NCBI RefSeq assembly: GCF_024979315.1
Contig: NZ_JANLCK010000002.1
Span: 1 to 64,000 of the forward strand
DNA length: 64,000 bases
Direction: 5' to 3'
Source: Herbiconiux oxytropis
GTDB lineage: Bacteria > Actinomycetota > Actinomycetes > Actinomycetales > Microbacteriaceae
Part shown: positions 1-64,000 of the stretch, one piece after another
Position numbering within the stretch: position 1 is the stretch's first letter
Layout of the letters: every line of letters starts with the position of its first letter
The notes under the pieces: generated by a model
Told to the model about the DNA's origin: nothing
Databases searched by the model: none
Seen by the model: the letters and a program-made list of their open reading frames with translations, nothing else
Translations under genes and position numbers: made by a program

Positions 1-172
1 CACCGGTCAGTGCGGGGATCGAGGCCAGCGGCTCGGGAGTCTCGTTCGCCGACGACGACGACGCAGCCGGGCTCGACGTGTCAGTCGTGCTCGAGGCCGA
101 GCAGGCGGCGAGCGAGAACGTGAGGAGGCCGGCGGCAGCGAGCCCGATCGTGGCCTTCGTGATGTGTCGCAT
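1..172 (-). CDS. N-terminal part of an exported lipoprotein (truncated by window edge)
   Basis: Only the first 57 codons are present; the gene continues beyond the left edge. The start is ATG at 172. The N-terminus has basic residues (MRHITK), a hydrophobic stretch and a lipobox LAAC with the lipidated cysteine at about residue 24. A long Ser/Thr/Ala-rich linker follows, as usual for actinobacterial surface lipoproteins. The visible part contains no functional domain, so the role is unknown. It lies upstream of nothing visible and is read away from the MMPL gene's 3' end. Confidence 0.7.
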   Translation of the reverse strand, partial: MRHITKATIGLAAAGLLTFSLAACSASSTTDTSSPAASSSSANETPEPLASIPALTG

Positions 173-251
173 GATGATGCCTTCTTCCCTGTGAGTCGTG
201 TCCGTGATTGCAGACACTGATGCTTCGGCACCGGGAGGGAATCGGTTTGGT

Positions 252-2726
252 CTACGACGTCAGCCGCACCCCACCGGTCTGCACGCCGGGGTGCTCGCGC
301 TCGAGCGCCGCGCCCTCCATATCGACGTTCGGCAGCACCCGGTCGAGCCACCGCGGCAGCCACCAGGCGGATCGGCCGAGCAGGTGCATGAGGGCCGGCA
401 TGAGCAGCATCCGCACCACGAACGCATCCAGCAGCACGCCGAACGCGAGGCCGAAGCCGATCGAGCGGATGATGGTCGACTCGGAGAAGATGAAGCCGCC
501 GAACACCGACACCATGATGAGCGCCGCCGCGATCACGACCGAGCGTCCGGCCCGGAAGCCCTGCGCCACGGCGAGCCGGGCGGGTGATCCGTGCACGTAC
601 GCCTCGCGCATGCCGGAGGCGAGGAACAGCTGGTAGTCCATCGCGAGCCCGAACAGGATGCCGACGAGGATGACCGGCAGGAAGCTCAGGATGGGCCCGG
701 TGCTGTGCAGTCCGATGATCGACGCCCCCCAACCGAACTGGAACACCGACACGATGAGTCCGTAGGTCGCGAACAGCGAGAGCACGAAGCCACCGGTGGC
801 GATGAGCGGCACGAGGAGAGAGCGGAACACCACCACCATGATGATGAGCGAGAGCCCCACCACCACCACGAGGTAGATCGGCAGCACGTCGGCGAGCGCC
901 TCGGAGATGTCGATGTTGATGGCCGCCTGGCCCGCGACTCCGAGCACGATGTCGCCGTTCACGGGCTCCATGGCGCGGAGGTCCTGCACGAGCTTCTCGG
1001 TCGTGACGCTGTTGGGCCCCTCCTCGGGCAGCACCTGGAATGCGAGCAGCGTGCCGTCGTCTGAGGCGGCGATCGGGGCGACGGCCGCCACGTCGGGCTG
1101 CTCGGCGATGGCCGAGGCGACGGCGGCCTGGGTGGCCAGCAGCTCGTCGTCGTCGATGGCGGCGGGCAGGGTGGCGGTCACGAGCAGCGGTCCGTTGGCT
1201 CCCGCGCCGAAGGTCTCGTCGACGATCTGGAACGCACGGTAGCTCGTGGAGTCGCTCGGCTCGCTCGAGCCGTCCGGCAGCCCGAGCCGCATCGAGAGGG
1301 CGGGGATGGCGACGATGAGCAGCGCCACAACCGACACGAGCACGGTGACCACGGCGCGCACGGTCGACATGGTCTTCACGGGCTTCTCGCCGGCGTGCTT
1401 GTGGCCGATGATGCCGCGGGTCCTCCGGCGCAGCAGCCGCTCGCCGATGAGGCTGAGGAGGGCGGGCGCGAACGTGATCGCCACGAGCACGGCCACCGCC
1501 ACGCACACCGCGCCGACCGTTCCCATGAGGCCGAGGAACGGCACGCCCGTGACATTGAGGGCGAGCAGTGCCACGATCACGGTCGACCCCGCGAACACCA
1601 CGGCGGTGCCCGAGGTGCCGGTCGCGAGCCCGATCGACTCGCGCACGGGCACGCCCTCGATGAGCTGCTTGCGGTGCCGGTTGACGATGAAGAGCGAGTA
1701 GTCGATGCCCACCGCGAGCCCCAGCATCACGCCGAGCACCGGGGTCACGGATGCCATGTCGACGACGCCGGAGAAGGCGAGCGACGCCGTGACACCGACT
1801 CCCACCCCCACGATGGCGGTCACGATCGGCAGCGACGCCGCGATGAGCGAGCCGAGCATGACGATGAGCACGATCGCTGCGAAGACGAGGCCCACGACCT
1901 CACCCACCCCGAAGATCTCGGGCACGCCCTGGGCGATGTCGGTGCCGAAGTCGACCGTCGTGCCCTCGACCGGGTTCTCCTCGAAGTGCGCGATGGTGGC
2001 CTGCTTGACCTCCTCGGAGAGCTCCAGCCGGGGGTCGACGAACGAGACGTTGACGATGGCGGTCGTCCCGTCGTCCGACACCACGCCGATGCCGTCGGCG
2101 AGGCCGAGGAGGGTGGTGCCGAGCTCGAGCTGCTCGTCGCCCGCCGCGAGCTCGGCGCGCGAGGCGTCGAGGGTGGCCTGCTGCTCGTCGAGGGTCGCGA
2201 GCTGGGCCGCGAGGGCGGCCTGCTGCTCTGCCGGGGCCCCCGCTGCTGCCGCCTCCGCCACCGCGGCGTCGAGCTGGGCACGACCCGCGTCGAGCTGCGC
2301 CTGCCCGGCGTCGAGCTGCGCGCGACCGGCATCGGCCTGGGCGCGGCCGGCGTCGAGCTGTGCGGCCTGGGCGGCCTGCTGGGCCTCGGCGTCGAAGGGA
2401 TCGATGACCGCGGCGACCCCGTCGAGGTCGCGCGCGCTCGTGGCCGCGTCGGTGATGGCCTCTTTCTGCTCGTCGGTGAAGGGCTCGCCGTCGATCGTGC
2501 GGTAGACGACCGTTCCGGTCCCGCCCGCGGTGTCAGGGAGCTTCTCGGCGAGCGCGTCGGTGACCGCGCCGGAGGCCGTGCCCGGGATGTCGAAGCTGTT
2601 GCTGAGGGTGCCGCCGACGGCGAAGAACGCCCCCACGGAGATCCCGAGGATCACGACCCAGGCGACGATCACGGGCCAGGCCCGGCGGGCGGCGAACGAA
2701 CCAAGACGGTACAGCAGGGAAGCCAC
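252..2726 (-). CDS. MMPL/RND-family membrane transporter
   Basis: An 824-residue inner-membrane exporter of the MMPL family, which moves lipids or drugs using the proton gradient. An N-terminal membrane helix (about 17-38) is followed by an extracytoplasmic domain and two blocks of hydrophobic segments, each containing the family's GxxxDY-type motif (GLAVGIDYSLF and GLAMDYQLF). The first extracytoplasmic domain carries five 7-residue repeats of the type AQLDAGR (about 122-156) followed by an Ala/Gln-rich probable coiled coil. The length is normal for short actinobacterial MMPL proteins. A TetR regulator is divergently transcribed 68 bp away and is its likely repressor. The substrate cannot be told from sequence. 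Confidence 0.92.
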   Translation of the reverse strand: MASLLYRLGSFAARRAWPVIVAWVVILGISVGAFFAVGGTLSNSFDIPGTASGAVTDALAEKLPDTAGGTGTVVYRTIDGEPFTDEQKEAITDAATSARDLDGVAAVIDPFDAEAQQAAQAAQLDAGRAQADAGRAQLDAGQAQLDAGRAQLDAAVAEAAAAGAPAEQQAALAAQLATLDEQQATLDASRAELAAGDEQLELGTTLLGLADGIGVVSDDGTTAIVNVSFVDPRLELSEEVKQATIAHFEENPVEGTTVDFGTDIAQGVPEIFGVGEVVGLVFAAIVLIVMLGSLIAASLPIVTAIVGVGVGVTASLAFSGVVDMASVTPVLGVMLGLAVGIDYSLFIVNRHRKQLIEGVPVRESIGLATGTSGTAVVFAGSTVIVALLALNVTGVPFLGLMGTVGAVCVAVAVLVAITFAPALLSLIGERLLRRRTRGIIGHKHAGEKPVKTMSTVRAVVTVLVSVVALLIVAIPALSMRLGLPDGSSEPSDSTSYRAFQIVDETFGAGANGPLLVTATLPAAIDDDELLATQAAVASAIAEQPDVAAVAPIAASDDGTLLAFQVLPEEGPNSVTTEKLVQDLRAMEPVNGDIVLGVAGQAAINIDISEALADVLPIYLVVVVGLSLIIMVVVFRSLLVPLIATGGFVLSLFATYGLIVSVFQFGWGASIIGLHSTGPILSFLPVILVGILFGLAMDYQLFLASGMREAYVHGSPARLAVAQGFRAGRSVVIAAALIMVSVFGGFIFSESTIIRSIGFGLAFGVLLDAFVVRMLLMPALMHLLGRSAWWLPRWLDRVLPNVDMEGAALEREHPGVQTGGVRLTS

Positions 2727-2794
2727 GGGATCTCCTTCAGACCTGCTTGAGCATACGCGACGTCTCGTCTAGAGACTGGGGGTAGCCTGAGGGG
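2727..2794. promoter_or_regulatory. Divergent MMPL/TetR control region with inverted repeat
   Basis: This 68 bp gap separates the divergent starts. It contains GTCTC-N5-GAGAC at 2762-2776, centred on TCTAGA, a plausible TetR half-site pair. No convincing -35/-10 pair was identified for either gene. Assignment as the TetR operator is inference. Confidence 0.4.
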
Positions 2795-3379
2795 GTGAAC
2801 GAGCAGGCATCAGGGCACCGCGCGGGGCCGGTGCGAAGCGCTGCCGCTCGCGACGCCATCCTCGCCGCCACCGCTCGGCTCTTCCAGGGCCAGGGCTACG
2901 ATCACCTCACGATCGAGGGCATCGCCAAGGAGGCGGGGGTCGGCAAGCAGACCATCTACCGTTGGTGGCCGAGCCGGGGAGCCCTCATCGCCGAGTGCCT
3001 CACCGACGGCCGACTCATCCCGATCGACTTCGACGTGCCGTACTCCGGCGACCTGCTGCGCGATGTCGAGGAGTGGCTGGGCTCGGTGCTCGCCATCCTC
3101 GAGACTCCGCACGGCGCCATGCTGCTGCGCTCCCTCGTCGCGGCCGCGGCGGAGGACGCGGAGGTGGGTGACCACCTCAGCGCGAGCCTCGGCGTCGATC
3201 GCCACCTGGCTGAGCGCCTGGCCGCCGGCATCCGCGACGGCCAGCTCGCCGCCGACGCCCCCGTCGAGCTGCTCGGTCACGCCGTGCTCGGCACCATCAT
3301 CGTGCAGAGCCTCACCCGGCGCCCCGACGTGGCCGGCGCCCTCCGCGAGCTCGTGCGCTACCTGGTGGCCGCGCGGTGA
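2795..3379 (+). CDS. TetR/AcrR-family transcriptional regulator
   Basis: A 194-residue DNA-binding repressor. The N-terminal helix-turn-helix covers about residues 35-65 (LTIEGIAKEAGVGKQTIYR, then WW), a typical TetR motif. The C-terminal part is an all-helical TetR_C ligand domain ending LVRYLVAAR. It starts with GTG directly after an AGGGGG run, so the ribosome site spacing is unusually short. It is divergent from the MMPL exporter, the standard arrangement for an efflux repressor, and overlaps the next gene by GTGA. The ligand is unknown. Confidence 0.9.
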   Translation: MNEQASGHRAGPVRSAAARDAILAATARLFQGQGYDHLTIEGIAKEAGVGKQTIYRWWPSRGALIAECLTDGRLIPIDFDVPYSGDLLRDVEEWLGSVLAILETPHGAMLLRSLVAAAAEDAEVGDHLSASLGVDRHLAERLAAGIRDGQLAADAPVELLGHAVLGTIIVQSLTRRPDVAGALRELVRYLVAAR

Positions 3380-4269
3380 GCAGCCGTGCGGGCCGGCGGG
3401 AGCGCAGCGTGCTCGTGCGGGCGCTCCGGCTGTGGCGCACCCGGAACCCGCAGACCTTCACCGAGAAGGTGCGCTACAAGATGCTGCGTGACCACCGGCC
3501 TCTGCTCGTGACCTTCGCCGACAAGGCCGCGGTGCGCGATCACGTGGCCGAGCGGATCGGGGCGGAGCACCTCCCGCGGGCATTCGCGGTGATCGACGAC
3601 CCGGCCGCGCTGCTGCGGCTCGAGCTCCCGGAGCGCTACGTCGTGAAGCCCACCCACGGCAGTGGGGCGGCCATCGTGGTGAGTCCGGAGGCACCCGCCG
3701 ACGCCGAGCTGCCGCCCGCGCGGTGGAGCTGGGTCTACCGGCACGTGCGTCCGGAGGCGGCGCGCCCCGAGCTGCTCGTCGGGATCGCCGAGCACTGGGC
3801 GACCCAGCTCTACGGTCAGGGCCCCAACCGCGAGTGGGCCTACGGCCGTGTGCGGCCGAGGGTGATCGTGGAGGAGATGCTCGAGGGTGCGGACGGCGGC
3901 ATCCCCGATGACGTCAAGTTCTTCGTCTTCCACGGCCGGTGCCACTTCATCCAGGTCGATGCCGGCCGCTTCGAGGGGCGCACGCAGGACTTCCACCGGC
4001 CCGACTGGGAGCACCTCCCGCTCAGCGGTGGCCCGCCGTGGATCGATCCGCCGCGGCCCCGCCCCGACCGGCTCGACGAGATGGTCGCCCTCGCCGAGCG
4101 GCTCGGGGAGGGCACCGACTTCGTGCGGGTCGACCTCTACCTGCTGCCCGACCGCATCGTCTTCGGTGAGCTCACGAGCTACCCCGCCGGCGGCGACAGC
4201 CCGTTCGAGCCCGCGAGCTTCGACGCCGAGTTCGGCCGGCCCTGGACGGTGCCTCGCCGCTACCGCTGA
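3376..4269 (+). CDS. TupA-like ATP-grasp protein
   Basis: A 297-residue protein resembling the TupA-like ATP-grasp family, whose members are linked to teichuronopeptide or polysaccharide modification by ATP-dependent carboxylate ligation. Visible signs are NPQTFTEKVRYKML near the N-terminus, the nucleotide-binding lysine in YVVKPTHGSGA (about residue 90), VIVEEML, and DDVKFFVFHG, and a late acidic Mg-binding region (VDLYLLPDRIVFGELTSYP). It starts at GTG, overlapping the TetR stop by 4 bases (GTGA), so it is probably co-transcribed with the regulator. The acceptor substrate is unknown. No secretion signal is present. Confidence 0.8.
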   Translation: MSSRAGRRERSVLVRALRLWRTRNPQTFTEKVRYKMLRDHRPLLVTFADKAAVRDHVAERIGAEHLPRAFAVIDDPAALLRLELPERYVVKPTHGSGAAIVVSPEAPADAELPPARWSWVYRHVRPEAARPELLVGIAEHWATQLYGQGPNREWAYGRVRPRVIVEEMLEGADGGIPDDVKFFVFHGRCHFIQVDAGRFEGRTQDFHRPDWEHLPLSGGPPWIDPPRPRPDRLDEMVALAERLGEGTDFVRVDLYLLPDRIVFGELTSYPAGGDSPFEPASFDAEFGRPWTVPRRYR

Positions 4270-4303
4270 CGGCGATGCCGGTGCGGGTGCGGCCCTGGAC
4301 GAC

Positions 4304-4340
4304 GGATGCCCCGCCCGGTACGAGACCGGACGGGGCATCC
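4304..4340. terminator. Strong hairpin between convergent genes
   Basis: GGATGCCCCG (4304-4313) pairs perfectly with CGGGGCATCC (4331-4340). An inner stem CCGGT/ACCGG closes a 5-base ACGAG loop. It lies between the stop of the ATP-grasp gene and the stop of the convergent small membrane gene, so it can act as a bidirectional terminator. There is no U-tract. Confidence 0.75.
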
Positions 4341-4344
4341 AGGT

Positions 4345-4384
4345 GCAGGATCAGGCCCGCACTATCGGGCCCGCAGGATCAGGC
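4345..4384. repeat. Second hairpin flanked by a 12-bp direct repeat
   Basis: GGCCCG-CACTAT-CGGGCC (4354-4371) forms a short stem. It is bracketed by two copies of GCAGGATCAGGC at 4345-4356 and 4373-4384. The second copy overlaps the stop codon of the YeaQ-like gene, so the duplication includes the gene's last bases. Confidence 0.6.
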
Positions 4385-4648
4385 GCGACGGCCCTTGCGG
4401 CCGAAGATGAGGCCGTAGATCAGCAGCACGATGATCGAGCCGCCGATGGCGAGGAGCCAGGTCTGGATCGACCAGAACTCCTCGAGGTTCGCGTTGAAGA
4501 GCAGGCCGCCGAGCCAGCCGCCGAGGAGCGCTCCGATGACGCCGAGGATGAGGGTGATGAACCACCCTCCGGCCTGCTTGCCGGGGATGATCAGCTTGGC
4601 GATGGCGCCGGCGATCAGGCCGAGGATGAGGAAGGCGATGAAGCTCAT
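4379..4648 (-). CDS. GlsB/YeaQ/YmgE-family small membrane protein
   Basis: An 89-residue integral membrane protein of the transglycosylase-associated (GlsB/YeaQ) family, associated with general stress responses. It begins MSFIAFLILGLIAGAIAKL, followed by PGKQAGGW and two further hydrophobic segments (FITLILGVIGALLGG and LLAIGGSIIVLLIYGLIFG), and ends in basic residues RKGRRA. The ATG at 4648 was chosen because the family starts MSFI/MGI. An in-frame extension to 4732 is charged and non-membranous, so it was rejected. The gene stands alone between convergent and co-directional neighbours. Confidence 0.9.
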   Translation of the reverse strand: MSFIAFLILGLIAGAIAKLIIPGKQAGGWFITLILGVIGALLGGWLGGLLFNANLEEFWSIQTWLLAIGGSIIVLLIYGLIFGRKGRRA

Positions 4649-4765
4649 TGCTGTGTGTCCGTTTCTGTAGGGTGCGGGTTGGAGCCTGGCCCGATCCGTG
4701 CGATCCGGCAACGGGTCGGCCCCATATTGCATCGCGGCCCCGGATGTGCTGCAGTGCGACGACCG

Positions 4766-5467
4766 TCAGCTCGCGAGCACTGCGAGCTCGGCGAGCACCC
4801 TCGGGTCGGCCAGCACACGGAAGTGACCCCCCGTCGCCAGCTCCACGTTCTTGGCCCCCGGCAGGGCGCTGCCACCCGGGATGTGCGGATCGAAGCGGCC
4901 GTAGACCGAGACGATCCGCGAGTTGACCGACTGCCGGTGCGACAGCTCCACGAGAGTGGCGTCGCCCGGGCGGAAGATGCGCAGGCTCGGCGCGAGCATG
5001 AAGCGCGCGTAGACCGAACCGCCGAAGGGGGTCGCGACCGCGAGCATCGACTCGATGCGCTCCGCCGACGACCCGAGCGACATCGCGTACTTGCCCACGA
5101 GCCCGCCCTTGCTGTGCGCCACGAGCACGACGCCCGAGAGGTCGTGCTCGTCGAGGTAGTCGGCCACGTGCCCGGCGGCATCCGGAACGGGGCGGTTGTT
5201 CCAGCGGAGCGGCCCGATCACGTGCACCGGATGTCCGCGGTCGTGCAGGGCGGCGATGAGCGGCTGCAGGAAGCGCCAGGTCTCATAGACCCCTGGCACG
5301 ACCACGATGGGGGTGCGGTCGCCGTCGTGGAACGAGTCCGGATCGGATCGGCTGAGCACGGCACGCACCTGCCAGTGCACGGCGTAGGCGTAGTCGCGCG
5401 CCCACCAACCCGCGATCCGCAACCGGTCGGCGAGACCGTGCGGGTGCCAGCGCGCGGTCTCGGTCAT
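4766..5467 (-). CDS. Alpha/beta hydrolase (triacylglycerol lipase/esterase-like)
   Basis: A 233-residue cytoplasmic alpha/beta hydrolase. The oxyanion region VVVPGVYETWRF is followed by the nucleophile elbow VLVAHSKGGLVGKYA (GxSxG variant AHSKG), an acidic residue in VYGRFDPHIP, and the catalytic His in TGGHFRVL near the C-terminus. This resembles lipase class 2/esterase proteins of Actinobacteria. The ATG at 5467 overlaps the stop of the upstream hydrolase gene (ATGA), so the two hydrolases are co-translated. No signal peptide is visible. The substrate is unknown. Confidence 0.85.
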   Translation of the reverse strand: MTETARWHPHGLADRLRIAGWWARDYAYAVHWQVRAVLSRSDPDSFHDGDRTPIVVVPGVYETWRFLQPLIAALHDRGHPVHVIGPLRWNNRPVPDAAGHVADYLDEHDLSGVVLVAHSKGGLVGKYAMSLGSSAERIESMLAVATPFGGSVYARFMLAPSLRIFRPGDATLVELSHRQSVNSRIVSVYGRFDPHIPGGSALPGAKNVELATGGHFRVLADPRVLAELAVLAS

Positions 5468-6279
5468 GTGCCGGTCGCCCTCGCGGCGGCTCCCGCACCG
5501 AGCGACAGCACCGCGGAGGCGACCGCGCGCGGAGCGGTGTGCTGCACGACGTGGTGATGGCCGGGCACGACCGCGAGCCTGCCGTCGGCGGCGCGGTCGC
5601 GGAGGCGCCGGCACCACGCGATCCCGGCGATCGGATCGAGGCCACCGCGCATCACCAGCAGCGGGACCGCCAGGTCGGCCACCCGGCGCTCGATCGGGTA
5701 GGTCAGCATGGGCCGGGACTGCCGGAGGAACCACGCGGGACCGCAGCGCAGGTAGTCGAGGAGCACCACGACGTCGACGTCGGGCGGTTCCACGAGGATG
5801 TCGATGCCGAGGGCGAGGGCCTGCGCCGGGAGGCTCCGATGCCGGTCGTCGGCGACGGGGCCGATGATCACCACCCCGGTGGCGCGATCCGGTCGCTGCA
5901 CGGCGAGCTCGACCACCCACTGAGCCCCCATGGAGTGACCGAGCAGCACGCCGGCCGGAACCCCGAGGAGGTCGAGCGCCGCCCCGAGCGCCTTCGCCAT
6001 CTCGGCCACGGAGGGCGAATGGCCGGGCTTCGGGAGGCCACCGAACCCGGGGAGGTCGATGGAGTGCACCTCACCGTGCAGCGCGAGCTCGGCGTGCAGC
6101 CGGGAGAGATAGCGGTGCGAGGCCCCGATGCCGTGCACGAGCACGTGCACGGGATGCGCCGCGGCGCCCACCTGGTCGCCCCTCGTGGGCGGTGGTGCCG
6201 TGCTGAATGCCCGGAACTCCATCTCGCCCACCGTCACGCTGCGTTCGAGCGTCGTGGGGGGCTGTCGTCGTTCCGGCAT
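5464..6279 (-). CDS. Alpha/beta-fold hydrolase
   Basis: A 271-residue alpha/beta hydrolase. It has the oxyanion motif HVLVHGIGASHRY, the nucleophile elbow LLGHSMGAQW, an aspartate in MRGGLDPIAG and the catalytic His in VPGHHHVVQ. The start at 6279 was chosen because GAGGAG lies 6 bases upstream; a longer in-frame reading to 6372 lacks such a site and runs through a hairpin. It overlaps the next hydrolase by ATGA. It may serve the neighbouring aromatic operon, but a hairpin separates it from the maleylacetate reductase gene. Its substrate is unknown. Confidence 0.85.
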   Translation of the reverse strand: MPERRQPPTTLERSVTVGEMEFRAFSTAPPPTRGDQVGAAAHPVHVLVHGIGASHRYLSRLHAELALHGEVHSIDLPGFGGLPKPGHSPSVAEMAKALGAALDLLGVPAGVLLGHSMGAQWVVELAVQRPDRATGVVIIGPVADDRHRSLPAQALALGIDILVEPPDVDVVVLLDYLRCGPAWFLRQSRPMLTYPIERRVADLAVPLLVMRGGLDPIAGIAWCRRLRDRAADGRLAVVPGHHHVVQHTAPRAVASAVLSLGAGAAARATGT

Positions 6280-6296
6280 TCTGCTCCTCGGGCTGC

Positions 6297-6313
6297 GGGC
6301 CCGAAGCGGGCCC
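6297..6313 (-). terminator. GC hairpin after the maleylacetate reductase gene
   Basis: GGGCCCG-AAG-CGGGCCC is a perfect 7-bp stem with a 3-base loop in the 94 bp between two co-directional genes. It probably attenuates or ends the catabolic operon. There is no U-tract. Confidence 0.5.
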
Positions 6314-6373
6314 TCTGCCAGCATGGGCTGTTTCGCCCGGCACCGCTCGCCCTGTGCGGGGCCTGCCGACACC

Positions 6374-7429
6374 TCAGCCGATCCGGCGCCCCTCCAGAGC
6401 AGCCTGCAGGATGCCCTCGAGGTCGCGTTCGTGCACCGGCCGCGGGTTGCTCGGCGGCACGAGTGGAAGGATGAGCCCGGCGCTCTCGGGGATGCTCTCG
6501 GCGCGGTAGCCCACGTCGGCGAGCGCGCGCGTGGCGGGGATCGAGGCGTAGAGGGAGTCGAGGCCCCTCACCGCGCTCGAGGCGCCGAGCGCCCGGGCGA
6601 TCCGCTCCTCGGCCTCGGCCGAGGCCCCCACGTTGAAGGCGAGCACCTGCGGCAGCACCGCCGAGTGCGTCTGTGCGTGAGGCAGGTCGTAGGCGCCGCC
6701 GAGCACGTGGCAGATCTTGTGGTGGAGGCCCGAGCCCGCCGAGGCGAAGGCGACCGCCGAGACGTATGCCCCGTAGAGCATGCGCTCACGGGCCGGCACG
6801 TCTCCGACGTCGGCGACGATGGCCGGGAGCGCCGCGGCGACCTCGCGGATGCCCTCCTCGGCGAGTGCCCGGTTGAGCGGATCGGAGTTCGGCGCCCACA
6901 TCGAGTCGATGCAGTGCGCGATGGCGTTGAGGCCCGAGGCCACCGAGAGCTCGACGGGAAGGCTCAGCGTGAGCGCGGCGTCGTAGATCACGACAGCCGG
7001 GAGCACGACGTCGTCGACCCCCGTGGTCTTCCGTGAATCGGTCGTGAGGCCCCAGACGTTCGTGGCCTCGGATCCGGCGTAGGTGGTGGGCACGGCCACG
7101 ATCGGCAGCCGCTCGGTGAGCGCGATGGCCTTCGCGAGCCCCGTGGTCGAGCCACCGCCCACCGACACCACGAGGTCGATCCCGGCGTCGCGCGCGGCGG
7201 CCCGCGCGCGCTCGGCGTGGGCGATGGGCACGTGCGGCGCCACGTCGTCCCAGAGCAGCGCCACCTCGATGCCGGCGGCGATGCTGCGGGCGAGCTCGGC
7301 CTCGGAGGGTGCCCCGATCACCATGACGGCCTGCGCACCCCTCTCGGCGACCTCGGCGGCGAGCGCCGCGGCGGCGCCTGCGGAACCGAAGCGCACGCGC
7401 TGGGGCAGAGTGCGGTGGTCGAACTTCAT
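6374..7429 (-). CDS. Maleylacetate reductase (iron-containing alcohol dehydrogenase family)
   Basis: A 351-residue enzyme that reduces maleylacetate to 3-oxoadipate with NAD(P)H in hydroquinone, hydroxyquinol and chloroaromatic catabolism. Family signs are the nucleotide loop VSVGGGSTTGLAKAIAL, PTTYAGSEATNVWG, and the metal-site regions GLNAIAHCID, LHHKICHVLGG and LPHAQTHSAVLP. The ATG at 7429 has GAGGAG upstream and overlaps the upstream esterase stop (ATGA). The reading can be extended upstream but only into that gene. Its position below CoA-transferase, thiolase and dioxygenase genes supports the assignment, since its product is the CoA-transferase substrate. Confidence 0.9.
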   Translation of the reverse strand: MKFDHRTLPQRVRFGSAGAAAALAAEVAERGAQAVMVIGAPSEAELARSIAAGIEVALLWDDVAPHVPIAHAERARAAARDAGIDLVVSVGGGSTTGLAKAIALTERLPIVAVPTTYAGSEATNVWGLTTDSRKTTGVDDVVLPAVVIYDAALTLSLPVELSVASGLNAIAHCIDSMWAPNSDPLNRALAEEGIREVAAALPAIVADVGDVPARERMLYGAYVSAVAFASAGSGLHHKICHVLGGAYDLPHAQTHSAVLPQVLAFNVGASAEAEERIARALGASSAVRGLDSLYASIPATRALADVGYRAESIPESAGLILPLVPPSNPRPVHERDLEGILQAALEGRRIG

Positions 7430-8088
7430 GGTGTCTCCTCGTGGTCGCGCAGCCGGTTCAGGAACACACGGGCGTCGGCGGCCGCCCGCTCGGTGATGCC
7501 GTGCTCGTCGCCCGGCTCGACGAGGACGTCGGCCTGCGCTCCGGCGAGCGCGAGCAGCCTGGTCGTGTCGGCGACCCGGAAGGCGGGCACCCACGGGTCG
7601 TGGTCGATCGAGCGCAGCAGCACGGGCACGCCCCGCCGGAGGGTGCCCACGCGCTCGGCGACGGTCTCGGGGGTGAGCGGATCGGCGCCGACGTAGCCGC
7701 CCGTGAAGAGCACGGCACCGACGATGGGCACGTTCCGCGTGAGCAGGAAGTGCGACAGGGTGCAGGCCCCCTGCGAGAAGCCGAGCAGCGCCACCCGGTC
7801 GAAACCGGCGGCGTGCGCCGCAGCCACGCTCGCCTCGACCACGTCGAGCGCCCGCTCGAGGTGCTCGGCGTTCTCGGGCGAGGGGTCGAGGAAGGGATGC
7901 GGATACCAGGAGTTGCCCGCGGCCTCCGGTGCGAACCAGCGGAGGCCCTGCACACCGAGCCGCTCCGACAGCCCGCGCACGAACGGCACGTCCTGGGTGC
8001 GGCCGTGCAGCCCCACCACGGCGAGCGCCTGAGGGTCACTCGCCTCGGCGTCGCCCCAGACCTGCGGTTCCACAGTCGTCCCTGTCAT
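7426..8088 (-). CDS. Phospholipase/carboxylesterase-family hydrolase
   Basis: A 220-residue alpha/beta hydrolase of the Abhydrolase_2 (carboxylesterase) type. It has GLHGRTQD at the oxyanion hole, the nucleophile elbow LLGFSQGACTL, an aspartate in IDHDPWVP and the catalytic His in EPGDEHGIT. Similar hydrolases commonly accompany VOC dioxygenases in quinone/hydroquinone-handling (mhq-type) loci. It starts at ATG 8088 after the repeat-containing spacer and overlaps maleylacetate reductase by ATGA. It probably hydrolyses an ester, lactone or side product of the pathway; the true substrate is unknown. Confidence 0.85.
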   Translation of the reverse strand: MTGTTVEPQVWGDAEASDPQALAVVGLHGRTQDVPFVRGLSERLGVQGLRWFAPEAAGNSWYPHPFLDPSPENAEHLERALDVVEASVAAAHAAGFDRVALLGFSQGACTLSHFLLTRNVPIVGAVLFTGGYVGADPLTPETVAERVGTLRRGVPVLLRSIDHDPWVPAFRVADTTRLLALAGAQADVLVEPGDEHGITERAAADARVFLNRLRDHEETP

Positions 8089-8122
8089 CCGATCATCCCT
8101 TCCTCGTCACCCGACCCGCACG

Positions 8123-8170
8123 GTGCTCGTCGTGCTCAGTGCTCGTCGTGCTCAGTGCTCGTCGTGCTCA
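8123..8170. repeat. Three perfect 16-bp tandem repeats over a stop codon
   Basis: GTGCTCGTCGTGCTCA occurs three times without change at 8123-8138, 8139-8154 and 8155-8170. The last copy contains the TGA stop of the dioxygenase gene on the minus strand. Because 16 is not a multiple of 3, each added copy shifts frame and adds spacer only. Confidence 0.95.
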
Positions 8171-9127
8171 GTCCTCGTCGCGCAGCGGCTCGAGGCGGGC
8201 CATGATCGACTCGCGCTCGTGCTCGAAGAACGGCGGCAGCATGAAGGCGCGGCCGAGCTCCTCGGGCGACTCGTCGCAGTCCCAGCCGCCCTCGTTGTGC
8301 GTCACGGCGAGCTCGAACAGCGCGCCACCCGGGGTGCGCACGTAGTGCGACTTGAAGTAGGTGCGGTCCTTGAGCTCCGAGATGTCGGTGTAGCCGGCGC
8401 CCTCGATGTCGAACTTCACCTCGTTCTGGTTCTCGAGGTTGTCGAGGTTCCAGGCGAAGTGGTGGTAGGCGCCGGAGCCGTAGCGCCAGGTGCCCTGCTC
8501 GTCGGTGCGGTTGCCGGTGAGCTCGATGAAGTTGCCCACGTCGGCGGTGCCCACGCGGTAACGGGCGCGGTCGCCCTCCTCCTCCACGGAACCCTCGGCG
8601 AAGAAGGCCTCCTGGCCGAACTCCACCATGCGGTCCTGGTCGAACACGTGGATGCCGACGCCGTAGATGCCGTGGATGGCGTTCTCGATGCCCACACCGT
8701 TGCCGGTGAAGCCCTCGCGGGGGTCGCCCTCCACCTCGATCAGCACGTACTCGATGCCGGAGGGGTGCCGGAGGTTGAGCCGACGGCCGCCGAACACGTC
8801 CTCGAACGTGCTCTCCACGTCGTGCTCCTTGAGCCGCTTCGACCAGAACTCGAGCGAACCGGTGGGCACCGAGAGCAGCACCTCGCGGGCCTGGTTGGTG
8901 CCGCGGATGCCGTAGAGGCCGGCCTGCGCCCACGGGAAGGTGGTGATCACGGCGGACGGATCGCCGTTGGCGTTCGAGTAGTAGAGGTGGTACACCGGCG
9001 TGCCGCCGTCGTAGAGCACCGTCTTCTTGATGAAACGCAGGCCGAGGACCCGCGTGTGGAAGTCGACATCCTCCTGCGCATGCCCTACCGAGAGGGTCAC
9101 GTGGTGGGAACCGGCGACATACGTCAT
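8168..9127 (-). CDS. VOC-family ring-cleaving dioxygenase (hydroquinone-type)
   Basis: A 319-residue two-domain vicinal-oxygen-chelate protein like the MhqO/LinE group, which cleaves (chloro)hydroquinones or related diphenols using Fe(II). Metal-ligand candidates are the His in GSHHVTLSVG at the N-terminus, His in YHHFAWNLDN in the second domain and Glu in GALFELAVTHN. Two GLGLRF/IHGIYGV-type VOC repeats are visible. A 42-bp gap separates it from the upstream lyase-like gene, and GAGATAAC lies before the ATG. The context (maleylacetate reductase, 3-oxoadipate CoA-transferase, thiolase) fits a hydroquinone to 3-oxoadipate route. The substrate is inferred. Confidence 0.85.
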   Translation of the reverse strand: MTYVAGSHHVTLSVGHAQEDVDFHTRVLGLRFIKKTVLYDGGTPVYHLYYSNANGDPSAVITTFPWAQAGLYGIRGTNQAREVLLSVPTGSLEFWSKRLKEHDVESTFEDVFGGRRLNLRHPSGIEYVLIEVEGDPREGFTGNGVGIENAIHGIYGVGIHVFDQDRMVEFGQEAFFAEGSVEEEGDRARYRVGTADVGNFIELTGNRTDEQGTWRYGSGAYHHFAWNLDNLENQNEVKFDIEGAGYTDISELKDRTYFKSHYVRTPGGALFELAVTHNEGGWDCDESPEELGRAFMLPPFFEHERESIMARLEPLRDED

Positions 9128-9169
9128 TGTTATCTCCTTGTTGGTCGTCTACTGCGGATGCCCGATGCT

Positions 9170-10012
9170 TTACTCCGTCGGGGCGGAGGGTTCTCTGTAG
9201 ACCGCGTTCCGGTCGACCTCGCGGTAGACCGTCGGCGCGACGGGGTGCTCGATCTCCTCGGCGAGGTGACCGAGGAGGCCGGCGGTGCGAGCGAGCAGCG
9301 CGAAGCCGCGCAGGAGCTCGACCGGCAGACCGGCGTCGGCGAGGGCGGCGCCGGCGACGCCGGCTCCGTTCAGCGGGAGGGTGCGGCCGAGGACGTCGGG
9401 GTGCACACGGCCGACGGCCTCGAACAGCTCCAGATAGGGGCCCTTGACCCCGGCCTCGGCGGCGATCCCGATGATCACGGGGGTGCGGGGGTCGCCCTGC
9501 TTGTGCACCGGATGACCGAGCCCTGGCACCTTGCCGCCGGTCGCAGCCGTCGCGGTGATCGCGGCACGAGCCGCGTCGTCCCAGTCGGCGCTGGTGAAGG
9601 CGCTCGTGTCGCCGAGGGTCGACAGCACGCCTTGGAGGTAGAGCCCCGTGTCCTCGGTCACGCCGAGGAAGCGGGATCCGCCGCCCAGGAGGCCCGCCGC
9701 GAGGGCGCCCTGCAGCGAGTCGGGAGCGCTGTAGTAGGTCAGGCGCGCGGCGATCGCGGTGGGGGTGAAGCCGTGGTCGGCGAGCGAGACGAGCACCGCC
9801 TCGAACACGCGGAGCTGACCGGGCGTGGGACGACGGCGGGCCACCAGGAGGTAGGCGAGCTCGCCGAAGCCGATCTGCCCGATGAGGTCGCCGGCCAGGT
9901 CGTGGCCGAGGAGCGAGATGGAGTCGGCGTCGCTCGTGCCGATGCTCGTGGGGTACTCGGGCCGGTCGGGGCGGTCGTGGTCGGGCTGGTCGCGGTCGGG
10001 GCGTTCAGGCAT
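9170..10012 (-). CDS. Citrate synthase-like protein (citryl-CoA lyase type)
   Basis: A 280-residue protein of the citrate-synthase/citryl-CoA-lyase superfamily, shorter than true citrate synthase (about 370-430). The diagnostic segment PGLGHPVHKQGDPR includes the catalytic His. IGFGELAYLL and AHLAEEIEHP-type helices are also visible. The first 19 residues are a low-complexity Pro/Asp/Arg repeat (PERPDRDQPDHDRPDRPEY). It overlaps the CaiB-type CoA-transferase by 8 bases, so the two probably act in sequence: CoA activation of an acid, then carbon-carbon cleavage. The acid is unknown. Confidence 0.8.
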   Translation of the reverse strand: MPERPDRDQPDHDRPDRPEYPTSIGTSDADSISLLGHDLAGDLIGQIGFGELAYLLVARRRPTPGQLRVFEAVLVSLADHGFTPTAIAARLTYYSAPDSLQGALAAGLLGGGSRFLGVTEDTGLYLQGVLSTLGDTSAFTSADWDDAARAAITATAATGGKVPGLGHPVHKQGDPRTPVIIGIAAEAGVKGPYLELFEAVGRVHPDVLGRTLPLNGAGVAGAALADAGLPVELLRGFALLARTAGLLGHLAEEIEHPVAPTVYREVDRNAVYREPSAPTE

Positions 10013-11255
10013 GAGGGGCCACCTCCTCGGTCAGCCAGGCGCGCACGGCGTCGTCGTGCTCGCCGAGGGCGGGTGGCGCAGCCGCGTGGCGCGCCGGGGT
10101 GCGCGAGAACGCGATGGGGTTGCGGATGACGGGCACGGCCCGCTCGCCGTCGCCCACGGTCACGACCGGATCGAGACCGAGGCGCTCGGCGAGGGCGATC
10201 CCGCCGTCGATCGTGTTGATGGGCCCGCACGGCACACCGGCCGCGGTGAGCCGCTCGAACCAGTCGGCGACGGTGCGCTCGGCGAGGGCCCCGACGAGCA
10301 GCGGCCGGAGCTCGGCACGGTTGCGGTTGCGGTCCTCGGTGCGGGCGAAACGAGGGTCGTCGGCGAGCGCGGGAAGACCGAGGGCGGTGGCGAGCCGGCC
10401 GAACTGGCCATCGTTGGCGGCCACGACGATGAGCTCGCCATCCTGGGCCGGCAGCGGCTCGTAGGGGAACAGGCTCGGATGCGCGTTGCCCATGCGGAAC
10501 GGCACGGTGCCGGCCGCCACCACGGTCGAACTGTGGTTCGCCATGGCCGCGAGAGCCGTGGAGAGCAGGTTGACCTCGACATGCTGGCCCTCGCCGTGCT
10601 GGCCCTCGCCGTGCCGCCCGTCGCCGTGCTCGCGACCGCCGGTGCTGTCGCGATGGCGGAGGGCGGCGAGGATGCCGACGACCGCGTTCATGCCGGTCAT
10701 CACGTCGAACACCGAGACGCCGCTGCGGTAGGCGGGGCCGTCGGCGTCGCCCGTGAGACTCATGAGGCCCGAGGCGGCCTGCACGATGAGGTCGTAGCCG
10801 GGGAGGGCGGCGCCGCCCTCGGTGCCGAAGCCGCTGATGGAGGCGTAGACGACTCCCGGGTTGGTGGCGGCCACGGAGTCGTAGTCGAGGCCGAAGCGGG
10901 CGAGGCCGCCCGGCCTGAAGTTCTCGATCACCACGTCGGCCCTCCGCGCGAGCTCTTGGGCGAGGGCGCGATCGGAGTCGTCGCCGAAGTCGAGCACCAC
11001 GCTGCTCTTGCCGCGGTTGACGCCGAGGTAGTAGGTGGAGACGCCGTCGCGCTCGGGCGGGGCCCAGGATCGGGTCTCGTCGCCGGCCGGACTCTCGACC
11101 TTCACCACGTGCGCGCCGAGGTCGGCGAGCAGCTGGGTGGCGTAGGGGCCCGCGAGCACGCGGGAGAAGTCGGCGACCAGGATGCCGTCGAGAGCCCCGG
11201 GCGCAGGGGCACCACCCTCCCCGGGCAGGCCGGGCCGGCTGTCCTGCGCGGTCAC
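10005..11255 (-). CDS. CaiB/BaiF-family (class III) CoA-transferase
   Basis: A 416-residue CoA-transferase of the CaiB/BaiF type, which moves CoA to a carboxylic acid through an aspartyl-CoA thioester. It has VADFSRVLAGPYATQLLADLGA at the N-terminus, NRGKSSVVLDF, VVIENFRPG, SGFGTEG and PGYDLIVQAASGLMS with the candidate catalytic Asp. Before the conserved EVNLL segment an insertion of HGEGQ repeats is encoded by 15-bp tandem units. It starts at GTG and overlaps the IclR gene (GTGA) and the lyase-like gene. It is not needed for the 3-oxoadipate route, so it marks a side branch. Confidence 0.88.
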   Translation of the reverse strand: MTAQDSRPGLPGEGGAPAPGALDGILVADFSRVLAGPYATQLLADLGAHVVKVESPAGDETRSWAPPERDGVSTYYLGVNRGKSSVVLDFGDDSDRALAQELARRADVVIENFRPGGLARFGLDYDSVAATNPGVVYASISGFGTEGGAALPGYDLIVQAASGLMSLTGDADGPAYRSGVSVFDVMTGMNAVVGILAALRHRDSTGGREHGDGRHGEGQHGEGQHVEVNLLSTALAAMANHSSTVVAAGTVPFRMGNAHPSLFPYEPLPAQDGELIVVAANDGQFGRLATALGLPALADDPRFARTEDRNRNRAELRPLLVGALAERTVADWFERLTAAGVPCGPINTIDGGIALAERLGLDPVVTVGDGERAVPVIRNPIAFSRTPARHAAAPPALGEHDDAVRAWLTEEVAPHA

Positions 11256-12109
11256 CGTCGCCTCCCCAGACGCGTGAGCTCGAGGTCGGCCCCGATGGCG
11301 TCGGCCGCCGCCACGAGGGCGGGCGCGAAGTCGGCTTCGATCCGCTCGATCGTGGCCGCGCCGACCGTGGTCGAGACGTTGATGGCGGCGACCACGCGGC
11401 CGTTCCGGCGCACCGGCGCGGCGATCGAGCGGAGCCCCACCTCGAGCTCCTGGTCGACGGCGGCCCAGCCGCGCTCGCGAACCACAGCGATCTCGGTGCG
11501 CAGCACCTCGCGATCCGTGAGCGTCCTCGGCGTGAGGCCCACGGGCTGCACGGCGTCGAGCAGTCGGTCGAGCTCGGGCTCGGGAAGGCTCGCGAGCAGC
11601 ACGCGGCCCATGGAGGTCGCGTAGGCGGGAAAGCGCGTGCCGACGGTGATGGCCACCGCCATGATGCGCCGGACGGGCACGCGGGCCACGTAGACGATGT
11701 CGCCGCCGTCGAGCACCGAGGCCGAGGTCGACTCGCCGAGCTCGTGGGCGAGCTGCTCGAGGTGCGGCTGCGCGACCTCGGGCAGGGTGAGCGCGCTGAG
11801 GTAGCCGAAGCCGAGCTCGAGCACGCGGGGAGTGAGCGAGAACTGCTTGCCGTCGGTGCGCACGTAGCCGAGCTCCACGAGGGTGAGGAGGAACCGGCGG
11901 GCGGTGGCCCGCGTGAGTCCGGTGCCCCGAGCGACGTCGCTGAGCGTCTGCACGGGCAGCTCGGCGGTGAACGCCTTGATCACCTCGAGGCCGCGCGCCA
12001 GCGACTGCACGAACTGCTCCCCCGGCACGCGCGCGCTCCCGTCACCCGCCGCCTCAGCCGCAGCGGCAGTGGCGCGGTCGGCACCGGCCGCCGCCTCCAC
12101 GGCGCTCAT
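11252..12109 (-). CDS. IclR-family transcriptional regulator (PcaR/PobR type)
   Basis: A 285-residue regulator. After a 30-residue Ala-rich leader comes EQFVQSLARGLEVIKAF, the N-terminal winged helix-turn-helix (TLSDVARGTGLTRATARRFL), and the C-terminal effector domain with VAITVGTRFPAYATSMGRVLLA and VDQELEVGLRSIAAPVR. This pattern is closest to the protocatechuate/3-oxoadipate regulators PcaR, PcaU and PobR. It sits in the middle of the operon, sharing ATGA with thiolase upstream and GTGA with CaiB downstream, so it is made with the enzymes it probably controls. Inverted repeats at 14708-14747 are candidate sites. Confidence 0.9.
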   Translation of the reverse strand: MSAVEAAAGADRATAAAAEAAGDGSARVPGEQFVQSLARGLEVIKAFTAELPVQTLSDVARGTGLTRATARRFLLTLVELGYVRTDGKQFSLTPRVLELGFGYLSALTLPEVAQPHLEQLAHELGESTSASVLDGGDIVYVARVPVRRIMAVAITVGTRFPAYATSMGRVLLASLPEPELDRLLDAVQPVGLTPRTLTDREVLRTEIAVVRERGWAAVDQELEVGLRSIAAPVRRNGRVVAAINVSTTVGAATIERIEADFAPALVAAADAIGADLELTRLGRRR

Positions 12110-13278
12110 CGCTCGAGCACCACGGCGAGGCCCTGGCCCACGCCGATGCAGATGGCGGCCACGGCGACCCCGCCGCCGCGCCGCGTGAGCTCGTGGGCGG
12201 CGTGGCCGATGATCCGGCCGCCGGATGCGCCGAGCGGGTGACCGATGGCGATCGCACCGCCGTGGATGTTGACCTTCGCGGGATCGAGCTCGGGCCACAG
12301 CTTCAGACACGCGAGCGACTGCGCGGCGAAGGCCTCGTTGAGCTCCACCACGTCGACGTCGGCCCAGGTCTTCCCCGCGTTCGCGAGCGCTCGGTTCGCG
12401 GCCTCGACGGGCCCGATGCCGAACATGTCCGGATCGACCGCCGCCATCCCGCGCCCGATGATGCGGGCGAGCGGCTCGGCGTCGATGGGCGCAGCCTCCG
12501 CCCCCACGATCACCATCGAGGCGCCGTCGTTCAGCGGCGACGCGTTGCCGGCGGTGATGGTGCCCTCGGGCCGGAACGCCGGCTTCAACCCGGCGAGCGA
12601 CTCCACGGTCGAGTCGGGGCGGATGCCCTCGTCGCGGGTGAGGTCGACTCCGGGCACGGCGACGATCTCGCCGTCGTACATCCCGGCGTCCCAGGCGGCC
12701 GCGGCCGCCACGTGGCTCGCCGCAGCGAACTCGTCCTGCTCCTCGCGGGTGATGCCGTGCTTCTCGGCCAGGAGCTCGTTCGACTCGCCGAGGGAGATCG
12801 TCCACTCCTTCGGCATCCGCCTGTTGACGAGCCGCCAGCCGAGGGTCGTGGAGTGCAGGGTCTCGTTGCCGGCGGGGTAGGCGCGCTCGGGCTTCTGCAG
12901 CACCCACGGCGCCCGGCTCATCGACTCCACGCCGCCCGCGAGCACGAGGCGCGCGTCGCCGGACTCGATGGCACGGCTGGCATCCATGACGGCCTGCACG
13001 CTCGAACCGCAGAGCCGGTTGACGGTCACGCCGGGCACCGAGGTGGGGAGCCCGGCGAGCAGCACGGCCATGCGCGCCACGTCGCGGTTGTCCTCACCGG
13101 CCTGGTTGGCGGCTCCCGCCACGACGTCGTCGATGAGCGCGGGGTCGAGCTCCGGATGCCGGTCGAGCACACCGCGCACCACCGTCGCCAGCAGGTCGTC
13201 GGGCCGCACGCCCGCGAGAGCCTTGCCGAACCGGCCGAACGGCGTGCGCACGGCGTCGTAGACGAAACTCGCGGTCAT
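12106..13278 (-). CDS. pcaF: 3-oxoadipyl-CoA thiolase
   Basis: A 390-residue thiolase that splits 3-oxoadipyl-CoA into succinyl-CoA and acetyl-CoA. It has the acyl-accepting Cys in TVNRLCGSSVQAV (about residue 90), NEAFAAQ, the catalytic His in GGAIAIGHPLGASG, and the C-terminal Cys in AAICIGVGQG. The ATG at 13278 overlaps the stop of the CoA-transferase beta subunit (ATGA). The order CoA-transferase A, B, then thiolase matches pca/lin lower pathways. A broader acetyl-CoA acetyltransferase role is possible, but context favours 3-oxoadipyl-CoA. Confidence 0.9.
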   Translation of the reverse strand: MTASFVYDAVRTPFGRFGKALAGVRPDDLLATVVRGVLDRHPELDPALIDDVVAGAANQAGEDNRDVARMAVLLAGLPTSVPGVTVNRLCGSSVQAVMDASRAIESGDARLVLAGGVESMSRAPWVLQKPERAYPAGNETLHSTTLGWRLVNRRMPKEWTISLGESNELLAEKHGITREEQDEFAAASHVAAAAAWDAGMYDGEIVAVPGVDLTRDEGIRPDSTVESLAGLKPAFRPEGTITAGNASPLNDGASMVIVGAEAAPIDAEPLARIIGRGMAAVDPDMFGIGPVEAANRALANAGKTWADVDVVELNEAFAAQSLACLKLWPELDPAKVNIHGGAIAIGHPLGASGGRIIGHAAHELTRRGGGVAVAAICIGVGQGLAVVLER

Positions 13279-13991
13279 GATCGCATCCCCTCGGTCTCGT
13301 CGCTGCCCGTCGCATCCCGCAGCCACAGCCCCGTGAGCTCCTGCAGCTCATCGAGGGTGGTGTCGCCGAAGAGCTCGCTCACGGCGAACCCGTCGGCGAT
13401 CACATCGAACACCGCGCGGTCGGTGTAGACCCGGCTGACGCACGCGACGCCGGTCAGCGGATAGGTGCACGCTGCCACGAGCTTGGACGCACCGTCCCGA
13501 GTGAGCAGATCCGTCATCACCCACACGCTCTTCGCGCCGATCGCGAGGTCCATCGCGCCGCCGACCGCGGGGATCGCCCCGGGTGCACCGGTGTGCCAGT
13601 TCGCGAGGTCGCCGCGCTCGGAGACCTGGAAGGCGCCGAGCACGCAGATGTCGAGGTGTCCGCCGCGCATCATGCCGAACGAATCGGCGTGGTGGAAGTA
13701 CGAGGCGCCCGGCAGCTCGGTCACGGGCTGCTTGCCCGCGTTCATGAGGTCGGGGTCGACGAGGCCGGGCTCGGGAGCCGGCCCCATGCCGAGCATCCCG
13801 TTCTCGGTGTGCAGGATGACCTCGAGCCCCGCGGGCAGCGCGTCGGCGATGAGAGTCGGTGCTCCGATGCCGAGGTTCACGATCGCGCCCTCGGGGATGT
13901 CCTGCGCGATCCGGGCCGCAAGGGCGCGACGGTCGAGGGCGCCGCGGTTCGGGGCGCTGGGGTTCGGGGCGCTGGGGTCGAGGCCGCTCAT
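13275..13991 (-). CDS. pcaJ: 3-oxoadipate CoA-transferase subunit B
   Basis: A 238-residue beta subunit of class I CoA-transferase, which forms 3-oxoadipyl-CoA from succinyl-CoA. It has the catalytic Glu in LHTENGMLGMGP (about residue 65), NLGIGAPTLIAD, MNAGKQPVTELPG, and GAMDLAIGAKSVWV. The N-terminus carries a doubled PSAPN unit from a 15-bp tandem DNA repeat and seems dispensable. The ATG at 13991 overlaps the alpha subunit stop by ATGA and the gene overlaps thiolase downstream by ATGA. The scoB-type 3-oxoacid activity cannot be excluded, but neighbours fit 3-oxoadipate. Confidence 0.9.
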   Translation of the reverse strand: MSGLDPSAPNPSAPNRGALDRRALAARIAQDIPEGAIVNLGIGAPTLIADALPAGLEVILHTENGMLGMGPAPEPGLVDPDLMNAGKQPVTELPGASYFHHADSFGMMRGGHLDICVLGAFQVSERGDLANWHTGAPGAIPAVGGAMDLAIGAKSVWVMTDLLTRDGASKLVAACTYPLTGVACVSRVYTDRAVFDVIADGFAVSELFGDTTLDELQELTGLWLRDATGSDETEGMRS

Positions 13992-14695
13992 GCGGGTGCT
14001 CCCACGAACTCGCCGGCGCGGAGCCAGGGCCGCTCCCCCACCTCGACGACGCGGTCGACGAAGATGCCCGGAGTCACGACGGCCTCGGGGTCGAGGGCGC
14101 CGAGTTCCACGACCTCGTCGACCTGCACGACGGTGGTGCGCGCCGCCGCGGCCATCAGCGGGCCGAAGTTGCGCGCGGTGCGGCGGTAGACGAGGTTGCC
14201 CCACCGGTCGGCCCGATAGGCCGAGATGAGCGCGACGTCGGCCCGCAGCGGGTACTCGAGGATGTAGTCGCGCCCGTCGATGGTGCGGGCCTCCTTGCCT
14301 TCGGACACGGTGGTGCCGACGCCGGTGGGCGTGAAGAACGCGCCGATCCCGGCTCCGGCGGCACGGATGCGCTCGGCGAGGTTCCCCTGCGGCACGAGTT
14401 CGAGCTCCACCTCGCCGGCGCGGTAGGCGGCGTCGAAGGCGTGCGAATCGGCCTGGCGGGGGAAGGAGCACACGACGCGGCGCACCCGGCCGGCGGTGAT
14501 GAGGGCCGCGATGCCGGTGTCGCCGTTGCCGGCGTTGTTGCTCACGATCGTGAGATCCGAGGCGCCCTGGGCGATGAGGGCGTCGATGAGCTCCACAGGC
14601 TGGCCGGCGGCGCCGAAGCCGCCGATCATGACGGTCGCGCCGTCGCCCACGTCGGCGATCGCCTCGCTCGCATCGGCTCTCAGCTTTGAGATCAC
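13988..14695 (-). CDS. pcaI: 3-oxoadipate CoA-transferase subunit A
   Basis: A 235-residue alpha subunit paired with the next gene. It has the CoA-binding glycine loop VMIGGFGAAGQPVELIDAL, LTIVSNNAGNGDTGIAALI, ELVPQGNLAERIRAAGAG, PTGVGTTVSEGKE, and YRRTARNFGPLMA. GTG at 14695 was preferred because GAGG lies 5 bases before it; the in-frame GTG at 14701 abuts the same GAGG with no spacing. It is the first gene of the operon and overlaps subunit B by ATGA. Upstream inverted repeats are likely operators for the IclR regulator of this operon. Confidence 0.88.
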   Translation of the reverse strand: MISKLRADASEAIADVGDGATVMIGGFGAAGQPVELIDALIAQGASDLTIVSNNAGNGDTGIAALITAGRVRRVVCSFPRQADSHAFDAAYRAGEVELELVPQGNLAERIRAAGAGIGAFFTPTGVGTTVSEGKEARTIDGRDYILEYPLRADVALISAYRADRWGNLVYRRTARNFGPLMAAAARTTVVQVDEVVELGALDPEAVVTPGIFVDRVVEVGERPWLRAGEFVGAPA

Positions 14696-14701
14696 AGCCA
14701 C

Positions 14702-14765
14702 CTCGAAGTGTTCGTCATGCGAACACTCGTACGCATGTTGACAACATAGTTATACACGTTGCAAC
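14702..14765 (-). promoter_or_regulatory. Operon leader with two inverted repeats (IclR operator candidates)
   Basis: Upstream of pcaI lie a perfect 19-bp inverted repeat GTGTTCG-TCATG-CGAACAC (14708-14726), a second one ATGTTG-A-CAACAT (14735-14747), and the palindrome GTTGCAAC (14758-14765). A -10-like TATAAC on the minus strand falls at 14749-14754. The sequence here is distinctly AT-richer than the neighbouring genes. Binding by the operon's IclR protein is inferred. A weak hairpin GGCGC-N7-GCGCC at 14792-14808 may end the upstream DUF445 transcript. Confidence 0.6.
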
Positions 14766-14875
14766 AAAAATCAAGAGTGGTCACGAATCCCGGCGCCCGG
14801 GTAGCGCCATCGGTCCAATCCCCGCGCCAGCCACACGACGACCCTGTTCGGCAGTCGCCGCCTGCAGCAGCGCGC

Positions 14876-16168
14876 TCAGGCGAGAAGGGCGTGCACGGCC
14901 GTCGCGATCGCGAAGATGCCGACGCCGGCGATGGCGCCGACCACGGTGCCGTTGATGCGGATGAACTGCAGGTCGCGGCCCACCTGCAGCTCGATCTTCT
15001 CGGTGGTCTCGCGGGCGTCCCAGCGCTTCACCGTGTCGCTGATCACCGAGGCGAGATCGTGCCGGTACTTCTGCACCGCGTACCCCGCCGCATCGGCGAT
15101 CCAGGCGTCGATCTTGGCCGCGAGCGTGCGATCGCCCGAGAGCCGCACGCCGAGGTCGACCAGCGTCGAGGTCACCGACGACCGCAGCGGGCTCGCAGGG
15201 TCGGCCAGCGACTCCCCGAGGGTCGTCTTGACCGCCTCCCAGAGCTGACCGGCAAAGGAGCGCAGCCGTGGACTCTCGAGGAACTCGGCCTTCATCTCCT
15301 CGACCCGCTCGCCCATCTCGGGGTCGTGCTGCAGCCGATCCGTGAGGTCGACCAGGTAGCCGTCGATCGCCACCCGCAGCGGATGCTCGGGATCCTCGCG
15401 CACCGCGTTCAGCACGCCGATCAGCTCCCGGTGGGCGCGCTCGTCGGCGAGGTCGCGCGCGAAACCGGGAACCCAGCGCGGCAGGCGGCCGGAGACGGCC
15501 TCGCCGAGCGCATCCGGATGCGCCGTCAGCCAGGTCTCCGCCGCATCGACGAGGGCGTCGACGATGGCGCGCTGCTGGTCGGCGGCCACGAGCTCGGCCC
15601 CCACCCGGCCGAGCGCGGGCGCCCACTCGCGGTCGAACAGGTGCTCGCGGGCGAGCCGCTCGATGAGGGTCTCGACGTCGTCGTCGCCGAGGAAGCGGAG
15701 CAGGCCCTGCGCCATCACGGCGCCCTCGGAGCTCGCGCGCTCCGCGTTCACCGGATCGGAGAGCCAGGCCCCCAGCCGGTCGGCCACGCTGAAGGTGGCG
15801 AGCTTGCTGCGCACCACCTCGTCGGAGAGGAAGTTCTGCTCCACGAATTCGCCGAGGCTCTCGCCGATCTCGTCTTTGCGGTTCGGGATGATCGCCGTGT
15901 GCGGGATGCGCAAGCCGAGCGGATGCCGGAACAGCGCAGTCACCGCGAACCAGTCCGCGAGGGCGCCCACCATCGCGCCCTCGGCCGCGGCCCGCACGAA
16001 GGCCAGCCACGGGTACCGATCCTGGAGAGCGAAGGCGACCGCGAACACGATCGCCGAGAGCACGAGGAGCGAGGTCGCGATCAGCTTCATGCGCCGGAGC
16101 CCGGCGCGGCGCTCGAGGTCGGCCTCGGTGAGGAGGGAGTCTCGCGTGGTGGTGGTCATCGTTCCCAT
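14876..16168 (-). CDS. DUF445-family membrane protein
   Basis: A 430-residue protein of the DUF445 (YheB/YjiN-like) family. An N-terminal membrane helix (IATSLLVLSAIVFAVAFAL) is followed by the family hallmark AAAEGAMVGALADWFAVTALFRHPLGL and then IPHTAIIPNRKDEIGESLGEFV. A long helical, charged region and a C-terminal membrane helix (GAIAGVGIFAIATAVHALL) complete it. The biochemical role of the family is unknown. The start could be ATG 16168 or ATG 16159, three codons later. It appears unrelated to the catabolic genes on either side. Confidence 0.9.
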   Translation of the reverse strand: MGTMTTTTRDSLLTEADLERRAGLRRMKLIATSLLVLSAIVFAVAFALQDRYPWLAFVRAAAEGAMVGALADWFAVTALFRHPLGLRIPHTAIIPNRKDEIGESLGEFVEQNFLSDEVVRSKLATFSVADRLGAWLSDPVNAERASSEGAVMAQGLLRFLGDDDVETLIERLAREHLFDREWAPALGRVGAELVAADQQRAIVDALVDAAETWLTAHPDALGEAVSGRLPRWVPGFARDLADERAHRELIGVLNAVREDPEHPLRVAIDGYLVDLTDRLQHDPEMGERVEEMKAEFLESPRLRSFAGQLWEAVKTTLGESLADPASPLRSSVTSTLVDLGVRLSGDRTLAAKIDAWIADAAGYAVQKYRHDLASVISDTVKRWDARETTEKIELQVGRDLQFIRINGTVVGAIAGVGIFAIATAVHALLA

Positions 16169-16209
16169 CCTGGACCCCCGGCTCGTCGTCGGCGAGATGT
16201 CGTCACCGA

Positions 16210-16359
16210 CTACAGCACGTCCTCGACCACAGCGAAGGTGCCGTCGGGGTCTTCGGGCTGCATGTCGTGGCGCACGCCCCGGATGCGGCGGACCTGCCAG
16301 CCGTGCTGCTGAAGCCGCGCGGCCAGGGGCGAGGAGAGGTGAGGTTCCGCCGATTCAGG
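16210..16359 (-). pseudogene. C-terminal remnant of an alpha/beta hydrolase gene
   Basis: Forty-nine codons are open directly after, and in frame with, the TetR stop codon and end in TAG at 16210-16212. The tail QVRRIRGVRHDMQPEDPDG followed by TFAVVEDVL resembles the end of an alpha/beta hydrolase, with the catalytic His in GVRHDM. There is no start codon, nucleophile motif or ribosome site, so this is a truncated relic. Its 5' end coincides exactly with the edge of the P450 gene cluster, which suggests that acquisition of that cluster removed the rest. Confidence 0.55.
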
Positions 16360-17031
16360 TCAGGGCGAATCCGACGCCGGCTCCGGCGCCCGGTACTCGC
16401 ACAGCAGATACCGCACCGCGGTTTCGCACAGCTCGTGCACGAACTGCGCATCGGTCTGGCCGTGCTCGGAGACGAAGTCTGATCCGTAGGCGATGTGGAT
16501 CGCGATCGACGAGAACACGGTGCGGAAGCATGCATCCACGACGAAGCGGGCGTCGGCGTGCGGGATCTCGGTCGACCGGCGCTCCAGCAAGCGCGCGAAC
16601 CGGTGGCCGAGCTCTCTCGTCCACTCCGATCCGTGCTGACGCACCGCCTCGTGAGAGCCCGAGAGCAGCACGATCGACCGCACGAATCCCGCCCGCTCCA
16701 AGAAGATGTCGGCCACCACGGTGACGGCCCGGCGCACCAGCTCGTCGATGGGCAGCGCGTCGAGGGTCATGGAATCGTCGAGTGCATCCTGCCCCACGGC
16801 CATCTCGGCCAGGGCGTTCTCGTAGACGGCGAGGAAGAGCGCGTCCTTGCCGGAGACCCGGGCGTAGATGGCGTCCACCGAGACACTCGCCTCGCGGCAC
16901 ACTGCACCGATGGTGAAGCCCTTATATCCGGATGTCTCCAGGATGCGTTCGCCGGCCTCGAGCACGCGGTTCCACGAGTCCCGCGACCGTGCCTGCTGGG
17001 GCGTGTTGAGCAGAACGGTCTTCGGTTCCAT
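16360..17031 (-). CDS. TetR-family transcriptional regulator
   Basis: A 223-residue repressor. The helix-turn-helix covers FTIGAVCREASVSVDAIYAR at about residues 40-60, where family members usually end in TIYR/AIYH. The C-terminal domain is helical and ends LLCEYRAPEPASDSP. The first residues include QQARSRDSWNRVLEAG, a common TetR N-terminus. It is the last gene of the ferredoxin/P450 set, 9 bp after the HtaA-domain gene, and probably controls that operon. Its stop is followed in frame by the hydrolase relic. The effector is unknown. Confidence 0.88.
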   Translation of the reverse strand: MEPKTVLLNTPQQARSRDSWNRVLEAGERILETSGYKGFTIGAVCREASVSVDAIYARVSGKDALFLAVYENALAEMAVGQDALDDSMTLDALPIDELVRRAVTVVADIFLERAGFVRSIVLLSGSHEAVRQHGSEWTRELGHRFARLLERRSTEIPHADARFVVDACFRTVFSSIAIHIAYGSDFVSEHGQTDAQFVHELCETAVRYLLCEYRAPEPASDSP

Positions 17032-17040
17032 AGCCCCAGA

Positions 17041-17580
17041 CTAGGCGCTGCCCGGGGCGGCCGAGCCGAGCGGATGCGGAACCGGACGCGGATGCTGCAG
17101 CTCCGCCGGCGCCGACCAGCTCACGTCGTCCACCCGCTGGGTCGGGTAGTACTGCAGCATCCCGAGCGTCTCGGCCCCCGCCTGCGTCAACCGCGCCTCG
17201 ACAGGGCTCCAGACCCCCCGCTCGCTCGGGCTCGGCGGCGGCGTGGCCGCCAGAACGGCGATCGGCCGTCGCTCCATCAGCTCTGAAGAGGGGTCGACCG
17301 TCTCCGCCGTGAGCAGGACGGTGTCGCGAGCGCACTCCACCCGGAGTTCCGCGAGACGGATGCGCAGCAGACCGCCATGGCCCTCGATCAGGATCGTGCC
17401 GTCGAATGCCACGGTGCGCCCGGCATCCGTCACCTGCTGATCCCGGAAGGGGAGACGGAACACTCCGTCGGCGAACGACCCTCCCGCGCCCGCCTGGACC
17501 CGCCCGTCACCGAGCTGCAGCACGTACCGGATCAGGCTCTCCTTGACGCCCCAGACCAGCTCGAACTGCACAGCCGTCAT
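17041..17580 (-). CDS. Soluble single HtaA-domain protein
   Basis: A 179-residue protein made of one HtaA-like domain. Family signs are LVWGVKESLIRYVLQLGDG at residues 8-26, the GTILIEGHGGLLRIRLAELR core, and LTQAGAETLGMLQYYPTQ near the end. HtaA domains are known as haem-binding surface modules of actinobacterial iron uptake, normally with signal peptides and membrane anchors. Here there is neither, so the protein should be cytoplasmic. It overlaps the P450 gene by ATGA, which suggests a stoichiometric role with that haem enzyme, such as haem delivery or substrate binding. That role is inference. Confidence 0.7.
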   Translation of the reverse strand: MTAVQFELVWGVKESLIRYVLQLGDGRVQAGAGGSFADGVFRLPFRDQQVTDAGRTVAFDGTILIEGHGGLLRIRLAELRVECARDTVLLTAETVDPSSELMERRPIAVLAATPPPSPSERGVWSPVEARLTQAGAETLGMLQYYPTQRVDDVSWSAPAELQHPRPVPHPLGSAAPGSA

Positions 17581-18758
17581 GCCTTTCGGATGGTCACCGG
17601 CAGGGTCTCGAGCCCCCGCACGAAGTTGTTCAGGTGCCGCTTCGGCGTGCCCGCAGGCTCGAAGCGCTCGATTCGATCGGCCATCGCCTCGAACAGGGCG
17701 TGTGCCTCCATGCGGGCGAAGCCCTGGCCGGCGCAGCCGTGCAGGCCGTAGCCGAAGGCCAACTGGTCGGAGGCGTCGCGGGTGACGTCGAACTCGTCGG
17801 CGCTGTCGCCGAAGTGGCGCTCGTCGCGGTTCGCCGATGCATACAGAACCATCAGGCGATCGCCCTCGCCGATGGGCGTTCCATCGATGGCCAGATCGCG
17901 CGTGGCCACCCGGGTGAACACGTGCACGGGGCTCTCGAACCGCAGCACCTCGTTGAAGGCGGCGGGGATCAGCGACCGGTCGGCGCGCACGGCGTCCCAC
18001 TGCTCCGGATGGGTGGAGAACAGCCACACCGCCGAACCGATCGCGTTGATCGTGGTGTCCATGGCCGCTGCCGTGTAGGCCACGAGAAGCTGCGGCGCCG
18101 AGGCGTGGTCGATCACGCCCCGGTCGGCGGCGTCGTAGACGGCTCGGCCCATGCTGCCCTCCGTGAGATCCGAGCCCTGGATGCCGTACACCCAGCCGTA
18201 CAATTCCTGCAGGAGTGGCATGGCGGAGGTCATCCGCTCGTTCACCGGACCCAACGCGTTGAACACGCCATCGCCCCAGGGGAGCAGGCGAGGCCGCACG
18301 TCCTGAGGGAACCCGATCAGGTCGGCGACGATGGAGGGCGGGAACACGCGGGCCAGCTGCCCGATGGCGTCGAAGCCGCCGTCCTCCACGAGGGAGTCCA
18401 CGAGCCGATGCGCCTGCTCGCTGATGCTCCCCGAGAGGGATTTGATCGCCCGCGGGCTGAGGCTCTCGGCCAGCACTCCGCGGAGCGTGTCATGGAGGGG
18501 CGGATCGGAGGCGAGGATCGTGCCCTGCGTCGCGGTGTTCACCTCGTCGTTCATGCCCACGCCCTGGGCTGCACTGAAGCGCTCCCAGTCGCCGAGAACC
18601 TCCCGCACCCCGTCGTAGCGGGTGACGGCCCAGCAGCCGACGCGGTCCAACCAGACGGCGGGTGCCTCATCACGGAGGGCGCGATAGGCCGGATACGGGT
18701 CGGTGAGGTTCTCGTCCGAGAACAGGTCGAGGTCGGAAGGGGTGGTGATGGTTGTCAT
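17577..18758 (-). CDS. Cytochrome P450
   Basis: A 393-residue soluble bacterial P450 that needs external ferredoxin. The I-helix oxygen motif is AAMDTT (231-236), the ExxR motif lies in FNEVLRFESPVHVFTR, and the haem loop is FGYGLHGCAGQG with the thiolate Cys at about 342. Ferredoxin reductase and a 3Fe-4S ferredoxin gene lie immediately upstream, giving a complete class I electron chain. AGGAG lies before the ATG and overlaps the reductase stop. The CYP family cannot be named; the neighbours suggest hydroxylation or O-demethylation of an aromatic or alicyclic compound. Confidence 0.95.
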   Translation of the reverse strand: MTTITTPSDLDLFSDENLTDPYPAYRALRDEAPAVWLDRVGCWAVTRYDGVREVLGDWERFSAAQGVGMNDEVNTATQGTILASDPPLHDTLRGVLAESLSPRAIKSLSGSISEQAHRLVDSLVEDGGFDAIGQLARVFPPSIVADLIGFPQDVRPRLLPWGDGVFNALGPVNERMTSAMPLLQELYGWVYGIQGSDLTEGSMGRAVYDAADRGVIDHASAPQLLVAYTAAAMDTTINAIGSAVWLFSTHPEQWDAVRADRSLIPAAFNEVLRFESPVHVFTRVATRDLAIDGTPIGEGDRLMVLYASANRDERHFGDSADEFDVTRDASDQLAFGYGLHGCAGQGFARMEAHALFEAMADRIERFEPAGTPKRHLNNFVRGLETLPVTIRKA

Positions 18759-18766
18759 GATGACTC

Positions 18767-19939
18767 CTAGATGATGTTCGCGGTGGGGTTTCCCGCAGCG
18801 AGGTGCAGCTTCGAGATGGCGATGCGCCGGTTCACGGCGAGGGCGCCGTACGGCACGCCGTCACGCCGCCACTGCACCAGCGCGTCGAGGTCGTCGAGGG
18901 ATCCGGCCAGAACGTCGGGCTCGCCCAGGAACGGAGTGTGGCCCCCCATCTTCAGCGCGAGTGAGAACTGGTCCGACCAGAAGTAGGGGCGGGCGAGATA
19001 CTCGGGTGCCTCATCGCCGTTCAGCAGGGCGGCGACGGCGGTGCGCGCCTGGTCGAGCGCGTTCGACCAGTGCGGATTGCGGCGCGGCGGGCTGCCGAAG
19101 GCCGCCACGTCACCCGCGGCGACGATGCGATCGGTGACCCGGCAACGGGAGTCGACCACCACTCCCGGCAGGCACACCAGTCCCGAGCCGGCCAGCCACT
19201 CGATGTTCGGGCGGTCGCCGACGGCAGACACGACGAGGTCGCCCTCGTACACCGTCGACCCCAGCCGGGCGGCCAGCCGGCCCCCGCGCTCCACCAGGGT
19301 CACCCCCGAGGGGTCGGTGACCAGCTCGACCCCGTGGGCGCGCGCCTCCCGCTCCACCAGGGCCGACACGAACGGCCCGCACTGGGACAGCAGCGGCGCC
19401 TCGTTCGACAGGACGGTGACCGCGATCCCCATCGATGCCGCAACGGAGGCCAGCTCCATGCCGAGCACTCCGGCCCCGACGATCACGATCGCGGAGGCCG
19501 TGCGCAGCTCATCGCGCAGACGGCGGGCATCATCCAGAGTGCGGAGCACCCGCTCCTCGAGCCCGGAGGTGTTACCGCCCAGGTCAGCCACTGTCCGGGC
19601 TCTCGCGCCTGTGGCGATCACCAGGCCGTCGAAGGGGAGCGGCTCGCCGCTGGCCAGTCCGACCGTGCTCCCCGCGACGTCGAGACGCACCGCGGCATCA
19701 CCTCGCACGCGCCGGATGCGGGCGCTCTCGGCAAGAGGGATCGAAGCGGATTCCGGCTCGGCGGCCCCGGAGAGAACGGCCTTCGACAGCGGAGGCTTCG
19801 CGTAGGGCGCCGACACCTCAGCCTCGACCAGCACGATCGGGCCGGTGTGGCCGCGCGCCGTCAGCTCCTCCACTGCGGTGATGCCCGCAATGGAGGCACC
19901 GACCACCACCACGGTTCCGTCCGGTGGGAGCACGGTCAC
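18767..19939 (-). CDS. FAD-dependent ferredoxin reductase
   Basis: A 390-residue NAD(P)H:ferredoxin reductase. An N-terminal FAD loop (VVVVGASIAGITAVEEL), the segment AKPPLSKAVL and the ATGARAR motif are followed by the NAD(P)H loop IVIVGAGVLGMELASV and the FAD-contacting VAAGDVAAF. A reductase C-terminal domain with PYFWSDQFSLALKMGG follows. It starts at GTG 19939, overlapping the ferredoxin stop (GTGA). It passes electrons from NAD(P)H to the adjacent ferredoxin and so to the P450. Confidence 0.92.
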   Translation of the reverse strand: MTVLPPDGTVVVVGASIAGITAVEELTARGHTGPIVLVEAEVSAPYAKPPLSKAVLSGAAEPESASIPLAESARIRRVRGDAAVRLDVAGSTVGLASGEPLPFDGLVIATGARARTVADLGGNTSGLEERVLRTLDDARRLRDELRTASAIVIVGAGVLGMELASVAASMGIAVTVLSNEAPLLSQCGPFVSALVEREARAHGVELVTDPSGVTLVERGGRLAARLGSTVYEGDLVVSAVGDRPNIEWLAGSGLVCLPGVVVDSRCRVTDRIVAAGDVAAFGSPPRRNPHWSNALDQARTAVAALLNGDEAPEYLARPYFWSDQFSLALKMGGHTPFLGEPDVLAGSLDDLDALVQWRRDGVPYGALAVNRRIAISKLHLAAGNPTANII

Positions 19940-20127
19940 TCCTCGAGCCTCAGTGCGGCCACCGGGCAGCTCCGGACGGCGAGGCGAGCGCGGTCCTGCT
20001 GGTCGTCGCCGACCTCCTCGGAGAGGATCTCCAGTTCGTCGTCGCTGTCGAGTCGGAGGAGCGTCGGGGCCTTCTCCTCGCAGAAGCCGTACCCCTCGCA
20101 CCGGGTTCGATCCACACTGATCTTCAC
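19936..20127 (-). CDS. 3Fe-4S ferredoxin
   Basis: A 63-residue ferredoxin. The cluster ligands are Cys10, Cys16 (RCEGYGFCEE) and Cys54 (RSCPVAAL). The second position of the usual CxxC is not Cys, which predicts a 3Fe-4S cluster as in many P450-linked actinobacterial ferredoxins. It begins at GTG with AGGA 6 bases upstream and is the first gene of the P450 operon. It overlaps the reductase gene by GTGA. Confidence 0.93.
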   Translation of the reverse strand: MKISVDRTRCEGYGFCEEKAPTLLRLDSDDELEILSEEVGDDQQDRARLAVRSCPVAALRLEE

Positions 20128-20265
20128 AATCGTCCTGCCTGTCGCTACGTCGTCGTACCTTGCAGGGAGCGTGTCAGACCATCCCTGTCGAAGTCAAGCA
20201 GAATCAGAATTACTATTTTGTTTAAAATGTTTGCACTGGTTTCAGATGTCAGCTAGCTTTCCCCT
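20128..20265. promoter_or_regulatory. AT-rich divergent promoter region of the second catabolic island
   Basis: This 138-bp gap between the divergent ferredoxin and FCD-regulator genes is clearly AT-richer than its surroundings. It holds the inverted repeat ATTTT-GTTT-AAAAT at 20215-20228 and the palindrome AGCTAGCT at 20251-20258. I could not pick one convincing -35/-10 pair. It probably drives both arms and carries sites for the FCD and/or TetR regulators. Confidence 0.5.
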
Positions 20266-20268
20266 GTG

Positions 20269-20973
20269 ATGAAGCGCAGCGTGCAGAGAAGCACGACCAC
20301 AGGAACCCGAGCGGATGAGCTCTACGAACTGCTCCGCTCCGAGATCTTCCTCGGCCGGCTCGAACCTGGAAAGCGGTTGAAGTTCCCGGAGCTCTCCGAG
20401 GCCTACGGAACGAGCGTCGGTCCGGTGCGGGAGGCCCTGACGAAGCTGACCGCCGAACGACTGGTGACCCTTCAGCCCCACCTCGGGTATGCGGTGGCCT
20501 CGCTCTCCGCCGGTGAACTCACGGAGCTGACCACCGCGCGGGTCGACATCGAGGGGCTCGCGTTCGGTCACGCCATCCAGGAGGGCGGCGACGGCTGGGA
20601 GTCCGAGGTCGTGGCCGCGCACCACCTGCTGAACCTTCGCGATCGGGACATCGCAGCGAAGGGCCGAGGCGACGACTGGTACCTCGCCCACGAGGCCTTT
20701 CACGCCGCCCTGCTCGCCGGATGCGGCAACCACCGACTGATCGAGATCGCCCGGGGCCTGCGGGCCGAGACCGAGCTGTACCGCCGGTGGGCCGCACCGC
20801 TCCTGGCCGAGAACGATCGCGACCCGGTGGCCGAGCACAAGGCGCTCGCCGACGCGGCGCTCGATCGCGACCTCGACCGCGGTGTGCGGCTCCTGCGGGA
20901 GCACATCGCCTTCACCACGCAGATGCTGCTGAGCGAGCTGCTGCCGCTCGACGCCGATCTGACCGAGCACTGA
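20269..20973 (+). CDS. GntR-family (FCD subfamily) transcriptional regulator
   Basis: A 234-residue regulator. The N-terminal winged helix covers LYELLRSEIFLGRLEPGKRL, FPELSEAYGTSVGPVREAL and RLVTLQPHLGYAVA. The C-terminal FCD ligand domain has metal-site histidines in AHEAFHAALLAG and EHKALADAAL/REHIAF. ATG 20269 was chosen; a GTG directly before it (20266) is equally possible and neither has a clear ribosome site, so the mRNA may be leaderless. FCD proteins usually sense acids or sugar acids, fitting a catabolic switch for the genes that follow. Confidence 0.9.
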   Translation: MKRSVQRSTTTGTRADELYELLRSEIFLGRLEPGKRLKFPELSEAYGTSVGPVREALTKLTAERLVTLQPHLGYAVASLSAGELTELTTARVDIEGLAFGHAIQEGGDGWESEVVAAHHLLNLRDRDIAAKGRGDDWYLAHEAFHAALLAGCGNHRLIEIARGLRAETELYRRWAAPLLAENDRDPVAEHKALADAALDRDLDRGVRLLREHIAFTTQMLLSELLPLDADLTEH

Positions 20974-21001
20974 CTTCGATGGATCTGAGAAGGAGAAGAC
21001 C

Positions 21002-21850
21002 ATGAAACTGGCAACCATACGAACGACTGAAGGACTGCGCGCGGCGCGCGTGGACGGTGACGAGCTCGCGCTCCTGCCCTTCACCGATGTCGGAGCGCTG
21101 ATCGCATCGGGTGAGGACTGGGCCGAGCGAGCGGCCTCGGCAGGCGACGGCGCCCGCATCCCGCTCGCCGAAGCCGACTTCGCGCCCCTCACTCCGGCAC
21201 CCGAGAAGGTGTTCTGCGTCGGGCTCAACTACGCCTCGCACGCCGCGGAGGCCCACCTCGACATCCCGCAGCACCCGACCCTGTTCGCCAAGTTCGCACG
21301 CAGCCTGATCGGTGCGAACGACGACCTCGAGATCCCCTCGGCGTCGGACAAGGTCGACTGGGAGATCGAGCTGGGCGTCGTCATCGGCAAGCCGGCCCGC
21401 CACGTCAGCGAAGCCGACGCCCTCGACCACGTCGCCGGTTACACCATCGTCAACGACGTCTCGATGCGCGACTGGCAGCTGCGCACGTCGCAGTTCCTCG
21501 CCGGCAAGACCTTCGAGCACTCCACCCCGGTGGGCCCGTTCCTCGTGACGCCCGACGAGATCGACCACGCACGTTCGCTGCGGATGGAGCTCTCTGTCGA
21601 CGGGGAGGTGAAGCAGTCCTCCGCCACCGACGACCTCGTCTTCACCGTGCCGCAGATCATCTCCTACATCAGCACCATCATCACGCTCGTGCCCGGCGAT
21701 CTGATCGCCACCGGCACGCCCGCAGGCGTCGGGCACGTCGCCGACCCGCCGGCGTACCTCACCCCGGGCAGCAGCGTGACCTGCTCCATCGAGGGCCTCG
21801 GAACGCAGACCACCCGCTGCGTCGCCGCCCGCGAGGCGGTGGTCGCCTGA
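21002..21850 (+). CDS. Fumarylacetoacetate hydrolase-family protein (first copy)
   Basis: A 282-residue FAH-domain enzyme. The catalytic core shows KVFCVGLNYASHAAEAH, the metal-binding Glu/Asp pair in VDWEIELGVVIGKPAR, GYTIVNDVSMRDWQ, KTFEHSTPVGPF, and GDLIATGTPAGVG. Such enzymes hydrolyse or decarboxylate dicarbonyl ring-cleavage products with Mg or Mn. GAGAAGGAGAAG lies upstream of the ATG. Its stop overlaps the dioxygenase start by one base (TGATG), so it probably acts on that enzyme's product. The exact substrate is unknown. Confidence 0.88.
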   Translation: MKLATIRTTEGLRAARVDGDELALLPFTDVGALIASGEDWAERAASAGDGARIPLAEADFAPLTPAPEKVFCVGLNYASHAAEAHLDIPQHPTLFAKFARSLIGANDDLEIPSASDKVDWEIELGVVIGKPARHVSEADALDHVAGYTIVNDVSMRDWQLRTSQFLAGKTFEHSTPVGPFLVTPDEIDHARSLRMELSVDGEVKQSSATDDLVFTVPQIISYISTIITLVPGDLIATGTPAGVGHVADPPAYLTPGSSVTCSIEGLGTQTTRCVAAREAVVA

Positions 21851-22743
21851 TGCTCGCACCCGTCATCAGCGAGATCGGCCACGTGTCGATCCGGGTGCGC
21901 GACCTCGCCGCTGCGGAGGAGTTCGCCACGGTCATGCTCGGCCTGCACGCCAGCCGGCGCGAGGAGGGCCAGGTCTGGTTCACCCTCGGAACGGCGCATC
22001 ACAGCATCCACTACATCCGGGCGGATGAGGATGCGCTCGATCACGTCGGCCTCGTCGCATCCGATGAGGAGGGACTCGCCGAAGCCCGCCGACGGGTGGA
22101 GGCGGCCGGTCTCCAGATCGTGAGCGATGTGCCGCTCGGTGTCGGCATCGAGGATGGCTTCGCCTTCGTCGACGAGTTCGGCTTCGTCTTCCAGCTCTAC
22201 AGCCGGATGACGCAGGTACCGGCCCCGGCGCCGACCGGGGCACTGAGGCCGACCCGACTGGGGCACTTCAACTTCTTCGTGCCCGACCCCCGCCGGATGG
22301 AGCGCATGCTCACCGAGCTGTTCGACTTCCGGGTGTCCGACCGCGTCGACGGCATGGAGGGCGGGGTGTTCCTGCGGTGCAACGTCGACCACCACGGGAT
22401 CGGTGTCTTCCCGGGCGCCGGGCGCATCCACCACGTGGCCTGGGAGTATCCGACCATCCTCGAGATCGGCGCCATCGCCGACCTCGTCGACGCCCGCGGC
22501 GGGTCGGTTCTGTGGGGCCCGCTGCGGCACGGCATGGGACGGAACATCGCCACCTACCTGCAGGAGCCGAGCGGCCTGGTGCAGGAGTTCTACTGCGACA
22601 TGGAGCGCATCTACGACGATGCCCGGCACGTGCCGGGCGAGTGGTCGTTCGACGGGCACAAGTGGGTGAGCCTCTGGGGTCCGCACCTCACCCCGGAGGG
22701 CTTCTCCGAGCTCGGGCTCCCACCCGGTGTGAGGAGGGCCTGA
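21850..22743 (+). CDS. VOC-family extradiol dioxygenase
   Basis: A 297-residue two-domain extradiol-type enzyme. Domain 1 begins IGHVSIRVRDLAAAEEF and domain 2 begins LGHFNFFVPDPRRME. Likely Fe(II) ligands are His in GHFNFF, His in IHHVAWEY and Glu in LVQEFYCDM, as in catechol 2,3-dioxygenases. It is translationally coupled to the FAH gene on its left and lies 1 bp from the SMP-30 gene. Its substrate should be the diphenol made by the FAD monooxygenase downstream. That order is inferred. Confidence 0.87.
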   Translation: MLAPVISEIGHVSIRVRDLAAAEEFATVMLGLHASRREEGQVWFTLGTAHHSIHYIRADEDALDHVGLVASDEEGLAEARRRVEAAGLQIVSDVPLGVGIEDGFAFVDEFGFVFQLYSRMTQVPAPAPTGALRPTRLGHFNFFVPDPRRMERMLTELFDFRVSDRVDGMEGGVFLRCNVDHHGIGVFPGAGRIHHVAWEYPTILEIGAIADLVDARGGSVLWGPLRHGMGRNIATYLQEPSGLVQEFYCDMERIYDDARHVPGEWSFDGHKWVSLWGPHLTPEGFSELGLPPGVRRA

Positions 22744-22744
22744 G

Positions 22745-23620
22745 ATGGCCGCGACCACAGCGGGCCTCCGTCTGCTGGCAGACGACCTCGTCTGGGCGGA
22801 GTCACCCTGTTGGGACGACGGCCGGCTCTGGGTCTCCGACACGCAGGGTTCGCGGCTGTTCCTTCTCACCGGTGACGACACCGTCATCCACACCCTCGAC
22901 AGCCCGATCAACGGCACCGGCATCCTGCCCTCGGGCGAGCTCGTCGGGGCACGGATGACCGGGGCGCGCCTCGACAGCTTCGACGGGGAGCGGTGGTCGC
23001 TGCACGCCGAGCTGAGCGGCTGGGTCACGGGCACGCTCGGCGACCTGATCGTGCTGCCGGACGGCACCGTGCTCGTCGACGAGGTGCGCGGGCCGGATCG
23101 GCCGGGCCGGCTGCTCCGCATCGCTCCTGACGGCGCCACACCGATCGTGTCGGTGGCGGCCGACGACCTGGTGTTCCCGAACGGGCTCGTCGTCGTGGAC
23201 GAGGGGCGCACCCTCGTCGTGGCAGAGACCTACGCCCACCGGCTCACCGCCTTCACCCTCGGGCCGAACGGCGAGCTCACCGACCGGCGCCTCTGGTTCG
23301 ACCTGCGGGCCGAGCTGGGAGATGACTTCCGACCCGACGGCGCCTGCGTGGCGGCCGACGGATCGGTCTGGGTGGCCACCACCAGCGGCAATGCCTTCAT
23401 CCGCGTCGCGGACGGCGCTCTCGTCGACCGCATCGACGTCGACGGCTTCGCGATCGCGTGCTGCCTGGGTGCGGGCGACGATCTCATCCTCACCAGCGCC
23501 ACCAGCCGGGATCCGGAGCTCTCCGTCACCGATGCCGCTCACCGCCAGCGCACCCGTGCGCGGGTGAGCGCTCTGCACCATCCGACAACAGTCAATCCGA
23601 CAACAGACAACCCGCAGTAA
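22745..23620 (+). CDS. SMP-30/gluconolactonase-family lactonase
   Basis: A 291-residue six-bladed propeller protein of the SMP-30/gluconolactonase/LRE family, which are metal-dependent lactonases. Metal-ligand regions are the Glu in WAESPCWDDGRLWVSDT, Asn in FPNGLVVVDEGRTLVVAE and Asp in FRPDGACVAADGSVWVA. The C-terminus ends in a doubled PTT(V/D)NP unit from a short DNA repeat. It sits between the dioxygenase and monooxygenase genes, suggesting that a lactone forms in the pathway. The substrate is unknown. Confidence 0.87.
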   Translation: MAATTAGLRLLADDLVWAESPCWDDGRLWVSDTQGSRLFLLTGDDTVIHTLDSPINGTGILPSGELVGARMTGARLDSFDGERWSLHAELSGWVTGTLGDLIVLPDGTVLVDEVRGPDRPGRLLRIAPDGATPIVSVAADDLVFPNGLVVVDEGRTLVVAETYAHRLTAFTLGPNGELTDRRLWFDLRAELGDDFRPDGACVAADGSVWVATTSGNAFIRVADGALVDRIDVDGFAIACCLGAGDDLILTSATSRDPELSVTDAAHRQRTRARVSALHHPTTVNPTTDNPQ

Positions 23621-23639
23621 CGAACGAAAGGTGATCGAC

Positions 23640-25166
23640 ATGAGCGAACGCGCCGACGTCAGAGTGGACGTGGCCGTCATCGGTTGTGGCACGACGGGAC
23701 TGGCCCTGGCCCGCCTCCTCGAACTCGAGGGGCTCACCGTGGCCCTGGTCGACCGGGGGCGGCTGCCGATTCCGTTCCCGCGCGCCACGCATCTCGACGA
23801 CGAGACGATGCGTGCCTTCCAGACCCTCGGCCTGCACGAGCTCGAGGAGACATTCTCCCTCGTGGGCACCTACCGGCACTACGACGCGAAGTGGCGCACG
23901 GTGGTGGCGATGGACATGAACCGGGGCATCACCGAGCAGGGCTGGCAGTCGGACTACATGTTCCACCAGCCCGACTTCGAGGCCGTGCTGCGGGGCCACG
24001 CCGAGAACTACGCGGGGGCGAGCACCTGGTTCGGCTGGGACCTCACCGCGCTGGAGGACTCCGGTGACGAGGTGGTGCTGAGCGTGCGCGAGATCGCGAC
24101 CGACCAGGTGTCGAACATCACCGCGTCCTACGTGGTGGGCGCCGACGGCGCCAATTCCCGCGTCCGGAAGTTCATCGGAGCCACGCAGACCGATCACCAC
24201 GCCACCCACCGGTCGCTGATCACCGACATCATGCCGCTGGTTGAGCTCGGAGAGGGAAAGGGGTTGCCGGGCCGGGACTCCTGGATCCACGCCGTCGCCC
24301 CGAATCCGCTCACCGCGCTGCCCACCGCGGCGCCGCGCCTCCGGTTCGAGCTCATGCTGCGCCCCGACGACGACTCGAAGGAGTTCGAGCGGGCGGAGAA
24401 GGCCTACGAGATGATCGCCCCGTGGCTTCAGCCGCACGAGTACCGCCTGCTCCGGAGCGACGTCTACGAGTGGCGGTCGCTCACCGCCGACCAGTGGCGG
24501 GTGGGCCGCGTGCTCCTCGCCGGGGATGCCGCGCACACCATGCCCCCGCATCTCGGTCAGGGGATGTGCTCCGGAATCCGGGACGCCACCAACCTGGGCT
24601 GGAAGCTCGGCCGGGTGGTGCGGGGAGAGTCGGCGCCCGCCCTGCTCGACACCTATCAGAGCGAGCGCCGTCCGCACGTCGTGACCTTCACCACCATCGC
24701 CGCCGAGATGGCGAACCGGATCGAGATCCTCGATGCGCCGGAGGAGGAGCCCGAGGTGTTCGAAGCTCCCGTGCTCCGGCCTCCACTCGGCCCGGGTGTG
24801 CGCGACATCGAGGAGGGACGGGCCGGAACGCTCAGCGCCCAGCCGCGCACGGGAGAGGGCGAACTGCTCGACGACCTCGTGGGCTACAGGTTCTCCCTCA
24901 TCGCCACGCCCGAGGCCACGGCTCGCACGAGCCCGGCCGCCCTCGAGCTGCTGGCGGCGCTCGACGTGGCGACGGTCGAGGCGGTTCCTGGGCCGGTGGG
25001 AGAGTGGCTGAACGAACTCGGTGCTGCCGCCGCGATCGTGCGCCCGGATCGCTACCTCTTCGGTGCGGTCGATGAGCCGGAGGGTGTGGAGGCGCTGATC
25101 GCGCGGCTCCGCGCGGCCCTCGAGCCCCTCCCCGTTCCCGCTGAGGCAGCCGGAGTGCCGCGGTGA
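23640..25166 (+). CDS. FAD-dependent aromatic monooxygenase (MhpA-like)
   Basis: A 508-residue class A flavoprotein hydroxylase. It has the FAD loop VAVIGCGTTGLALARLLE, the DG motif VVGADGANSRVRK, and the GD motif VLLAGDAAHTMPPHLGQGMC with the GIRDATNLGWKL helix. The C-terminal thioredoxin-like extension (from about 410) is as in 3-(3-hydroxyphenyl)propionate and phenol hydroxylases. ATG 23640 was chosen because AAAGG precedes it; GTG at 23631 is in frame but lacks a site. It should add an ortho-hydroxyl to a phenolic acid before extradiol cleavage. The substrate is unknown. Confidence 0.9.
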   Translation: MSERADVRVDVAVIGCGTTGLALARLLELEGLTVALVDRGRLPIPFPRATHLDDETMRAFQTLGLHELEETFSLVGTYRHYDAKWRTVVAMDMNRGITEQGWQSDYMFHQPDFEAVLRGHAENYAGASTWFGWDLTALEDSGDEVVLSVREIATDQVSNITASYVVGADGANSRVRKFIGATQTDHHATHRSLITDIMPLVELGEGKGLPGRDSWIHAVAPNPLTALPTAAPRLRFELMLRPDDDSKEFERAEKAYEMIAPWLQPHEYRLLRSDVYEWRSLTADQWRVGRVLLAGDAAHTMPPHLGQGMCSGIRDATNLGWKLGRVVRGESAPALLDTYQSERRPHVVTFTTIAAEMANRIEILDAPEEEPEVFEAPVLRPPLGPGVRDIEEGRAGTLSAQPRTGEGELLDDLVGYRFSLIATPEATARTSPAALELLAALDVATVEAVPGPVGEWLNELGAAAAIVRPDRYLFGAVDEPEGVEALIARLRAALEPLPVPAEAAGVPR

Positions 25167-26179
25167 GACTGGTCACCTTCGCGAGGCGGATGCTCGACGG
25201 AGCGGAGCTGCAGGCCGTCGTGCTGCGGGCCGGCATTCTGCACGGCGACCGTGTCGTCGACATCGACCTCGCCCTGGCCGCCGCCGGGCTCCCGGCGCGC
25301 GGCGGCCGGGAGCCCGGCGGGCCATCCGAATTGATCCGGATCATCGGCGGCGGGGAGCGCGCCCTCGACGAGGTGCAAGATGTCTGCGATGCCGCGATGA
25401 CCGCCGGGCGGGAGGGCCCGGTCACGCACCCCGCCACCGAGGTGCAGCTCGTCGCACCGCTGCCGCGCCCGAACAGCCTGCGGGACTTCCTCGCGATCGA
25501 GGAGCACATGCGCGGCTCTGTGGCCGCTGGAGTCATCCAGGAGGTGCCCGACGAGTGGTATCGCATCCCGGCGCACTACAAGGGGAACGTCGACGAGATC
25601 TACGGGCCGGACGACACCATCCCGTGGCCCGCCTTCACTGACAAGCTCGACTACGAACTGGAGATCTGCGCCGTGATCGGAGCACCGGGACGGAGGATCG
25701 CGGCCAATGACGCGAGCGAGCACATCGTCGGCTACACGCTCTACAACGACTGGAGCGCCCGAGACATCCAGGCGCGGGAGATGAGCATCGGCATCGGGCC
25801 GGGCATCTGCAAGGACTTCGGCAGCTCGATCGGGCCCTGCATCGCCACGCCAGACGAGTTCGACTGGCGCACCGCCGCTCTGGAGGCGCGAGTGGACGGC
25901 GAGGTGTGGTCGGCGGGAACGGTGGGCACGATGCAGTTCTCGTTCGAGGAGATCGTGGAGTGGACCAGCCAGGAGCAGACGCTCCGGCCCGGAGACCTGC
26001 TGGGCAGCGGCACCATCGCGAGGGGCTGCGGCGTCGAGATCGGCCGCTGGATCAACGAGGGCAGCGTGGTCGAGCTCGAGGCGGAGGGCATCGGCATCCT
26101 GCGCAACCAGGTGGGACGAAAGGGCGAGGGACCGTCGCGCGCCGTCGAGCTCGACGCCACCTTCGCGAGGGCACGATGA
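25163..26179 (+). CDS. Fumarylacetoacetate hydrolase-family protein (second copy)
   Basis: A 338-residue FAH-domain enzyme, distinct from the first copy and with a longer N-terminal domain. It has APLPRPNSLRDFLAIEEH, the acidic metal-site pair in LDYELEICAVIG, GYTLYNDWSARDIQ, KDFGSSIGPCIATPDE and LRPGDLLGSGTIARG. It starts at GTG overlapping the monooxygenase stop (GTGA) and ends overlapping the CoA-transferase start (ATGA). Two FAH enzymes in one operon suggest sequential hydrolysis or a hydrolase plus a hydratase/decarboxylase step. Confidence 0.87.
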   Translation: MRLVTFARRMLDGAELQAVVLRAGILHGDRVVDIDLALAAAGLPARGGREPGGPSELIRIIGGGERALDEVQDVCDAAMTAGREGPVTHPATEVQLVAPLPRPNSLRDFLAIEEHMRGSVAAGVIQEVPDEWYRIPAHYKGNVDEIYGPDDTIPWPAFTDKLDYELEICAVIGAPGRRIAANDASEHIVGYTLYNDWSARDIQAREMSIGIGPGICKDFGSSIGPCIATPDEFDWRTAALEARVDGEVWSAGTVGTMQFSFEEIVEWTSQEQTLRPGDLLGSGTIARGCGVEIGRWINEGSVVELEAEGIGILRNQVGRKGEGPSRAVELDATFARAR

Positions 26180-26940
26180 GCGGCACGAGGTCGAGGATCG
26201 GATCGGGCTCGCCCGAGTCGGTGCGCGAGCTGGTGGCCGGCGTCGTGTCCGATGGGATGACCATCGCGGTCGGCGGATTCGGGGTGAGCGGGGTGCCGGT
26301 CGGGCTGATCGAGGCCGTCAGGGACTCCGCCGTGCGCAACCTGACGATCGTGTCGAACAACATGGGGATCGACGGCTCGGGCCTAGGGCTGCTGCTCGAG
26401 AACGACCAGGTCGCGAAGGTGGTGGCCTCCTACATCGGAGAGAACAAGCTCTTCGCCCGCCGCTTCCTGGCCGGCGAGGTGGAGGTGGAGTTCGTGCCGC
26501 AGGGCACGCTGGCCGAACGGCTGCGCGCCGGTGGGGCGGGCATCCCGGCGTTCTACACGAAGACGGGAGTGGGCACCGAAGTGGCCGCGGGCAAGCCGGT
26601 CGAGATCTTCGATGGCCAGTCGTTCATCCGGGAACGGGCCATCGTCGCCGACCTCTCCCTGGTGCGGGCGCATCTCGCCGACGGCGCGGGCAACCTGGTC
26701 TACCGCTACACCGCCCGCAACTTCAACCCGGTCGTCGCGACGGCTGGGCGCGTCACGATCGCCGAGGTCGAGCGCATCGTCGAGGTGGGCGAGATAGACC
26801 CGGATCACGTGGTCACCCCCGGGGTATACGTGCAGCGGATCGTGCTGGCGCCCGACCGGGTGAAGCACATCGAGCAGCGAACGGTGCGTCAGCGGCCTCT
26901 CGAGGCTGACGCTGCCGGACGCGTGATGCAGGAGGCCTGA
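26176..26940 (+). CDS. 3-oxoacid CoA-transferase subunit A
   Basis: A 254-residue alpha subunit of a class I CoA-transferase. It has [92 protein letters not shown] and [13 protein letters not shown]. The ATG at 26176 overlaps the FAH stop. The C-terminal tail is about 20 residues longer than the pcaI product at 13988-14695. With the next gene it activates a beta-keto acid. The SCOT-like YIGENK segment favours a 3-oxoacid rather than strictly 3-oxoadipate. Confidence 0.9.
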
Positions 26941-26942
26941 CC

Positions 26943-27587
26943 GTGTGGACCAGAACCGAGATGGCCACGATCGCAGCCGAGGAGCTGCGGGACGGCGACT
27001 ACGTGAACCTCGGGATCGGCATCCCTACCCTCATCGCGAACACCCTGCCCGAGGGGGTCACGGTGACCCTGCAGAGCGAGAACGGGCTGCTCGGCATGGG
27101 GCCTTTCCCCTACGAGGGCGACGAGGATGCCGACCTGATCAATGCGGGCAAGCAGACGGTGACCGCATTACCTGGCGCGAGCATCTTCGGCTCGCCGGAA
27201 TCGTTCGCCATGATCCGGGGCGGGCACATCGACATCGCGTTCCTCGGGGCCATGCAGGTCTCCTCCACCGGCGACCTGGCGAACTGGGCGATCCCCGGCG
27301 CCCTCGTCAAGGGCATGGGCGGGGCGATGGACCTCGCCGCCGGCACCCGGAGGATCGTGGTGCTGACCGAACACACCACGAAGGCGGGTGAGCCGAAGAT
27401 CGTCGAGCACTGCACCCTTCCCCTCACCGGGGTGGGGGTGGTGCAGCGCATCGTCACCAACCTGGCCGACTTCGACGTCACCGCGACCGGCCTCGTGCTG
27501 CGCCGGGTCGCCCCCGGTGTGTCGGTGGAACAGCTGCGCGAACTCACCGCCGCACCGTTCGAACCGGGATCGGGGTTCCGCGCATGA
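26943..27587 (+). CDS. 3-oxoacid CoA-transferase subunit B
   Basis: A 214-residue beta subunit. The catalytic Glu is in [66 protein letters not shown] and [15 protein letters not shown] are also seen. It starts at GTG 2 bp after subunit A and overlaps the thiolase gene by ATGA. With subunit A it forms the CoA thioester that the thiolase splits. It is a second, separately acquired copy of the function at 13275-14695. Confidence 0.9.
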
Positions 27588-28771
27588 CCGTCATGAGCCG
27601 CTTCGGCACGGACGTGCTGCTCACGGGATGGGGGCACTCGCCGTTCGGCAAGCTCCCCGAGGAGACCCTGGAGTCGTTGATCGTGGGTGTGGCCCGCGAG
27701 GCGATCGCCGGCGCGGGCCTCGAGGCATCCGACATCGATGAGATCTACCTCGGGCAGTTCAACTCGGGCCTGCTGCCGCTGGGGTTCGCCTCGTCGCTGG
27801 CGCTCCAGGTGTCCGACGATCTCGCGAACGTGCCCGCCACCCGGGTGGAGAACGCGTGTGCCTCCGGATCCGCCGCCGTGCATCAGGGGGTCAAGTCGCT
27901 TCTGGCGGGCACTGCGACGACCGTGCTCGTGATCGGCGCCGAGAAGATGACCCACGCGCCCGCATCCGTAGTCGGCTCGGCCCTGCTCGGCGCCGACTAC
28001 GAGCTGGCGGGCCACGAGTCGGCCACCGGCTTCGCCGGCCTCTTCGCGGGCACGGCGCTGGCCTACGCTGACCGGTACGGCGATGTCGTCGGCGCGCTCG
28101 GGCAGATCGCGTCGAAGAACCACCACAACGGCACGGCGAATCCGTATGCCCAGCTGCACAAGGAGCTGAGCGTCGAGTTCTGCCAGACGGAATCGGCGCA
28201 GAACCCGATGGTGGCTTATCCGCTCAAGCGCACCGACTGCTCGCCCATCTCGGACGGGGCCGCTGCCGTCGTGCTCTCGACCCGGCCGGTGGGCGGCGCG
28301 CTGACACCGCCGGTGCGACTCCGCGCGTTCGCACAGGCGAACGACTTCCTGCCCGCCGCCAAGCGCGACCCCACCGCCTTCGCCGGAAGCGCCGCCGCCT
28401 GGCACCGGGCCCTCGCCATGGCCGGCATCACGCTCGACGACCTCGACCTGGTGGAGCTGCACGACTGCTTCACCATAGCTGAGCTGATCATGTACGAGGT
28501 GATGGGCCTCACCCCCGCGGGGCAGGGCTCGAGGGCACTCGACGAGGGCTGGGTGCACCGCGACGGCCTGCTCCCGGTCAACCTCTCGGGCGGCCTCAAG
28601 TCGAAGGGCCATCCGGTGGGTGCCACCGGGGTCTCGCAGCACGTGCTCGCCGCCATGCAGCTCACCGGCACCGCCGGTGCGATGCAGCTCCCGAGCGCTC
28701 GGATGGCCGCCGTGCACAACATGGGCGGCTTGGCGGTGGCGAATTACGTGAGTGTCCTCGAGGGACTGTGA
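27584..28771 (+). CDS. Thiolase (SCP-x-like acetyl-CoA acyltransferase)
   Basis: A 395-residue thiolase-fold enzyme. The nucleophilic Cys is in [15 protein letters not shown] (about residue 90), [16 protein letters not shown] replaces the NEAFA motif of classic thiolases, and the catalytic His is in [10 protein letters not shown]. This HDCF pattern marks the SCP2/SCP-x thiolase branch. The start may be ATG 27584 (overlapping subunit B) or ATG 27593. It is the last gene of the plus-strand arm and should release acetyl-CoA or propionyl-CoA from the pathway's CoA ester. Confidence 0.9.
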
Positions 28772-28812
28772 ACGGAACCAGGAACTCCCGCGTGTAGCGG
28801 GTCTACGAGACC

Positions 28813-28869
28813 GGCCACCCAGCCTGCGACGGCGAACGGTTAGGTACCATCGACCGAGGCTGGGTGGCC
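28813..28869. terminator. Long-loop 13-bp inverted repeat after the catabolic operon
   Basis: GGCCACCCAGCCT (28813-28825) is a perfect inverted copy of AGGCTGGGTGGCC (28857-28869), with a 31-base loop. A small GGTCT-ACG-AGACC stem lies just before it. It lies 41 bp after the thiolase stop. There is no U-tract, so termination is probable but not certain. Confidence 0.5.
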
Positions 28870-28871
28870 AC

Positions 28872-28922
28872 CACATCACGTCGAAGCCCACATCACGTGG
28901 AAGCCCACATCACGTCGAACCC
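28872..28922. repeat. Three 17-bp direct repeats beside tRNA-Ser(GCT)
   Basis: CACATCACGTCGAAGCC and two near-copies (one base changed in each) lie head to tail at 28872-28888, 28889-28905 and 28906-28922. They start right after the inverted repeat and end 36 bp from the tRNA 3' end. The function is unknown. Confidence 0.85.
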
Positions 28923-28958
28923 AGCCCGGTGCAGAAGCGGATCACGGGGTGGGACGTG

Positions 28959-29048
28959 CGGAGACGGTGGGATTTGAACCCACGGTACCCTTGACGGGTA
29001 CTCCACCTTAGCAGGGTGGTGCACTAGGCCGAACTATGCGACGTCTCC
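28959..29048 (-). tRNA. tRNA-Ser(GCT)
   Basis: Ninety bases on the minus strand. The acceptor stem GGAGACG pairs with CGTCTCC, followed by discriminator G and no encoded CCA. The anticodon arm is CCACC-CTGCTAA-GGTGG (anticodon GCT). A long class II variable arm (TACCCGTCAAGGGTA) and the T-loop GTTCAAAT are present. It reads AGC/AGT serine codons. Its 3' end faces the P450/FAH island. Confidence 0.97.
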
Positions 29049-29067
29049 TTGGCTTTCGCCTCCGCCA

Positions 29068-29742
29068 TCATACGACATGCGAGCGCATGGTCTCGTGCAG
29101 GAAGGCCGCGACCTCGTCGGCAGCCGCCTGCAGGTGCTCGGCATGGGTGTGGCCCGAGATCTTCACGCGCGGCTTGAACTCGTGCTCGCCGTCGTCGAGC
29201 CAGTGCACCCGGATGCGCGGATCGAGCGGGTAGCCGGGCACCTCCTCGCGGGCGCCGAACGGATCGCGTGAGCCCTGCACGATGAGCGTGGGGGTGTCGA
29301 GGCGCTCGAGGTGGGCGGTGCGGAGCTTCTCCGGAGACCCGGGCGGATGGAAAGGATAGCCGAGGCACGCCAGTGCGGCGACGCTTCCGGAGGCGTGCAG
29401 GTCGTCGGCCACGAGGCTCGCCACCCGGCCGCCCATCGACTTGCCGCCGATCGCCACCGCCGAGGCCCCGGAGGCGGCACGCACCGCGTCGACCGCCGCC
29501 CGGTACTCACCCGCGAGCGTCTCGGCCCGGGGAGGAGGCTTCCGCGACCCCAGCCGTCTGGCCGCCATGTAGGCGAACTCGAACCGCGCCGTGCGGATGC
29601 CTCGCTCGGCCAGCAGCGCGCACATCCGGTTCATCCAGTCGGAGTCCATCGCCGCTCCCGCCCCGTGTGCGAGAACGAGCACCGGCGCCCCCTCCGGGCC
29701 ACCCCAGAGGAGGTCGGGCGCGGCGGCAGCAGGATCGACCAT
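29068..29742 (-). CDS. Alpha/beta hydrolase (KANL3/Tex30-like family)
   Basis: A 224-residue hydrolase. It has VLVLAHGAGAAMDSDWMN at the oxyanion hole, the nucleophile in AIGGKSMGGRVASLVA (GxSxG as GKSMG), the acid in VQGSRDPFG and the catalytic His in GEHEFKPR. This matches the small family of predicted hydrolases related to Tex30/KANL3. The ATG at 29742 is the first sensible start, since earlier codons overlap the LCP gene in another frame. It lies 10 bp after the LCP gene and 19 bp from the tRNA. The substrate is unknown. Confidence 0.85.
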   Translation of the reverse strand: MVDPAAAAPDLLWGGPEGAPVLVLAHGAGAAMDSDWMNRMCALLAERGIRTARFEFAYMAARRLGSRKPPPRAETLAGEYRAAVDAVRAASGASAVAIGGKSMGGRVASLVADDLHASGSVAALACLGYPFHPPGSPEKLRTAHLERLDTPTLIVQGSRDPFGAREEVPGYPLDPRIRVHWLDDGEHEFKPRVKISGHTHAEHLQAAADEVAAFLHETMRSHVV

Positions 29743-29752
29743 GCCGACGACG

Positions 29753-31081
29753 CTACTCGTTGCCCACCGAACAGGTGTAGTCGGCAGCCGTCTGTCCCTT
29801 GACGTTCGAGGGCAGCACGGTCGAGCCGTCGGCGTTGACCGAGCCGGGCTCGGGCTCGACGGGCGCCTCAGGGTCGACCGGTGCCTCCGGATCCACCGGC
29901 GCCTCGGGATCGACAGGCGCTGGATCGACAGGCGCAGGCTCCGCGGGCGCAGGATCAGCCGGCGCCGCCTCGGCCGGAGCATTCGGGTCGACGACCGACG
30001 CGATCCCACCCGGAGCCTCCACCGCCACGGGCTGATCGGCCCGGATCGCGGCGAACAGGATCTCGGCCGCCTCGGTGTCCGGCGCCACCTTGCCCTCGGG
30101 CACCCAGTCGGCCGAGTACGACGGGAACGCCACGAACGTGACCTTCGACAGATCCATGTCCTTCAAGGCGAGCGCGATCGACACCATCGTGTCGGGCGAG
30201 GCCAGCCGGTCGGAGAGGATCATGTTGCTCGCCGCGGCCTTCGCGAGCCCGTAGAGCTTGCCGAAGTCGGTGAGCGTCGAGTCGCTCTTGACGGTGCGCA
30301 CGAGCGAGGAGAGGAACACCTGCTGCGACGAGATGCGGCCGAGGTCGCTGCCGTCGCCGACACCGTGCCTCGTGCGCAGGAAACCGAGCGCATCCGCCCC
30401 GGCCAGGGGGTGGGTGCCCGGCTCGAGGTACACGCCCGTGTACGGGTCGTCGATCACGTCGGTGACGCAGACGGGCACGCCACCCACCGCGTTCGACATC
30501 TCGATCACGCCGTTGAACTGGATCTCGGCCGCGAACGGCACGCTGAGGCCCGTGAGCGACTCGACCGTGAGCGCCACGCAGGCGAGCCCGCCCTGCGAGA
30601 GCGCCGTGTTGATGGGTGCGGTGTAGCCCCCGCCCTCCGGGCACTCCGGGAGGTCGACCACGAGGTCGCGCGGAAAGCTCACGACGGTGGCGTTGGAGTG
30701 GTCCTCGGCGATGTGCAGGAGCATCGTGACGTCGTTGAGCTCACCGCCTTCGTCCTCCCCGTAGGCGTCGCCCTGGTTCGTGCGGGAGTCGCTGCCCACG
30801 AGCAGGAGGTTCACGCCGCCGTCGATCGCGTCGATCGAGGGCGGGGGTGCTGCACCCTCCTCCCCCGACTCGAGATCCGAGGCGAGCGAGACGGTGCTGA
30901 TGGAGGCCGTCACGTCCCACGCCGCGTAGGCCGCGATCGAGGCGCCGCTCACGAGCACGACCGCGAGACAGGTGAGCGCGACCGTGCCGATGGCGCGCAG
31001 CGGATGCGGGGACGACAGGCGCCCGTGTCGCGCGATCGGCTTCGGGGCCGTGCGCTCCGGCCCGGACGTCTTGCGGCTAAT
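29753..31081 (-). CDS. LytR-CpsA-Psr (LCP) family protein, downstream copy; possible ATT start
   Basis: A 442-residue LCP protein, a membrane-anchored phosphotransferase that attaches glycopolymers to peptidoglycan. After a cytoplasmic tail and one helix (TVALTCLAVVLVSGASIAAYAA) come VNLLLVGSDSRTNQG, VTMLLHIAEDH, VVSFPRDLVVD, the basic pair in LGFLRTRHGVGDGSD, and RISSQQVFLSSLV. The C-terminus has (V/E)DPEAP repeats and ends DYTCSVGNE. No ATG, GTG or TTG occurs at a suitable place. ATT at 31081 overlaps the upstream gene's TAG and follows AAGGGG by 7 bases, giving a start that aligns with the neighbouring paralogue. Confidence 0.85.
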   Translation of the reverse strand: MSRKTSGPERTAPKPIARHGRLSSPHPLRAIGTVALTCLAVVLVSGASIAAYAAWDVTASISTVSLASDLESGEEGAAPPPSIDAIDGGVNLLLVGSDSRTNQGDAYGEDEGGELNDVTMLLHIAEDHSNATVVSFPRDLVVDLPECPEGGGYTAPINTALSQGGLACVALTVESLTGLSVPFAAEIQFNGVIEMSNAVGGVPVCVTDVIDDPYTGVYLEPGTHPLAGADALGFLRTRHGVGDGSDLGRISSQQVFLSSLVRTVKSDSTLTDFGKLYGLAKAAASNMILSDRLASPDTMVSIALALKDMDLSKVTFVAFPSYSADWVPEGKVAPDTEAAEILFAAIRADQPVAVEAPGGIASVVDPNAPAEAAPADPAPAEPAPVDPAPVDPEAPVDPEAPVDPEAPVEPEPGSVNADGSTVLPSNVKGQTAADYTCSVGNE

Positions 31082-32357
31082 AGTCGTTCCCCTTCGAGCA
31101 GGTGTACTCCGCTGCTGTCTGACCTGTGATCGATTGTGGCAGGGCCGTGGCCGCCGCCGCCGCATTCCCGCTCGTGTCGGGTGTGGCATCCGCCGCCCCA
31201 GAACTGGGGTCAGTGGCGGCCTCCGCAGCCGAGGCGGCCACATCGGCGGCGGCCGGCTCGGACTCTGCCGTAGCCGCGGGCGCGTTCGGGTCGACCATCG
31301 CCCCCACCCCCGTGTTCGCCGGGTCGGCCGTGACCACGGGCTGATCGGCCGCGATCGCCGCGAACAGCACGTCGGCGTCGTCGTAGAGCGGCTGCACCTT
31401 GCCTGCGTAGTCGCCGTCGCCGTCGGTGCTGCCCGGGTAGGCCACGAAGGTCACCTTCTCCAGGTCGATGTCCTTCAGCGCGAGCGCGATCGACACGAGG
31501 GTGTCGGGCGAGGCGAGGCTCTGCGAGAGCACCATGTTGCCCGAGGCCGCGCGCGCGAGGCCGTAGAGCCGCCCGAAGTCCGAGAGGGTCTCCCCCGACT
31601 TCACGGTGCGCACCAGAGAGGAGAGGAAGACCTGCTGCGACGAGATGCGGCCGAGGTCGCTGCCGTCGCCGACACCGTGCCTCGTGCGCAGGAAGCCGAG
31701 CGCATCCGCACCCTGCAGCGTGTGGGTGCCGGTCTCGAGGTAGACCCCCGTGTACTCGTCGTCGATCGGATCGACCACGCACACGGGCACGCCGCCCACG
31801 GCGTTCGACATCTCGATGACCCCGTTGAACTGGATCTCGGCGGCGAACGGGATGCTCAGCCCCGTGAGCGCCTCGACCGTGAGCACCGTGCAGGGGAGGC
31901 CGCCGTAGCTGAGGGTGACGTTGATGGGCTGGGCGCTCATGGCGTCGAAGGAGCCGCCCGCGGGGTCGGGGCAGGAGGGGATGGGCACCACGAGGTCGCG
32001 GGGGAAGCTCACGACCGTGGCGCTCGAGTGGTCCTCGGCGATGTGCATGAGCATCGTGACGTCATTGAGGTTGCCCTCGGTGTCACCGTAGGCGTCGCCC
32101 TGGCCGGCCCTCGAGTCGCTGCCGACCAGCAGGAGGTTGACCCCGCCGTCGATCGCATCGATCTGCGGCACGACGCCCTCGGTCTCGCCGGCGAGCGCGA
32201 CGGTCTGCACCTCGCTGGAGACGCTCCAGGTGGCGTAGCCGGCGAAGGCGGCGCCGCTGACGGCGACCACGGCAGCGGCGACCCCGACGAAGCGTGCGAT
32301 CAGGGCGATCGGCTTCGGGGTCTTCTGCCGACCGTGACGGGCGATCGGGTGGGTCAT
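31077..32357 (-). CDS. LytR-CpsA-Psr (LCP) family protein, upstream copy
   Basis: A 426-residue LCP protein, closely similar to its neighbour. ATG 32357 gives MTHPIARHGRQKTPKPIAL, then a membrane helix (VGVAAAVVAVSGAAFAGYA), VNLLLVGSDSRAGQG, VTMLMHIAEDHSSATVV, SFPRDLVV, LGFLRTRHGVGDG and RISSQQVFLSSLVRTVKS. An Ala/Ser/Asp-rich tail ends AEYTCSKGNDY. The invariant Arg and Asp residues of the pyrophosphate site are present, so it should be active. It is a tandem duplicate of the downstream copy and probably shares an mRNA with it. Confidence 0.92.
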   Translation of the reverse strand: MTHPIARHGRQKTPKPIALIARFVGVAAAVVAVSGAAFAGYATWSVSSEVQTVALAGETEGVVPQIDAIDGGVNLLLVGSDSRAGQGDAYGDTEGNLNDVTMLMHIAEDHSSATVVSFPRDLVVPIPSCPDPAGGSFDAMSAQPINVTLSYGGLPCTVLTVEALTGLSIPFAAEIQFNGVIEMSNAVGGVPVCVVDPIDDEYTGVYLETGTHTLQGADALGFLRTRHGVGDGSDLGRISSQQVFLSSLVRTVKSGETLSDFGRLYGLARAASGNMVLSQSLASPDTLVSIALALKDIDLEKVTFVAYPGSTDGDGDYAGKVQPLYDDADVLFAAIAADQPVVTADPANTGVGAMVDPNAPAATAESEPAAADVAASAAEAATDPSSGAADATPDTSGNAAAAATALPQSITGQTAAEYTCSKGNDY

Positions 32358-32401
32358 GGGTGGATGCGGATCTCAGGGTCGGGAGGAGTCGGGACCTCTC
32401 A

Positions 32402-33478
32402 TCATCTCCGATGAAGCTGAGAACCACGGAGACAGCCCCCGAGGAGCCGAGCGGGGTTCGCCACGAGCATCGTGTCGCACTGCTCGGGAGTCACGCCGCG
32501 CGCGTGCAGCAGCGGGAGGAAGGAGTCGATGAGGTAGTTGTAGCCCTGCCGGCCGTGGGTGCCCGGGTTCATCCAGACCTCGGCCCCCGTGAGGTCGGAG
32601 GCGAGGAACACGGAGTCGGTGCGGCCGTCGGCCACGAGGGCCGCCACCAGGTCTGCCCGGTGGGCGTCGGCGCGGTGGAAGGCGTTCTTCACGAACTCTC
32701 CGTCCGGCGGATCCTGCTCCGGCGGGCCCACGAAGAACTCCCACGTCTCCTTGCCGATGGTGTCGATCGCCACGTTGACGCCGCGGTCGTTCACCGACCG
32801 CACGAAGTCGACACTCAGCTGCGTGTCCATGTGCCCGATCACCACGCCGCCGAGGTCGGCGCCCTCGGAGCGGAGGATGTCGATCTGCTCGTGCGCCATC
32901 GTGCCGTGGGTCGTGTGCGTCATGATGCCGAGGCCGGTCTCGTTCGAGGCCCGAGCACTCGCCCGCAGGCACTTCTCCTCGTGCGGGGTGATCACGCCGA
33001 GGCTCGTCGCCTGCTCTCCCAGCACCCCCGCCACCACGCCCGTCTCGCCGATCCCCGTCGTCGCATCCGCCACGAACCGCGCCGTGAGCTCGTCGAGGGA
33101 GGCCTCGAGCGCCCAGCGGGGCGAGTACGCCTCGAGGTAGACGGCGGTGCCCGAAACGATGTTGAGCCCCGTGAGCTCGGCGATCGCGCGGAGCAGCACG
33201 GCGTTCTCGCCGTCGTCGTCGCGCCCCACGACGCCGTAGGGGCTGATGTCGACCACCGTGCCCACGCCCACAGCGGCAAGCGACGACAGCGCGCGCACCG
33301 CGAGGTCGACCCGGTCGTCGGCCGCCCCACCGCTCTGCCAGGGGCCGGGCACGAGCGACAGCAGGTGCTCGTGCATCATCACGCGGCCGAGCGAGTCGGC
33401 GGGCACCGGGCCGAGCACGGTCTGCACCTGAGGGGCGGATGCGACGGGCGGGGCGGATGCGGCCTGCTGATTCGGCAT
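32402..33478 (-). CDS. Phosphotriesterase-family metal hydrolase (Php/YhfV-like)
   Basis: A 358-residue TIM-barrel amidohydrolase of the phosphotriesterase family. The first metal ligands are in MMHEHL (H36, H38); ATTGIGETGVVAG has Glu where classic phosphotriesterase has the carbamylated Lys, as in E. coli Php. MTHTTHGT, VIGHMDTQLS and LASDLTGAE supply the remaining His/Asp ligands. ATG 33478 was chosen over TTG 33487. It follows the SIS gene by 10 bp as the last gene of the importer operon. Real substrates of this branch are usually lactones or phospho-compounds. Confidence 0.87.
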   Translation of the reverse strand: MPNQQAASAPPVASAPQVQTVLGPVPADSLGRVMMHEHLLSLVPGPWQSGGAADDRVDLAVRALSSLAAVGVGTVVDISPYGVVGRDDDGENAVLLRAIAELTGLNIVSGTAVYLEAYSPRWALEASLDELTARFVADATTGIGETGVVAGVLGEQATSLGVITPHEEKCLRASARASNETGLGIMTHTTHGTMAHEQIDILRSEGADLGGVVIGHMDTQLSVDFVRSVNDRGVNVAIDTIGKETWEFFVGPPEQDPPDGEFVKNAFHRADAHRADLVAALVADGRTDSVFLASDLTGAEVWMNPGTHGRQGYNYLIDSFLPLLHARGVTPEQCDTMLVANPARLLGGCLRGSQLHRR

Positions 33479-33488
33479 GCCCGTCAAC

Positions 33489-34604
33489 CTAGTGCGTCCT
33501 CGTGACCTTGTTGAGGCCCGCAGGCTGATCCGGGTTCAGCCCGCGCTCGAGGGCGAGCTCGAGGGCGAGCTGCTGCAGCGGGAGGATCTCGATCAGCGGG
33601 ATGAGCTCATCCGGCACCCCGGACGTGTCGAGGCCCGGCAGCGCGATCCTCCAGCGCACGGGTGTCGAGGCGTCGAGCTCCTGGGCACCCACCACCATGA
33701 GCTCGGCGCCGAGGTCGGCGGCGGCCCCGGCGAAGGTCGCCACCGAGGCGTGCCCTCCGGGGCTCGCCGCGAGCACGATGACGGGAGTGCCGGCGACGAC
33801 CTGACCGAGCGGGCCGTGCGTCGCATCCGCCACGCTCCAGCCCGACGCCGCGATGGCGTTGGTCTCCATGAGCTTGAGCGCGCCCTCCTTGGCTGTCGCC
33901 ATCGAGTAGCCGCGACCCACCACGAGGATGCGCTGCTGGTCGCGGAGGTCGGCGGCGAGGGCGGGCGACGCGTCGGCCGCAGCGCGGATGGTGCCCTCAC
34001 CGGCCGCCGCCACGGCCTCGACCGCGGCTTCGAGCGAGCTCCAGTCGGATCCTGCGGCACGCGAGAGCACGAGGTGCAGAGCGAGGAGCTCGGCCGTGTA
34101 GGTTTTCGTCGCGGCGACCGAGAGCTCGGGTCCCGCCGAGAGCGGCACGTGCACCTCGCCGAGGCGCGCGAGCGTGCTCGAAGCGTCGTTCGTGAACGCG
34201 ATCACGGCCACTCCGGCTCCCTGCGCCGACCGCACGGTCTCGAGCAGATCGGGCGACTCGCCTGACTGGGAGACGGCGAGCATCACCGACCGCGGGTACT
34301 TCAGCGTCACGCCGAACGCGCTCGCGGTGGCGGGCGTCGCGAGCATCGCGGGCGTCCGCAGCAGATTGTGCGCGAGGTACTGGCCGTACTGGGCGGCGTG
34401 GTCGCTCGACCCCCTCGCCGCGAACACGATCAGCTCGGGTTCGATGCTCCGGATGAGCTCGGCCGCGGCATCGAGGACCTCTCGCTGGAAGGGGATGAGA
34501 TCGCGCCAGCGCGCGGGCTGCTCCGCGATCTCGGCGCGCAGGTGGGCGCCGGGTGCGACGGACTCGGCAGGAGGGACGGCGATGGCGGGCGAGAGTTCGG
34601 TCAT
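33489..34604 (-). CDS. SIS-domain sugar isomerase/deaminase-like protein
   Basis: A 371-residue protein made of two sugar-isomerase (SIS) domains, like the isomerase half of GlmS and AgaS/FrlB-type enzymes, without the glutaminase domain. Domain 1 has FAARGSSDHAAQYGQYL and the phosphate loop VSQSGESPDL (111-120), then AATKTYTAEL. Domain 2 has ILVVGRGYSMATAKEGALKLMETN. It probably converts an imported phosphorylated amino or glycated sugar into a hexose phosphate. It overlaps the ABC ATPase gene by ATGA, so it belongs to the importer operon. Confidence 0.88.
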   Translation of the reverse strand: MTELSPAIAVPPAESVAPGAHLRAEIAEQPARWRDLIPFQREVLDAAAELIRSIEPELIVFAARGSSDHAAQYGQYLAHNLLRTPAMLATPATASAFGVTLKYPRSVMLAVSQSGESPDLLETVRSAQGAGVAVIAFTNDASSTLARLGEVHVPLSAGPELSVAATKTYTAELLALHLVLSRAAGSDWSSLEAAVEAVAAAGEGTIRAAADASPALAADLRDQQRILVVGRGYSMATAKEGALKLMETNAIAASGWSVADATHGPLGQVVAGTPVIVLAASPGGHASVATFAGAAADLGAELMVVGAQELDASTPVRWRIALPGLDTSGVPDELIPLIEILPLQQLALELALERGLNPDQPAGLNKVTRTH

Positions 34605-35383
34605 GAGGTGAGTCCTGTGATCATGGCGACGAGTTCGTTGTGGGTGGTGTCGGCGAGCACGCGCGTGCCCACCTGGGTGCCGCGGCGCAGCACCGAGACG
34701 CGGTCGGCGATGCGGAACACCTGATCCATGTTGTGGCTCACGATCAGGATGGCCGCACCCCTGGCCTTGAGCTTCAGGATGAGCTCCTCGACCTTCGCCG
34801 TCTCGGCCACGCCGAGGGCGGCCGTCGGCTCGTCGAGCAGCACGAGGCTCGAGGCCCAGTGGGTGGCCCGGCAGATCGCGACGCCCTGGCGCTGACCGCC
34901 CGAGAGGTCGCTCAGCGTGGCTTTGGCCGAGGGGATCCGCACGTCGAGCGAGTCGACGAGCTTCTGGGTCTCGGTCGCCATCCGCTTGCGGTCGAGGATC
35001 TTGAACGGGCCGGTCGTGAGCTCGCGGCCGAGGAACATGTTCATGTAGACGGGCTGATCGACCACGAGTGCGAGGTCCTGGTAGACGACCTCCACACCCT
35101 TCGCCCGCGCATCCGAGGCGTCCCGGAAGTTCGCGGGGCGGCCGTCGAGCCAGATCTCGCCGTCGCTCGGCTGGTAGAGGCCCGAGATGATCTTGATCAG
35201 GGTCGACTTGCCGGCGCCGTTGTCGCCGACGAGGGCCACGATCTCGCCCGCCTGCACGTCGAGGTCGAACGTCTTGATGGCGACGACGCCGCCGAAGTTC
35301 TTGTGGATGCCGACCAGACGCAAGGGGGTCTCGGTGGGCGCCCCGGACGCCTTCTGGCCGGGGAGAGCGGTTTCGCTCGGCAT
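34601..35383 (-). CDS. ABC transporter ATP-binding protein (ribose/fructose type, short form)
   Basis: A 260-residue single-domain ATPase of a carbohydrate importer. It has Walker A GDNGAGKST (53-61), a Q-loop in VVYQDLALVVDQ, signature LSGGQRQGVAICRA, Walker B LVLLDEPTAALG and the switch His in ILIVSHNMDQ. Typical RbsA ATPases are double; the short form matches FrcA of fructose importers. ATG 35383 was preferred to TTG 35395. It works with the permease at 36668 and the binding protein at 38659 and overlaps the SIS gene by ATGA. Confidence 0.93.
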   Translation of the reverse strand: MPSETALPGQKASGAPTETPLRLVGIHKNFGGVVAIKTFDLDVQAGEIVALVGDNGAGKSTLIKIISGLYQPSDGEIWLDGRPANFRDASDARAKGVEVVYQDLALVVDQPVYMNMFLGRELTTGPFKILDRKRMATETQKLVDSLDVRIPSAKATLSDLSGGQRQGVAICRATHWASSLVLLDEPTAALGVAETAKVEELILKLKARGAAILIVSHNMDQVFRIADRVSVLRRGTQVGTRVLADTTHNELVAMITGLTS

Positions 35384-35408
35384 GGTGGGTTCCAATCTCA
35401 GGGGTCGA

Positions 35409-36653
35409 TCAGGATGCGGGGAGGGTGAGCGGAGCGGAGCCGTCGGCGGCCCACACCCCCTCGACCCGGTGCTCGCCCGTGCCGATGCCCGACACCGCGG
35501 CGGTCGACGCCCGGGTCACGAACACCTGCGGGCGGAATCCGAAGATCACGGTGTCGCCGACCCGGATGTCGGTGCGGCCGTTCAGCGGGATCGTCGCGTA
35601 GTAGTCGATGGCCTCGGGCGCCGGCATCTCGACCGGCAGGGCGTCGAGGTCGGCAACGGATCCCGTCATCCGGCCGGTCGTGCGCCCGGCGGGTCCGCCG
35701 TCGCCGGTGGCCACGACGATGGCCGAGGTGGCCACCCCGCCCAGCACCGGATCGACGTAGAGGCCGCCGCCGAAGACGTAGGCGCGATCGTTCCAGAGGT
35801 GCGAGACCTCGGTGACGTACGCGATGGCCGGCTCCTCCTCCAGATCCGAGACCGCGTGCGCGGGAGTGGTTCCGGTCAGCCCGTGCCCCGGCTCCACCTG
35901 GGTGGCCCCGGCCTCGGCGAGCGCCTCCAGCACCGAGATGGAGGTCGTGCCGGGGGCGTTGACCTCGATGCCGGTGCGGCCGGCGGCCTCGAGCAGCTCG
36001 ACCGCAGCGGTGAGGGTCGAGCGGTTGGGTGTGGCCGCCGCGGTGCCGCGCTCGGCGTCGAAGAGGGTGGCGGGGAAGGTCGTGATGCCGGCGAACCGCA
36101 CCCCGGGGATGGTGTCGACGAGGTCGGCCGCCGCCGCGATGCCCTCGAGCGGGAAGCCGCCCTCGTGCCCCGTGTAGAAGCGGTCGCCCTCCTGCACCAC
36201 GCGGAGGAGGACATCCTGCACCCGGCCCCGGCGGAGCGCCGCCGCCCCCGCCTCCCTGGCTTTGGTCTCGTTGAAGACCGTCCAGTAGAGGGGCTCGAGG
36301 GCAGCCGCCGTGTCGGCCTCGTGGCGCGGGATCTGCACGAGATGCCCGAGGTGCCCGATCCGCAAGCCGCCCGAGGCGGCGGCGAGGGCGCACTGCAGGT
36401 CGACGCCCACGGCGTGGGTGATGCCGGATGCGGCGAGCACCCGGGACACGTCGGGATTGCGGCCGAGCTGCTTGGTCATCGCGAACGGTGTGAGGCCGAG
36501 CCTGCCCGTCTCCCGAGCGAAGGCTGTGGCGTTGCGGCCCACGGCGTCGAGGTCGATCGCATAGGTGTTGGCGGGGAGCGCGCCCTCGCGGTGGAGCTCG
36601 GCGATCGCGTCGAGGAAGGCGGGATTGCGCCGGCGGAGGAGGTCGAGGAACAT
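35409..36653 (-). CDS. Alanine racemase-like PLP enzyme (YhfX family)
   Basis: A 414-residue fold-type III PLP protein like E. coli YhfX. The cofactor Lys is in LTPFAMTKQLGRNPDVS (about residue 58), where alanine racemase has VVKANAYG. RIGHLGHLVQIPRHE, VRFAGITTFPATLF and VNAPGTTSISVLEAL follow. The C-terminal domain has HLWNDRAYVFGGGLYVDPVLGG. The family function is unproven, but it should act on an amino acid or amino-acid-sugar adduct. It sits between permease and ATPase genes, so it is part of the import/catabolic operon. Confidence 0.82.
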   Translation of the reverse strand: MFLDLLRRRNPAFLDAIAELHREGALPANTYAIDLDAVGRNATAFARETGRLGLTPFAMTKQLGRNPDVSRVLAASGITHAVGVDLQCALAAASGGLRIGHLGHLVQIPRHEADTAAALEPLYWTVFNETKAREAGAAALRRGRVQDVLLRVVQEGDRFYTGHEGGFPLEGIAAAADLVDTIPGVRFAGITTFPATLFDAERGTAAATPNRSTLTAAVELLEAAGRTGIEVNAPGTTSISVLEALAEAGATQVEPGHGLTGTTPAHAVSDLEEEPAIAYVTEVSHLWNDRAYVFGGGLYVDPVLGGVATSAIVVATGDGGPAGRTTGRMTGSVADLDALPVEMPAPEAIDYYATIPLNGRTDIRVGDTVIFGFRPQVFVTRASTAAVSGIGTGEHRVEGVWAADGSAPLTLPAS

Positions 36654-36667
36654 CGGGGCCGCCCTTT

Positions 36668-37645
36668 CTAGCTGTTCTTCTTGCCGCGGAGCGAGAACGA
36701 CACCGCGATGAGGATGATGGCACCACGCACGATCATCTGCTGCGAGACGTTGAGGCCCGACAGGATGAGGCCGTTGTTGATCATGCTCATGAGCAGGCTG
36801 CCGATGAGGGCTCCGATCACGGTGCCCTTGCCGCCGAACAGGCTCGTGCCGCCCACGATCGACGCAGCGATCACGGTCATGAGGTCGGTCTCGCCGAGCG
36901 TGTACCTCGCACCCTGCAGACGCCCGGCGTAGAGCAGCCCAGCCAGCGCCGCGGTCATCGCGCTCCCCACGAACACCATGAGCCGCACCCGGTTGACCTT
37001 GATGCCGCTCACCCGGGAGGCGGCGGCGCTGTTGCCCACGGCGAGCACGTGCGCACCGTACCGGCGCTGGCGGAGGAGATGCCAGCCGACGAGCACCGCT
37101 GCCGCCGTCCACCACACCATGATCGGGAGGCCGAGGAGGTTGCCGCCGCCGAAGATCCAGACGAAGGCCTTGTCGGTCACGGGCACCGACTGCAGATCGG
37201 TGAGCTGGCGGGCGAGTCCGGCCACGAGCCCCATCGTCGCGAGGGTCACGAGGAACGAGGGCAGGCGCACCCAGGTGATGAAGATGCCGTTGACGAGGCC
37301 GACCGCGGCGCCGATGGCGAGACCGCAGAGGGCGGCGAGCCACCACTGGTCGGTCGCCTGCAGCACGACTCCGGCGGTGAGCCCGGAGAGGGCCACCGTG
37401 GAGCCGATGGAGAGATCGATCTCGCCCGTGCTCAGCACGAAGACCATGCCGATGGCCATGATCGTGATCGGCGCGGCCTGGATGACGATGTTCGTGAGGT
37501 TGGTGGCGTTCAGGAAGTACTGCGTCTGGGTGACCGCGAAGAACACGAACACCAGCACGAAGCCGATGTAGACGACGTAGTTGCTCCATTTCACCGTGCC
37601 GAGGCGGGCGACGAGGCCCGGGTCGGTCTGGGTGGGAGTGCTCAT
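36668..37645 (-). CDS. ABC transporter permease (ribose/fructose type)
   Basis: A 325-residue inner-membrane permease of the RbsC/FrcC family with about ten hydrophobic segments. Family markers are MAIGMVFVLSTGEIDLSIGS, ATMGLVAGLAR, YGAHVLAVGNSAAASRVSGI and ASIVGGTSLFGGKGTVIGALIG. The ATG at 37645 overlaps the ROK kinase stop (ATGA). One permease gene is present, implying a homodimer, as usual for this class. The substrate is unknown but probably a sugar or sugar conjugate. Confidence 0.93.
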   Translation of the reverse strand: MSTPTQTDPGLVARLGTVKWSNYVVYIGFVLVFVFFAVTQTQYFLNATNLTNIVIQAAPITIMAIGMVFVLSTGEIDLSIGSTVALSGLTAGVVLQATDQWWLAALCGLAIGAAVGLVNGIFITWVRLPSFLVTLATMGLVAGLARQLTDLQSVPVTDKAFVWIFGGGNLLGLPIMVWWTAAAVLVGWHLLRQRRYGAHVLAVGNSAAASRVSGIKVNRVRLMVFVGSAMTAALAGLLYAGRLQGARYTLGETDLMTVIAASIVGGTSLFGGKGTVIGALIGSLLMSMINNGLILSGLNVSQQMIVRGAIILIAVSFSLRGKKNS

Positions 37646-38652
37646 CGGGAAAGACCTCTCTCTGCCGCGGCCGCGGCGGCGTGGCGAGCGATCTCGGCCG
37701 CCCCGATCACGGGAGCGAGGGGGCCGAGCTGACTGATGCGGACGGGGACGTGCGGCTGGCCGTAGCGGGCGAGCCAGGAGGTGACGCGAGGGACGAGGTC
37801 GGGCCTCGCGCCGATGCCGCCGCCGAGGATGACGAGTTCGGGGTCGAGCACGGCGGTGACGGCTGCGATGCCGGCGGCGAGCCACCTGGCCTCCTCGTCG
37901 ACCGCGTCGACGGCCTGGGCGTCGCCTGACGCGGCGAGGGCGAAGACCTCCTCGGCGGAGATCCCGGCCCCTGCGTTGGAGCGGGGGCTGGGGTTGGGCG
38001 CGAGGAGGAACCGCCCCGAGACGGCATCTCCGGCGGTCACCTCCTCGAGCGCACCGCGCACGTGGCTGGCGGGGTCGAGCGGATCGGCTCCGAGAGGGAG
38101 GAAGCCGATCTCGCCCGCGGCACCCCTCGCACCGCGCAGGAGCACGCCGTTGGCGATGACCCCCATGCCGATGCCGGTGCCGACCGAGATGAACACGAAG
38201 TCCGTGAGCCCCCGCCCGAGCCCCGCGACCAGCTCGCCCACGGCCGACACGTTGACGTCGTTCTCGATCACGACGGGGTGGCCGAGCAGGGTTGCGAGGC
38301 GCGTGCTGAACGGGACGCCGCCGAGCGCCGTGAGGTTGGGCGCCAGGTCGAACGACGTGCCCTCGGCATCCGGAACGCCCGCGCCGCCCACGCCGGTGGC
38401 GAGCACGCGGTCGAGGGTGATGCCGGCGGTCTCGCAGAGCTCGACCGCGAGCGCGTGGATCTGCTCGACCGCCTCGGAACCGTCTGCACTGGTCTCGATC
38501 CGCTTCTCGGCGAGCAGATCGCCCGTCGCCGTCGCGATGCCGGCCCGGATCTTCGTGCCGCCGAGATCGACGCCGATCACGTGGTCGCGCACGGGTGGCG
38601 CGCCGCGGCCGGCGCCTTCGCGACGGCCGCTGTGCTGGGTGGTGCTCGTCAT
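37642..38652 (-). CDS. ROK-family sugar kinase
   Basis: A 336-residue ROK kinase without a DNA-binding domain. It has the phosphate loop VIGVDLGGTKIRAGI, VGGAGVPDAEGTSFDLAPNL, ENDVNVSAVGEL with the catalytic Asp, SVGTGIGMGVIANG, GAAGEIGFLPLG and ELVILGGGIGARPDL. The CxCGxxGC zinc motif of glucokinases is absent: after GEIGFLPLG the chain runs into DPASHVRG. It probably phosphorylates the imported sugar. It overlaps the permease gene and lies 6 bp after the binding-protein gene. Confidence 0.88.
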   Translation of the reverse strand: MTSTTQHSGRREGAGRGAPPVRDHVIGVDLGGTKIRAGIATATGDLLAEKRIETSADGSEAVEQIHALAVELCETAGITLDRVLATGVGGAGVPDAEGTSFDLAPNLTALGGVPFSTRLATLLGHPVVIENDVNVSAVGELVAGLGRGLTDFVFISVGTGIGMGVIANGVLLRGARGAAGEIGFLPLGADPLDPASHVRGALEEVTAGDAVSGRFLLAPNPSPRSNAGAGISAEEVFALAASGDAQAVDAVDEEARWLAAGIAAVTAVLDPELVILGGGIGARPDLVPRVTSWLARYGQPHVPVRISQLGPLAPVIGAAEIARHAAAAAAERGLSR

Positions 38653-38658
38653 ACCGGA

Positions 38659-39795
38659 CTACTCGGTGACGCTGGCGGGCGCTTCGGTGCCGTAGTCGAG
38701 CATCCAGCCCTCATCGAGGTTGGCCTTGGTCACCGCGATGGGCTCTGAGGCCACGAGCTCGGGCGCCTCCTTGTCGAGCACGCCGTAGGCCGCGGCGATC
38801 GCGAGACCCTTGCCGATGCCGATCGCACCGTTGCCGACCATGCCGATCACGGGGCCGTCGGCCACCATGTCGGCGGCGAGGGTGGCGTCGAGGTCGTTCG
38901 TGACGACCTTGACGTCGCTGCGGCCCGCGTCGCGGAGGGCGGAGAGCACACCCTGGGCGGCCGTCGCCCACGGCACGTAGATGCCGGTGATGTCGGGGTT
39001 GCGGGCGATGAGGGCCGCGGCGATCTCCTGGGTCTTGGCCTCGTCGGCGAAGCCCTCCTCGGCCACGATCTCGATGTCGGGGTAGAGGAACGCCATCCAC
39101 GCCTTGAAGGACTCGTCGCGCTGGTTGGTGAACCAGAAGTCGGCGTCATGGAACATGTAGGCGATCTTGCCGCTGCCGCCGAGCGCGTCGCCGAGGAGCT
39201 CGGCGTTGGTCTTGCCCGCTGCGGCGAGATCCTCGGTGACGATCGAGACGTACTGGTCGCCCGCCGTGTAGTCGGCCGGCGGGGTCGTCATGATCACGAG
39301 CTTCACGCCGGCGTCGACCGCGGGCTGGAAGGTGGCGGCGGCCGAGACGGCGTCGACGGCCGTCGTGACGATGATGTCGGGGTTCAGGGCCAGCACGGTC
39401 TGCAGGTTGTTCGCCTGGGTGGCGGAGTCGAAGCTCGCCTGGGTGCTCGCGACGACCTCGATGCCGAGCTCGTCGAACTCTGCCGTCGCGCCGTCCTCGA
39501 CCGCGGAGACGAACTCCGAGGAGGTGTGCCAGACGAAGGCGGCGGTGTACTTGCCGTCCTTCACCGTGGTGGTCTCCTCGTCGGTGAGCGACAGCTCGGA
39601 GAGGGCACCGGGGGTCTCCCCGCCGGGGCCGACGAACTCGAGGCTGGGCTCGGCGGCCGGCGTCGAGGGAGCGCCGTCGGCGCCGGATCCGGAGCCGTCG
39701 CCGGAGTCGGTGCCGGCCGAGCAGCCGGAGAGAACGAGAGCGGCTGCGGCGCCGATGACCATCAGCCGGGCGCCGTGCGAGGTGGTGCGTTTCAT
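38659..39795 (-). CDS. Sugar ABC transporter substrate-binding lipoprotein
   Basis: A 378-residue periplasmic-binding-protein-like lipoprotein. The signal ends in lipobox LSGC with Cys25, followed by a Gly/Ser/Asp-rich linker. The mature part is of the ribose-binding/LacI fold: AAFVWHTSSEFVSAVEDG, NLQTVLALNPDIIVTT, AVDAGVKLVIMTTPP and GIYVPWATAAQGVLSALRDAG. It is the first gene of the importer operon, with the promoter and operator at 39880-39909. The ligand is unknown. Confidence 0.92.
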   Translation of the reverse strand: MKRTTSHGARLMVIGAAAALVLSGCSAGTDSGDGSGSGADGAPSTPAAEPSLEFVGPGGETPGALSELSLTDEETTTVKDGKYTAAFVWHTSSEFVSAVEDGATAEFDELGIEVVASTQASFDSATQANNLQTVLALNPDIIVTTAVDAVSAAATFQPAVDAGVKLVIMTTPPADYTAGDQYVSIVTEDLAAAGKTNAELLGDALGGSGKIAYMFHDADFWFTNQRDESFKAWMAFLYPDIEIVAEEGFADEAKTQEIAAALIARNPDITGIYVPWATAAQGVLSALRDAGRSDVKVVTNDLDATLAADMVADGPVIGMVGNGAIGIGKGLAIAAAYGVLDKEAPELVASEPIAVTKANLDEGWMLDYGTEAPASVTE

Positions 39796-39879
39796 TGGGG
39801 TGTCCTATCCACGTGAGCGTGCGGTCCGACTGGAGTGCCCGTGGAAGCTGGGCGCCGTCGTCATCGACCTCGTGCATTC

Positions 39880-39909
39880 ATTTTGATTTCATTACGCAAT
39901 CAAAGTCAA
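39880..39909 (-). promoter_or_regulatory. Importer-operon promoter with ROK-type operator
   Basis: On the minus strand TTGACT (39904-39909) and CAAAAT (39880-39885) are 18 bp apart. A perfect inverted repeat TTTGATT-N9-AATCAAA (39882-39904) fills the space between them, so a bound protein would block RNA polymerase. The divergent ROK repressor at 40011 is the natural candidate. The binding is inferred. Confidence 0.65.
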
Positions 39910-40010
39910 GCCGCGGTTGTTACGGTTGTGTTTCGACGGTCATGACGGCGCCTGGAGATAGATCTCACCGTGAACTGAAATACTGACGACGCGAGCATCG
40001 AGGGGGCAGC

Positions 40011-41222
40011 ATGGTCCAGGACATCCGGGAGCTGAACCGGTCGGCCGTGCTCACCGAGCTGATGAGCCTGCGGCCCGCCACCCGCAAGCAGATCGCGGAG
40101 TCGACGGGCATCTCGGCGGCCACCGTCACGCGGGCGATCGATCAGCTCATCGCCGACGGCATCGTGTGCGAGGTCTCCGAGGTCGTCGTGGAGAAGCGGG
40201 GGCGGCGAGCCATCCTGCTCGATCTCGTGGCGGAGAGATCGCTCGTGGTCGGGGTGGATCTCGGAGCGTCGAGCACCCGGATCATCGGCGGCGACCTGCT
40301 CGCGAACCCCGTGGTGGCGGTCGAGCTCCCGACGCCCTCGGAGCTCGGGGCGGCGGAGCTGGCCCTGTGGCTCGCACAGCAGGCGAAGTCGGCGGTGGGG
40401 GCCAGGTGGAGCGCCGTCGCCGCCGTGAGTCTCGGGCTTCCCGGAGCGGTCGACCAGGTGGAGCGCTCGGTGTCGAACGCGCCGAACCTCAAGCAGGTGG
40501 AGGATCCCGCGTTCCTCGCGGTCTGCGAGCTCGCACTCGGAGTCCCGCTGCTCGCCGACAACGACGCCAACCTGGCCCTCCTCGGCGAGCTGCGCTTCGG
40601 CGCCGCCCGGCACACCCCCTACGCCGCGATGCTCAGCCTCGGAGCCGGTCTCGGGGTGGGGATCGCGATCGACGGGGCGATCCTGCGCGGTCGCCACGGT
40701 CTCGTGGGTGAGTTCGGGCAGATCCCTGTGGGGGCGCTCGGGGAGCGGCTGGAGAGCTTCACGACGGGGCCGGGGCTGATGGCGCGGGCCGCGGCGGCGG
40801 GGGTGCCGCTGGAGTCGCCGGCGCGGTTGTTCGAGGCGAGCGGTGGCGAGGGAGGCGGCTCGGCCGACAGCCCGACCACCCAGCTGCGGGCCGACTTCGA
40901 CCGCGCGCTCGTCACCGTGCTCACCGCCATCGCCGTCTCGAGCGAGCCGGAGACGATCGTGCTCGGCGGCGGCATCGCGAAGTCGCTGGTCGGCGATCTC
41001 GGCCGCTACCAGGAGCGGCTCGAGCAGACCATCCGCATCGCACCCACGCTCACGAGCGCGGAGCTGGGCGATTTCTCCGGCGCCGCGGGGGGCGTGGTGT
41101 CGGCGCTCCACACGGTCTACCTCACCCTCGGGGTCGAACAGGCCGCGCTGTCCGCGCTGCCCAAGACCGATCTCTTGACGCCCACGAGCATCCGCCGTAT
41201 ATTCAACCAAATGATTGAATAA
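40011..41222 (+). CDS. ROK-family transcriptional repressor (NagC/XylR type)
   Basis: A 403-residue repressor. The N-terminal winged helix-turn-helix has RPATRKQIAESTGISAATVTRAIDQL. The ROK sugar-sensing domain has VVGVDLGASSTRIIGG, LGLPGAVDQVERSVSNAPNL, DNDANLALLGEL, LSLGAGLGVGIAIDGAIL, GEFGQIPVG and TIVLGGGIAKSL. No zinc-binding Cys cluster is seen. GAGGGGGC lies 5 bases before the ATG. It is divergent from the importer operon, which it should control in response to the sugar or its phosphate. Its last codons contain the promoter of the next gene. Confidence 0.92.
   Translation: MVQDIRELNRSAVLTELMSLRPATRKQIAESTGISAATVTRAIDQLIADGIVCEVSEVVVEKRGRRAILLDLVAERSLVVGVDLGASSTRIIGGDLLANPVVAVELPTPSELGAAELALWLAQQAKSAVGARWSAVAAVSLGLPGAVDQVERSVSNAPNLKQVEDPAFLAVCELALGVPLLADNDANLALLGELRFGAARHTPYAAMLSLGAGLGVGIAIDGAILRGRHGLVGEFGQIPVGALGERLESFTTGPGLMARAAAAGVPLESPARLFEASGGEGGGSADSPTTQLRADFDRALVTVLTAIAVSSEPETIVLGGGIAKSLVGDLGRYQERLEQTIRIAPTLTSAELGDFSGAAGGVVSALHTVYLTLGVEQAALSALPKTDLLTPTSIRRIFNQMIE
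41175..41221 (+). promoter_or_regulatory. Sigma-70-type promoter and ArsR operator inside the ROK gene end
   Basis: TTGACG (41175-41180), a 17-bp spacer and TATATT (41198-41203) form a near-consensus promoter. A perfect inverted repeat TATTCAA-N8-TTGAATA (41200-41221) overlaps the -10 and start region. It resembles known ArsR-type operators (ATTCAA...TTGAAT). It lies wholly within the last 16 codons of the ROK gene, and the repeat forms that gene's end. Confidence 0.8.
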
Positions 41223-41232
41223 AGGAGGCGGG

Positions 41233-41622
41233 ATGGTGGGCGATGTTCGTGCAGACGCCGACGACACCCTGCTCGATCGCGCCTTCCTCGCCCTTGCCGA
41301 CCCCGTGAGGCGCCGCATCGTCGCGCGCCTCAGCCGGGGCTCGGCCACCGTGAACGAGCTCGCCGAGCCGTTCGCCATCACCCTCCAGGCGGTCTCCCGA
41401 CACATCCGCGTGCTCGAGGAGGCGGGTCTCGTGACCCGCACGCGCGACGGCCAGCGGCGCCCCGTGCACCTCGCGCCGGCGGCCCTCGAACCGCTCACCG
41501 CGTGGATCGACCGCTACCGCCTCATCCATGAGCAGCGATTCCGGACACTGGATGCGCTGCTCGCCGCCGGGCCCGATCCTGAACTCGCCGCCGGGCCTGA
41601 CCACGACCAGGAGTCATCATGA
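41233..41622 (+). CDS. ArsR-family transcriptional regulator
   Basis: A 129-residue winged-helix repressor. ADPVRRRIVARLSRGSATVNEL, then FAITLQAVSRHIRVLEEAGL (recognition helix) and RTRDGQRRPVHLAPAALEPL, mark the SdpR/YdhM branch that pairs with SRPBCC proteins. It has no CxC metal site, so it is not a metal sensor. GGAGG lies 4 bases before ATG 41233. The C-terminal AAGPDPELAAGPDH is a short tandem repeat. It overlaps the SRPBCC gene by ATGA and probably represses both through the operator at 41200-41221. Confidence 0.92.
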   Translation: MVGDVRADADDTLLDRAFLALADPVRRRIVARLSRGSATVNELAEPFAITLQAVSRHIRVLEEAGLVTRTRDGQRRPVHLAPAALEPLTAWIDRYRLIHEQRFRTLDALLAAGPDPELAAGPDHDQESS

Positions 41623-42089
41623 CCAACCCCACCACCATCACCGCCCCCGAAGGCCTGCCCTTCATCGAGATCGTGCGGGAGTTCGACGCCCCGGTCGCCG
41701 CCGTCTACAACGCCTGGGCCGATCCGTCGCTCGCAGCGAAGTGGCTGGGCCCCGACGGCTACGGCATGGAGATCGAGACCTACGACTTCGTGCCGGGCGG
41801 GAGCTGGCGCTACTTGAACACCGACCAGGAGGGCAACGTCTACGCATTCCACGGCGTCTTCCACACGGTCGAGCCGGGCGAGCTCGTCATCCAGACCTTC
41901 GAATGGGAGGGCCTGCCTCATCACGTCTCGCTCGAGTCGCTGCGCTTCGAGCCCCTGCCGGGCGATCGCACGCGCACCACCGCCTGGAGCACTTTCCCCT
42001 CTGTCGAGGGCCGTGACGGCATGATCGCCAACGGCATGGAGCACGGCGTCGTGGAGGGCTACGCCCGCCTGGACGGGCTTCTCACCTGA
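41619..42089 (+). CDS. SRPBCC/AHSA1-domain protein
   Basis: A 156-residue START-like protein of the AHSA1 (Aha1 C-terminal) family. It has FIEIVREFDAPVAAVYNAWADPSLAAKWLGP, GSWRYLNTDQEGNVYAFHGVFH and TTAWSTFPSVEGRDGMI with the usual C-terminal helix GMEHGVVEGYARLDGLL. These proteins bind hydrophobic ligands; the specific ligand is not known. It is translated directly after the ArsR repressor (ATGA), a frequent two-gene cassette. Confidence 0.9.
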   Translation: MTNPTTITAPEGLPFIEIVREFDAPVAAVYNAWADPSLAAKWLGPDGYGMEIETYDFVPGGSWRYLNTDQEGNVYAFHGVFHTVEPGELVIQTFEWEGLPHHVSLESLRFEPLPGDRTRTTAWSTFPSVEGRDGMIANGMEHGVVEGYARLDGLLT

Positions 42090-42095
42090 TCCGCG

Positions 42096-43217
42096 TCAGA
42101 AGAGCTTGGGCTCGCCCGTGCGGGCGGGCCCCACGCCCTCGTCGCGGGTGAGCACCTCGAGGAACGCCGCGTTGACGAACAGCCGATCACGACCGACGCG
42201 GCTGTCGATCAGCACCCCGGCCGCGACGAGTGCGTTGAGCCAGGCGGTCGCGGTGGGTCGCGAGACACCGCATGCGCCGACGACCGTGGCGATCCGGCAG
42301 TAGGGCTGCTCGAAGAGCACGGTCAGCAGATCGGAATTCGAGCCCGCCGTCGTCACCGATCGGATGGTCTCCCTGACCCGGTGCTCCAGCACGGAGATGG
42401 CATCGATCTTGCGCACCGTCGACAAAGCGGTGCGGCGCAGTCCCTCGAGGACGAAGAGAATCCAGGACTCCCAATCCCCCTCGGCCGTGACCGCCAGCAG
42501 CAGCTCGTAGTAGGCCGACTTGTTCTCGATGATGAAGCGCGACAGGTAGAGGATGGGCTGGCTGAGCAGCCCCGCTTCCACGAGGAGCAGCACGTTCAGG
42601 ATTCGTCCGGTGCGACCGTTGCCGTCTTCGAACGGGTGGATCGCCTCGAACTGGTAATGGGCGATCGCCATCACGACGAGCGGATCGAGCCCGTGATCGG
42701 CGTGGATGAACTGCTCCCATTGCGCCAGCAGGCGATGGATGACATCGGCCCCCACCGGAGGCGTGTACACCGCTTCGTTCGTGACCGGGTTGCCGACGAA
42801 CGTGCCGGGCTGGCTCCGCACCTCCATCTCGCGGCCCTTGATCTCCGAACAGATCTCGGCGGCCGTCACCGCCGTGAGGGGTCGTCGCCTCACCCGCTCG
42901 AACCCCAGGAACAGCGCCTGGCGGTAGCGCAGCGTCTCCTTCGTCTCGGGCGTCGCCGAGGTCGACTCGTCGCGCGCGACCCGGAACAGCTCGTCGGTCG
43001 TCGTGACGATGTTCTCGATCTCGGAGCTCGCCTGGGCCTCGAGCAGGGGGATCGCGTTGATCAGCACGCTCGGGTTCGGGATGCGTAGCGACGCCTGCTC
43101 CAACCCCGCCAGGGCCGCGCGCGCCTCGACAGCCGCCTTCAGCACCGTTCTGGACTCGACGTCGAGTGCAGGGGGAACCGGAGGAACGTCGTACGGGACA
43201 TCTGGCTGCCAGGTCAC
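42096..43217 (-). CDS. fic: Fic-family AMP-transferase (SoFic-like) with C-terminal winged helix
   Basis: A 373-residue Fic protein, matching the length and domain order of Shewanella SoFic. The N-terminal inhibitory motif is SSEIEN (64-69, S/TxxxEN) and the active-site motif is HPFEDGNGRTGR (194-205). The C-terminal part has a winged helix (CRIATVVGACGVSRPTATAWL). It should transfer AMP to a target hydroxyl, held in check by its own inhibitory helix. GTG 43217 was chosen because it gives MTWQPDVPYDVPPVPP, aligning with SoFic MEWQ, and because the promoter predicts a leaderless mRNA; ATG 43238 is the alternative. Confidence 0.88.
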   Translation of the reverse strand: MTWQPDVPYDVPPVPPALDVESRTVLKAAVEARAALAGLEQASLRIPNPSVLINAIPLLEAQASSEIENIVTTTDELFRVARDESTSATPETKETLRYRQALFLGFERVRRRPLTAVTAAEICSEIKGREMEVRSQPGTFVGNPVTNEAVYTPPVGADVIHRLLAQWEQFIHADHGLDPLVVMAIAHYQFEAIHPFEDGNGRTGRILNVLLLVEAGLLSQPILYLSRFIIENKSAYYELLLAVTAEGDWESWILFVLEGLRRTALSTVRKIDAISVLEHRVRETIRSVTTAGSNSDLLTVLFEQPYCRIATVVGACGVSRPTATAWLNALVAAGVLIDSRVGRDRLFVNAAFLEVLTRDEGVGPARTGEPKLF

Positions 43218-43278
43218 GTGTAAAGAGTATTGCCACATCCGTGCCACGTGTAAAATTCTGGCGGAATTTTTTACACGT
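43215..43278 (-). promoter_or_regulatory. fic promoter with three TTTACACGT boxes
   Basis: On the minus strand TTTACA (43249-43254), a 17-bp spacer and AATACT (43226-43231) place the start of transcription at about 43217-43220, that is at the GTG start codon. TTTACACGTG occurs at 43245-43254 and 43215-43224, exactly 30 bp apart, and inverted as TTTACACGT on the plus strand at 43270-43278. The two upstream boxes make an imperfect inverted repeat with AATTC/GAATT inside. Autoregulation by the Fic winged helix is inferred. Confidence 0.6.
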
Positions 43279-43285
43279 CCTGGGG

Positions 43286-43339
43286 GGAGGGCGTGGGATT
43301 CGAACCCACGAAGGCTTTGACACCTCACCAGTTTTAAAG
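43286..43339 (-). other. Displaced 3' half of a tRNA-Ser gene (attachment-site remnant)
   Basis: The minus strand reads as the 3' half of a class II tRNA. It has the anticodon-loop end and stem AAACTGG, a variable arm AGG-N8-CCT, a perfect T-arm CGTGGG-TTCGAAT-CCCACG and acceptor GCCCTCC. There is no matching 5' half, so it is not a functional gene. The acceptor matches tRNA-Ser(TGA) at 45471, and CACCAGTTTT-N-AAG is shared with that gene (43326-43339 versus 45512-45525). It marks the far end of an element integrated in that tRNA. Confidence 0.75.
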
Positions 43340-43561
43340 TTGATGAGGATGGTCGACCCGGCAGGCTAGATCCCGCCACCGATCTGGGACGATCTGCCCA
43401 TCCGGCGCAGTCGCCTCTGCATCATAAAAAGGCCGTGATGTGTGACCTATTCGCAGCATCGTGATGGTGCCGACGACAGCACCCCCTACGCGCACTTCCC
43501 AGCGCTCTGTTTGGTCCCCGCGCTTTACCAGACGCAGCTTCCGAACTTCGACTTCAGCCAT
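43334..43561 (-). CDS. Small hypothetical protein of the integrative element
   Basis: A 75-residue protein with no recognised family. It begins MAEVEVRKLRLVKRGDQTERWEVRVGG and has alternating basic and hydrophobic residues suggesting a small beta-rich fold. The stop codon TAA is supplied by the tRNA attachment sequence itself (CTTTAA at the anticodon loop). It follows the membrane-protein gene by 6 bp, so the two may be co-transcribed. Codon use is less GC-biased than in the flanking genes. Confidence 0.5.
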   Translation of the reverse strand: MAEVEVRKLRLVKRGDQTERWEVRVGGAVVGTITMLRIGHTSRPFYDAEATAPDGQIVPDRWRDLACRVDHPHQL

Positions 43562-43567
43562 GGGGGT

Positions 43568-43798
43568 TTATATAAATACCGCTTGCAGGAAGAGCAAACC
43601 AATGACGATGAACCCGCAGCCTAGTCCTACGAACTTGCCCGGTGTCTCGTACTGGGCACCACTCTTTTCTCTCGGAGTTCCGTCCCAGTGGCTCCCTCGA
43701 ATCTTCGCTTGCGCGCGGGACCACGGCACCCGGAAGATGATCGCAAGAATTCCAGTAATGATCATAACTATGCCGATGATGGCGTCGAAAATCGTCAT
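43568..43798 (-). CDS. Small two-helix membrane protein of the element
   Basis: A 76-residue protein with hydrophobic segments at the N-terminus (DAIIGIVMIITGILAIIF) and C-terminus (VGLGCGFIVIGLLFLQAVF), joined by a basic, polar loop (RVPWSRAQAKIRGSHWDG). ATG 43798 was chosen because GGAA precedes it; GTG 43822 is an alternative that overlaps nothing but lacks a site. Both ends probably span the membrane. No family can be named with confidence. Confidence 0.6.
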   Translation of the reverse strand: MTIFDAIIGIVMIITGILAIIFRVPWSRAQAKIRGSHWDGTPREKSGAQYETPGKFVGLGCGFIVIGLLFLQAVFI

Positions 43799-43812
43799 TG
43801 TCAGTTCCGTGA

Positions 43813-44040
43813 CTAGAGCCACCGTGAGAGGCGCCGTATGGCTCCCTCAGGACTCTCCGCGTTGCCGAGCAGGCTCAGGTCAAGATCAATATCTGAGTCC
43901 GTCTCGCGATTCAAGAAGAATAATCCTACCGATGCCGATTCCCGCACAACGAAGGGTGTGACTCGAAGGTCACCATCGACCTCTTCCAGGATCGAGTGCG
44001 TGCCAGAGTGCACCGAGCGTATAAGGACCCATCGACGCAT
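43813..44040 (-). CDS. Small hypothetical protein of the element
   Basis: A 75-residue acidic protein beginning MRRWVLIRSVHSGTHSILEE and containing VGLFFLNRETDSDIDLDLSL. It has no signal peptide or membrane segment and no family I recognise. It is transcribed with the two genes on its left (gap of 14 bp) and is divergent from the DUF4190-like gene. The ribosome site is weak. Whether it is expressed is uncertain. Confidence 0.45.
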   Translation of the reverse strand: MRRWVLIRSVHSGTHSILEEVDGDLRVTPFVVRESASVGLFFLNRETDSDIDLDLSLLGNAESPEGAIRRLSRWL

Positions 44041-44096
44041 GCCAAGACAGTAGCGGGTCCCTCTGACACGTCGATATTGTGAGCGCGGGGGTAATC

Positions 44097-44372
44097 ATGA
44101 CGACAGTCACCAGGAAACCGGTCTACGCAGAGCCGGGTCAGACTTTTCCGGGCAAGAAGCTCGGCACTGTGGGGATGATTCTTGCATTCTTCTTCACACC
44201 CGTAGCCGTAGTGCTCTGCGCCATTGCGCTCTCGCAATCCCACGATGCCGGATTCAAGAACAATCGCGCTTTGGCGGGCTTGATCGTAGCTATCACCTTG
44301 TTCCTAGTCGGGACCGCGCTGGGTGTCGTGAGCGTCATCATGGGTGCCGGAATCTCCCCAACCTTCAACTAG
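44097..44372 (+). CDS. DUF4190-like small membrane protein
   Basis: A 91-residue protein with a polar N-terminus (MTTVTRKPVYAEPGQTFPGK) and two hydrophobic hairpin helices (LGTVGMILAFFFTPVAVVL and LAGLIVAITLFLVGTALGV), the layout of DUF4190-type proteins. The linker ALSQSHDAGFKNNRALAG fits that family's conserved loop. ATG 44097 has GGGGG 6 bases upstream; GTG 44079 is in frame but has no site. It lies just before the integrase pseudogene. The family's function is unknown. Confidence 0.7.
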   Translation: MTTVTRKPVYAEPGQTFPGKKLGTVGMILAFFFTPVAVVLCAIALSQSHDAGFKNNRALAGLIVAITLFLVGTALGVVSVIMGAGISPTFN

Positions 44373-44415
44373 GTCAAACTCCTTGCCATAGAAAAACTGG
44401 CGAGGCGGGGATGAC

Positions 44416-45431
44416 ATGGCGGGTAAAGCTGGGCGAGCCGACTGGGGCAACGTGCGCGTGCTATCGAGCGGCAGATACCGAGCTCGATATACCAAGCCTG
44501 ACGGCAAGATTGCCTCTTGGGTACGTTCGCCAAGAGGAAAGAAGCAACTGCCGCGATAGCCAAAGTCCAGACCTCGATGGCTTCAGGGTCCTACGCAGGC
44601 CCTAAATCGGGCGCAGTCCCGCTATCCGTGTACGCGGCAGACTATTTCGAGCATGGAGGTTACGCCTTCGGTACCCTCTCGCTGTACCGGAACAAGTTCA
44701 AGAGTTTTGTAGAGCCGCACCTAGGCGACCCGCTGCTTTCCAAGATCACGGCACCCCGGATTAAGAAGTGGTTCGATACCGACCTGCTGAAGGGTGGAGC
44801 TACGCGGGTAGCTTCTGACACAGAACATCGGCAGACGTACACAATCCTCCACGGCATCTTCCGCCAGGCTGAGGAAGACGAACTTATTGCTGAGAATCCC
44901 TGCCAAATTCGCGGTGCCGCAACTCCTCAATCCCCCACGCGCCCGTACATGTCTGTGGAGTCGTTCGAGAAGATTCGTGATGCCCACCAGGAGCACCTGA
45001 AGCTTGCACTTGACACGGCTTACTACGCCCATCTGCTACCGGGTGAACTTGTAGCCCTAAAGAAGGCTGACCTAGACCGTAAGACACGGAGGCTCACCAT
45101 TGAGCGTCATGGAATCGACGTGCGTGGAGGCATCCAGATTACAAAAACCAAGACTCACGTGACCCGGCACCCTACGATCCCGGCAAGCCTCGTGGAACGC
45201 CTCGTGTCAATGATCGAGAGCCATACAGATTGCGAGCCATGGCAATTCGTAAGACCCAATGGACACCATCACACCCGGCACGCTCTCGAATCTTCATGGA
45301 AAGCAACTGATGGACAGGGGCGGGCATCGAACATCTGCCGCAGCTTTGGCGATATCAGCACTCGGATCCAGAAGCTCTATAGCAAATTCAATGGCACCAG
45401 ACGCAGAGTATTCATAGGAAAGACCCGGTAG
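44416..45431 (+). pseudogene. Tyrosine recombinase (phage-type integrase) pseudogene
   Basis: The N-terminus MAGKAGRADWGNVRVLSSGR, then YRARYTKPDGKIAS, is in one frame. It continues as LGTFAKRKEATAAIAKVQ in the frame one base back, which a single lost T near 44514-44518 explains. The SAM-like core domain is intact, but the catalytic Arg of the usual RxGEL motif is Leu (YYAHLLPGELVALK). The region that should hold HxxR is missing. A C-terminal RYQHSDPEAL-like fragment, usual around the catalytic Tyr, is found only in another frame (about 45306-45384). The gene is therefore inactive. Confidence 0.85.
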
Positions 45432-45467
45432 CCCGAAATCAAAACATTGGGCTAACCGGGTCTTTTT
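45421..45467 (+). terminator. Rho-independent terminator after the integrase pseudogene
   Basis: AGACCCGGTAGCCC (45421-45434) pairs with GGGCTAACCGGGTCT (45449-45463) with one bulged base, followed by a T5 run. The pseudogene's last codon and TAG stop lie in the left arm. It insulates tRNA-Ser(TGA), whose 3' end begins four bases further. Confidence 0.92.
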
Positions 45468-45470
45468 GTG

Positions 45471-45557
45471 CGGAGGGCAAGAGATTCGAACTCTTGAGGG
45501 CTATTACACCCCACCAGTTTTCAAGACTGGCTCCATCGGCCGCTCGGACAGCCCTCC
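45471..45557 (-). tRNA. tRNA-Ser(TGA)
   Basis: Eighty-seven bases on the minus strand. The acceptor stem GGAGGGC pairs with GCCCTCC, followed by discriminator G and no encoded CCA. The anticodon arm is CCAGT-CTTGAAA-ACTGG (anticodon TGA), the class II variable arm is GGGTGTAATAGCCCT, and the T-arm is CAAGAG-TTCGAAT-CTCTTG. It reads UCN codons. The anticodon arm is the integration site of the adjacent element. Confidence 0.97.
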
Positions 45558-45631
45558 CGATCGCCGGGGCGATCGTGTCGAGTTTAGCGGCACCACGTCG
45601 GCGCGGGGCGGCCGGTCGCGCGGCCGGCCGG

Positions 45632-46453
45632 TCAGAGGGTGGCGAGCACCGCCGCCACGCCGTCGTCGTGCACCGAGGCGGTGACCTCGGTGGCTTCGGC
45701 GATCACGTCCTCCGGGGCCTGCGCCATGGCCACGGCCCGGCCGCCCTCGGCGCCCGCCCAGCGGAACATGTCGACGTCGTTGCGGCCGTCGCCCACCACC
45801 ATCACGCGGGAGCGCGGGATGCCGAGCGCCTCGCGCACGCGCTCGAGCCCCGTGGCCTTGTTGACGCCGTCCGGCGCGATATCGAGCCACGCGGTCCAGC
45901 CGATCGAGTACGAGACGCGGTGCAGTCCCATCCGCTCCACGATCGCGAGGAAGTCCTCCATGTCGTGGTCGGGCGAGACCACGACCACGCGCGTCGCCTC
46001 CGTCTCGAGCAGCTGCTCGAACGGCACCTGCTCGCTCGACGCCCCGAGCACCGTGTCGGGGAACGACTCCGTGTAGAGGAAGCGGCCGTCCGCATCCTCG
46101 ACCGCGTAGACCGCCTCGGCCAGGTGGGTCCGGATGCGCGAGAGCACACCCGACGGATCGAAGGTCTCGACGTGGTGCTGACGGTAGCCGAGCGGGGCCG
46201 TGGCATCCCGGATCATCGTGATCGCGCCGTTCGCGCAGACCACGTACTCGGGCACGATGTCGAGCTGCTGCAGCACGGGGAGGGTGTGCGCGACCGAGCG
46301 GCCGGTGGCGAGCATCACCTCGTTGCCCTCGGCGGCGACCCGGCGCACCTCGGCGCCGACGATGCCGCTCAGCGTGCCGTCCTCGTGCAGCACCGTGCCG
46401 TCGATGTCGAGCGCCACGAGCCACGGTGCCGCAGCGCCGCCGACAGCGCTCAC
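45632..46453 (-). CDS. HAD-superfamily (Cof-type) phosphatase
   Basis: A 273-residue haloacid-dehalogenase phosphatase of the Cof/YbiV type. Motif I is [15 protein letters not shown], motif [12 protein letters not shown], the motif III Lys lies in [11 protein letters not shown], and motif IV is [19 protein letters not shown] large C2-type cap fills the middle. It starts at GTG 46453, overlapping the serS stop (GTGA), so it is translated after seryl-tRNA synthetase. The substrate is probably a small sugar phosphate or phosphorylated cofactor. Confidence 0.9.
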
Positions 46454-47712
46454 GGCGCCTCGATCAGCGACAGGCCGCCGAGGTAGGGGCGCAGCACCTC
46501 GGGGATGACGACCGTGCCGTCCTCCTGCTGGTGCGTCTCGAGCAGCGCCACGATCCATCGCGTCGTGGCGAGCGTTCCGTTGAGGGTCGCCACGGGAGCG
46601 GTCTTGCCCGACTCGGTGCGGTAGCGGGTGTCGAGCCGGCGCGCCTGGTAGGTGGTGCAGTTCGAGGTCGAGGTGAGCTCGCGGTAGGTCTCCTGCGAGG
46701 GCACCCAGGCCTCGGTGTCGAACTTGCGCGCGGCACTCGATCCGAGGTCGCCGGCCGCCACGTCGATCACGCGGTACGACAGGCCGAGGTCGGTGAGCAT
46801 TCCCTCCTGGTACGACAGCAGCGCCTCGTGCTCGGTCTCGGCGTTCTCGGGCAGCACGTAGCTGAACATCTCGAGCTTGTTGAACTGGTGCACGCGCAGG
46901 ATGCCGCGGGTGTCCTTGCCGTGCGAGCCGGCCTCCCGCCGGTAGCAGGTCGACCATCCGGCGTAGCGGAGGCCGCCGTCGGGCACATCGAGGATCTCGC
47001 CCATGTGGAATCCGGCGAGCGCCACCTCGCTCGTGCCGGTGAGGAAGAGGTCGTCGGCCGGGAGGTAGTAGACCTCGTCGGCGTGTTCGCCGAGGAAGCC
47101 CGTGCCGTCCATCGTCTCGGGTCGCACGAGGGTGGGGGTGATCAGCGGAGTGAAGCCCGCGGCGAGCGCGCGGTCCAGCGCGAGGTTCATGAGCGCGAGC
47201 TCGAGCCGCGCGCCCATGCCGGTGAGGAAGTAGAAGCGGGCGCCCGAGACCTTCGCACCGCGCGCGAGGTCGAACATCTTCAGCGACTCGCCGAGCTCGA
47301 CGTGGTCGCGGGGCGTGAAGTCGAAGCTCGGCTTGGTGCCGACCTCGCGGAGGGTCACGAAGTTCTCCTCGCCACCCGCCGGCACACCGTCGACGACGAT
47401 GTTCTGGATCTTGCGGGCGGTCTCGGTGAACAGGCCCTCCGCATCCGTCGCCCGCTGGCTGGCGGCCTTGACCCGGGCCGCGAGCTCCTGCGCCTGGGCC
47501 ACGAGCGCCTTCTTCTCCTCCTTGGAGGCGGCGGCGACCTGCTTGCCGAAGGCGTTCTGCTCGGCGCGGAGGTTCTCGAACTCGAGGATGGCGGCGCGGC
47601 GCTCGGTGTCGGCGGCGAGGGCCGCGTCGACGAGGTCGACGGACGCCCCGCGGGCGGCTTGCGATTCGCGGACGACATCGGGCTTGTCCCGCAGGAGCAC
47701 TGGATCGATCAC
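46450..47712 (-). CDS. serS: Seryl-tRNA synthetase
   Basis: A 420-residue class II synthetase that charges serine onto tRNA-Ser. The N-terminal coiled-coil arm covers about residues 30-100 ([16 protein letters not shown]). The catalytic domain has [37 protein letters not shown] (motif 2) and [16 protein letters not shown] with motif 3. GTG 47712 ([12 protein letters not shown]) matches the usual start of the family and has AGGA 8 bases upstream; ATG 47721 adds three residues. Two tRNA-Ser genes lie in the same window. It is divergent from the lipid kinase gene. Confidence 0.96.
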
Positions 47713-47766
47713 GGCATCCATCCTAGCTTCGCGGGGTTTGCCGGGCTGAGCCGCTACGGTGAACGC

Positions 47767-48765
47767 GTGACGACGGACGGCGGGGGCACGGGGGCACGGG
47801 GGTCGCTCCGCGCCGCCATCGTGGTGAACCCCGTCAAGGTCGACGCGACGAAGCTCCGCGGGCTCGTGGCCGCCGCCGAGAAGGCGGCCGGCTGGGGCGA
47901 GACGATGTGGTTCGAATCGACCGTCGACGACTCGGGGCAGCTGGTGACGCGCGAGGCGCTCACGCAGGGAGCCTCGGTCGTGATGGCCGCGGGCGGAGAC
48001 GGCACGGTGCGCGCGGTGGCCGAGGGTCTGCGCGGCACGGGGGTGCCGCTCGGGCTGCTGCCCGTGGGCACGGGCAACCTCCTCGCCCGCAACCTCGCGG
48101 TCAACCTCTCGGACGTCGAGCTCGCGGTCACGGTCGCGTTCACGGGTTCGGATCGCGCGATCGACCTCGGGCTGGTCACGGCCAAGCGGGGCGACGGGAG
48201 CGTGGAGGAGCACGCGTTCCTCGTGATGGCGGGGCTCGGGCTGGATGCGCAGATGATCGCGAAGACGAACGTCAAGCTCAAGAAGAGGGTGGGCTGGCTC
48301 GCCTACGTCGACGGCATCGGGCGGGCGCTGCCCGTGCTGAAGCCCGTGAAGCTCAGGTTCCGGCTCGACGGCGGGCCGTGGAGGTCGACGAGCGCGCACA
48401 CCGTGATCGTGGGCAACTGCGGGCTCCTGCCCGGCGGGCTGCTGCTGATCCCGGATGCCCGGCCCGACGACGGGGTGCTCGACATCGTGGCGCTGCGGCC
48501 GGAGGGTCCGCTCGGGTGGCTGAAGGTGTGGAACAAGCTCGCGTTCGAGAACGGGGTGCTGCGGCGGTCGGCGGCCGGGCGCAGGCTGATCGACCTCAAC
48601 AACGACGTGCGCTCGGTGTCGTACTCCACCGGGCGCGACTTCGAGCTGACCCTCGACGTGACGGAGGAGATCCAGCTCGACGGCGACGCGTGGGGCACCG
48701 CTCGCGCCGTGCACTGCCGCGTCGACCCGGGCGCCCTGCTCGTGCGCGTGCCGCGAGCGACTTGA
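47767..48765 (+). CDS. Diacylglycerol kinase-family lipid kinase
   Basis: A 332-residue kinase of the DAGK catalytic family. It has [19 protein letters not shown], the nucleotide motif [30 protein letters not shown], and the C-terminal [17 protein letters not shown] and [21 protein letters not shown]. It has no signal peptide. It should phosphorylate diacylglycerol or a related lipid. It starts at GTG. The stop TGA falls inside a REP-like sequence, so the C-terminus RVPRAT may have been shaped by the repeat. Confidence 0.92.
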
Positions 48766-48845
48766 CAGTAGGTGCGCTCATCCGGCGTGACTTGACACAA
48801 GATGTGCCAAGTCACGCCTTGTTCGCGCAACTAGTGTCAAGTCAC
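48757..48845. repeat. REP-like cluster: four 21-bp units in mirrored order
   Basis: Units related to GTGACTTGACACTAGTTGCGC lie at 48757-48777 and 48787-48807 (plus) and at 48795-48815 and 48825-48845 (minus). The outer plus and minus units agree at 18 of 21 bases, so the whole cluster is a large imperfect palindrome centred near 48801. The first unit supplies the stop codon of the lipid kinase gene. Confidence 0.85.
48784..48818 (+). terminator. Hairpin at the core of the REP-like cluster
   Basis: GGCGTGACTTG (48784-48794) pairs with CAAGTCACGCC (48808-48818), with an inner CACA/TGTG stem and an AGA loop, then TTGTT. It lies 18 bp after the lipid kinase stop, between convergent genes, and probably terminates both. 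Confidence 0.7.
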
Positions 48846-48870
48846 GGGCCGGGGTAGGGCGGGCGGATGC

Positions 48871-49671
48871 TCAGCGCGCGCGGCGGGGACGGGTGCGGCC
48901 CGGGGCGGCGGGCTTCTTCTTGCCGCGAGTGCCCGACGACTTCGCCTTGGCCGCACGAGCCTCGGCCGCCTTGGCCTTGGCGACCGCCGTGGGCTTGAGC
49001 TTCTTGGCCGCCTCGATGGCCTCGACCGTCTCCGCACCTCGCGTGCTGTTGGCCGTGCGGCCGCGCACGACACCGACGAACTCGTCGATCAGGCGCCAGC
49101 GCTCGGGCTCCGCCTCGAGCACCTCGGGGCTCTGCACGTCGGCGCGCCAGACGAGGGCGACCCGCACCTCGTCTCCCGACCCCTGCGACCCCGCGAAGTC
49201 GCGCGCCACCACGTCGCGTCGCGAGTGCAGCCGTGCCACCGACTTCGGCACCACGAGGTAGCCGACGCCCGCGGCCACGAGCTCCGTGGCATCCGCACCG
49301 CCCGTGGGGCCCGCCGCGATCTCGAGCCGCTGCAGCGGCGGCCGCCCCGCCGCCACCTCCTGCTCCGCGATCTCGGCGATGTCGGCGGCCGTGACCTGCT
49401 CGAGCAGGCCGAGCTCGTGCTCCTTCGGCAGCACCACGACCGGCAGCTCGGTGTAGAGCGGGATGGCGCGGTAGCCGTCGGCCGGCACCGGGAGCCGCAC
49501 GAGCGCCACGTCGGCCGCATCCGTCTCGAGCAGCGCCAGCGCATCGGCGGTGGCGGTGGGGTAGGACTCGAGGGGGAGGATGCCGAGCGGGGTCTCCGGC
49601 ATCCGCTCGTTCCACACGCCGAACCACTTCGAGGGCGTGACCCCGGGGGCGAACGCGACGCGAAGGGGCAT
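48871..49671 (-). CDS. LysR-type substrate-binding domain protein without HTH, with Lys/Ala-rich tail
   Basis: A 266-residue protein. Residues 1 to about 210 resemble the effector-binding (periplasmic-protein-like) domain of LysR regulators: LRVAFAPGVTPSKWFGVWNE, then DAADVALVRLPVPADGY and ELPVVVLPKEHELG. The usual N-terminal helix-turn-helix is absent. The end is a basic AKKLKPTAVAKAKAAEAR and GKKKPAAP tail like histone H1. The start at ATG 49671 leaves no room for an HTH, as the divergent gene begins 40 bp away. It may bind DNA through the tail or act as a cofactor; this is inference. Confidence 0.8.
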   Translation of the reverse strand: MPLRVAFAPGVTPSKWFGVWNERMPETPLGILPLESYPTATADALALLETDAADVALVRLPVPADGYRAIPLYTELPVVVLPKEHELGLLEQVTAADIAEIAEQEVAAGRPPLQRLEIAAGPTGGADATELVAAGVGYLVVPKSVARLHSRRDVVARDFAGSQGSGDEVRVALVWRADVQSPEVLEAEPERWRLIDEFVGVVRGRTANSTRGAETVEAIEAAKKLKPTAVAKAKAAEARAAKAKSSGTRGKKKPAAPGRTRPRRAR

Positions 49672-49711
49672 GCGCCCAAGGATACCCGCGCCGCCCGGCT
49701 ACTCTGGGGGA

Positions 49712-50119
49712 ATGAGCCCCGAGAAGACACCGCAGACCATGAAGCCGGCGACGGCCGCGAAGAAGCTCGGAATCTACCTGCCCGCAGCTCCCGCCGAGTT
49801 CCAGGAGCAGCCCGTCACCCGCGGCGCGCTCAACGAGCTGCTGCAGTCGCCGCCGGAGTGGCTCGTCGAGCTGCGCCTGCAGGGGCCGCATCCGCGCGAC
49901 GTGGTGGCCCGCAAGCTCGGCGTCTCCATCTCGGGCCTCGCCCGTGGTGGTGTGACCGAGGCGCTCACGACCGACGAGATCACGGCACTGCTGCAGTCGC
50001 CGCCGGAGTGGCTCGTGACCGAGCGCGCCACCCAGGCCGCCGTGCGCGAGGAGAACCGCCGCGTGAAGGACGTCAAGGCCGGCAAGGCCGCCGCCCGCGA
50101 GGAGCGCGAGTCGGAGTAG
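49712..50119 (+). CDS. DUF5997-family protein
   Basis: A 135-residue soluble protein of the actinobacterial DUF5997 type. It has KPATAAKKLGIYLPAAPAEFQ and two copies of LLQSPPEWLV, at about residues 44 and 92, the linker between them being GPHPRDVVARKLGVSISGLA. The C-terminus is charged (KDVKAGKAAAREERESE). The DNA coding for the repeated segment is identical over 29 bp. It is divergent from the HTH-less LysR-type gene, a pairing I have seen as typical of related genomes. The function is unknown; the helical repeats could contact DNA. Confidence 0.8.
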   Translation: MSPEKTPQTMKPATAAKKLGIYLPAAPAEFQEQPVTRGALNELLQSPPEWLVELRLQGPHPRDVVARKLGVSISGLARGGVTEALTTDEITALLQSPPEWLVTERATQAAVREENRRVKDVKAGKAAAREERESE

Positions 50120-50195
50120 CGGGGCGGTTACTCCGGGCACATGCCCAGGCGCGAAACGCTGGCACATCGTGCGCCCACGGCGTAGGGTCCGAGAC

Positions 50196-51635
50196 ATGAG
50201 CCCAGCCATGGTGAGCTTCCCCCCGACCCGGGAGGTCCGCCCGGCGCTGGCGGAGTGGATCCGGCAGCAGCGCTGGTTCGCCTCCTCCGCCGAGACCCCC
50301 GTCCTCACCCGGATCGGCATGTGGTCGCTCGTCGACCACCGCCACCAGGTGAGCCTCGAGACGCACCTCATCCTCGACGAGTCGGCGGCCGAGCCCGTGC
50401 TCTACCAGGTGCCGCTGTCGTTCCGCGGGTCGAGCCTGCTCGGCGGCGACCGCGCGCTCATCGAGCACGTCGAGCACGACGGATCCCATGTCTGGGTCTA
50501 CGACGCCCCGCACGACCCCGCCTTCACGCGGGCCCTGCTCAGCCTCATGCTCGACGACGAGACGGAGCCGGGCGACGCCTTCGACGACACCGAGGTCGAA
50601 GGCCATCACGCCCTCACCAACTCCGACGTGCGGGTGACCGACTCGCACGTGCTGCGCGGTGAGCAGTCGAACACCTCGATCGTCTTCGACCTCGTGCACC
50701 CCAACGGCAAGCCCGCCCCGCCCGTGATCTGCAAGGTCTTCCGCACGCTGAGCGACGGTCCGAATCCGGATGTCGTGGTGCAGTCGGCGCTCAGCGACGC
50801 CGGCTCACGGCTCGTGCCGCGCTCGATCGGCTTCGTCACGGGCGCCTGGAACGATCCGCGCGTCAGCGACACGACCAGCCCCACGGGCATCGGTGGCCGA
50901 GCCGCCGGGCACCTCGCGTTCGCCCAGGAGTTCATCCCCGAGGTCGAAGACGCCTGGCGCGTCGCGCTCCGCTGCGCCGAGACGGGCGAGTCGTTCCAGC
51001 CGCTCGCCACCGCCCTCGGCGAGGCCACGGCCCAGGTGCACTCCGAGCTCGCACGCCTGTTCCCGGTGCAGCCCGCCGGCCAGGCCGAGATCGGCACCAT
51101 CCTCGCCAGCATGCGCTCGCGCGCCGCCCAGGCGGTGGCCGAGTACCCGGCGCTCGAGTCGGAGCGGGACGCCATCGAGCGTGTGTTCGCCGCAGCCGCG
51201 GAGGCCGAGTGGCCCACCTTCCAGCGCATCCACGGCGACTACCACCTCGGCCAGGTGCTCGGTGTCCCCGGCCGTGGCTGGGTGCTGCTCGACTTCGAGG
51301 GCGAGCCGCTCCGGCCCCTCGCCGAGCGCAGCGAACCGGATGCGCCTCTTCGCGACGTGGCGGGCATGCTGCGCTCGTTCGACTACGTGGCCGGCACGCT
51401 GGCGGCCGCGCAAGGCGCCGACGCCGTGCGCGCGTGGGCGCACGAGGCGCGCGAGGCGTTCATCGACGGTTACTCCTCACGCTCGGGCATCGACCTCCGC
51501 GCCCAGCGCGTGCTGCTCGACGCGTTCGAGCTCGACAAGGCCCTCTACGAGGTCAGCTACGAGGTGCGCAACCGCCCCGACTGGGTCTCCATCCCGGCGA
51601 ACGCGATCGCCCACCTCGCCCACCGCCCGCGCTGA
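50196..51635 (+). CDS. mak: Maltokinase
   Basis: A 479-residue kinase of the actinobacterial maltokinase (Pep2/Mak) family, which forms maltose 1-phosphate for the GlgE glucan pathway. It has WIRQQRWFASS near the N-terminus, the catalytic loop RIHGDYHLGQVLG, the Mg loop LLDFEGEPLRPLAER, and DVAGMLRSFDYVAG, with the C-terminal KALYEVSYEVRNRPDW. ATG 50196 was chosen; ATG 50208 is possible. No treS or glgE gene is visible beside it. Confidence 0.88.
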   Translation: MSPAMVSFPPTREVRPALAEWIRQQRWFASSAETPVLTRIGMWSLVDHRHQVSLETHLILDESAAEPVLYQVPLSFRGSSLLGGDRALIEHVEHDGSHVWVYDAPHDPAFTRALLSLMLDDETEPGDAFDDTEVEGHHALTNSDVRVTDSHVLRGEQSNTSIVFDLVHPNGKPAPPVICKVFRTLSDGPNPDVVVQSALSDAGSRLVPRSIGFVTGAWNDPRVSDTTSPTGIGGRAAGHLAFAQEFIPEVEDAWRVALRCAETGESFQPLATALGEATAQVHSELARLFPVQPAGQAEIGTILASMRSRAAQAVAEYPALESERDAIERVFAAAAEAEWPTFQRIHGDYHLGQVLGVPGRGWVLLDFEGEPLRPLAERSEPDAPLRDVAGMLRSFDYVAGTLAAAQGADAVRAWAHEAREAFIDGYSSRSGIDLRAQRVLLDAFELDKALYEVSYEVRNRPDWVSIPANAIAHLAHRPR

Positions 51636-51642
51636 CCCGCGG

Positions 51643-52575
51643 TCAGGCCTCTGGCTCGCCCGTGATGAGGCCGCGGAGCCAGTCGCGCGCCTCGATGAAG
51701 ACCTCGTTGTCGTAGCGCGGCACATACTGCACCTGGGCCTTGTCGGCGCGCGGATACGAGCCGAGGAAGACGATCTTCGGGCTGAACCGCCGCACGCCGA
51801 GCAGCGCATCCGCCACCCGCTCGTCGGTGATGTGGCCGTCGGCGTCGATCACGAAGCGGTACCGCCCGAGCGCGTCGCCGATAGGCCGCGACTGCAGCAG
51901 CGAGAGGTTGACGCCCCGGGTGGAGAACTGCTCGAGCAGCTCCAGCAGCGCACCGGAGCGGTCCTCCGGCAGCTCGGCGATGATGCTCGTCTTGTCGGCG
52001 CCCGTGGGCCCGGGCATCGCGCCGCCCCGGGAGACGAGCACGAAGCGCGTCACGGCGTGCGCGTTGTCGGCGATGCCCGAGGCGAGCACCTCGAAGTCGT
52101 GGTGCTGCACGATCTGCGGGGGCGCCACCGCCGCATCCGCGAGGTCGTTCTCGAAGAGGTTGAGCGCCGCCGCCACGTTCGAGGTGGCCGGGATGTGCCC
52201 GTGGGTGGGCAGGTGCGTGTCGAGCCAGGTGCGGGTCTGCGCATAGGCGACCGGATGCGCGTTGACCACCCGCACATCCTCGAGCCTCGTGCCTGGCCGC
52301 GCCACGAGCACGAACTGCACGTGCACGAGGTACTCCCCCACGATGCGCAGGTTCGGGATGCTCGCGAGGGCGTCCTGAGTGGCCGAGACGCCGCCCTCGA
52401 TGGAGTTCTCGATGGCGATCATGGCGGCGACGCTCCGGCCGGACACCACGTCGTCGAGCGCCTCGCCCACGTTGTTGACCGAGCGCCAGGGCTTGCCCGC
52501 CGCCTCCGGCACCTGGGCGAGCGCCGCCTCGGTGAACGTGCCCGAGGGGCCCAGGTAGCTGTAGGTCTCCGACAT
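51643..52575 (-). CDS. pheA: Prephenate dehydratase
   Basis: A 310-residue monofunctional enzyme converting prephenate to phenylpyruvate for phenylalanine synthesis. It starts [17 protein letters not shown] and has [18 protein letters not shown], the catalytic TRF in [12 protein letters not shown] and a C-terminal ACT regulatory domain with [24 protein letters not shown]. The last motif is usually ESRP; here Glu is replaced by Gln, which may alter phenylalanine feedback. It is divergent from pgm with a 74-bp gap and converges on the maltokinase gene. Confidence 0.96.
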
Positions 52576-52649
52576 GGTCCGAGCCTATCGAGTCGCACGC
52601 CGCCATCCGGTGCCGATCGATGGCGGGCAGAAGGTGCCAGACTTGGGGC

Positions 52650-54274
<1,625 letters not shown>

Positions 54275-54278
<4 letters not shown>

Positions 54279-55453
54279 CCTCCGGTGGCCGGGCCTCCGG
54301 TGGCCGGGTCGCCGGTGGCGGGGGTGCTCGGCTCGGCGAGCACCCACTCGCCCACGAGCTCCTGGCTGAACGGCACGGAGTAGGCCATGAGGGCGCCCGC
54401 CTGCGCATCGCGGAAGATGCGCTGGATGGGCGACCTGGCGAGGTAGGCCCCGCCGCCGCCCACCTTGAGGGCGGTCGCCGCGGCCTTCTTGGCGACCTCG
54501 TTGGTGAGCATCTTGCCCTCTGTGGCCAGGGCCATCGCCACCGGATCGCGCCGGTCGGCGAGCCATCCGGTCTGCTCAGCCACGAGCCTCGCGGCCGAGA
54601 GCTCCGCCCAGACCATCGCGGTCTCCGACTTCACCCACGGGGCGTCGGCGAGGCGCAGAGCGGCCGGGTGCTTCTGCCGCGTCGCCGAGGCCACGAGCGC
54701 ATCGATCGCCGACTCCGCGATGCCGATCGAGAGCGCGGAGAAGCCGATCGTGATGAGGCTCGCGTAGCCGACCGGCGGCGGGCCGCAGCGGCGTTCCGCC
54801 GGCAGGAGGGTGCCGTCGAAGACGATCGTGCGACTGCGGGTGGCCCGCATGCCGATGGTCTGCTCGATCGGCGGGAGCGACATGGTGTCGTCACGGTCGA
54901 TGCCGAAGAACGCGGGCTGTCCGTCGATCCGCACGTTGAGCAAGAGGTGATCGGCCGCCTCGACCCCCGACACGAAGAGCTTGGAGCCCGTGAGCGACCA
55001 GCCGCCCTGCACCCCGTCGACGTCCTGCTGCGACGAGAGGAAGTGGTTGCCGCCCGCGGGCTCCGACAGAGCGTTCGAGAATCGAGCGCCCGCACGGAGC
55101 GCCTCGGCGAAGTGCTCGGCCTCGGCCGGCGCCGACATCGTGACGAGCGCATGGGCCGCCCCGATGTGCATGAGCCACACGGCGGCGACGGCCGGATGCG
55201 CGGCCGCGAACACGCGCACCACGTCGACGAGAGCGGAGTACGACAGGGCCTCCCCTCCGTGCTCGACGGGGAGGAAGGCGACGTCGAGACCGCTCTCCGA
55301 GATCGCGCGGAGATTCCCGATCGGGAGCTCACCGGAGGCGTCGTCGGCGGCGACGGTCGCGCGGAAGGAGTCGGCGAGCGCCGTCGCGGTCTCGATCCAG
55401 CGCTCCTCCGACGGCGGCCGGAACGCGGCGAAGGGGGTGGGGCGGGTGAGCAT
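54275..55453 (-). CDS. Acyl-CoA dehydrogenase-like flavoprotein
   Basis: A 392-residue flavoprotein of the acyl-CoA dehydrogenase fold. It has [47 protein letters not shown], the flavin/substrate strand, and [23 protein letters not shown]. The general-base Glu of true acyl-CoA dehydrogenases is not obvious, so it may be a flavin monooxygenase of the DszC/acyl-CoA-oxidase-like branch. The C-terminus ends in [10 protein letters not shown] repeats. It lies 10 bp after the GntR gene, at the end of the purine operon, an unusual place for such an enzyme. Confidence 0.82.
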
Positions 55454-55463
55454 GGTGCTCCTC

Positions 55464-56204
55464 TCAGAACTGGTAGCGCGCGGTGGAGAACACCTGCGGC
55501 GGACGGATGGTGCGCATCATCGAGTACGACACCGTCTTGGGGTCGTGCAGCTCCCGGGCGTGGAAGAGCCGACGGCCGCTCAGTCCGATCCCCACGATGT
55601 CGAGGGTGAGCACCGGCGTGCCCTCGGGCTGCTCGAAGAGCTCGGCGTCGTGGGCGGTCAGCACCTCGGCCGAGGGCGTGGCCACCTCCCAGGCGATCGA
55701 CTCGTTCCAGACCTGGGTGATGGCGCTGTAGATGGAGTCGCCGAGGTCGACGTCGCCGCGGGGGAAGCGCAACGGCACGGTGCCGAACGAGAGCATCGCC
55801 ACGGCGCCGTCGGCCCGCCAGCGCTTCACGATGCGCGCGGCGGGCAGTCCGGCCTCGGTCATGAGCAGTCGCGCGATCTCCTTCGGCATCGGCAGGTCCG
55901 AGGTCTCGAGCACCTCGACGGTGCTCGCGTAGCCGAGCTGACGCAGCAGCACGCTGTACTCGAGCTGGTCCTCGAAGCGCACGCTCATCCGCGTGGCCAC
56001 CGGGTCGACCTCGGTGGCGGCGCCCTGACGGCGCAGCACCATGCCCTGCTGCTCGAGCGAAGCGAGCACGTCGCGCACCTGCTTGCGGGTGCTGCCGAGC
56101 CGCTCGGCGAGCTCGACCTCGCCCGGCAGGCTCGATCCGGATGCGGCGGCATCGCGCACGAAGCGCAGAACGCCCGCGAGCACCCGCTGACTCTCGTTGG
56201 TCAT
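55464..56204 (-). CDS. GntR-family (UTRA domain) transcriptional regulator
   Basis: A 246-residue regulator. The winged helix has SLPGEVELAERLGSTRKQVRDVL and MVLRRQGAATEV. The C-terminal UTRA ligand domain has FHARELHDPKTVSYSMMRT. It is atypically positioned inside the operon, overlapping the upstream permease by ATGA, so it is made with the purine importer it likely controls. The ligand may be a purine or nucleoside; this is inferred from context only. Confidence 0.87.
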   Translation of the reverse strand: MTNESQRVLAGVLRFVRDAAASGSSLPGEVELAERLGSTRKQVRDVLASLEQQGMVLRRQGAATEVDPVATRMSVRFEDQLEYSVLLRQLGYASTVEVLETSDLPMPKEIARLLMTEAGLPAARIVKRWRADGAVAMLSFGTVPLRFPRGDVDLGDSIYSAITQVWNESIAWEVATPSAEVLTAHDAELFEQPEGTPVLTLDIVGIGLSGRRLFHARELHDPKTVSYSMMRTIRPPQVFSTARYQF

Positions 56205-57124
56205 GTGGCGGCCCTTCCCGTCGTGGAACGGTACAGCCTCCGCAGCTGCCTGCGCGACGTGATCACGAGCACGACGAGCGTCACGAGGTAGGGCGCTGAC
56301 TGGTAGACCTCGCTCGGCAGCGTGAGCGCCGTCGACTGCGACAGCAGCGCGAAGCTCTGCAGGAACGCGAACAGGAGCGCGCCGAGCGCGATGCCGACCG
56401 GGCGGCTGCGGCCCATGATCACCACAGCGAGCACGATGTAGCCGCGGCCGGCCGTGATGTCGGGGGTGAACGATCCGATCGTGCCGACCGTGATGGCCGC
56501 TCCGCCGAGCCCCGCCAGAGCGCCGCCGATGAGCAGCGCCGATGCTCCCGTGCGCTGCACGCGCACGCCGCGGAGGGCCGCGGCATCCGGGTCGCTGCCG
56601 ACGGCCTGCACCGCGAGGCCGAACCGGGTGAAGCGCGTCACCGCCCATGCGGCGACGAGGAGCACGGCGGCGGCGTAGACGAGCGGGCTCTGGCCGAACA
56701 GCACGGGTCCGATCACCGGGATGTCGGTGAGCGGCCCGAGGTCGGCCCTCGGCACCGTCTGCACGGTCACGTTGGTCTCGCCGCTCGGGATCCAGAGCTG
56801 GAAGAGGTAGGTGCTGAGCCCCAGTCCGAGCATCGTCACGGCGAGACCCACCACGATCTCGTTGGCGTGCAGGCGGTGGATGACGAGGTTCATGCCGACG
56901 GCCATCACGAGACCGACGCCGGCACCCGCGACGAGCCCCACGAGCGGGCCGCCGAGGCTGCCTGCCCACACTCCCGTGAAGGCGCCCATGATCATCATCC
57001 CCTCGATGCCGAGGTTGATGCGGCCCGCGCGCTCGACGAACCCCTCGCCGATGCCCGCGAACACGAGCGGGGCGGCGAGGGCGAGCGTGCCGGCGAGGAT
57101 GGCGACCCAGAGTTCGACGCTCAC
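56201..57124 (-). CDS. ABC transporter permease, purine-nucleoside type (NupQ/YufQ-like)
   Basis: A 307-residue permease with about eight to ten hydrophobic segments. It has APLVFAGIGEGFVERAGRINLGIEGMM and the loop VGSDPDAAALRGVRVQRTG, both typical of BMP-dependent nucleoside importers (RbsC-like, YufQ type). It starts at GTG 57124, overlapping the other permease (GTGA), and ends overlapping the regulator gene. Together with the 57121-58233 gene product it forms a heterodimeric pore. Confidence 0.92.
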   Translation of the reverse strand: MSVELWVAILAGTLALAAPLVFAGIGEGFVERAGRINLGIEGMMIMGAFTGVWAGSLGGPLVGLVAGAGVGLVMAVGMNLVIHRLHANEIVVGLAVTMLGLGLSTYLFQLWIPSGETNVTVQTVPRADLGPLTDIPVIGPVLFGQSPLVYAAAVLLVAAWAVTRFTRFGLAVQAVGSDPDAAALRGVRVQRTGASALLIGGALAGLGGAAITVGTIGSFTPDITAGRGYIVLAVVIMGRSRPVGIALGALLFAFLQSFALLSQSTALTLPSEVYQSAPYLVTLVVLVITSRRQLRRLYRSTTGRAAT

Positions 57125-58233
57125 GAGCGGCCTCCCTCGTGCGCGGGCTCGGTGTCGTGCTCGGCGTCGATGGGAGCCGCTGCCGGGGCGAGCGCCGCAA
57201 CGGCTGTGCGCTGATAGGCGGCGATGCAGGCCACGCCGATCAGCAGCACGCCCTTGATGACCTCGGCGATCGAGGAGGGCACGGTGCCGGTGGCCGACTG
57301 CATGCCCACGGCGCCGGCCGTGAGGGCGGAGAAGAAGAGAGCGGCGAGCACGATGCCGATCGGCGCGAGCCCTCCGAGCAGGGCGACCGCGAGGCCCGAG
57401 AAGCCCACGCCCCCCGTGACCGAGTTGAGCAGTCGCTCGTTCACCCCGGCCACCTGGATCCAGCCGACGATGCCCGCACCGACCCCGGAGACGAGCATGG
57501 TGGAGTAGATCGTGCGCGAGCGGGTGGCCCCGAGCCGGAGGGCGAGCTTGGGCCGGCTCGCGAAGACCGTGAGGCGCGTGCTCGCGGCCGAGCGGCGCCA
57601 GAGGAAGAACGCGACGGCGATCACGATCACCAGCAGGATGCCCCAGTGCGCGCGGGTGCCGGGCAGGAGGGAGGGGAGAGCCGCGGCCTCGGGGAGCTTG
57701 GCGCTCTGCGGGGTGGCGGTCTCGTCCGGGCTCGCGAGCCAGGTGCGGAGGGTCCAGCCGAGCAGGCCCGCGGCGAGATAGTTGAGCAGCAGGGTGCTGA
57801 GGATCTCGTTGACCCGCCAGCGCACCGCCAGGAAGGCCGGGAGGAGCGCCATGGCCCCGCCGCCCGCGGAGCCCGCGAGCAGCCCGACGAGCCAGTACAG
57901 GATGCCGGGTGCGGCACCGCCTGTGACCGACTCGACCGCGAAGACGGCGGCCGTGGCCGCGATGGCGCCCACGACGATCTGCCCTTCGGCGCCCACCGAG
58001 AACACGCCGGCGCGGAGGGCCGGGATGAGGGTGAGTGCCACGATGCCCACGGGCACCGCGCCCACGAGCACCTCTCCGATGCGGTACGGAGAGCTCGAGA
58101 CGCCCTCGACGAGGCCCTGGATCCCCACGAGCGGATCGGCGCCGGCGAAGACGATGAGCGCGGCCGCCACCACGATCACCGCGACGACGACCGAGGCCGT
58201 GAGCACCCAGCGCCGGCGATCGAACGCGGTCAC
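57121..58233 (-). CDS. ABC transporter permease, purine-nucleoside type (NupP/YufP-like)
   Basis: A 370-residue permease. It has VGIVALTLIPALRAGVFSVGAEGQIVVGAIAA, FLAVRWRVNEILSTLLLNYLAAG and GGVGFSGLAVALLGGLAPIG, the marks of the YufP-type subunit. The C-terminal tail is charged and cytoplasmic (DAEHDTEPAHEGGRS). It starts at GTG 58233, overlapping the adenine deaminase stop (GTGA). It works with the next permease, the ATPase at 60089 and the BMP lipoprotein. Confidence 0.92.
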   Translation of the reverse strand: MTAFDRRRWVLTASVVVAVIVVAAALIVFAGADPLVGIQGLVEGVSSSPYRIGEVLVGAVPVGIVALTLIPALRAGVFSVGAEGQIVVGAIAATAAVFAVESVTGGAAPGILYWLVGLLAGSAGGGAMALLPAFLAVRWRVNEILSTLLLNYLAAGLLGWTLRTWLASPDETATPQSAKLPEAAALPSLLPGTRAHWGILLVIVIAVAFFLWRRSAASTRLTVFASRPKLALRLGATRSRTIYSTMLVSGVGAGIVGWIQVAGVNERLLNSVTGGVGFSGLAVALLGGLAPIGIVLAALFFSALTAGAVGMQSATGTVPSSIAEVIKGVLLIGVACIAAYQRTAVAALAPAAAPIDAEHDTEPAHEGGRS

Positions 58234-60092
58234 GAGGCGTGCCCCTCATGACCGCAGCGGTCGAGGTGCCCGCCCACCGGCACCAGCACGTCGACGAACG
58301 ACTGGGTGAGCGCGTCGATGAGGCCACGCTCGGTGAGCCCCAGGTCGGGCACGACGTACAGGCCGACGAACGACAGGATGATGTAGGGCGAGGGGATGGT
58401 GCAGCCGAGCGCGTGGGTGGCCTCGTGCCCTAGCCGGAGCGCCTCGGCCGTCTCCTCGAACGGCGCCGCGCTCATCATGCCGCCCACGGGCAGCGGCACC
58501 CGGCCGACGACCTCGCCGTCGGCCACCGTCACGAAGCCGCCCTGCATCGCGCGGAGCTCCTCGACCGCGTGCAGCATCGAGGCGTCGTCGGCTCCGACCA
58601 CGGCGATGTTCATGTTCGGGCAGTTCATCGTGATGGCGATCGCACCACGGCGGAGTCCGAAGCCCTTCACGAAGCCGATGCCCGTGAGCGCGTCGCCGTG
58701 GTGGCGGTCGACCACGGCGATCTTCAGCACGTCGTGCTCGAGGTCGGGCTGCACGAGACCGCCGACCACGTCGAGCTCGGTCTCGAAGGCGTGCTTGAAG
58801 TAGCCCTTGTACATCTCCATGGCCCGCACGCGTGCTCGTCCGGTGCCGGACTCCTCGACCCCGGACCCCGTTGCGGCACGGACCTCGAACATAGACGGGT
58901 CGAGCTCGGCAGGCAGATGCACGGTGTCCGTCATCCACTCGGGGAGCTCGTCGGTGTTTTCGAAGAGCGCCCTGCCGTCGCGGGCGACGACCCTCCCCTC
59001 CACCACGACGACCGAGGGTCGCACCTCGGCGAGATCGGGGATGAGCTGGAGGTCGGCCAGGCGCGAGGGGGCGAGGAGGCCGAGCACCTGGTCGAGCCGG
59101 TAGTACGCGGCCGGCTGCGTGGTGGCCATGCGATAGGCCAGCTGCGGATCGACCCCGAAGCGGATGGCCTGCCGCACGTGGTGGTCGATGTGCCCCTCGG
59201 TGTGCAGGTCGAGGGCGTGCTTGTCGTCGGCGCAGAAGCAGAGGCTGCGGAGGGCTGGGGCCACCTTCTCGAGGTCGGTGAAGATCGGCACCGTGTTGTC
59301 GGTGAGCGAGGCACCCATGACCGTGATCATGGCGCCGAGCCGCACGCGCTCGAGCACCTCGTCGATCGTGGCGGAGTTGTGGTCGTCGCCCACACCGGCC
59401 GCGAGGTAGCCCCACAGCGACTCGTCCGTCTGGGCCGCGGTGTGGCCCGTGATGCGACGGCCGGCCACGAGCGCCTCCCGGAAGCGGCCTGTCGATTCCT
59501 CGCCGTAGTCGAAGGGGTTGCCTTCGCCGAGGTTGGTCGTCACGTCGTCCCACAGCCGGCCCCGCACGACCTCCTCGGCGATGACAGCTCCCCCGCGCTC
59601 GAGCTCCGGCGACCCCGGTGTCTTCGGCGAGACCTGCTGGAAGATGTGCAGGGGGGTGCCGGTCGTCAGCAGCTGGTCCATGCCGCGCGCGCCCCACACG
59701 TTCGCGGCGCCGTTGGGGTCGGTGAGCACCGTGCCGGTGCCGCGAGCCACGCTCAAGCGGCCGAGCTCGCCCGGGGTGAGGTTGGTGTACTCGATGTGCA
59801 GGTGCGCATCGATGAAGGTCGGCACGACGTGGCATCCGGATGCGTCGAGCTCATCGGGCGCACCGGGCTCGCCCTGTTCTCCGGGGCTCGCGGCGGGCAC
59901 GTGGCCCCACGGGGTCAGGGCCGCGATGTGCCGGCCCGAGACGAGGATGTCGCGTTCGAGCCACTCCTCGGTGCCCGGCGACTGCACGAGCCCGCCGCGC
60001 ACGATCAGATCGGGCCGGGCCGTTCCTGCCGCGACGGCGCGCAGCCGGCCGAGCTCGGCGGCGGTGGGGAAGAGTGCGGTCTTGTCGGTCAT
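58230..60092 (-). CDS. ade: Adenine deaminase
   Basis: A 620-residue amidohydrolase converting adenine to hypoxanthine. It has VVPTFIDAHLHIEYTNLTPGEL with the HxH metal site, RITGHTAAQTDESLWGY, FCADDKHALDLHTEGHIDHH (metal His/Asp), YRMATTQPAAYYRLDQ, and a C-terminal MNCPNMNIAVVGADDASM domain, all typical of Ade. At 620 residues it is slightly longer than B. subtilis AdeC (577). It overlaps the ATPase gene by ATGA. The import of purines followed by deamination fits the operon. Confidence 0.92.
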   Translation of the reverse strand: MTDKTALFPTAAELGRLRAVAAGTARPDLIVRGGLVQSPGTEEWLERDILVSGRHIAALTPWGHVPAASPGEQGEPGAPDELDASGCHVVPTFIDAHLHIEYTNLTPGELGRLSVARGTGTVLTDPNGAANVWGARGMDQLLTTGTPLHIFQQVSPKTPGSPELERGGAVIAEEVVRGRLWDDVTTNLGEGNPFDYGEESTGRFREALVAGRRITGHTAAQTDESLWGYLAAGVGDDHNSATIDEVLERVRLGAMITVMGASLTDNTVPIFTDLEKVAPALRSLCFCADDKHALDLHTEGHIDHHVRQAIRFGVDPQLAYRMATTQPAAYYRLDQVLGLLAPSRLADLQLIPDLAEVRPSVVVVEGRVVARDGRALFENTDELPEWMTDTVHLPAELDPSMFEVRAATGSGVEESGTGRARVRAMEMYKGYFKHAFETELDVVGGLVQPDLEHDVLKIAVVDRHHGDALTGIGFVKGFGLRRGAIAITMNCPNMNIAVVGADDASMLHAVEELRAMQGGFVTVADGEVVGRVPLPVGGMMSAAPFEETAEALRLGHEATHALGCTIPSPYIILSFVGLYVVPDLGLTERGLIDALTQSFVDVLVPVGGHLDRCGHEGHAS

Positions 60093-61636
60093 ACCTGGAC
60101 TTCCGGTTCGGGATCGGCCGTGGGAGGAGTGCCGGTCAGGCCCGCCATGGCCCGGCCGATGCGTTCGGTCGTCGCCTGGGCGATCAGGAGATCGGCCACG
60201 ACGCGCCCGGCGAACATCACGAGCACGCGGTCGGCCACGCCGAGCACCTCGTCGAGGTCGTGCGACGCGACGACCACGGCGGCCCCCTCGGCGGCGAGCG
60301 CGGCGAGCCGCTCGCGGATGGCCTGGGCGGCGCGGAGGTCGAGACCCTGCGCGGGTCCGTAGGCGAGCACGGCGCGCGGCGTCTCGGCCGAGCCGAGTTC
60401 GCGCGCGGCGAGGAGCTTCTGCTGGTTGCCTCCCGACAGCCCCGAGGCCAGGAGGTCGGGGCGGGGCGGCCGCACGTCGAAGGCCTGGAGCCTGGCCCCG
60501 ACCTTCGAGGCGGTCGGCCGCCCGACCCGGGAGGAGGATCCGATCGCGGTCGAGTACACCGTCAGGTTCTCCGCCAGCGTCATCGTCGGCACGACGGCCT
60601 CGCTCCGCTCCTCGGGGATCCAGGCGAGGCCGGCGCGCTGGAAGACGGAGGCCGATGCCGAGGCACCGGCCGCCGTGCCCGCGAGGGCGACGGTCCCGGC
60701 GGAGGGCTGCACGAAGCCGCCCAGCACGTCGAGCAGCAGGTTCTGGCCGCTGCCGGCCACCCCGGCGATGCCCACGATCTCACCGGAGCGCACCGTGATG
60801 TCGACACCGTCGAGCGGGGAGTCGCGGGTGGAGGCGGCCACGAGGCCCTCGGCCGCGAGCACGACCTCGCCGATCGTGCGATCGGCGCGGGCGGGCGCCG
60901 CGGCGAGCTCCCCCACCATGAGGCGCGCGATCTGCGAGGGCTCGAGCCCCGCGGCGGATCCGTGGTGCACGTTCTCGCCGTGCGAGAGCACCGTGAGGTC
61001 GTCGGCCACCTGCCTCACCTCGTCGAGGCGGTGGGTGATCAGCACGATCGCGGTGCCGAGGGCGCAGAGCGAGCGGAGGTGGGCGAAGAGCCCGCCCACC
61101 TCGAGCGGGCCGAGGCTCGCCGTCGGCTCGTCGAGGATGAGCGTGTGCGCCCCCTCGGCGAGCGCGACGACGATCTCGCCGAGCTGGCGGTGCGCCTGGG
61201 TGAGAGCCGAGGTGGGGGTGTCGAGCTCCACGGCCACCCCCGCGCGCTCGAGCGTCTCGGTGAGCAGCGCCCTGGCCGACCGCCGGTCGGCGAGGCGGCG
61301 CGGGCCCACGAGCAGGTAGTTCTCCACGAGGCTGAGCTCCCCCACGAGGCTCAGCTGCTGCGGCACCATGTTGATGCCCGCGCGCTTCGCCGCCGCCCGG
61401 TCGCGCGGAGCGAACGGGCGGCCGGCGAGGGTCATCGAGCCGGCGGTGGGCCGCTCGATGCCCGCGAGGAGCTTGGCGAGCGTCGACTTGCCTGCGCCGT
61501 TCTCCCCCACGAGGGCGTGCACGGCACCTGGCCGCACGACCAGCGAGACGTCGTGCAGCGCGCGCACCGGTCCGAAGCTCTTCGAGAGGGACCGCGCTTC
61601 GAGAACGCGATCACCCTGCTCCTGGGAGGCGGTCAT
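60089..61636 (-). CDS. ABC transporter double-domain ATPase (purine-nucleoside importer)
   Basis: A 515-residue ATPase with two nucleotide domains, as in RbsA/YufO. Domain 1 has Walker A GENGAGKST, Walker B LILDEPTASLG and switch ITHRLDE, but the LSVG-type signature is altered to LTQAHRQLGEI. Domain 2 has a degenerate Walker A (GVAGSGQN), signature LSGGNQQK and VASHDLDE. One competent and one degenerate site is usual in this class. It overlaps the BMP gene by one base and adenine deaminase by four. Confidence 0.93.
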   Translation of the reverse strand: MTASQEQGDRVLEARSLSKSFGPVRALHDVSLVVRPGAVHALVGENGAGKSTLAKLLAGIERPTAGSMTLAGRPFAPRDRAAAKRAGINMVPQQLSLVGELSLVENYLLVGPRRLADRRSARALLTETLERAGVAVELDTPTSALTQAHRQLGEIVVALAEGAHTLILDEPTASLGPLEVGGLFAHLRSLCALGTAIVLITHRLDEVRQVADDLTVLSHGENVHHGSAAGLEPSQIARLMVGELAAAPARADRTIGEVVLAAEGLVAASTRDSPLDGVDITVRSGEIVGIAGVAGSGQNLLLDVLGGFVQPSAGTVALAGTAAGASASASVFQRAGLAWIPEERSEAVVPTMTLAENLTVYSTAIGSSSRVGRPTASKVGARLQAFDVRPPRPDLLASGLSGGNQQKLLAARELGSAETPRAVLAYGPAQGLDLRAAQAIRERLAALAAEGAAVVVASHDLDEVLGVADRVLVMFAGRVVADLLIAQATTERIGRAMAGLTGTPPTADPEPEVQV

Positions 61637-62667
61637 CAGCCGATGGTGACCGTGCCGTCGGTGATCCCGGCGATGACCTCGTCGACCTTGGTCGCGACAT
61701 CCGCCGGAACGGTGCCGTCGACGTCGTTGATGGGCTGGTAGACGATGCCGCCGTTCTGCAGGGTCGACGTCACGCCCTTGCCGCCGAACTCGCCGGCCGC
61801 GACCTCCTCGACCCAGGCCTTCACGATCGGGTACATGTCGAGGTCGACGGTCGAGACGTTGTTCGCCAGCGCCGCTTCGCCCGCCGCCGACGAGACGCCC
61901 ACGCTCAGCACACCGGCATCGGCCGCGGCCGAACCGACGCCCGTCGCGATGCCGTCACCCGTCGTGTAGACGAGCTGCGCCCCCTGGCCGATGAGGCCCG
62001 TGGTGGCCGCCGCGGCCGCCTGCGCGTCGTCGAAGCTGCCCGCGTAGACCACCGGCAGCAGCTCGGCGGCCGGGTTCGCCGCTGTGACGCCCTGCTGGAA
62101 GAAGGCGTCGGTGGCCTTGACGAAGTCGAGCTCGAGGCTCTCGACGCGGCCGATCGGCGTGGCCCCCGTGAGCCCGGCGATGTAACCGGCGAGGTAGCCC
62201 ACCTGCGGGGTGTCGTAGGTCCAGGTCTCCACGTTGTCGGTGGAGCGCTCGAGGATGTCAGGTCCCCCCGAGGCGGTGAAGTGCACGTCGGGGAACTGCT
62301 CGGCCACCGAGAAGACCGCGTCGCCGAGCTCGATGCCGTGGCCGATGATGAGGTCGTAGCCCTGGCTCGCGAAGTCGGCGATCACGGGCTCGCTCTCGCC
62401 CGGGTCGGCCATCTGGTCGCGGAGCTCGTAGTCGATGAGCCCCTCGTCCTCGAGCTTCTGCAGAGCGTCGGCGAGGGCCTGGTTGAAGGCGCCGTCGTTG
62501 GTGTTGCCAGGGGTGAGCGCGCCGACCTTCAGCACGTCGTCCGACGCACCCGCGGCATCCGTCGACCCGGAGGACCCGGAGGATCCGGAGGCGCACGCGC
62601 TCAGGGCGAGCACGGCGGAGGAGGCGAGGAGGGCCCCGGCGACGAGGGCGGTGTTTCTTCTGGGCAT
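61636..62667 (-). CDS. BMP-family substrate-binding lipoprotein
   Basis: A 343-residue basic-membrane-protein (Med/BMP) lipoprotein that delivers nucleosides or purines to the importer. The signal peptide ends in lipobox LSAC with Cys25, followed by a Gly/Ser linker. The mature part has VGALTPGNTNDGAFNQALADAL, YDLIIGHGIELGDAV, FPDVHFTASGG, PQVGYLAGYIAGLTG, and AQLVYTTGDGIATGVG. ATG 62667 fits the signal peptide, and GGAA lies about 8 bases upstream. It is the binding protein for the permeases at 56201-58233. Confidence 0.93.
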   Translation of the reverse strand: MPRRNTALVAGALLASSAVLALSACASGSSGSSGSTDAAGASDDVLKVGALTPGNTNDGAFNQALADALQKLEDEGLIDYELRDQMADPGESEPVIADFASQGYDLIIGHGIELGDAVFSVAEQFPDVHFTASGGPDILERSTDNVETWTYDTPQVGYLAGYIAGLTGATPIGRVESLELDFVKATDAFFQQGVTAANPAAELLPVVYAGSFDDAQAAAAATTGLIGQGAQLVYTTGDGIATGVGSAAADAGVLSVGVSSAAGEAALANNVSTVDLDMYPIVKAWVEEVAAGEFGGKGVTSTLQNGGIVYQPINDVDGTVPADVATKVDEVIAGITDGTVTIG

Positions 62668-62729
62668 GGTGTTCCTTTCGGGAGGTGAGTGCGGTGTGGT
62701 GCGGTGGTGCGGGTGGAACGACTGGGGTG

Positions 62730-63398
62730 TCAGGTGGGGGTGTCGGTGAAGCCCTCGGCGAGGGTGGGGCCGACGAACGCGCCGCTCTGCAGGGAGTAGT
62801 GGCCGAGCACCGCGCCCGTGCTCACGGAGAAGCAGGGGTCGAGACCCTCGATCACGGGCGGGGACGCGGGGTGCAGTGCGACGTCGGAGACGCACACCAC
62901 CGGGTGGCCGTGGAGCGTGCGGGCGACCGCCGTGGCGGGGAGCTCGCCCTTCTCCGCGGCGCCGAGGAGGGCGGCCTGGGTGAGGAAGCCGCGCAGCCCG
63001 GGATCGTCGAGGCAGTCGTGCGCCGTCTTGGAGCAGCCGTCGGTCCAGCGGATGCCGCCGCCCGGCAGCACCTCGACCCGGCCGGTCTGCACGCCCAAGG
63101 CGCTCTCCCCCTGCGACTTCACATCGATCGTCAGGCTGAACGAGGATCCGGACCGCACCGAGGTGATGTGCTCGACGTAGAGCGCCTCGGACTTCGTGCC
63201 GGTGACGGTGTAGCCGTCCGGCCAGCCCGCCACGATCGGCGCGAGCTCCACGACGGTGCCGTCGGTCACGCTGGAGACGGACACCTCGGACCTCGCCGAC
63301 ACGGGGTGCTCCGCTTCCGGCAGGAGGGCACCCGCGGCGACCAGGACTGCGGCCAGGAGCACCACGCCCGCCAGCCCGGCACGAGCGGCGACGGTCAT
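62730..63398 (-). CDS. Exported protein of unknown function in the purine operon
   Basis: A 222-residue protein. An N-terminal hydrophobic helix (AGLAGVVLLAAVLVAAGALL) suggests export or a single membrane anchor. The rest is extracytoplasmic and has Cys pairs (GCSKTAHDCLDD and VVCVSD...DPCFSV) that could form disulfides. It lies between adenosine deaminase (ATGA overlap) and the BMP lipoprotein gene (62 bp), so it is co-expressed with purine uptake. I do not recognise a family. An adaptor or surface purine-handling role is only a guess. Confidence 0.7.
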   Translation of the reverse strand: MTVAARAGLAGVVLLAAVLVAAGALLPEAEHPVSARSEVSVSSVTDGTVVELAPIVAGWPDGYTVTGTKSEALYVEHITSVRSGSSFSLTIDVKSQGESALGVQTGRVEVLPGGGIRWTDGCSKTAHDCLDDPGLRGFLTQAALLGAAEKGELPATAVARTLHGHPVVCVSDVALHPASPPVIEGLDPCFSVSTGAVLGHYSLQSGAFVGPTLAEGFTDTPT

Positions 63399-64000
63399 GC
63401 CGTGCTCTCGCTCTGGGGCTCCGGCTCCGGCTCCGTCAGCCCCGCGAGCTCAGCGAGGAGGTCGCGCTTCAGATCGGCGTCGGCGAAGGAGGCGTGGATC
63501 GACTCCGCCGCGAATCGGGCGAGCTCCGGTCTGCCGAACCCGTAGACGGCCGAGGCGACCGCCCAGTCCTCGTCGAGCGTGCAGGCCAGCGGCGCCGGGT
63601 CGTCGGTGTTGAGGGTGACCCGCACCCCGGCCGCGACCAGCCGCGGCAGCGGATGCGACTCCCAGTCGGGGTAGAGCCCGAGCGTGACGTTCGACCGCGG
63701 GCAGACGCCGAGCGGGATGGACTCGTCGATGAGACGGCGGATGAGCGCGTCGTCCTCGATCGCCCGCACGCCGTGGTCGATCCGCTCCGCGTGCAGATGG
63801 TCGAGGGCCTCCCTGATGCCCTCCGGGCCGCTCGACTCCCCCGCGTGCACCGTGCGGTGCAGGCCCGCTGCCTCGGCCGCGCGGAAAGCGGTGCGGAACT
63901 TCGCGCCCGTGGGTCCACTCGCCTTCTCGTCGCCGTCCACACTCAGGGCGACCACGCGCGGCGGTCGGCGGCCGACGAGCGTGTCGACGATCTGCTCGGC
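63395..64000 (-). CDS. add: Adenosine deaminase (C-terminal part)
   Basis: The C-terminal 201 codons are present; the start lies beyond the right edge. It has the catalytic segment HRTVHAGESSGPEGIREAL (HAGE), RIDHGVRAIEDDALI (DHG), SNVTLG and the metal loop VRVTLNTDDPAPLACTL (NTDDP), so it is a metal-dependent deaminase converting adenosine to inosine. Its C-terminus ends in a Glu/Pro-rich tail. It is the first visible gene of the purine operon and overlaps the exported-protein gene by ATGA. Confidence 0.92.
   Translation of the reverse strand, partial: AEQIVDTLVGRRPPRVVALSVDGDEKASGPTGAKFRTAFRAAEAAGLHRTVHAGESSGPEGIREALDHLHAERIDHGVRAIEDDALIRRLIDESIPLGVCPRSNVTLGLYPDWESHPLPRLVAAGVRVTLNTDDPAPLACTLDEDWAVASAVYGFGRPELARFAAESIHASFADADLKRDLLAELAGLTEPEPEPQSESTA

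Follow-up and report, generated by a model that had tools for sequence, protein, structure and literature searches.

A candidate three-module gene cluster for the catabolism of resorcinol-type aromatic compounds in Herbiconiux oxytropis

Introduction

The hcdABC operon of Pseudomonas mandelii 7HK4, described for 7-hydroxycoumarin and 3-(2,4-dihydroxyphenyl)propionate, yields 2,4-dihydroxy-6-oxo-dienedioate, which is consumed by the FAA-family protein HcdC (PMC6222606). HcdB was inactive on 1,2,4-benzenetriol, and for HcdC the loss of substrate is reported there without assignment of a product (PMC6222606). In actinobacteria, the estrogen aed cluster combines a P450 hydroxylase and an extradiol dioxygenase with AedG, AedH and AedJ, and with two beta-oxidation sets (PMC12507874), while riboflavin and lumichrome catabolism ends in pyruvate and acetoacetate (PMC12746152). 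Among P450s, PbdA holds the carboxylate of its substrate by three of the four anchor residues, the fourth ordering water there; its Arg84, Ser87 and Ser237 correspond to R92, S95 and S244 of CYP199A4 (PMC11530827).

Here, we describe a locus at 16360-28771 of the window, a stretch of 64,000 nucleotides from Herbiconiux oxytropis (contig NZ_JANLCK010000002.1). A group A FAD monooxygenase (FMO), a type I extradiol dioxygenase of the VOC family and an FAA-family hydrolase are co-encoded in it. The first-pass annotation had regarded the use of FAH proteins in place of an alpha/beta hydrolase as new, which it is not, since hcdABC already does so (PMC6222606). In line with its remark that it knew of no described pathway with this exact gene set, searches of the open-licence PMC literature turned up no paper with the whole set.

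Results

Gene content and layout

The locus contains 14 reading frames (Table 1), none with an internal stop. The P450, VOC, two FAA_hydrolase, SMP-30, FAD monooxygenase, CoA-transferase A/B and thiolase genes each gave a family match in Pfam/NCBIfam profile searches, so every gene family named by the first-pass annotation is present and intact; its title had omitted the ferredoxin, its reductase, the HtaA-domain protein and the TetR and GntR regulators, which are also encoded here. The expected motifs, which we presumed to be typical of each family, were present in all 10 of the frames checked, namely P450, ferredoxin, FAH1, VOC, SMP-30, FMO, FAH2, both CoA-transferase subunits and thiolase. 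The reductase was scanned from 19942 and its start was set at a GTG by eye. The ferredoxin is presumably of the 3Fe-4S type, judging from its motif.

Table 1. Features of the locus, with positions in the window
Feature	Position	Strand	Basis and remarks
TetR-family regulator	16360..17031	-	PF17918 + PF00440; final gene of P450 arm; 9-base gap to HtaA gene
HtaA-domain protein, 179 aa	17041..17580	-	PF04213, 3e-14; 4-base overlap with P450 gene
Cytochrome P450	17577..18758	-	PF00067, 4e-20
FAD-dependent ferredoxin reductase	18767..19939	-	PF07992, 2e-47; PF14759
Ferredoxin, 63 aa, three cysteines	19936..20127	-	PF13459, 6e-13; Cys 10, 16, 54
GntR/FCD regulator	20266..20973	+	PF00392 + PF07729; opens plus-strand run
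FAH1, acylpyruvase-like FAA hydrolase	21002..21850	+	PF01557, 3e-70
VOC (type I) extradiol dioxygenase	21850..22743	+	PF00903, 6e-18
SMP-30/gluconolactonase-type lactonase	22745..23620	+	PF08450, 1e-28
Group A FAD aromatic hydroxylase (FMO), MhpA-like subfamily	23631..25166	+	PF01494, 2e-62; NF004829
FAH2, fumarylacetoacetase-like FAA hydrolase	25163..26179	+	PF01557, 2e-52
3-oxoacid CoA-transferase subunit A	26176..26940	+	TIGR02429, 253 bits vs cut-off 128.5
3-oxoacid CoA-transferase subunit B	26943..27587	+	TIGR02428, 311 bits vs cut-off 243.6
Thiolase, SCP2-like (PRK07516 family)	27584..28771	+	NF005704, 607 bits vs cut-off 412

The plus-strand order is GntR-FAH1-VOC-SMP30-FMO-FAH2-CoA-transferase A/B-thiolase, and with intergenic gaps of -4 to +28 these genes are packed like a single operon. 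The divergent arm, ferredoxin-reductase-P450-HtaA-TetR, lies on the minus strand with gaps of at most 9 bases. Promoter and terminator scans of the locus gave nothing above chance. The window also carries a second aromatic cluster at 5.4-14.7 kb, with a further VOC gene at 8168-9127; the P450 arm is transcribed towards this cluster.

A nine-gene set conserved in Pseudonocardiales

GntR, ferredoxin, reductase, P450, FAH1, VOC, SMP30, FMO and FAH2 were found together in all five Pseudonocardiales loci examined (L014-L017 and L038; match threshold 1e-6). Their association is therefore more than chance and points to one pathway, in agreement with the single catabolic route drawn by the first-pass annotation. 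All nine genes are co-directional in three of the loci (L014, L015 and L038) and divergent in L016 and L017; in the latter two the SMP30-FMO-FAH2 trio belongs to another lineage (40-47%), the set being complete nonetheless. The GntR regulator of the window is 72-78% identical to its counterparts in the five loci. Neither the TetR regulator nor the HtaA protein had a match there at 1e-6, no match to the CoA-transferase was found, and the thiolase had distant matches only (35% in L038, 25% in L015). AMP-ligases without clear specificity lie within a few kb of these five core relatives. Taken together, this suggests that the last (CoA/thiolase) step could have been added locally. Catabolic islands of this kind often hold CoA ligases.

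The window copy is a mosaic: the history of its P450 is discordant with that of the core, and its CoA-transferase is without a match in the five loci. In the core tree the window groups with Pseudonocardia G586 (support 100/100), and the same pairing for the P450 was rejected (p-AU 0.00012). Placement of the window P450 among other clades was weakly supported in the 21-row tree (80/82 and 89/88), and grouping with Pseudonocardiales P450s (p-AU 0.156) or with Microbacteriaceae-type P450s (0.09) was not rejected in either case. A six-row tree of the P450 module left the window without placement, and GntR by itself gave no resolved tree.

Ring hydroxylation, ring cleavage and the two FAH proteins

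The FMO scored 423 bits against NF004829 (cut-off 390) and has its FAD motifs. The nearest models of the VOC protein were catechol 2,3-dioxygenase (TIGR03211, 5e-32) and HpaD, both below cut-off; it matched PDB 3b59 at 6e-30, with His/His/Glu in place. For both FAH1 and FAH2 the top-scoring NCBIfam model was a 2,4-diketo acid hydrolase, below cut-off, that of FAH1 being 2,4-didehydro-3-deoxy-L-rhamnonate hydrolase. FAH1 matched PDB 6j57 best (3e-61), followed by HpaG (1gtt, 6e-56), and carries NYxxHxxE, which we take to be a motif of acylpyruvase-like members. FAH2 matched FahA of two Rhodococcus plasmids at 27-28% (1e-16), sharing DF...H and NDWSARDIQ with them in the alignment, and FAH1 did not match these FahA proteins at 1e-6. 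FAH1 thus looks acylpyruvase-like and FAH2 fumarylacetoacetase-like. Structure predictions from five-row alignments had a mean pLDDT of 54.0 (FMO) and 41.2 (FAH2), too low for fold searches.

The alpha/beta hydrolase, dehydrogenase and aldolase of classical meta-cleavage were absent from the 14 proteins scanned. The first-pass claim that usual meta-pathway enzymes are lacking is borne out for the alpha/beta hydrolase and the aldolase, and is less secure for the hydratase, as FAA proteins could still work as one. A Streptomyces plasmid carries relatives of GntR, FAH1, FMO and SMP30 (38-46%) plus a 3-keto-5-aminohexanoate cleavage-type gene.

The P450 module

The closest solved structures to the P450 are PDB 9g9q (PbdA, 1.3e-86) and CYP199A4 (about 1e-77). 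At R92/S95/R243/S244, which we take to be the anchor positions in CYP199A4 numbering, the window P450 has A/G/V/A. None of the 19 non-reference rows retains the reference residue at any of these positions; one has Lys where R92 would be, and in two R243 is replaced by Ser. All 19 sampled P450s outside CYP199A share the anchor loss, which therefore points to no single substrate. PbdA and CYP199A4 split from all others at 100/100, the window P450 falling outside their branch, in a midpoint-rooted tree with two references only. Without the CYP199A carboxylate anchors, a neutral ether or phenol is a likelier substrate than methoxybenzoate, so para-methoxybenzoate demethylation by this P450 is disfavoured. 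Of the substrates proposed by the first-pass annotation, benzoate-type methoxy-acids are less likely for the same reason, and the analysis found no pointer to alicyclic ketones or cresols.

On R. opacus pR1CP1, a 48.5% P450 with ferredoxin and reductase has a nitrophenol hydroxylase, a ring dioxygenase and a maleylacetate reductase in its vicinity, surroundings that suit phenols better than benzoates. HtaA homologues adjoin P450-ferredoxin-reductase genes in two Microbacteriaceae loci (36% in L057, 31% in L076).

The CoA-transferase/thiolase module

Both CoA-transferase subunits exceed the NCBIfam cut-offs for 3-oxoacid CoA-transferase (PcaIJ/ScoAB family), and subunit A is 47% identical to the PcaI in the same window. 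Subunit A starts within a 4-base overlap with the FAH2 stop and no regulator gene lies between them, which makes its co-expression with the core probable. The thiolase is 73% identical to one adjoining CoA-transferase A/B on Rhodococcus plasmid pN1, and on pN1 and pNit such CoA-transferase/thiolase sets (72-75%) are separated by a few kb from fahA and from a cupin-domain gene, which we read as a homogentisate-type dioxygenase. Fumarylacetoacetase releases acetoacetate. Among 249 genomes of the family, the closest thiolase (75%, L073) lacks a neighbouring CoA-transferase match. The four Microbacteriaceae thiolase stretches viewed divide evenly, with such matches in L074 and L079 and none in L073 and L080. 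Two FMO/VOC/FAH clusters (L019 and L021) showed no CoA or 3-oxo acid genes in the annotated stretch of plasmids whose gene tables are incomplete, and the link of such clusters to these genes is at most suggestive.

Discussion

We tentatively favour the explanation that the locus encodes one catabolic pathway built from three modules, acting on a ring of the resorcinol type or on the methyl ether of one; taken as a whole, we would give it a little less than an even chance. In the first module, the P450, supplied by a dedicated ferredoxin and reductase, would oxidise a neutral aromatic, most likely by removing an O-methyl group and so freeing a phenol. In the second, the conserved core, the FMO would hydroxylate this phenol to a catechol with a third oxygen in a 1,3 relation, the VOC protein would open the ring next to the diol, SMP-30 could open a lactone or pyrone formed by such poly-oxo acids, and FAH1 and FAH2 would hydrolyse the beta-diketone carbon chain to pyruvate and a 3-oxo acid. 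In the third, the CoA-transferase would activate the 3-oxo acid with CoA and the thiolase would split it to acetyl-CoA and an acyl-CoA. Every one of these reactions is predicted from sequence, and we infer the third oxygen, the 3-oxo acid intermediate and the substrate class. The steps assigned to the FMO, the extradiol dioxygenase, the FAH proteins and the CoA module follow one another in a sensible order, as the first-pass annotation had suggested. A single FAH would suffice for a 2,4,6-trioxo acid; the simplest scheme does not require the second.

The most familiar alternative is ordinary catechol meta-cleavage, in which the FMO would make a simple catechol for the VOC protein, the FAH proteins would serve as isomerase/decarboxylase or hydratase like HpaG and MhpD, which belong to the same family, and the CoA-transferase and thiolase would process a 3-oxo acid, for instance 3-oxoadipate. 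The nearest models of the VOC protein, the match of FAH1 to HpaG-C (1e-51, below the curated cut-off), the PDB match to HpaG behind one titled predicted hydratase (6j57), and an MhpA-like FMO, for which the broad subfamily alone is over cut-off, are consistent with this. However, the 14 proteins scanned include no aldolase or semialdehyde dehydrogenase, FAH2 has fumarylacetoacetase motifs and both FAH proteins score best, below cut-off, as diketo acid hydrolases, and we consider it possible but rather unlikely. The CoA-transferase and thiolase could also be a general acetoacetate-use module that lies at the operon end by chance. The trio sits beside a gene that looks IclR-like by eye, away from core genes, in L055, L074 and L079, and the five core relatives do without a CoA-transferase match, but the overlap with FAH2, with no regulator between, makes such a coincidence improbable.

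The divergent P450 arm may stand outside the pathway and feed hydroquinone-type compounds to the cluster at 5.4-14.7 kb, towards which it is transcribed. The discordant P450 history, the R. opacus relative near nitrophenol and maleylacetate reductase genes, and P450-ferredoxin-reductase-HtaA sets without the core in Microbacteriaceae would fit such an arrangement; a homologous P450-ferredoxin-reductase accompanies the core in all five Pseudonocardiales loci, however, which leaves it a slim chance. A special case of the three-module explanation is catabolism of the A-ring of flavonoids or isoflavones, where the P450 would demethylate a methoxyflavonoid, the FMO would hydroxylate C8, the VOC protein would open the A-ring, SMP-30 would open the pyranone and the FAH proteins would trim the product. 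Neutral bulky substrates would suit a P450 without carboxylate anchors, and the host names A. pithecellobii and P. endophytica presumably point to plants. The known A-ring pathways rely on an FMO together with a VOC dioxygenase and pass through a 2-hydroxy-4H-pyran-4-one (PMC11069340). This version is nevertheless very unlikely, as the same source reports IfcA homologues from Proteobacteria only (PMC11069340) and IfcD is a cupin, whereas none of the 14 proteins matched a Pfam cupin model.

A bolder reading, which we regard as unlikely, would be a hitherto undescribed pathway by which actinobacteria degrade a methoxylated plant aromatic of the resorcinol type, such as the A-ring of a methoxyflavonoid or a 3,5-dimethoxy-alkylbenzene. 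Here, a non-CYP199A P450 would demethylate, SMP-30 would be a pyrone lactonase, an unlike FAH pair would cut the poly-oxo acid twice, and the modules for 3-oxo acid disposal would be interchangeable. A nine-gene catabolic set common to some Pseudonocardiales and a Herbiconiux strain leads to the predictions that a P450 branch near CYP199A serves neutral aryl ethers, that acylpyruvase-like and fumarylacetoacetase-like FAH proteins share labour in one operon, and that the CoA-transferase/thiolase pair is a swap-in module. These are relevant to how lignin and plant phenolics are broken down and to pathway assembly through module exchange.

Several described systems were rejected as counterparts. 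The aed cluster shares a P450, a dioxygenase and one thiolase with the window, but acyl-CoA dehydrogenase, enoyl-CoA hydratase and CoA-ligase are absent from the 14 proteins (PMC12507874). Riboflavin/lumichrome catabolism, as described, depends on hydrolases of the pyrimidine ring, a decarboxylase that requires thiamin, an enzyme of the xanthine-oxidase type and a Rieske system, all absent here (PMC12746152), and in the 4-hydroxypyridine kpi cluster the ring is reported to be opened by an amidohydrolase-type dioxygenase, not a VOC protein (PMC7356986).

Other systems resemble the locus in part. PbdA is described with the reductase PbdB as partner, whereas the window P450 has a separate ferredoxin and reductase (PMC11530827). 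The lower-pathway regions of pN1 and pNit share the CoA-transferase A/B-thiolase module, which lies near a fumarylacetoacetase gene there, but where the window has VOC and FAH2 they have a cupin-domain gene and a full-length FahA. The ipp genes for 2-isopropylphenol in Rhodococcus D-6 include in a row an extradiol dioxygenase, an FAH-family gene and a gene annotated for acetoacetyl-CoA synthetase; unlike the window, they rely on a two-component group D monooxygenase and hydroquinone cleavage (PMC12442392). By description, ifc (isoflavone) of Variovorax V35 and fde (naringenin) of Herbaspirillum share with the proposed route FMO hydroxylation next to a phenol and a pyranone intermediate (PMC11069340, PMC11303751, PMC8552027). 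In ifc, a resorcinol-type ring is cleaved by a VOC (glyoxalase-type) protein, as proposed here, but the cupins IfcD1/IfcD2 act on the pyranone, and the available account mentions neither P450 nor SMP-30 (PMC11069340). The hcdABC operon is described with three genes only, without the P450, SMP-30, second FAH, CoA-transferase and thiolase of the window; by description, what the two have in common is an operon that joins a group A FAD hydroxylase to a type I extradiol dioxygenase and to an FAA-family protein (PMC6222606).

Gene content and layout

The locus at 16360-28771 carries 14 genes, all without internal stops, in two divergent arms that share a spacer of 138 bases. Neighbouring genes of the minus-strand arm overlap or lie at most 9 bases apart, and gaps in the plus-strand run are -4 to +28. 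The gene list of the first-pass annotation agreed with the family matches, although its title omitted the ferredoxin, the reductase and the HtaA-domain protein. Elsewhere in the window there is a second aromatic cluster, and a region that, judged from its sequence, resembles an integrated element.

Features of the locus and of other parts of the window
Feature	Position	Strand	Remark
TetR	16360-17031	-	outermost of P450 arm, read from 20127
HtaA-domain protein	17041-17580	-	
P450	17577-18758	-	
Ferredoxin reductase	18767-19939	-	start by eye
Ferredoxin	19936-20127	-	innermost of P450 arm
GntR, FAH1, VOC dioxygenase, SMP-30, FAD monooxygenase (FMO), FAH2, CoA-transferase A, B, thiolase	from 20266	+	in this order
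tRNA-Ser	28958-29048		directly after thiolase
Second aromatic cluster	5464-14701	-	two alpha/beta hydrolases, citryl-CoA lyase-like protein, class III CoA-transferase, PcaR-family regulator, PcaF-like thiolase, PcaIJ-family subunits; iron-containing dehydrogenase (by eye maleylacetate reductase-like) and VOC protein (by eye MhqO-like)
Element-like region	42000-45557		G+C falls to 60-63%
Integrase-like frame	44517-45431		by eye; adjoins tRNA-Ser
tRNA-Ser	45470-45557		

Conserved linkage in Pseudonocardiales

Scanning genome contigs with the window VOC protein, which detects close relatives only, gave five loci, in Amycolatopsis pithecellobii (L014), Pseudonocardia sulfidoxydans (L015), P. kujensis (L016), P. 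endophytica (L017) and a MAG (L018, 53%). Within the genus of L015, 4 of 62 genomes had matches, namely the three Pseudonocardia species above and G586 (stretch L038). The MAG, where nothing of the set matched except the VOC and, weakly, the FMO, was set aside, and L038 was taken as the fifth Pseudonocardiales locus. Homologues of GntR, ferredoxin, reductase, P450, FAH1, VOC, SMP-30, FMO and FAH2 were present in all five. The window order FAH1-VOC-SMP-30-FMO-FAH2 is kept in L014, L015 and L038, where all nine genes are co-directional. L016 and L017 also have the complete nine-gene set, but with GntR and the P450 arm running in the opposite direction; their SMP-30-FMO-FAH2 trio, joined by an AMP-ligase, is from a separate lineage (40-47% identity with the window, versus 64-79%).

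The window VOC is rare. With at most six candidates scored per genome, and among the matches listed, E <= 1e-60 was reached in 1 of 394 genomes of the class (the window genome itself) and 2 of 396 of the phylum, window genome counted; at the same cut-off the genus of L014 had 2 in 19. At E <= 1e-40 there were five in 199 relatives, window genome counted, four of these at 39-41%. A sixth Pseudonocardiales match, G1008, stood at 43%. Three VOC relatives (L035-L037, 42-55%) were found in G776, a small actinobacterial genome that is probably the MAG of L018. On the Agrobacterium vitis plasmid pAt (L023, 19097-20418), relatives of VOC, FMO and FAH1 occur close to matches for both CoA-transferase subunits, of which the one for A is split into two pieces in different frames.

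Proposed mosaic origin

The locus is read here, from sequence comparison, as three modules with separate histories. For the core, the window and G586 were paired in the FAH1 and VOC tree (support 97/96) and in the five-core-gene tree (100/100), in which L016 and L017 are represented by their genes of the second lineage where they have these. The separate history of the P450 is indicated by the tree test: the window falls outside a clade (100/99) made up of the five Pseudonocardiales sequences, and a forced grouping of window and G586 was rejected (p-AU 0.00012), the test fixing no alternative placement. The window P450, reductase and ferredoxin show 43-56% identity to the five loci, which share 64-82% among themselves. 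An HtaA-domain gene adjoins P450-ferredoxin-reductase genes in two further Microbacteriaceae by tblastn (L057, 6867-7343; L076, 10166-10711) and, by eye, in L058 as a third. The protein may be a ligand carrier or haem partner.

The separate history of the CoA module is indicated by presence and absence. The five Pseudonocardiales loci gave no CoA-transferase match and distant thiolase matches only (35% in L038, 25% in L015). On two plasmids of Rhodococcus, pN1 and pNit, CoA-transferase A/B and thiolase reach 72-75% identity, and on one of Arthrobacter 68-69%. The thiolase (E <= 1e-120) and the P450 (E <= 1e-90) were each found in 8 of 249 family genomes, the window's own counted. In the four thiolase stretches viewed, CoA-transferase A/B adjoins in L074 and L079 (61-77%) and is absent beside the thiolase in L073 (closest thiolase, 75%) and L080.

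P450 substrate type

The best solved relatives of the window P450 are PbdA (9g9q) and CYP199A4. In PbdA the benzoate carboxylate is held by Arg84, Ser87 and Ser237, a motif called conserved in CYP199A by the authors, and Arg236 helps order a water (PMC11530827). PbdA and CYP199A4 separate from the remaining P450s at 100/100. At the matching CYP199A4 positions, which we take to be R92, S95, S244 and R243, the aligned window P450 has A, G, A and V. The loss of these carboxylate-binding residues points towards a neutral substrate. None of the 19 non-reference rows retains the reference residue at any of the four columns (one has Lys at R92, two have Ser at R243), and as anchor loss is common to the whole sample it identifies no single substrate. 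Phenol ethers are suggested by analogy with R. opacus 1CP, where a P450 of 48.5% identity, accompanied by a ferredoxin and a reductase, lies near a nitrophenol hydroxylase, a dioxygenase and a maleylacetate reductase. Other P450s of the sample, in L046 (Caballeronia, annotated) and in L077 and L078 (Microbacteriaceae, by eye), recur beside two phosphotriesterase-family genes, an FAD monooxygenase, an alpha/beta hydrolase and an MBL-fold hydrolase, a set that is another undefined pathway.

FAH proteins and proposed route

FAH1 and FAH2 share 37% identity over 163 aa. FAH1 carries NYxxHxxE, which we take to be the acylpyruvase pattern, and is also a good match to HpaG. FAH2 has DF...H and NDWSARDIQ in common with the products of the genes annotated as fahA on pN1 and pNit, matching them at 27-28%; FAH1 had no match to these at 1e-6. 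The best NCBIfam model for both is 2,4-diketo acid hydrolase, far below cut-off. As the FAA_hydrolase family exceeds its cut-off at 10 places in the genome, having members of it here is in itself nothing special.

By analogy, the route likely passes through a beta-diketone ring-cleavage product, which would arise by cleavage of a catechol with a further oxygen in 1,3 position. By simple chemistry, FAH1 would cut the acylpyruvate to pyruvate and a 3-oxo acid. A beta-diketone cleavage product would explain why one operon combines a lactonase, an acylpyruvase and a fumarylacetoacetase-like enzyme with a thiolase and a CoA-transferase for 3-oxo acids. In the Pseudomonas mandelii 7-hydroxycoumarin pathway (hcdABC), the FMO product is a 2,3,5-trihydroxyphenyl compound, from which the extradiol enzyme product is 2,4-dihydroxy-6-oxo-dienedioate, consumed by cells also having the FAA-family HcdC, whose products were not identified (PMC6222606). 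The hcdABC pathway is thus a precedent for a poly-oxo cleavage product handled by an FAA-family protein.

The 3-oxo acid route agrees with Rhodococcus, where a CoA-transferase/thiolase set of the same kind lies a few kb from fahA, whose product releases acetoacetate, and with the 3-keto-5-aminohexanoate cleavage-type gene of the Streptomyces relative. Counting against it, the five core relatives have AMP-ligases without clear specificity nearby in place of CoA-transferase, and the annotated stretches of L019 and L021, with FMO/VOC/FAH clusters, contain no CoA/3-oxo acid gene, their plasmid gene tables being incomplete.

Comparison with known systems

The first-pass annotation was aware of no published pathway with exactly these genes. 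Replacement of the alpha/beta hydrolase by FAH proteins is already known; the complete gene set, and its Pseudonocardiales conservation, were not found among the papers listed in searches of open-licence PMC literature. The Rhodococcus 2-isopropylphenol cluster (ipp) has an FAH-family gene and after it one with the annotation acetoacetyl-CoA synthetase (PMC12442392). Flavonoid A-ring pathways, which have the cupin IfcD whereas the 14 proteins here include no such cupin, are by their description the nearest plant-linked analogue (PMC11069340).
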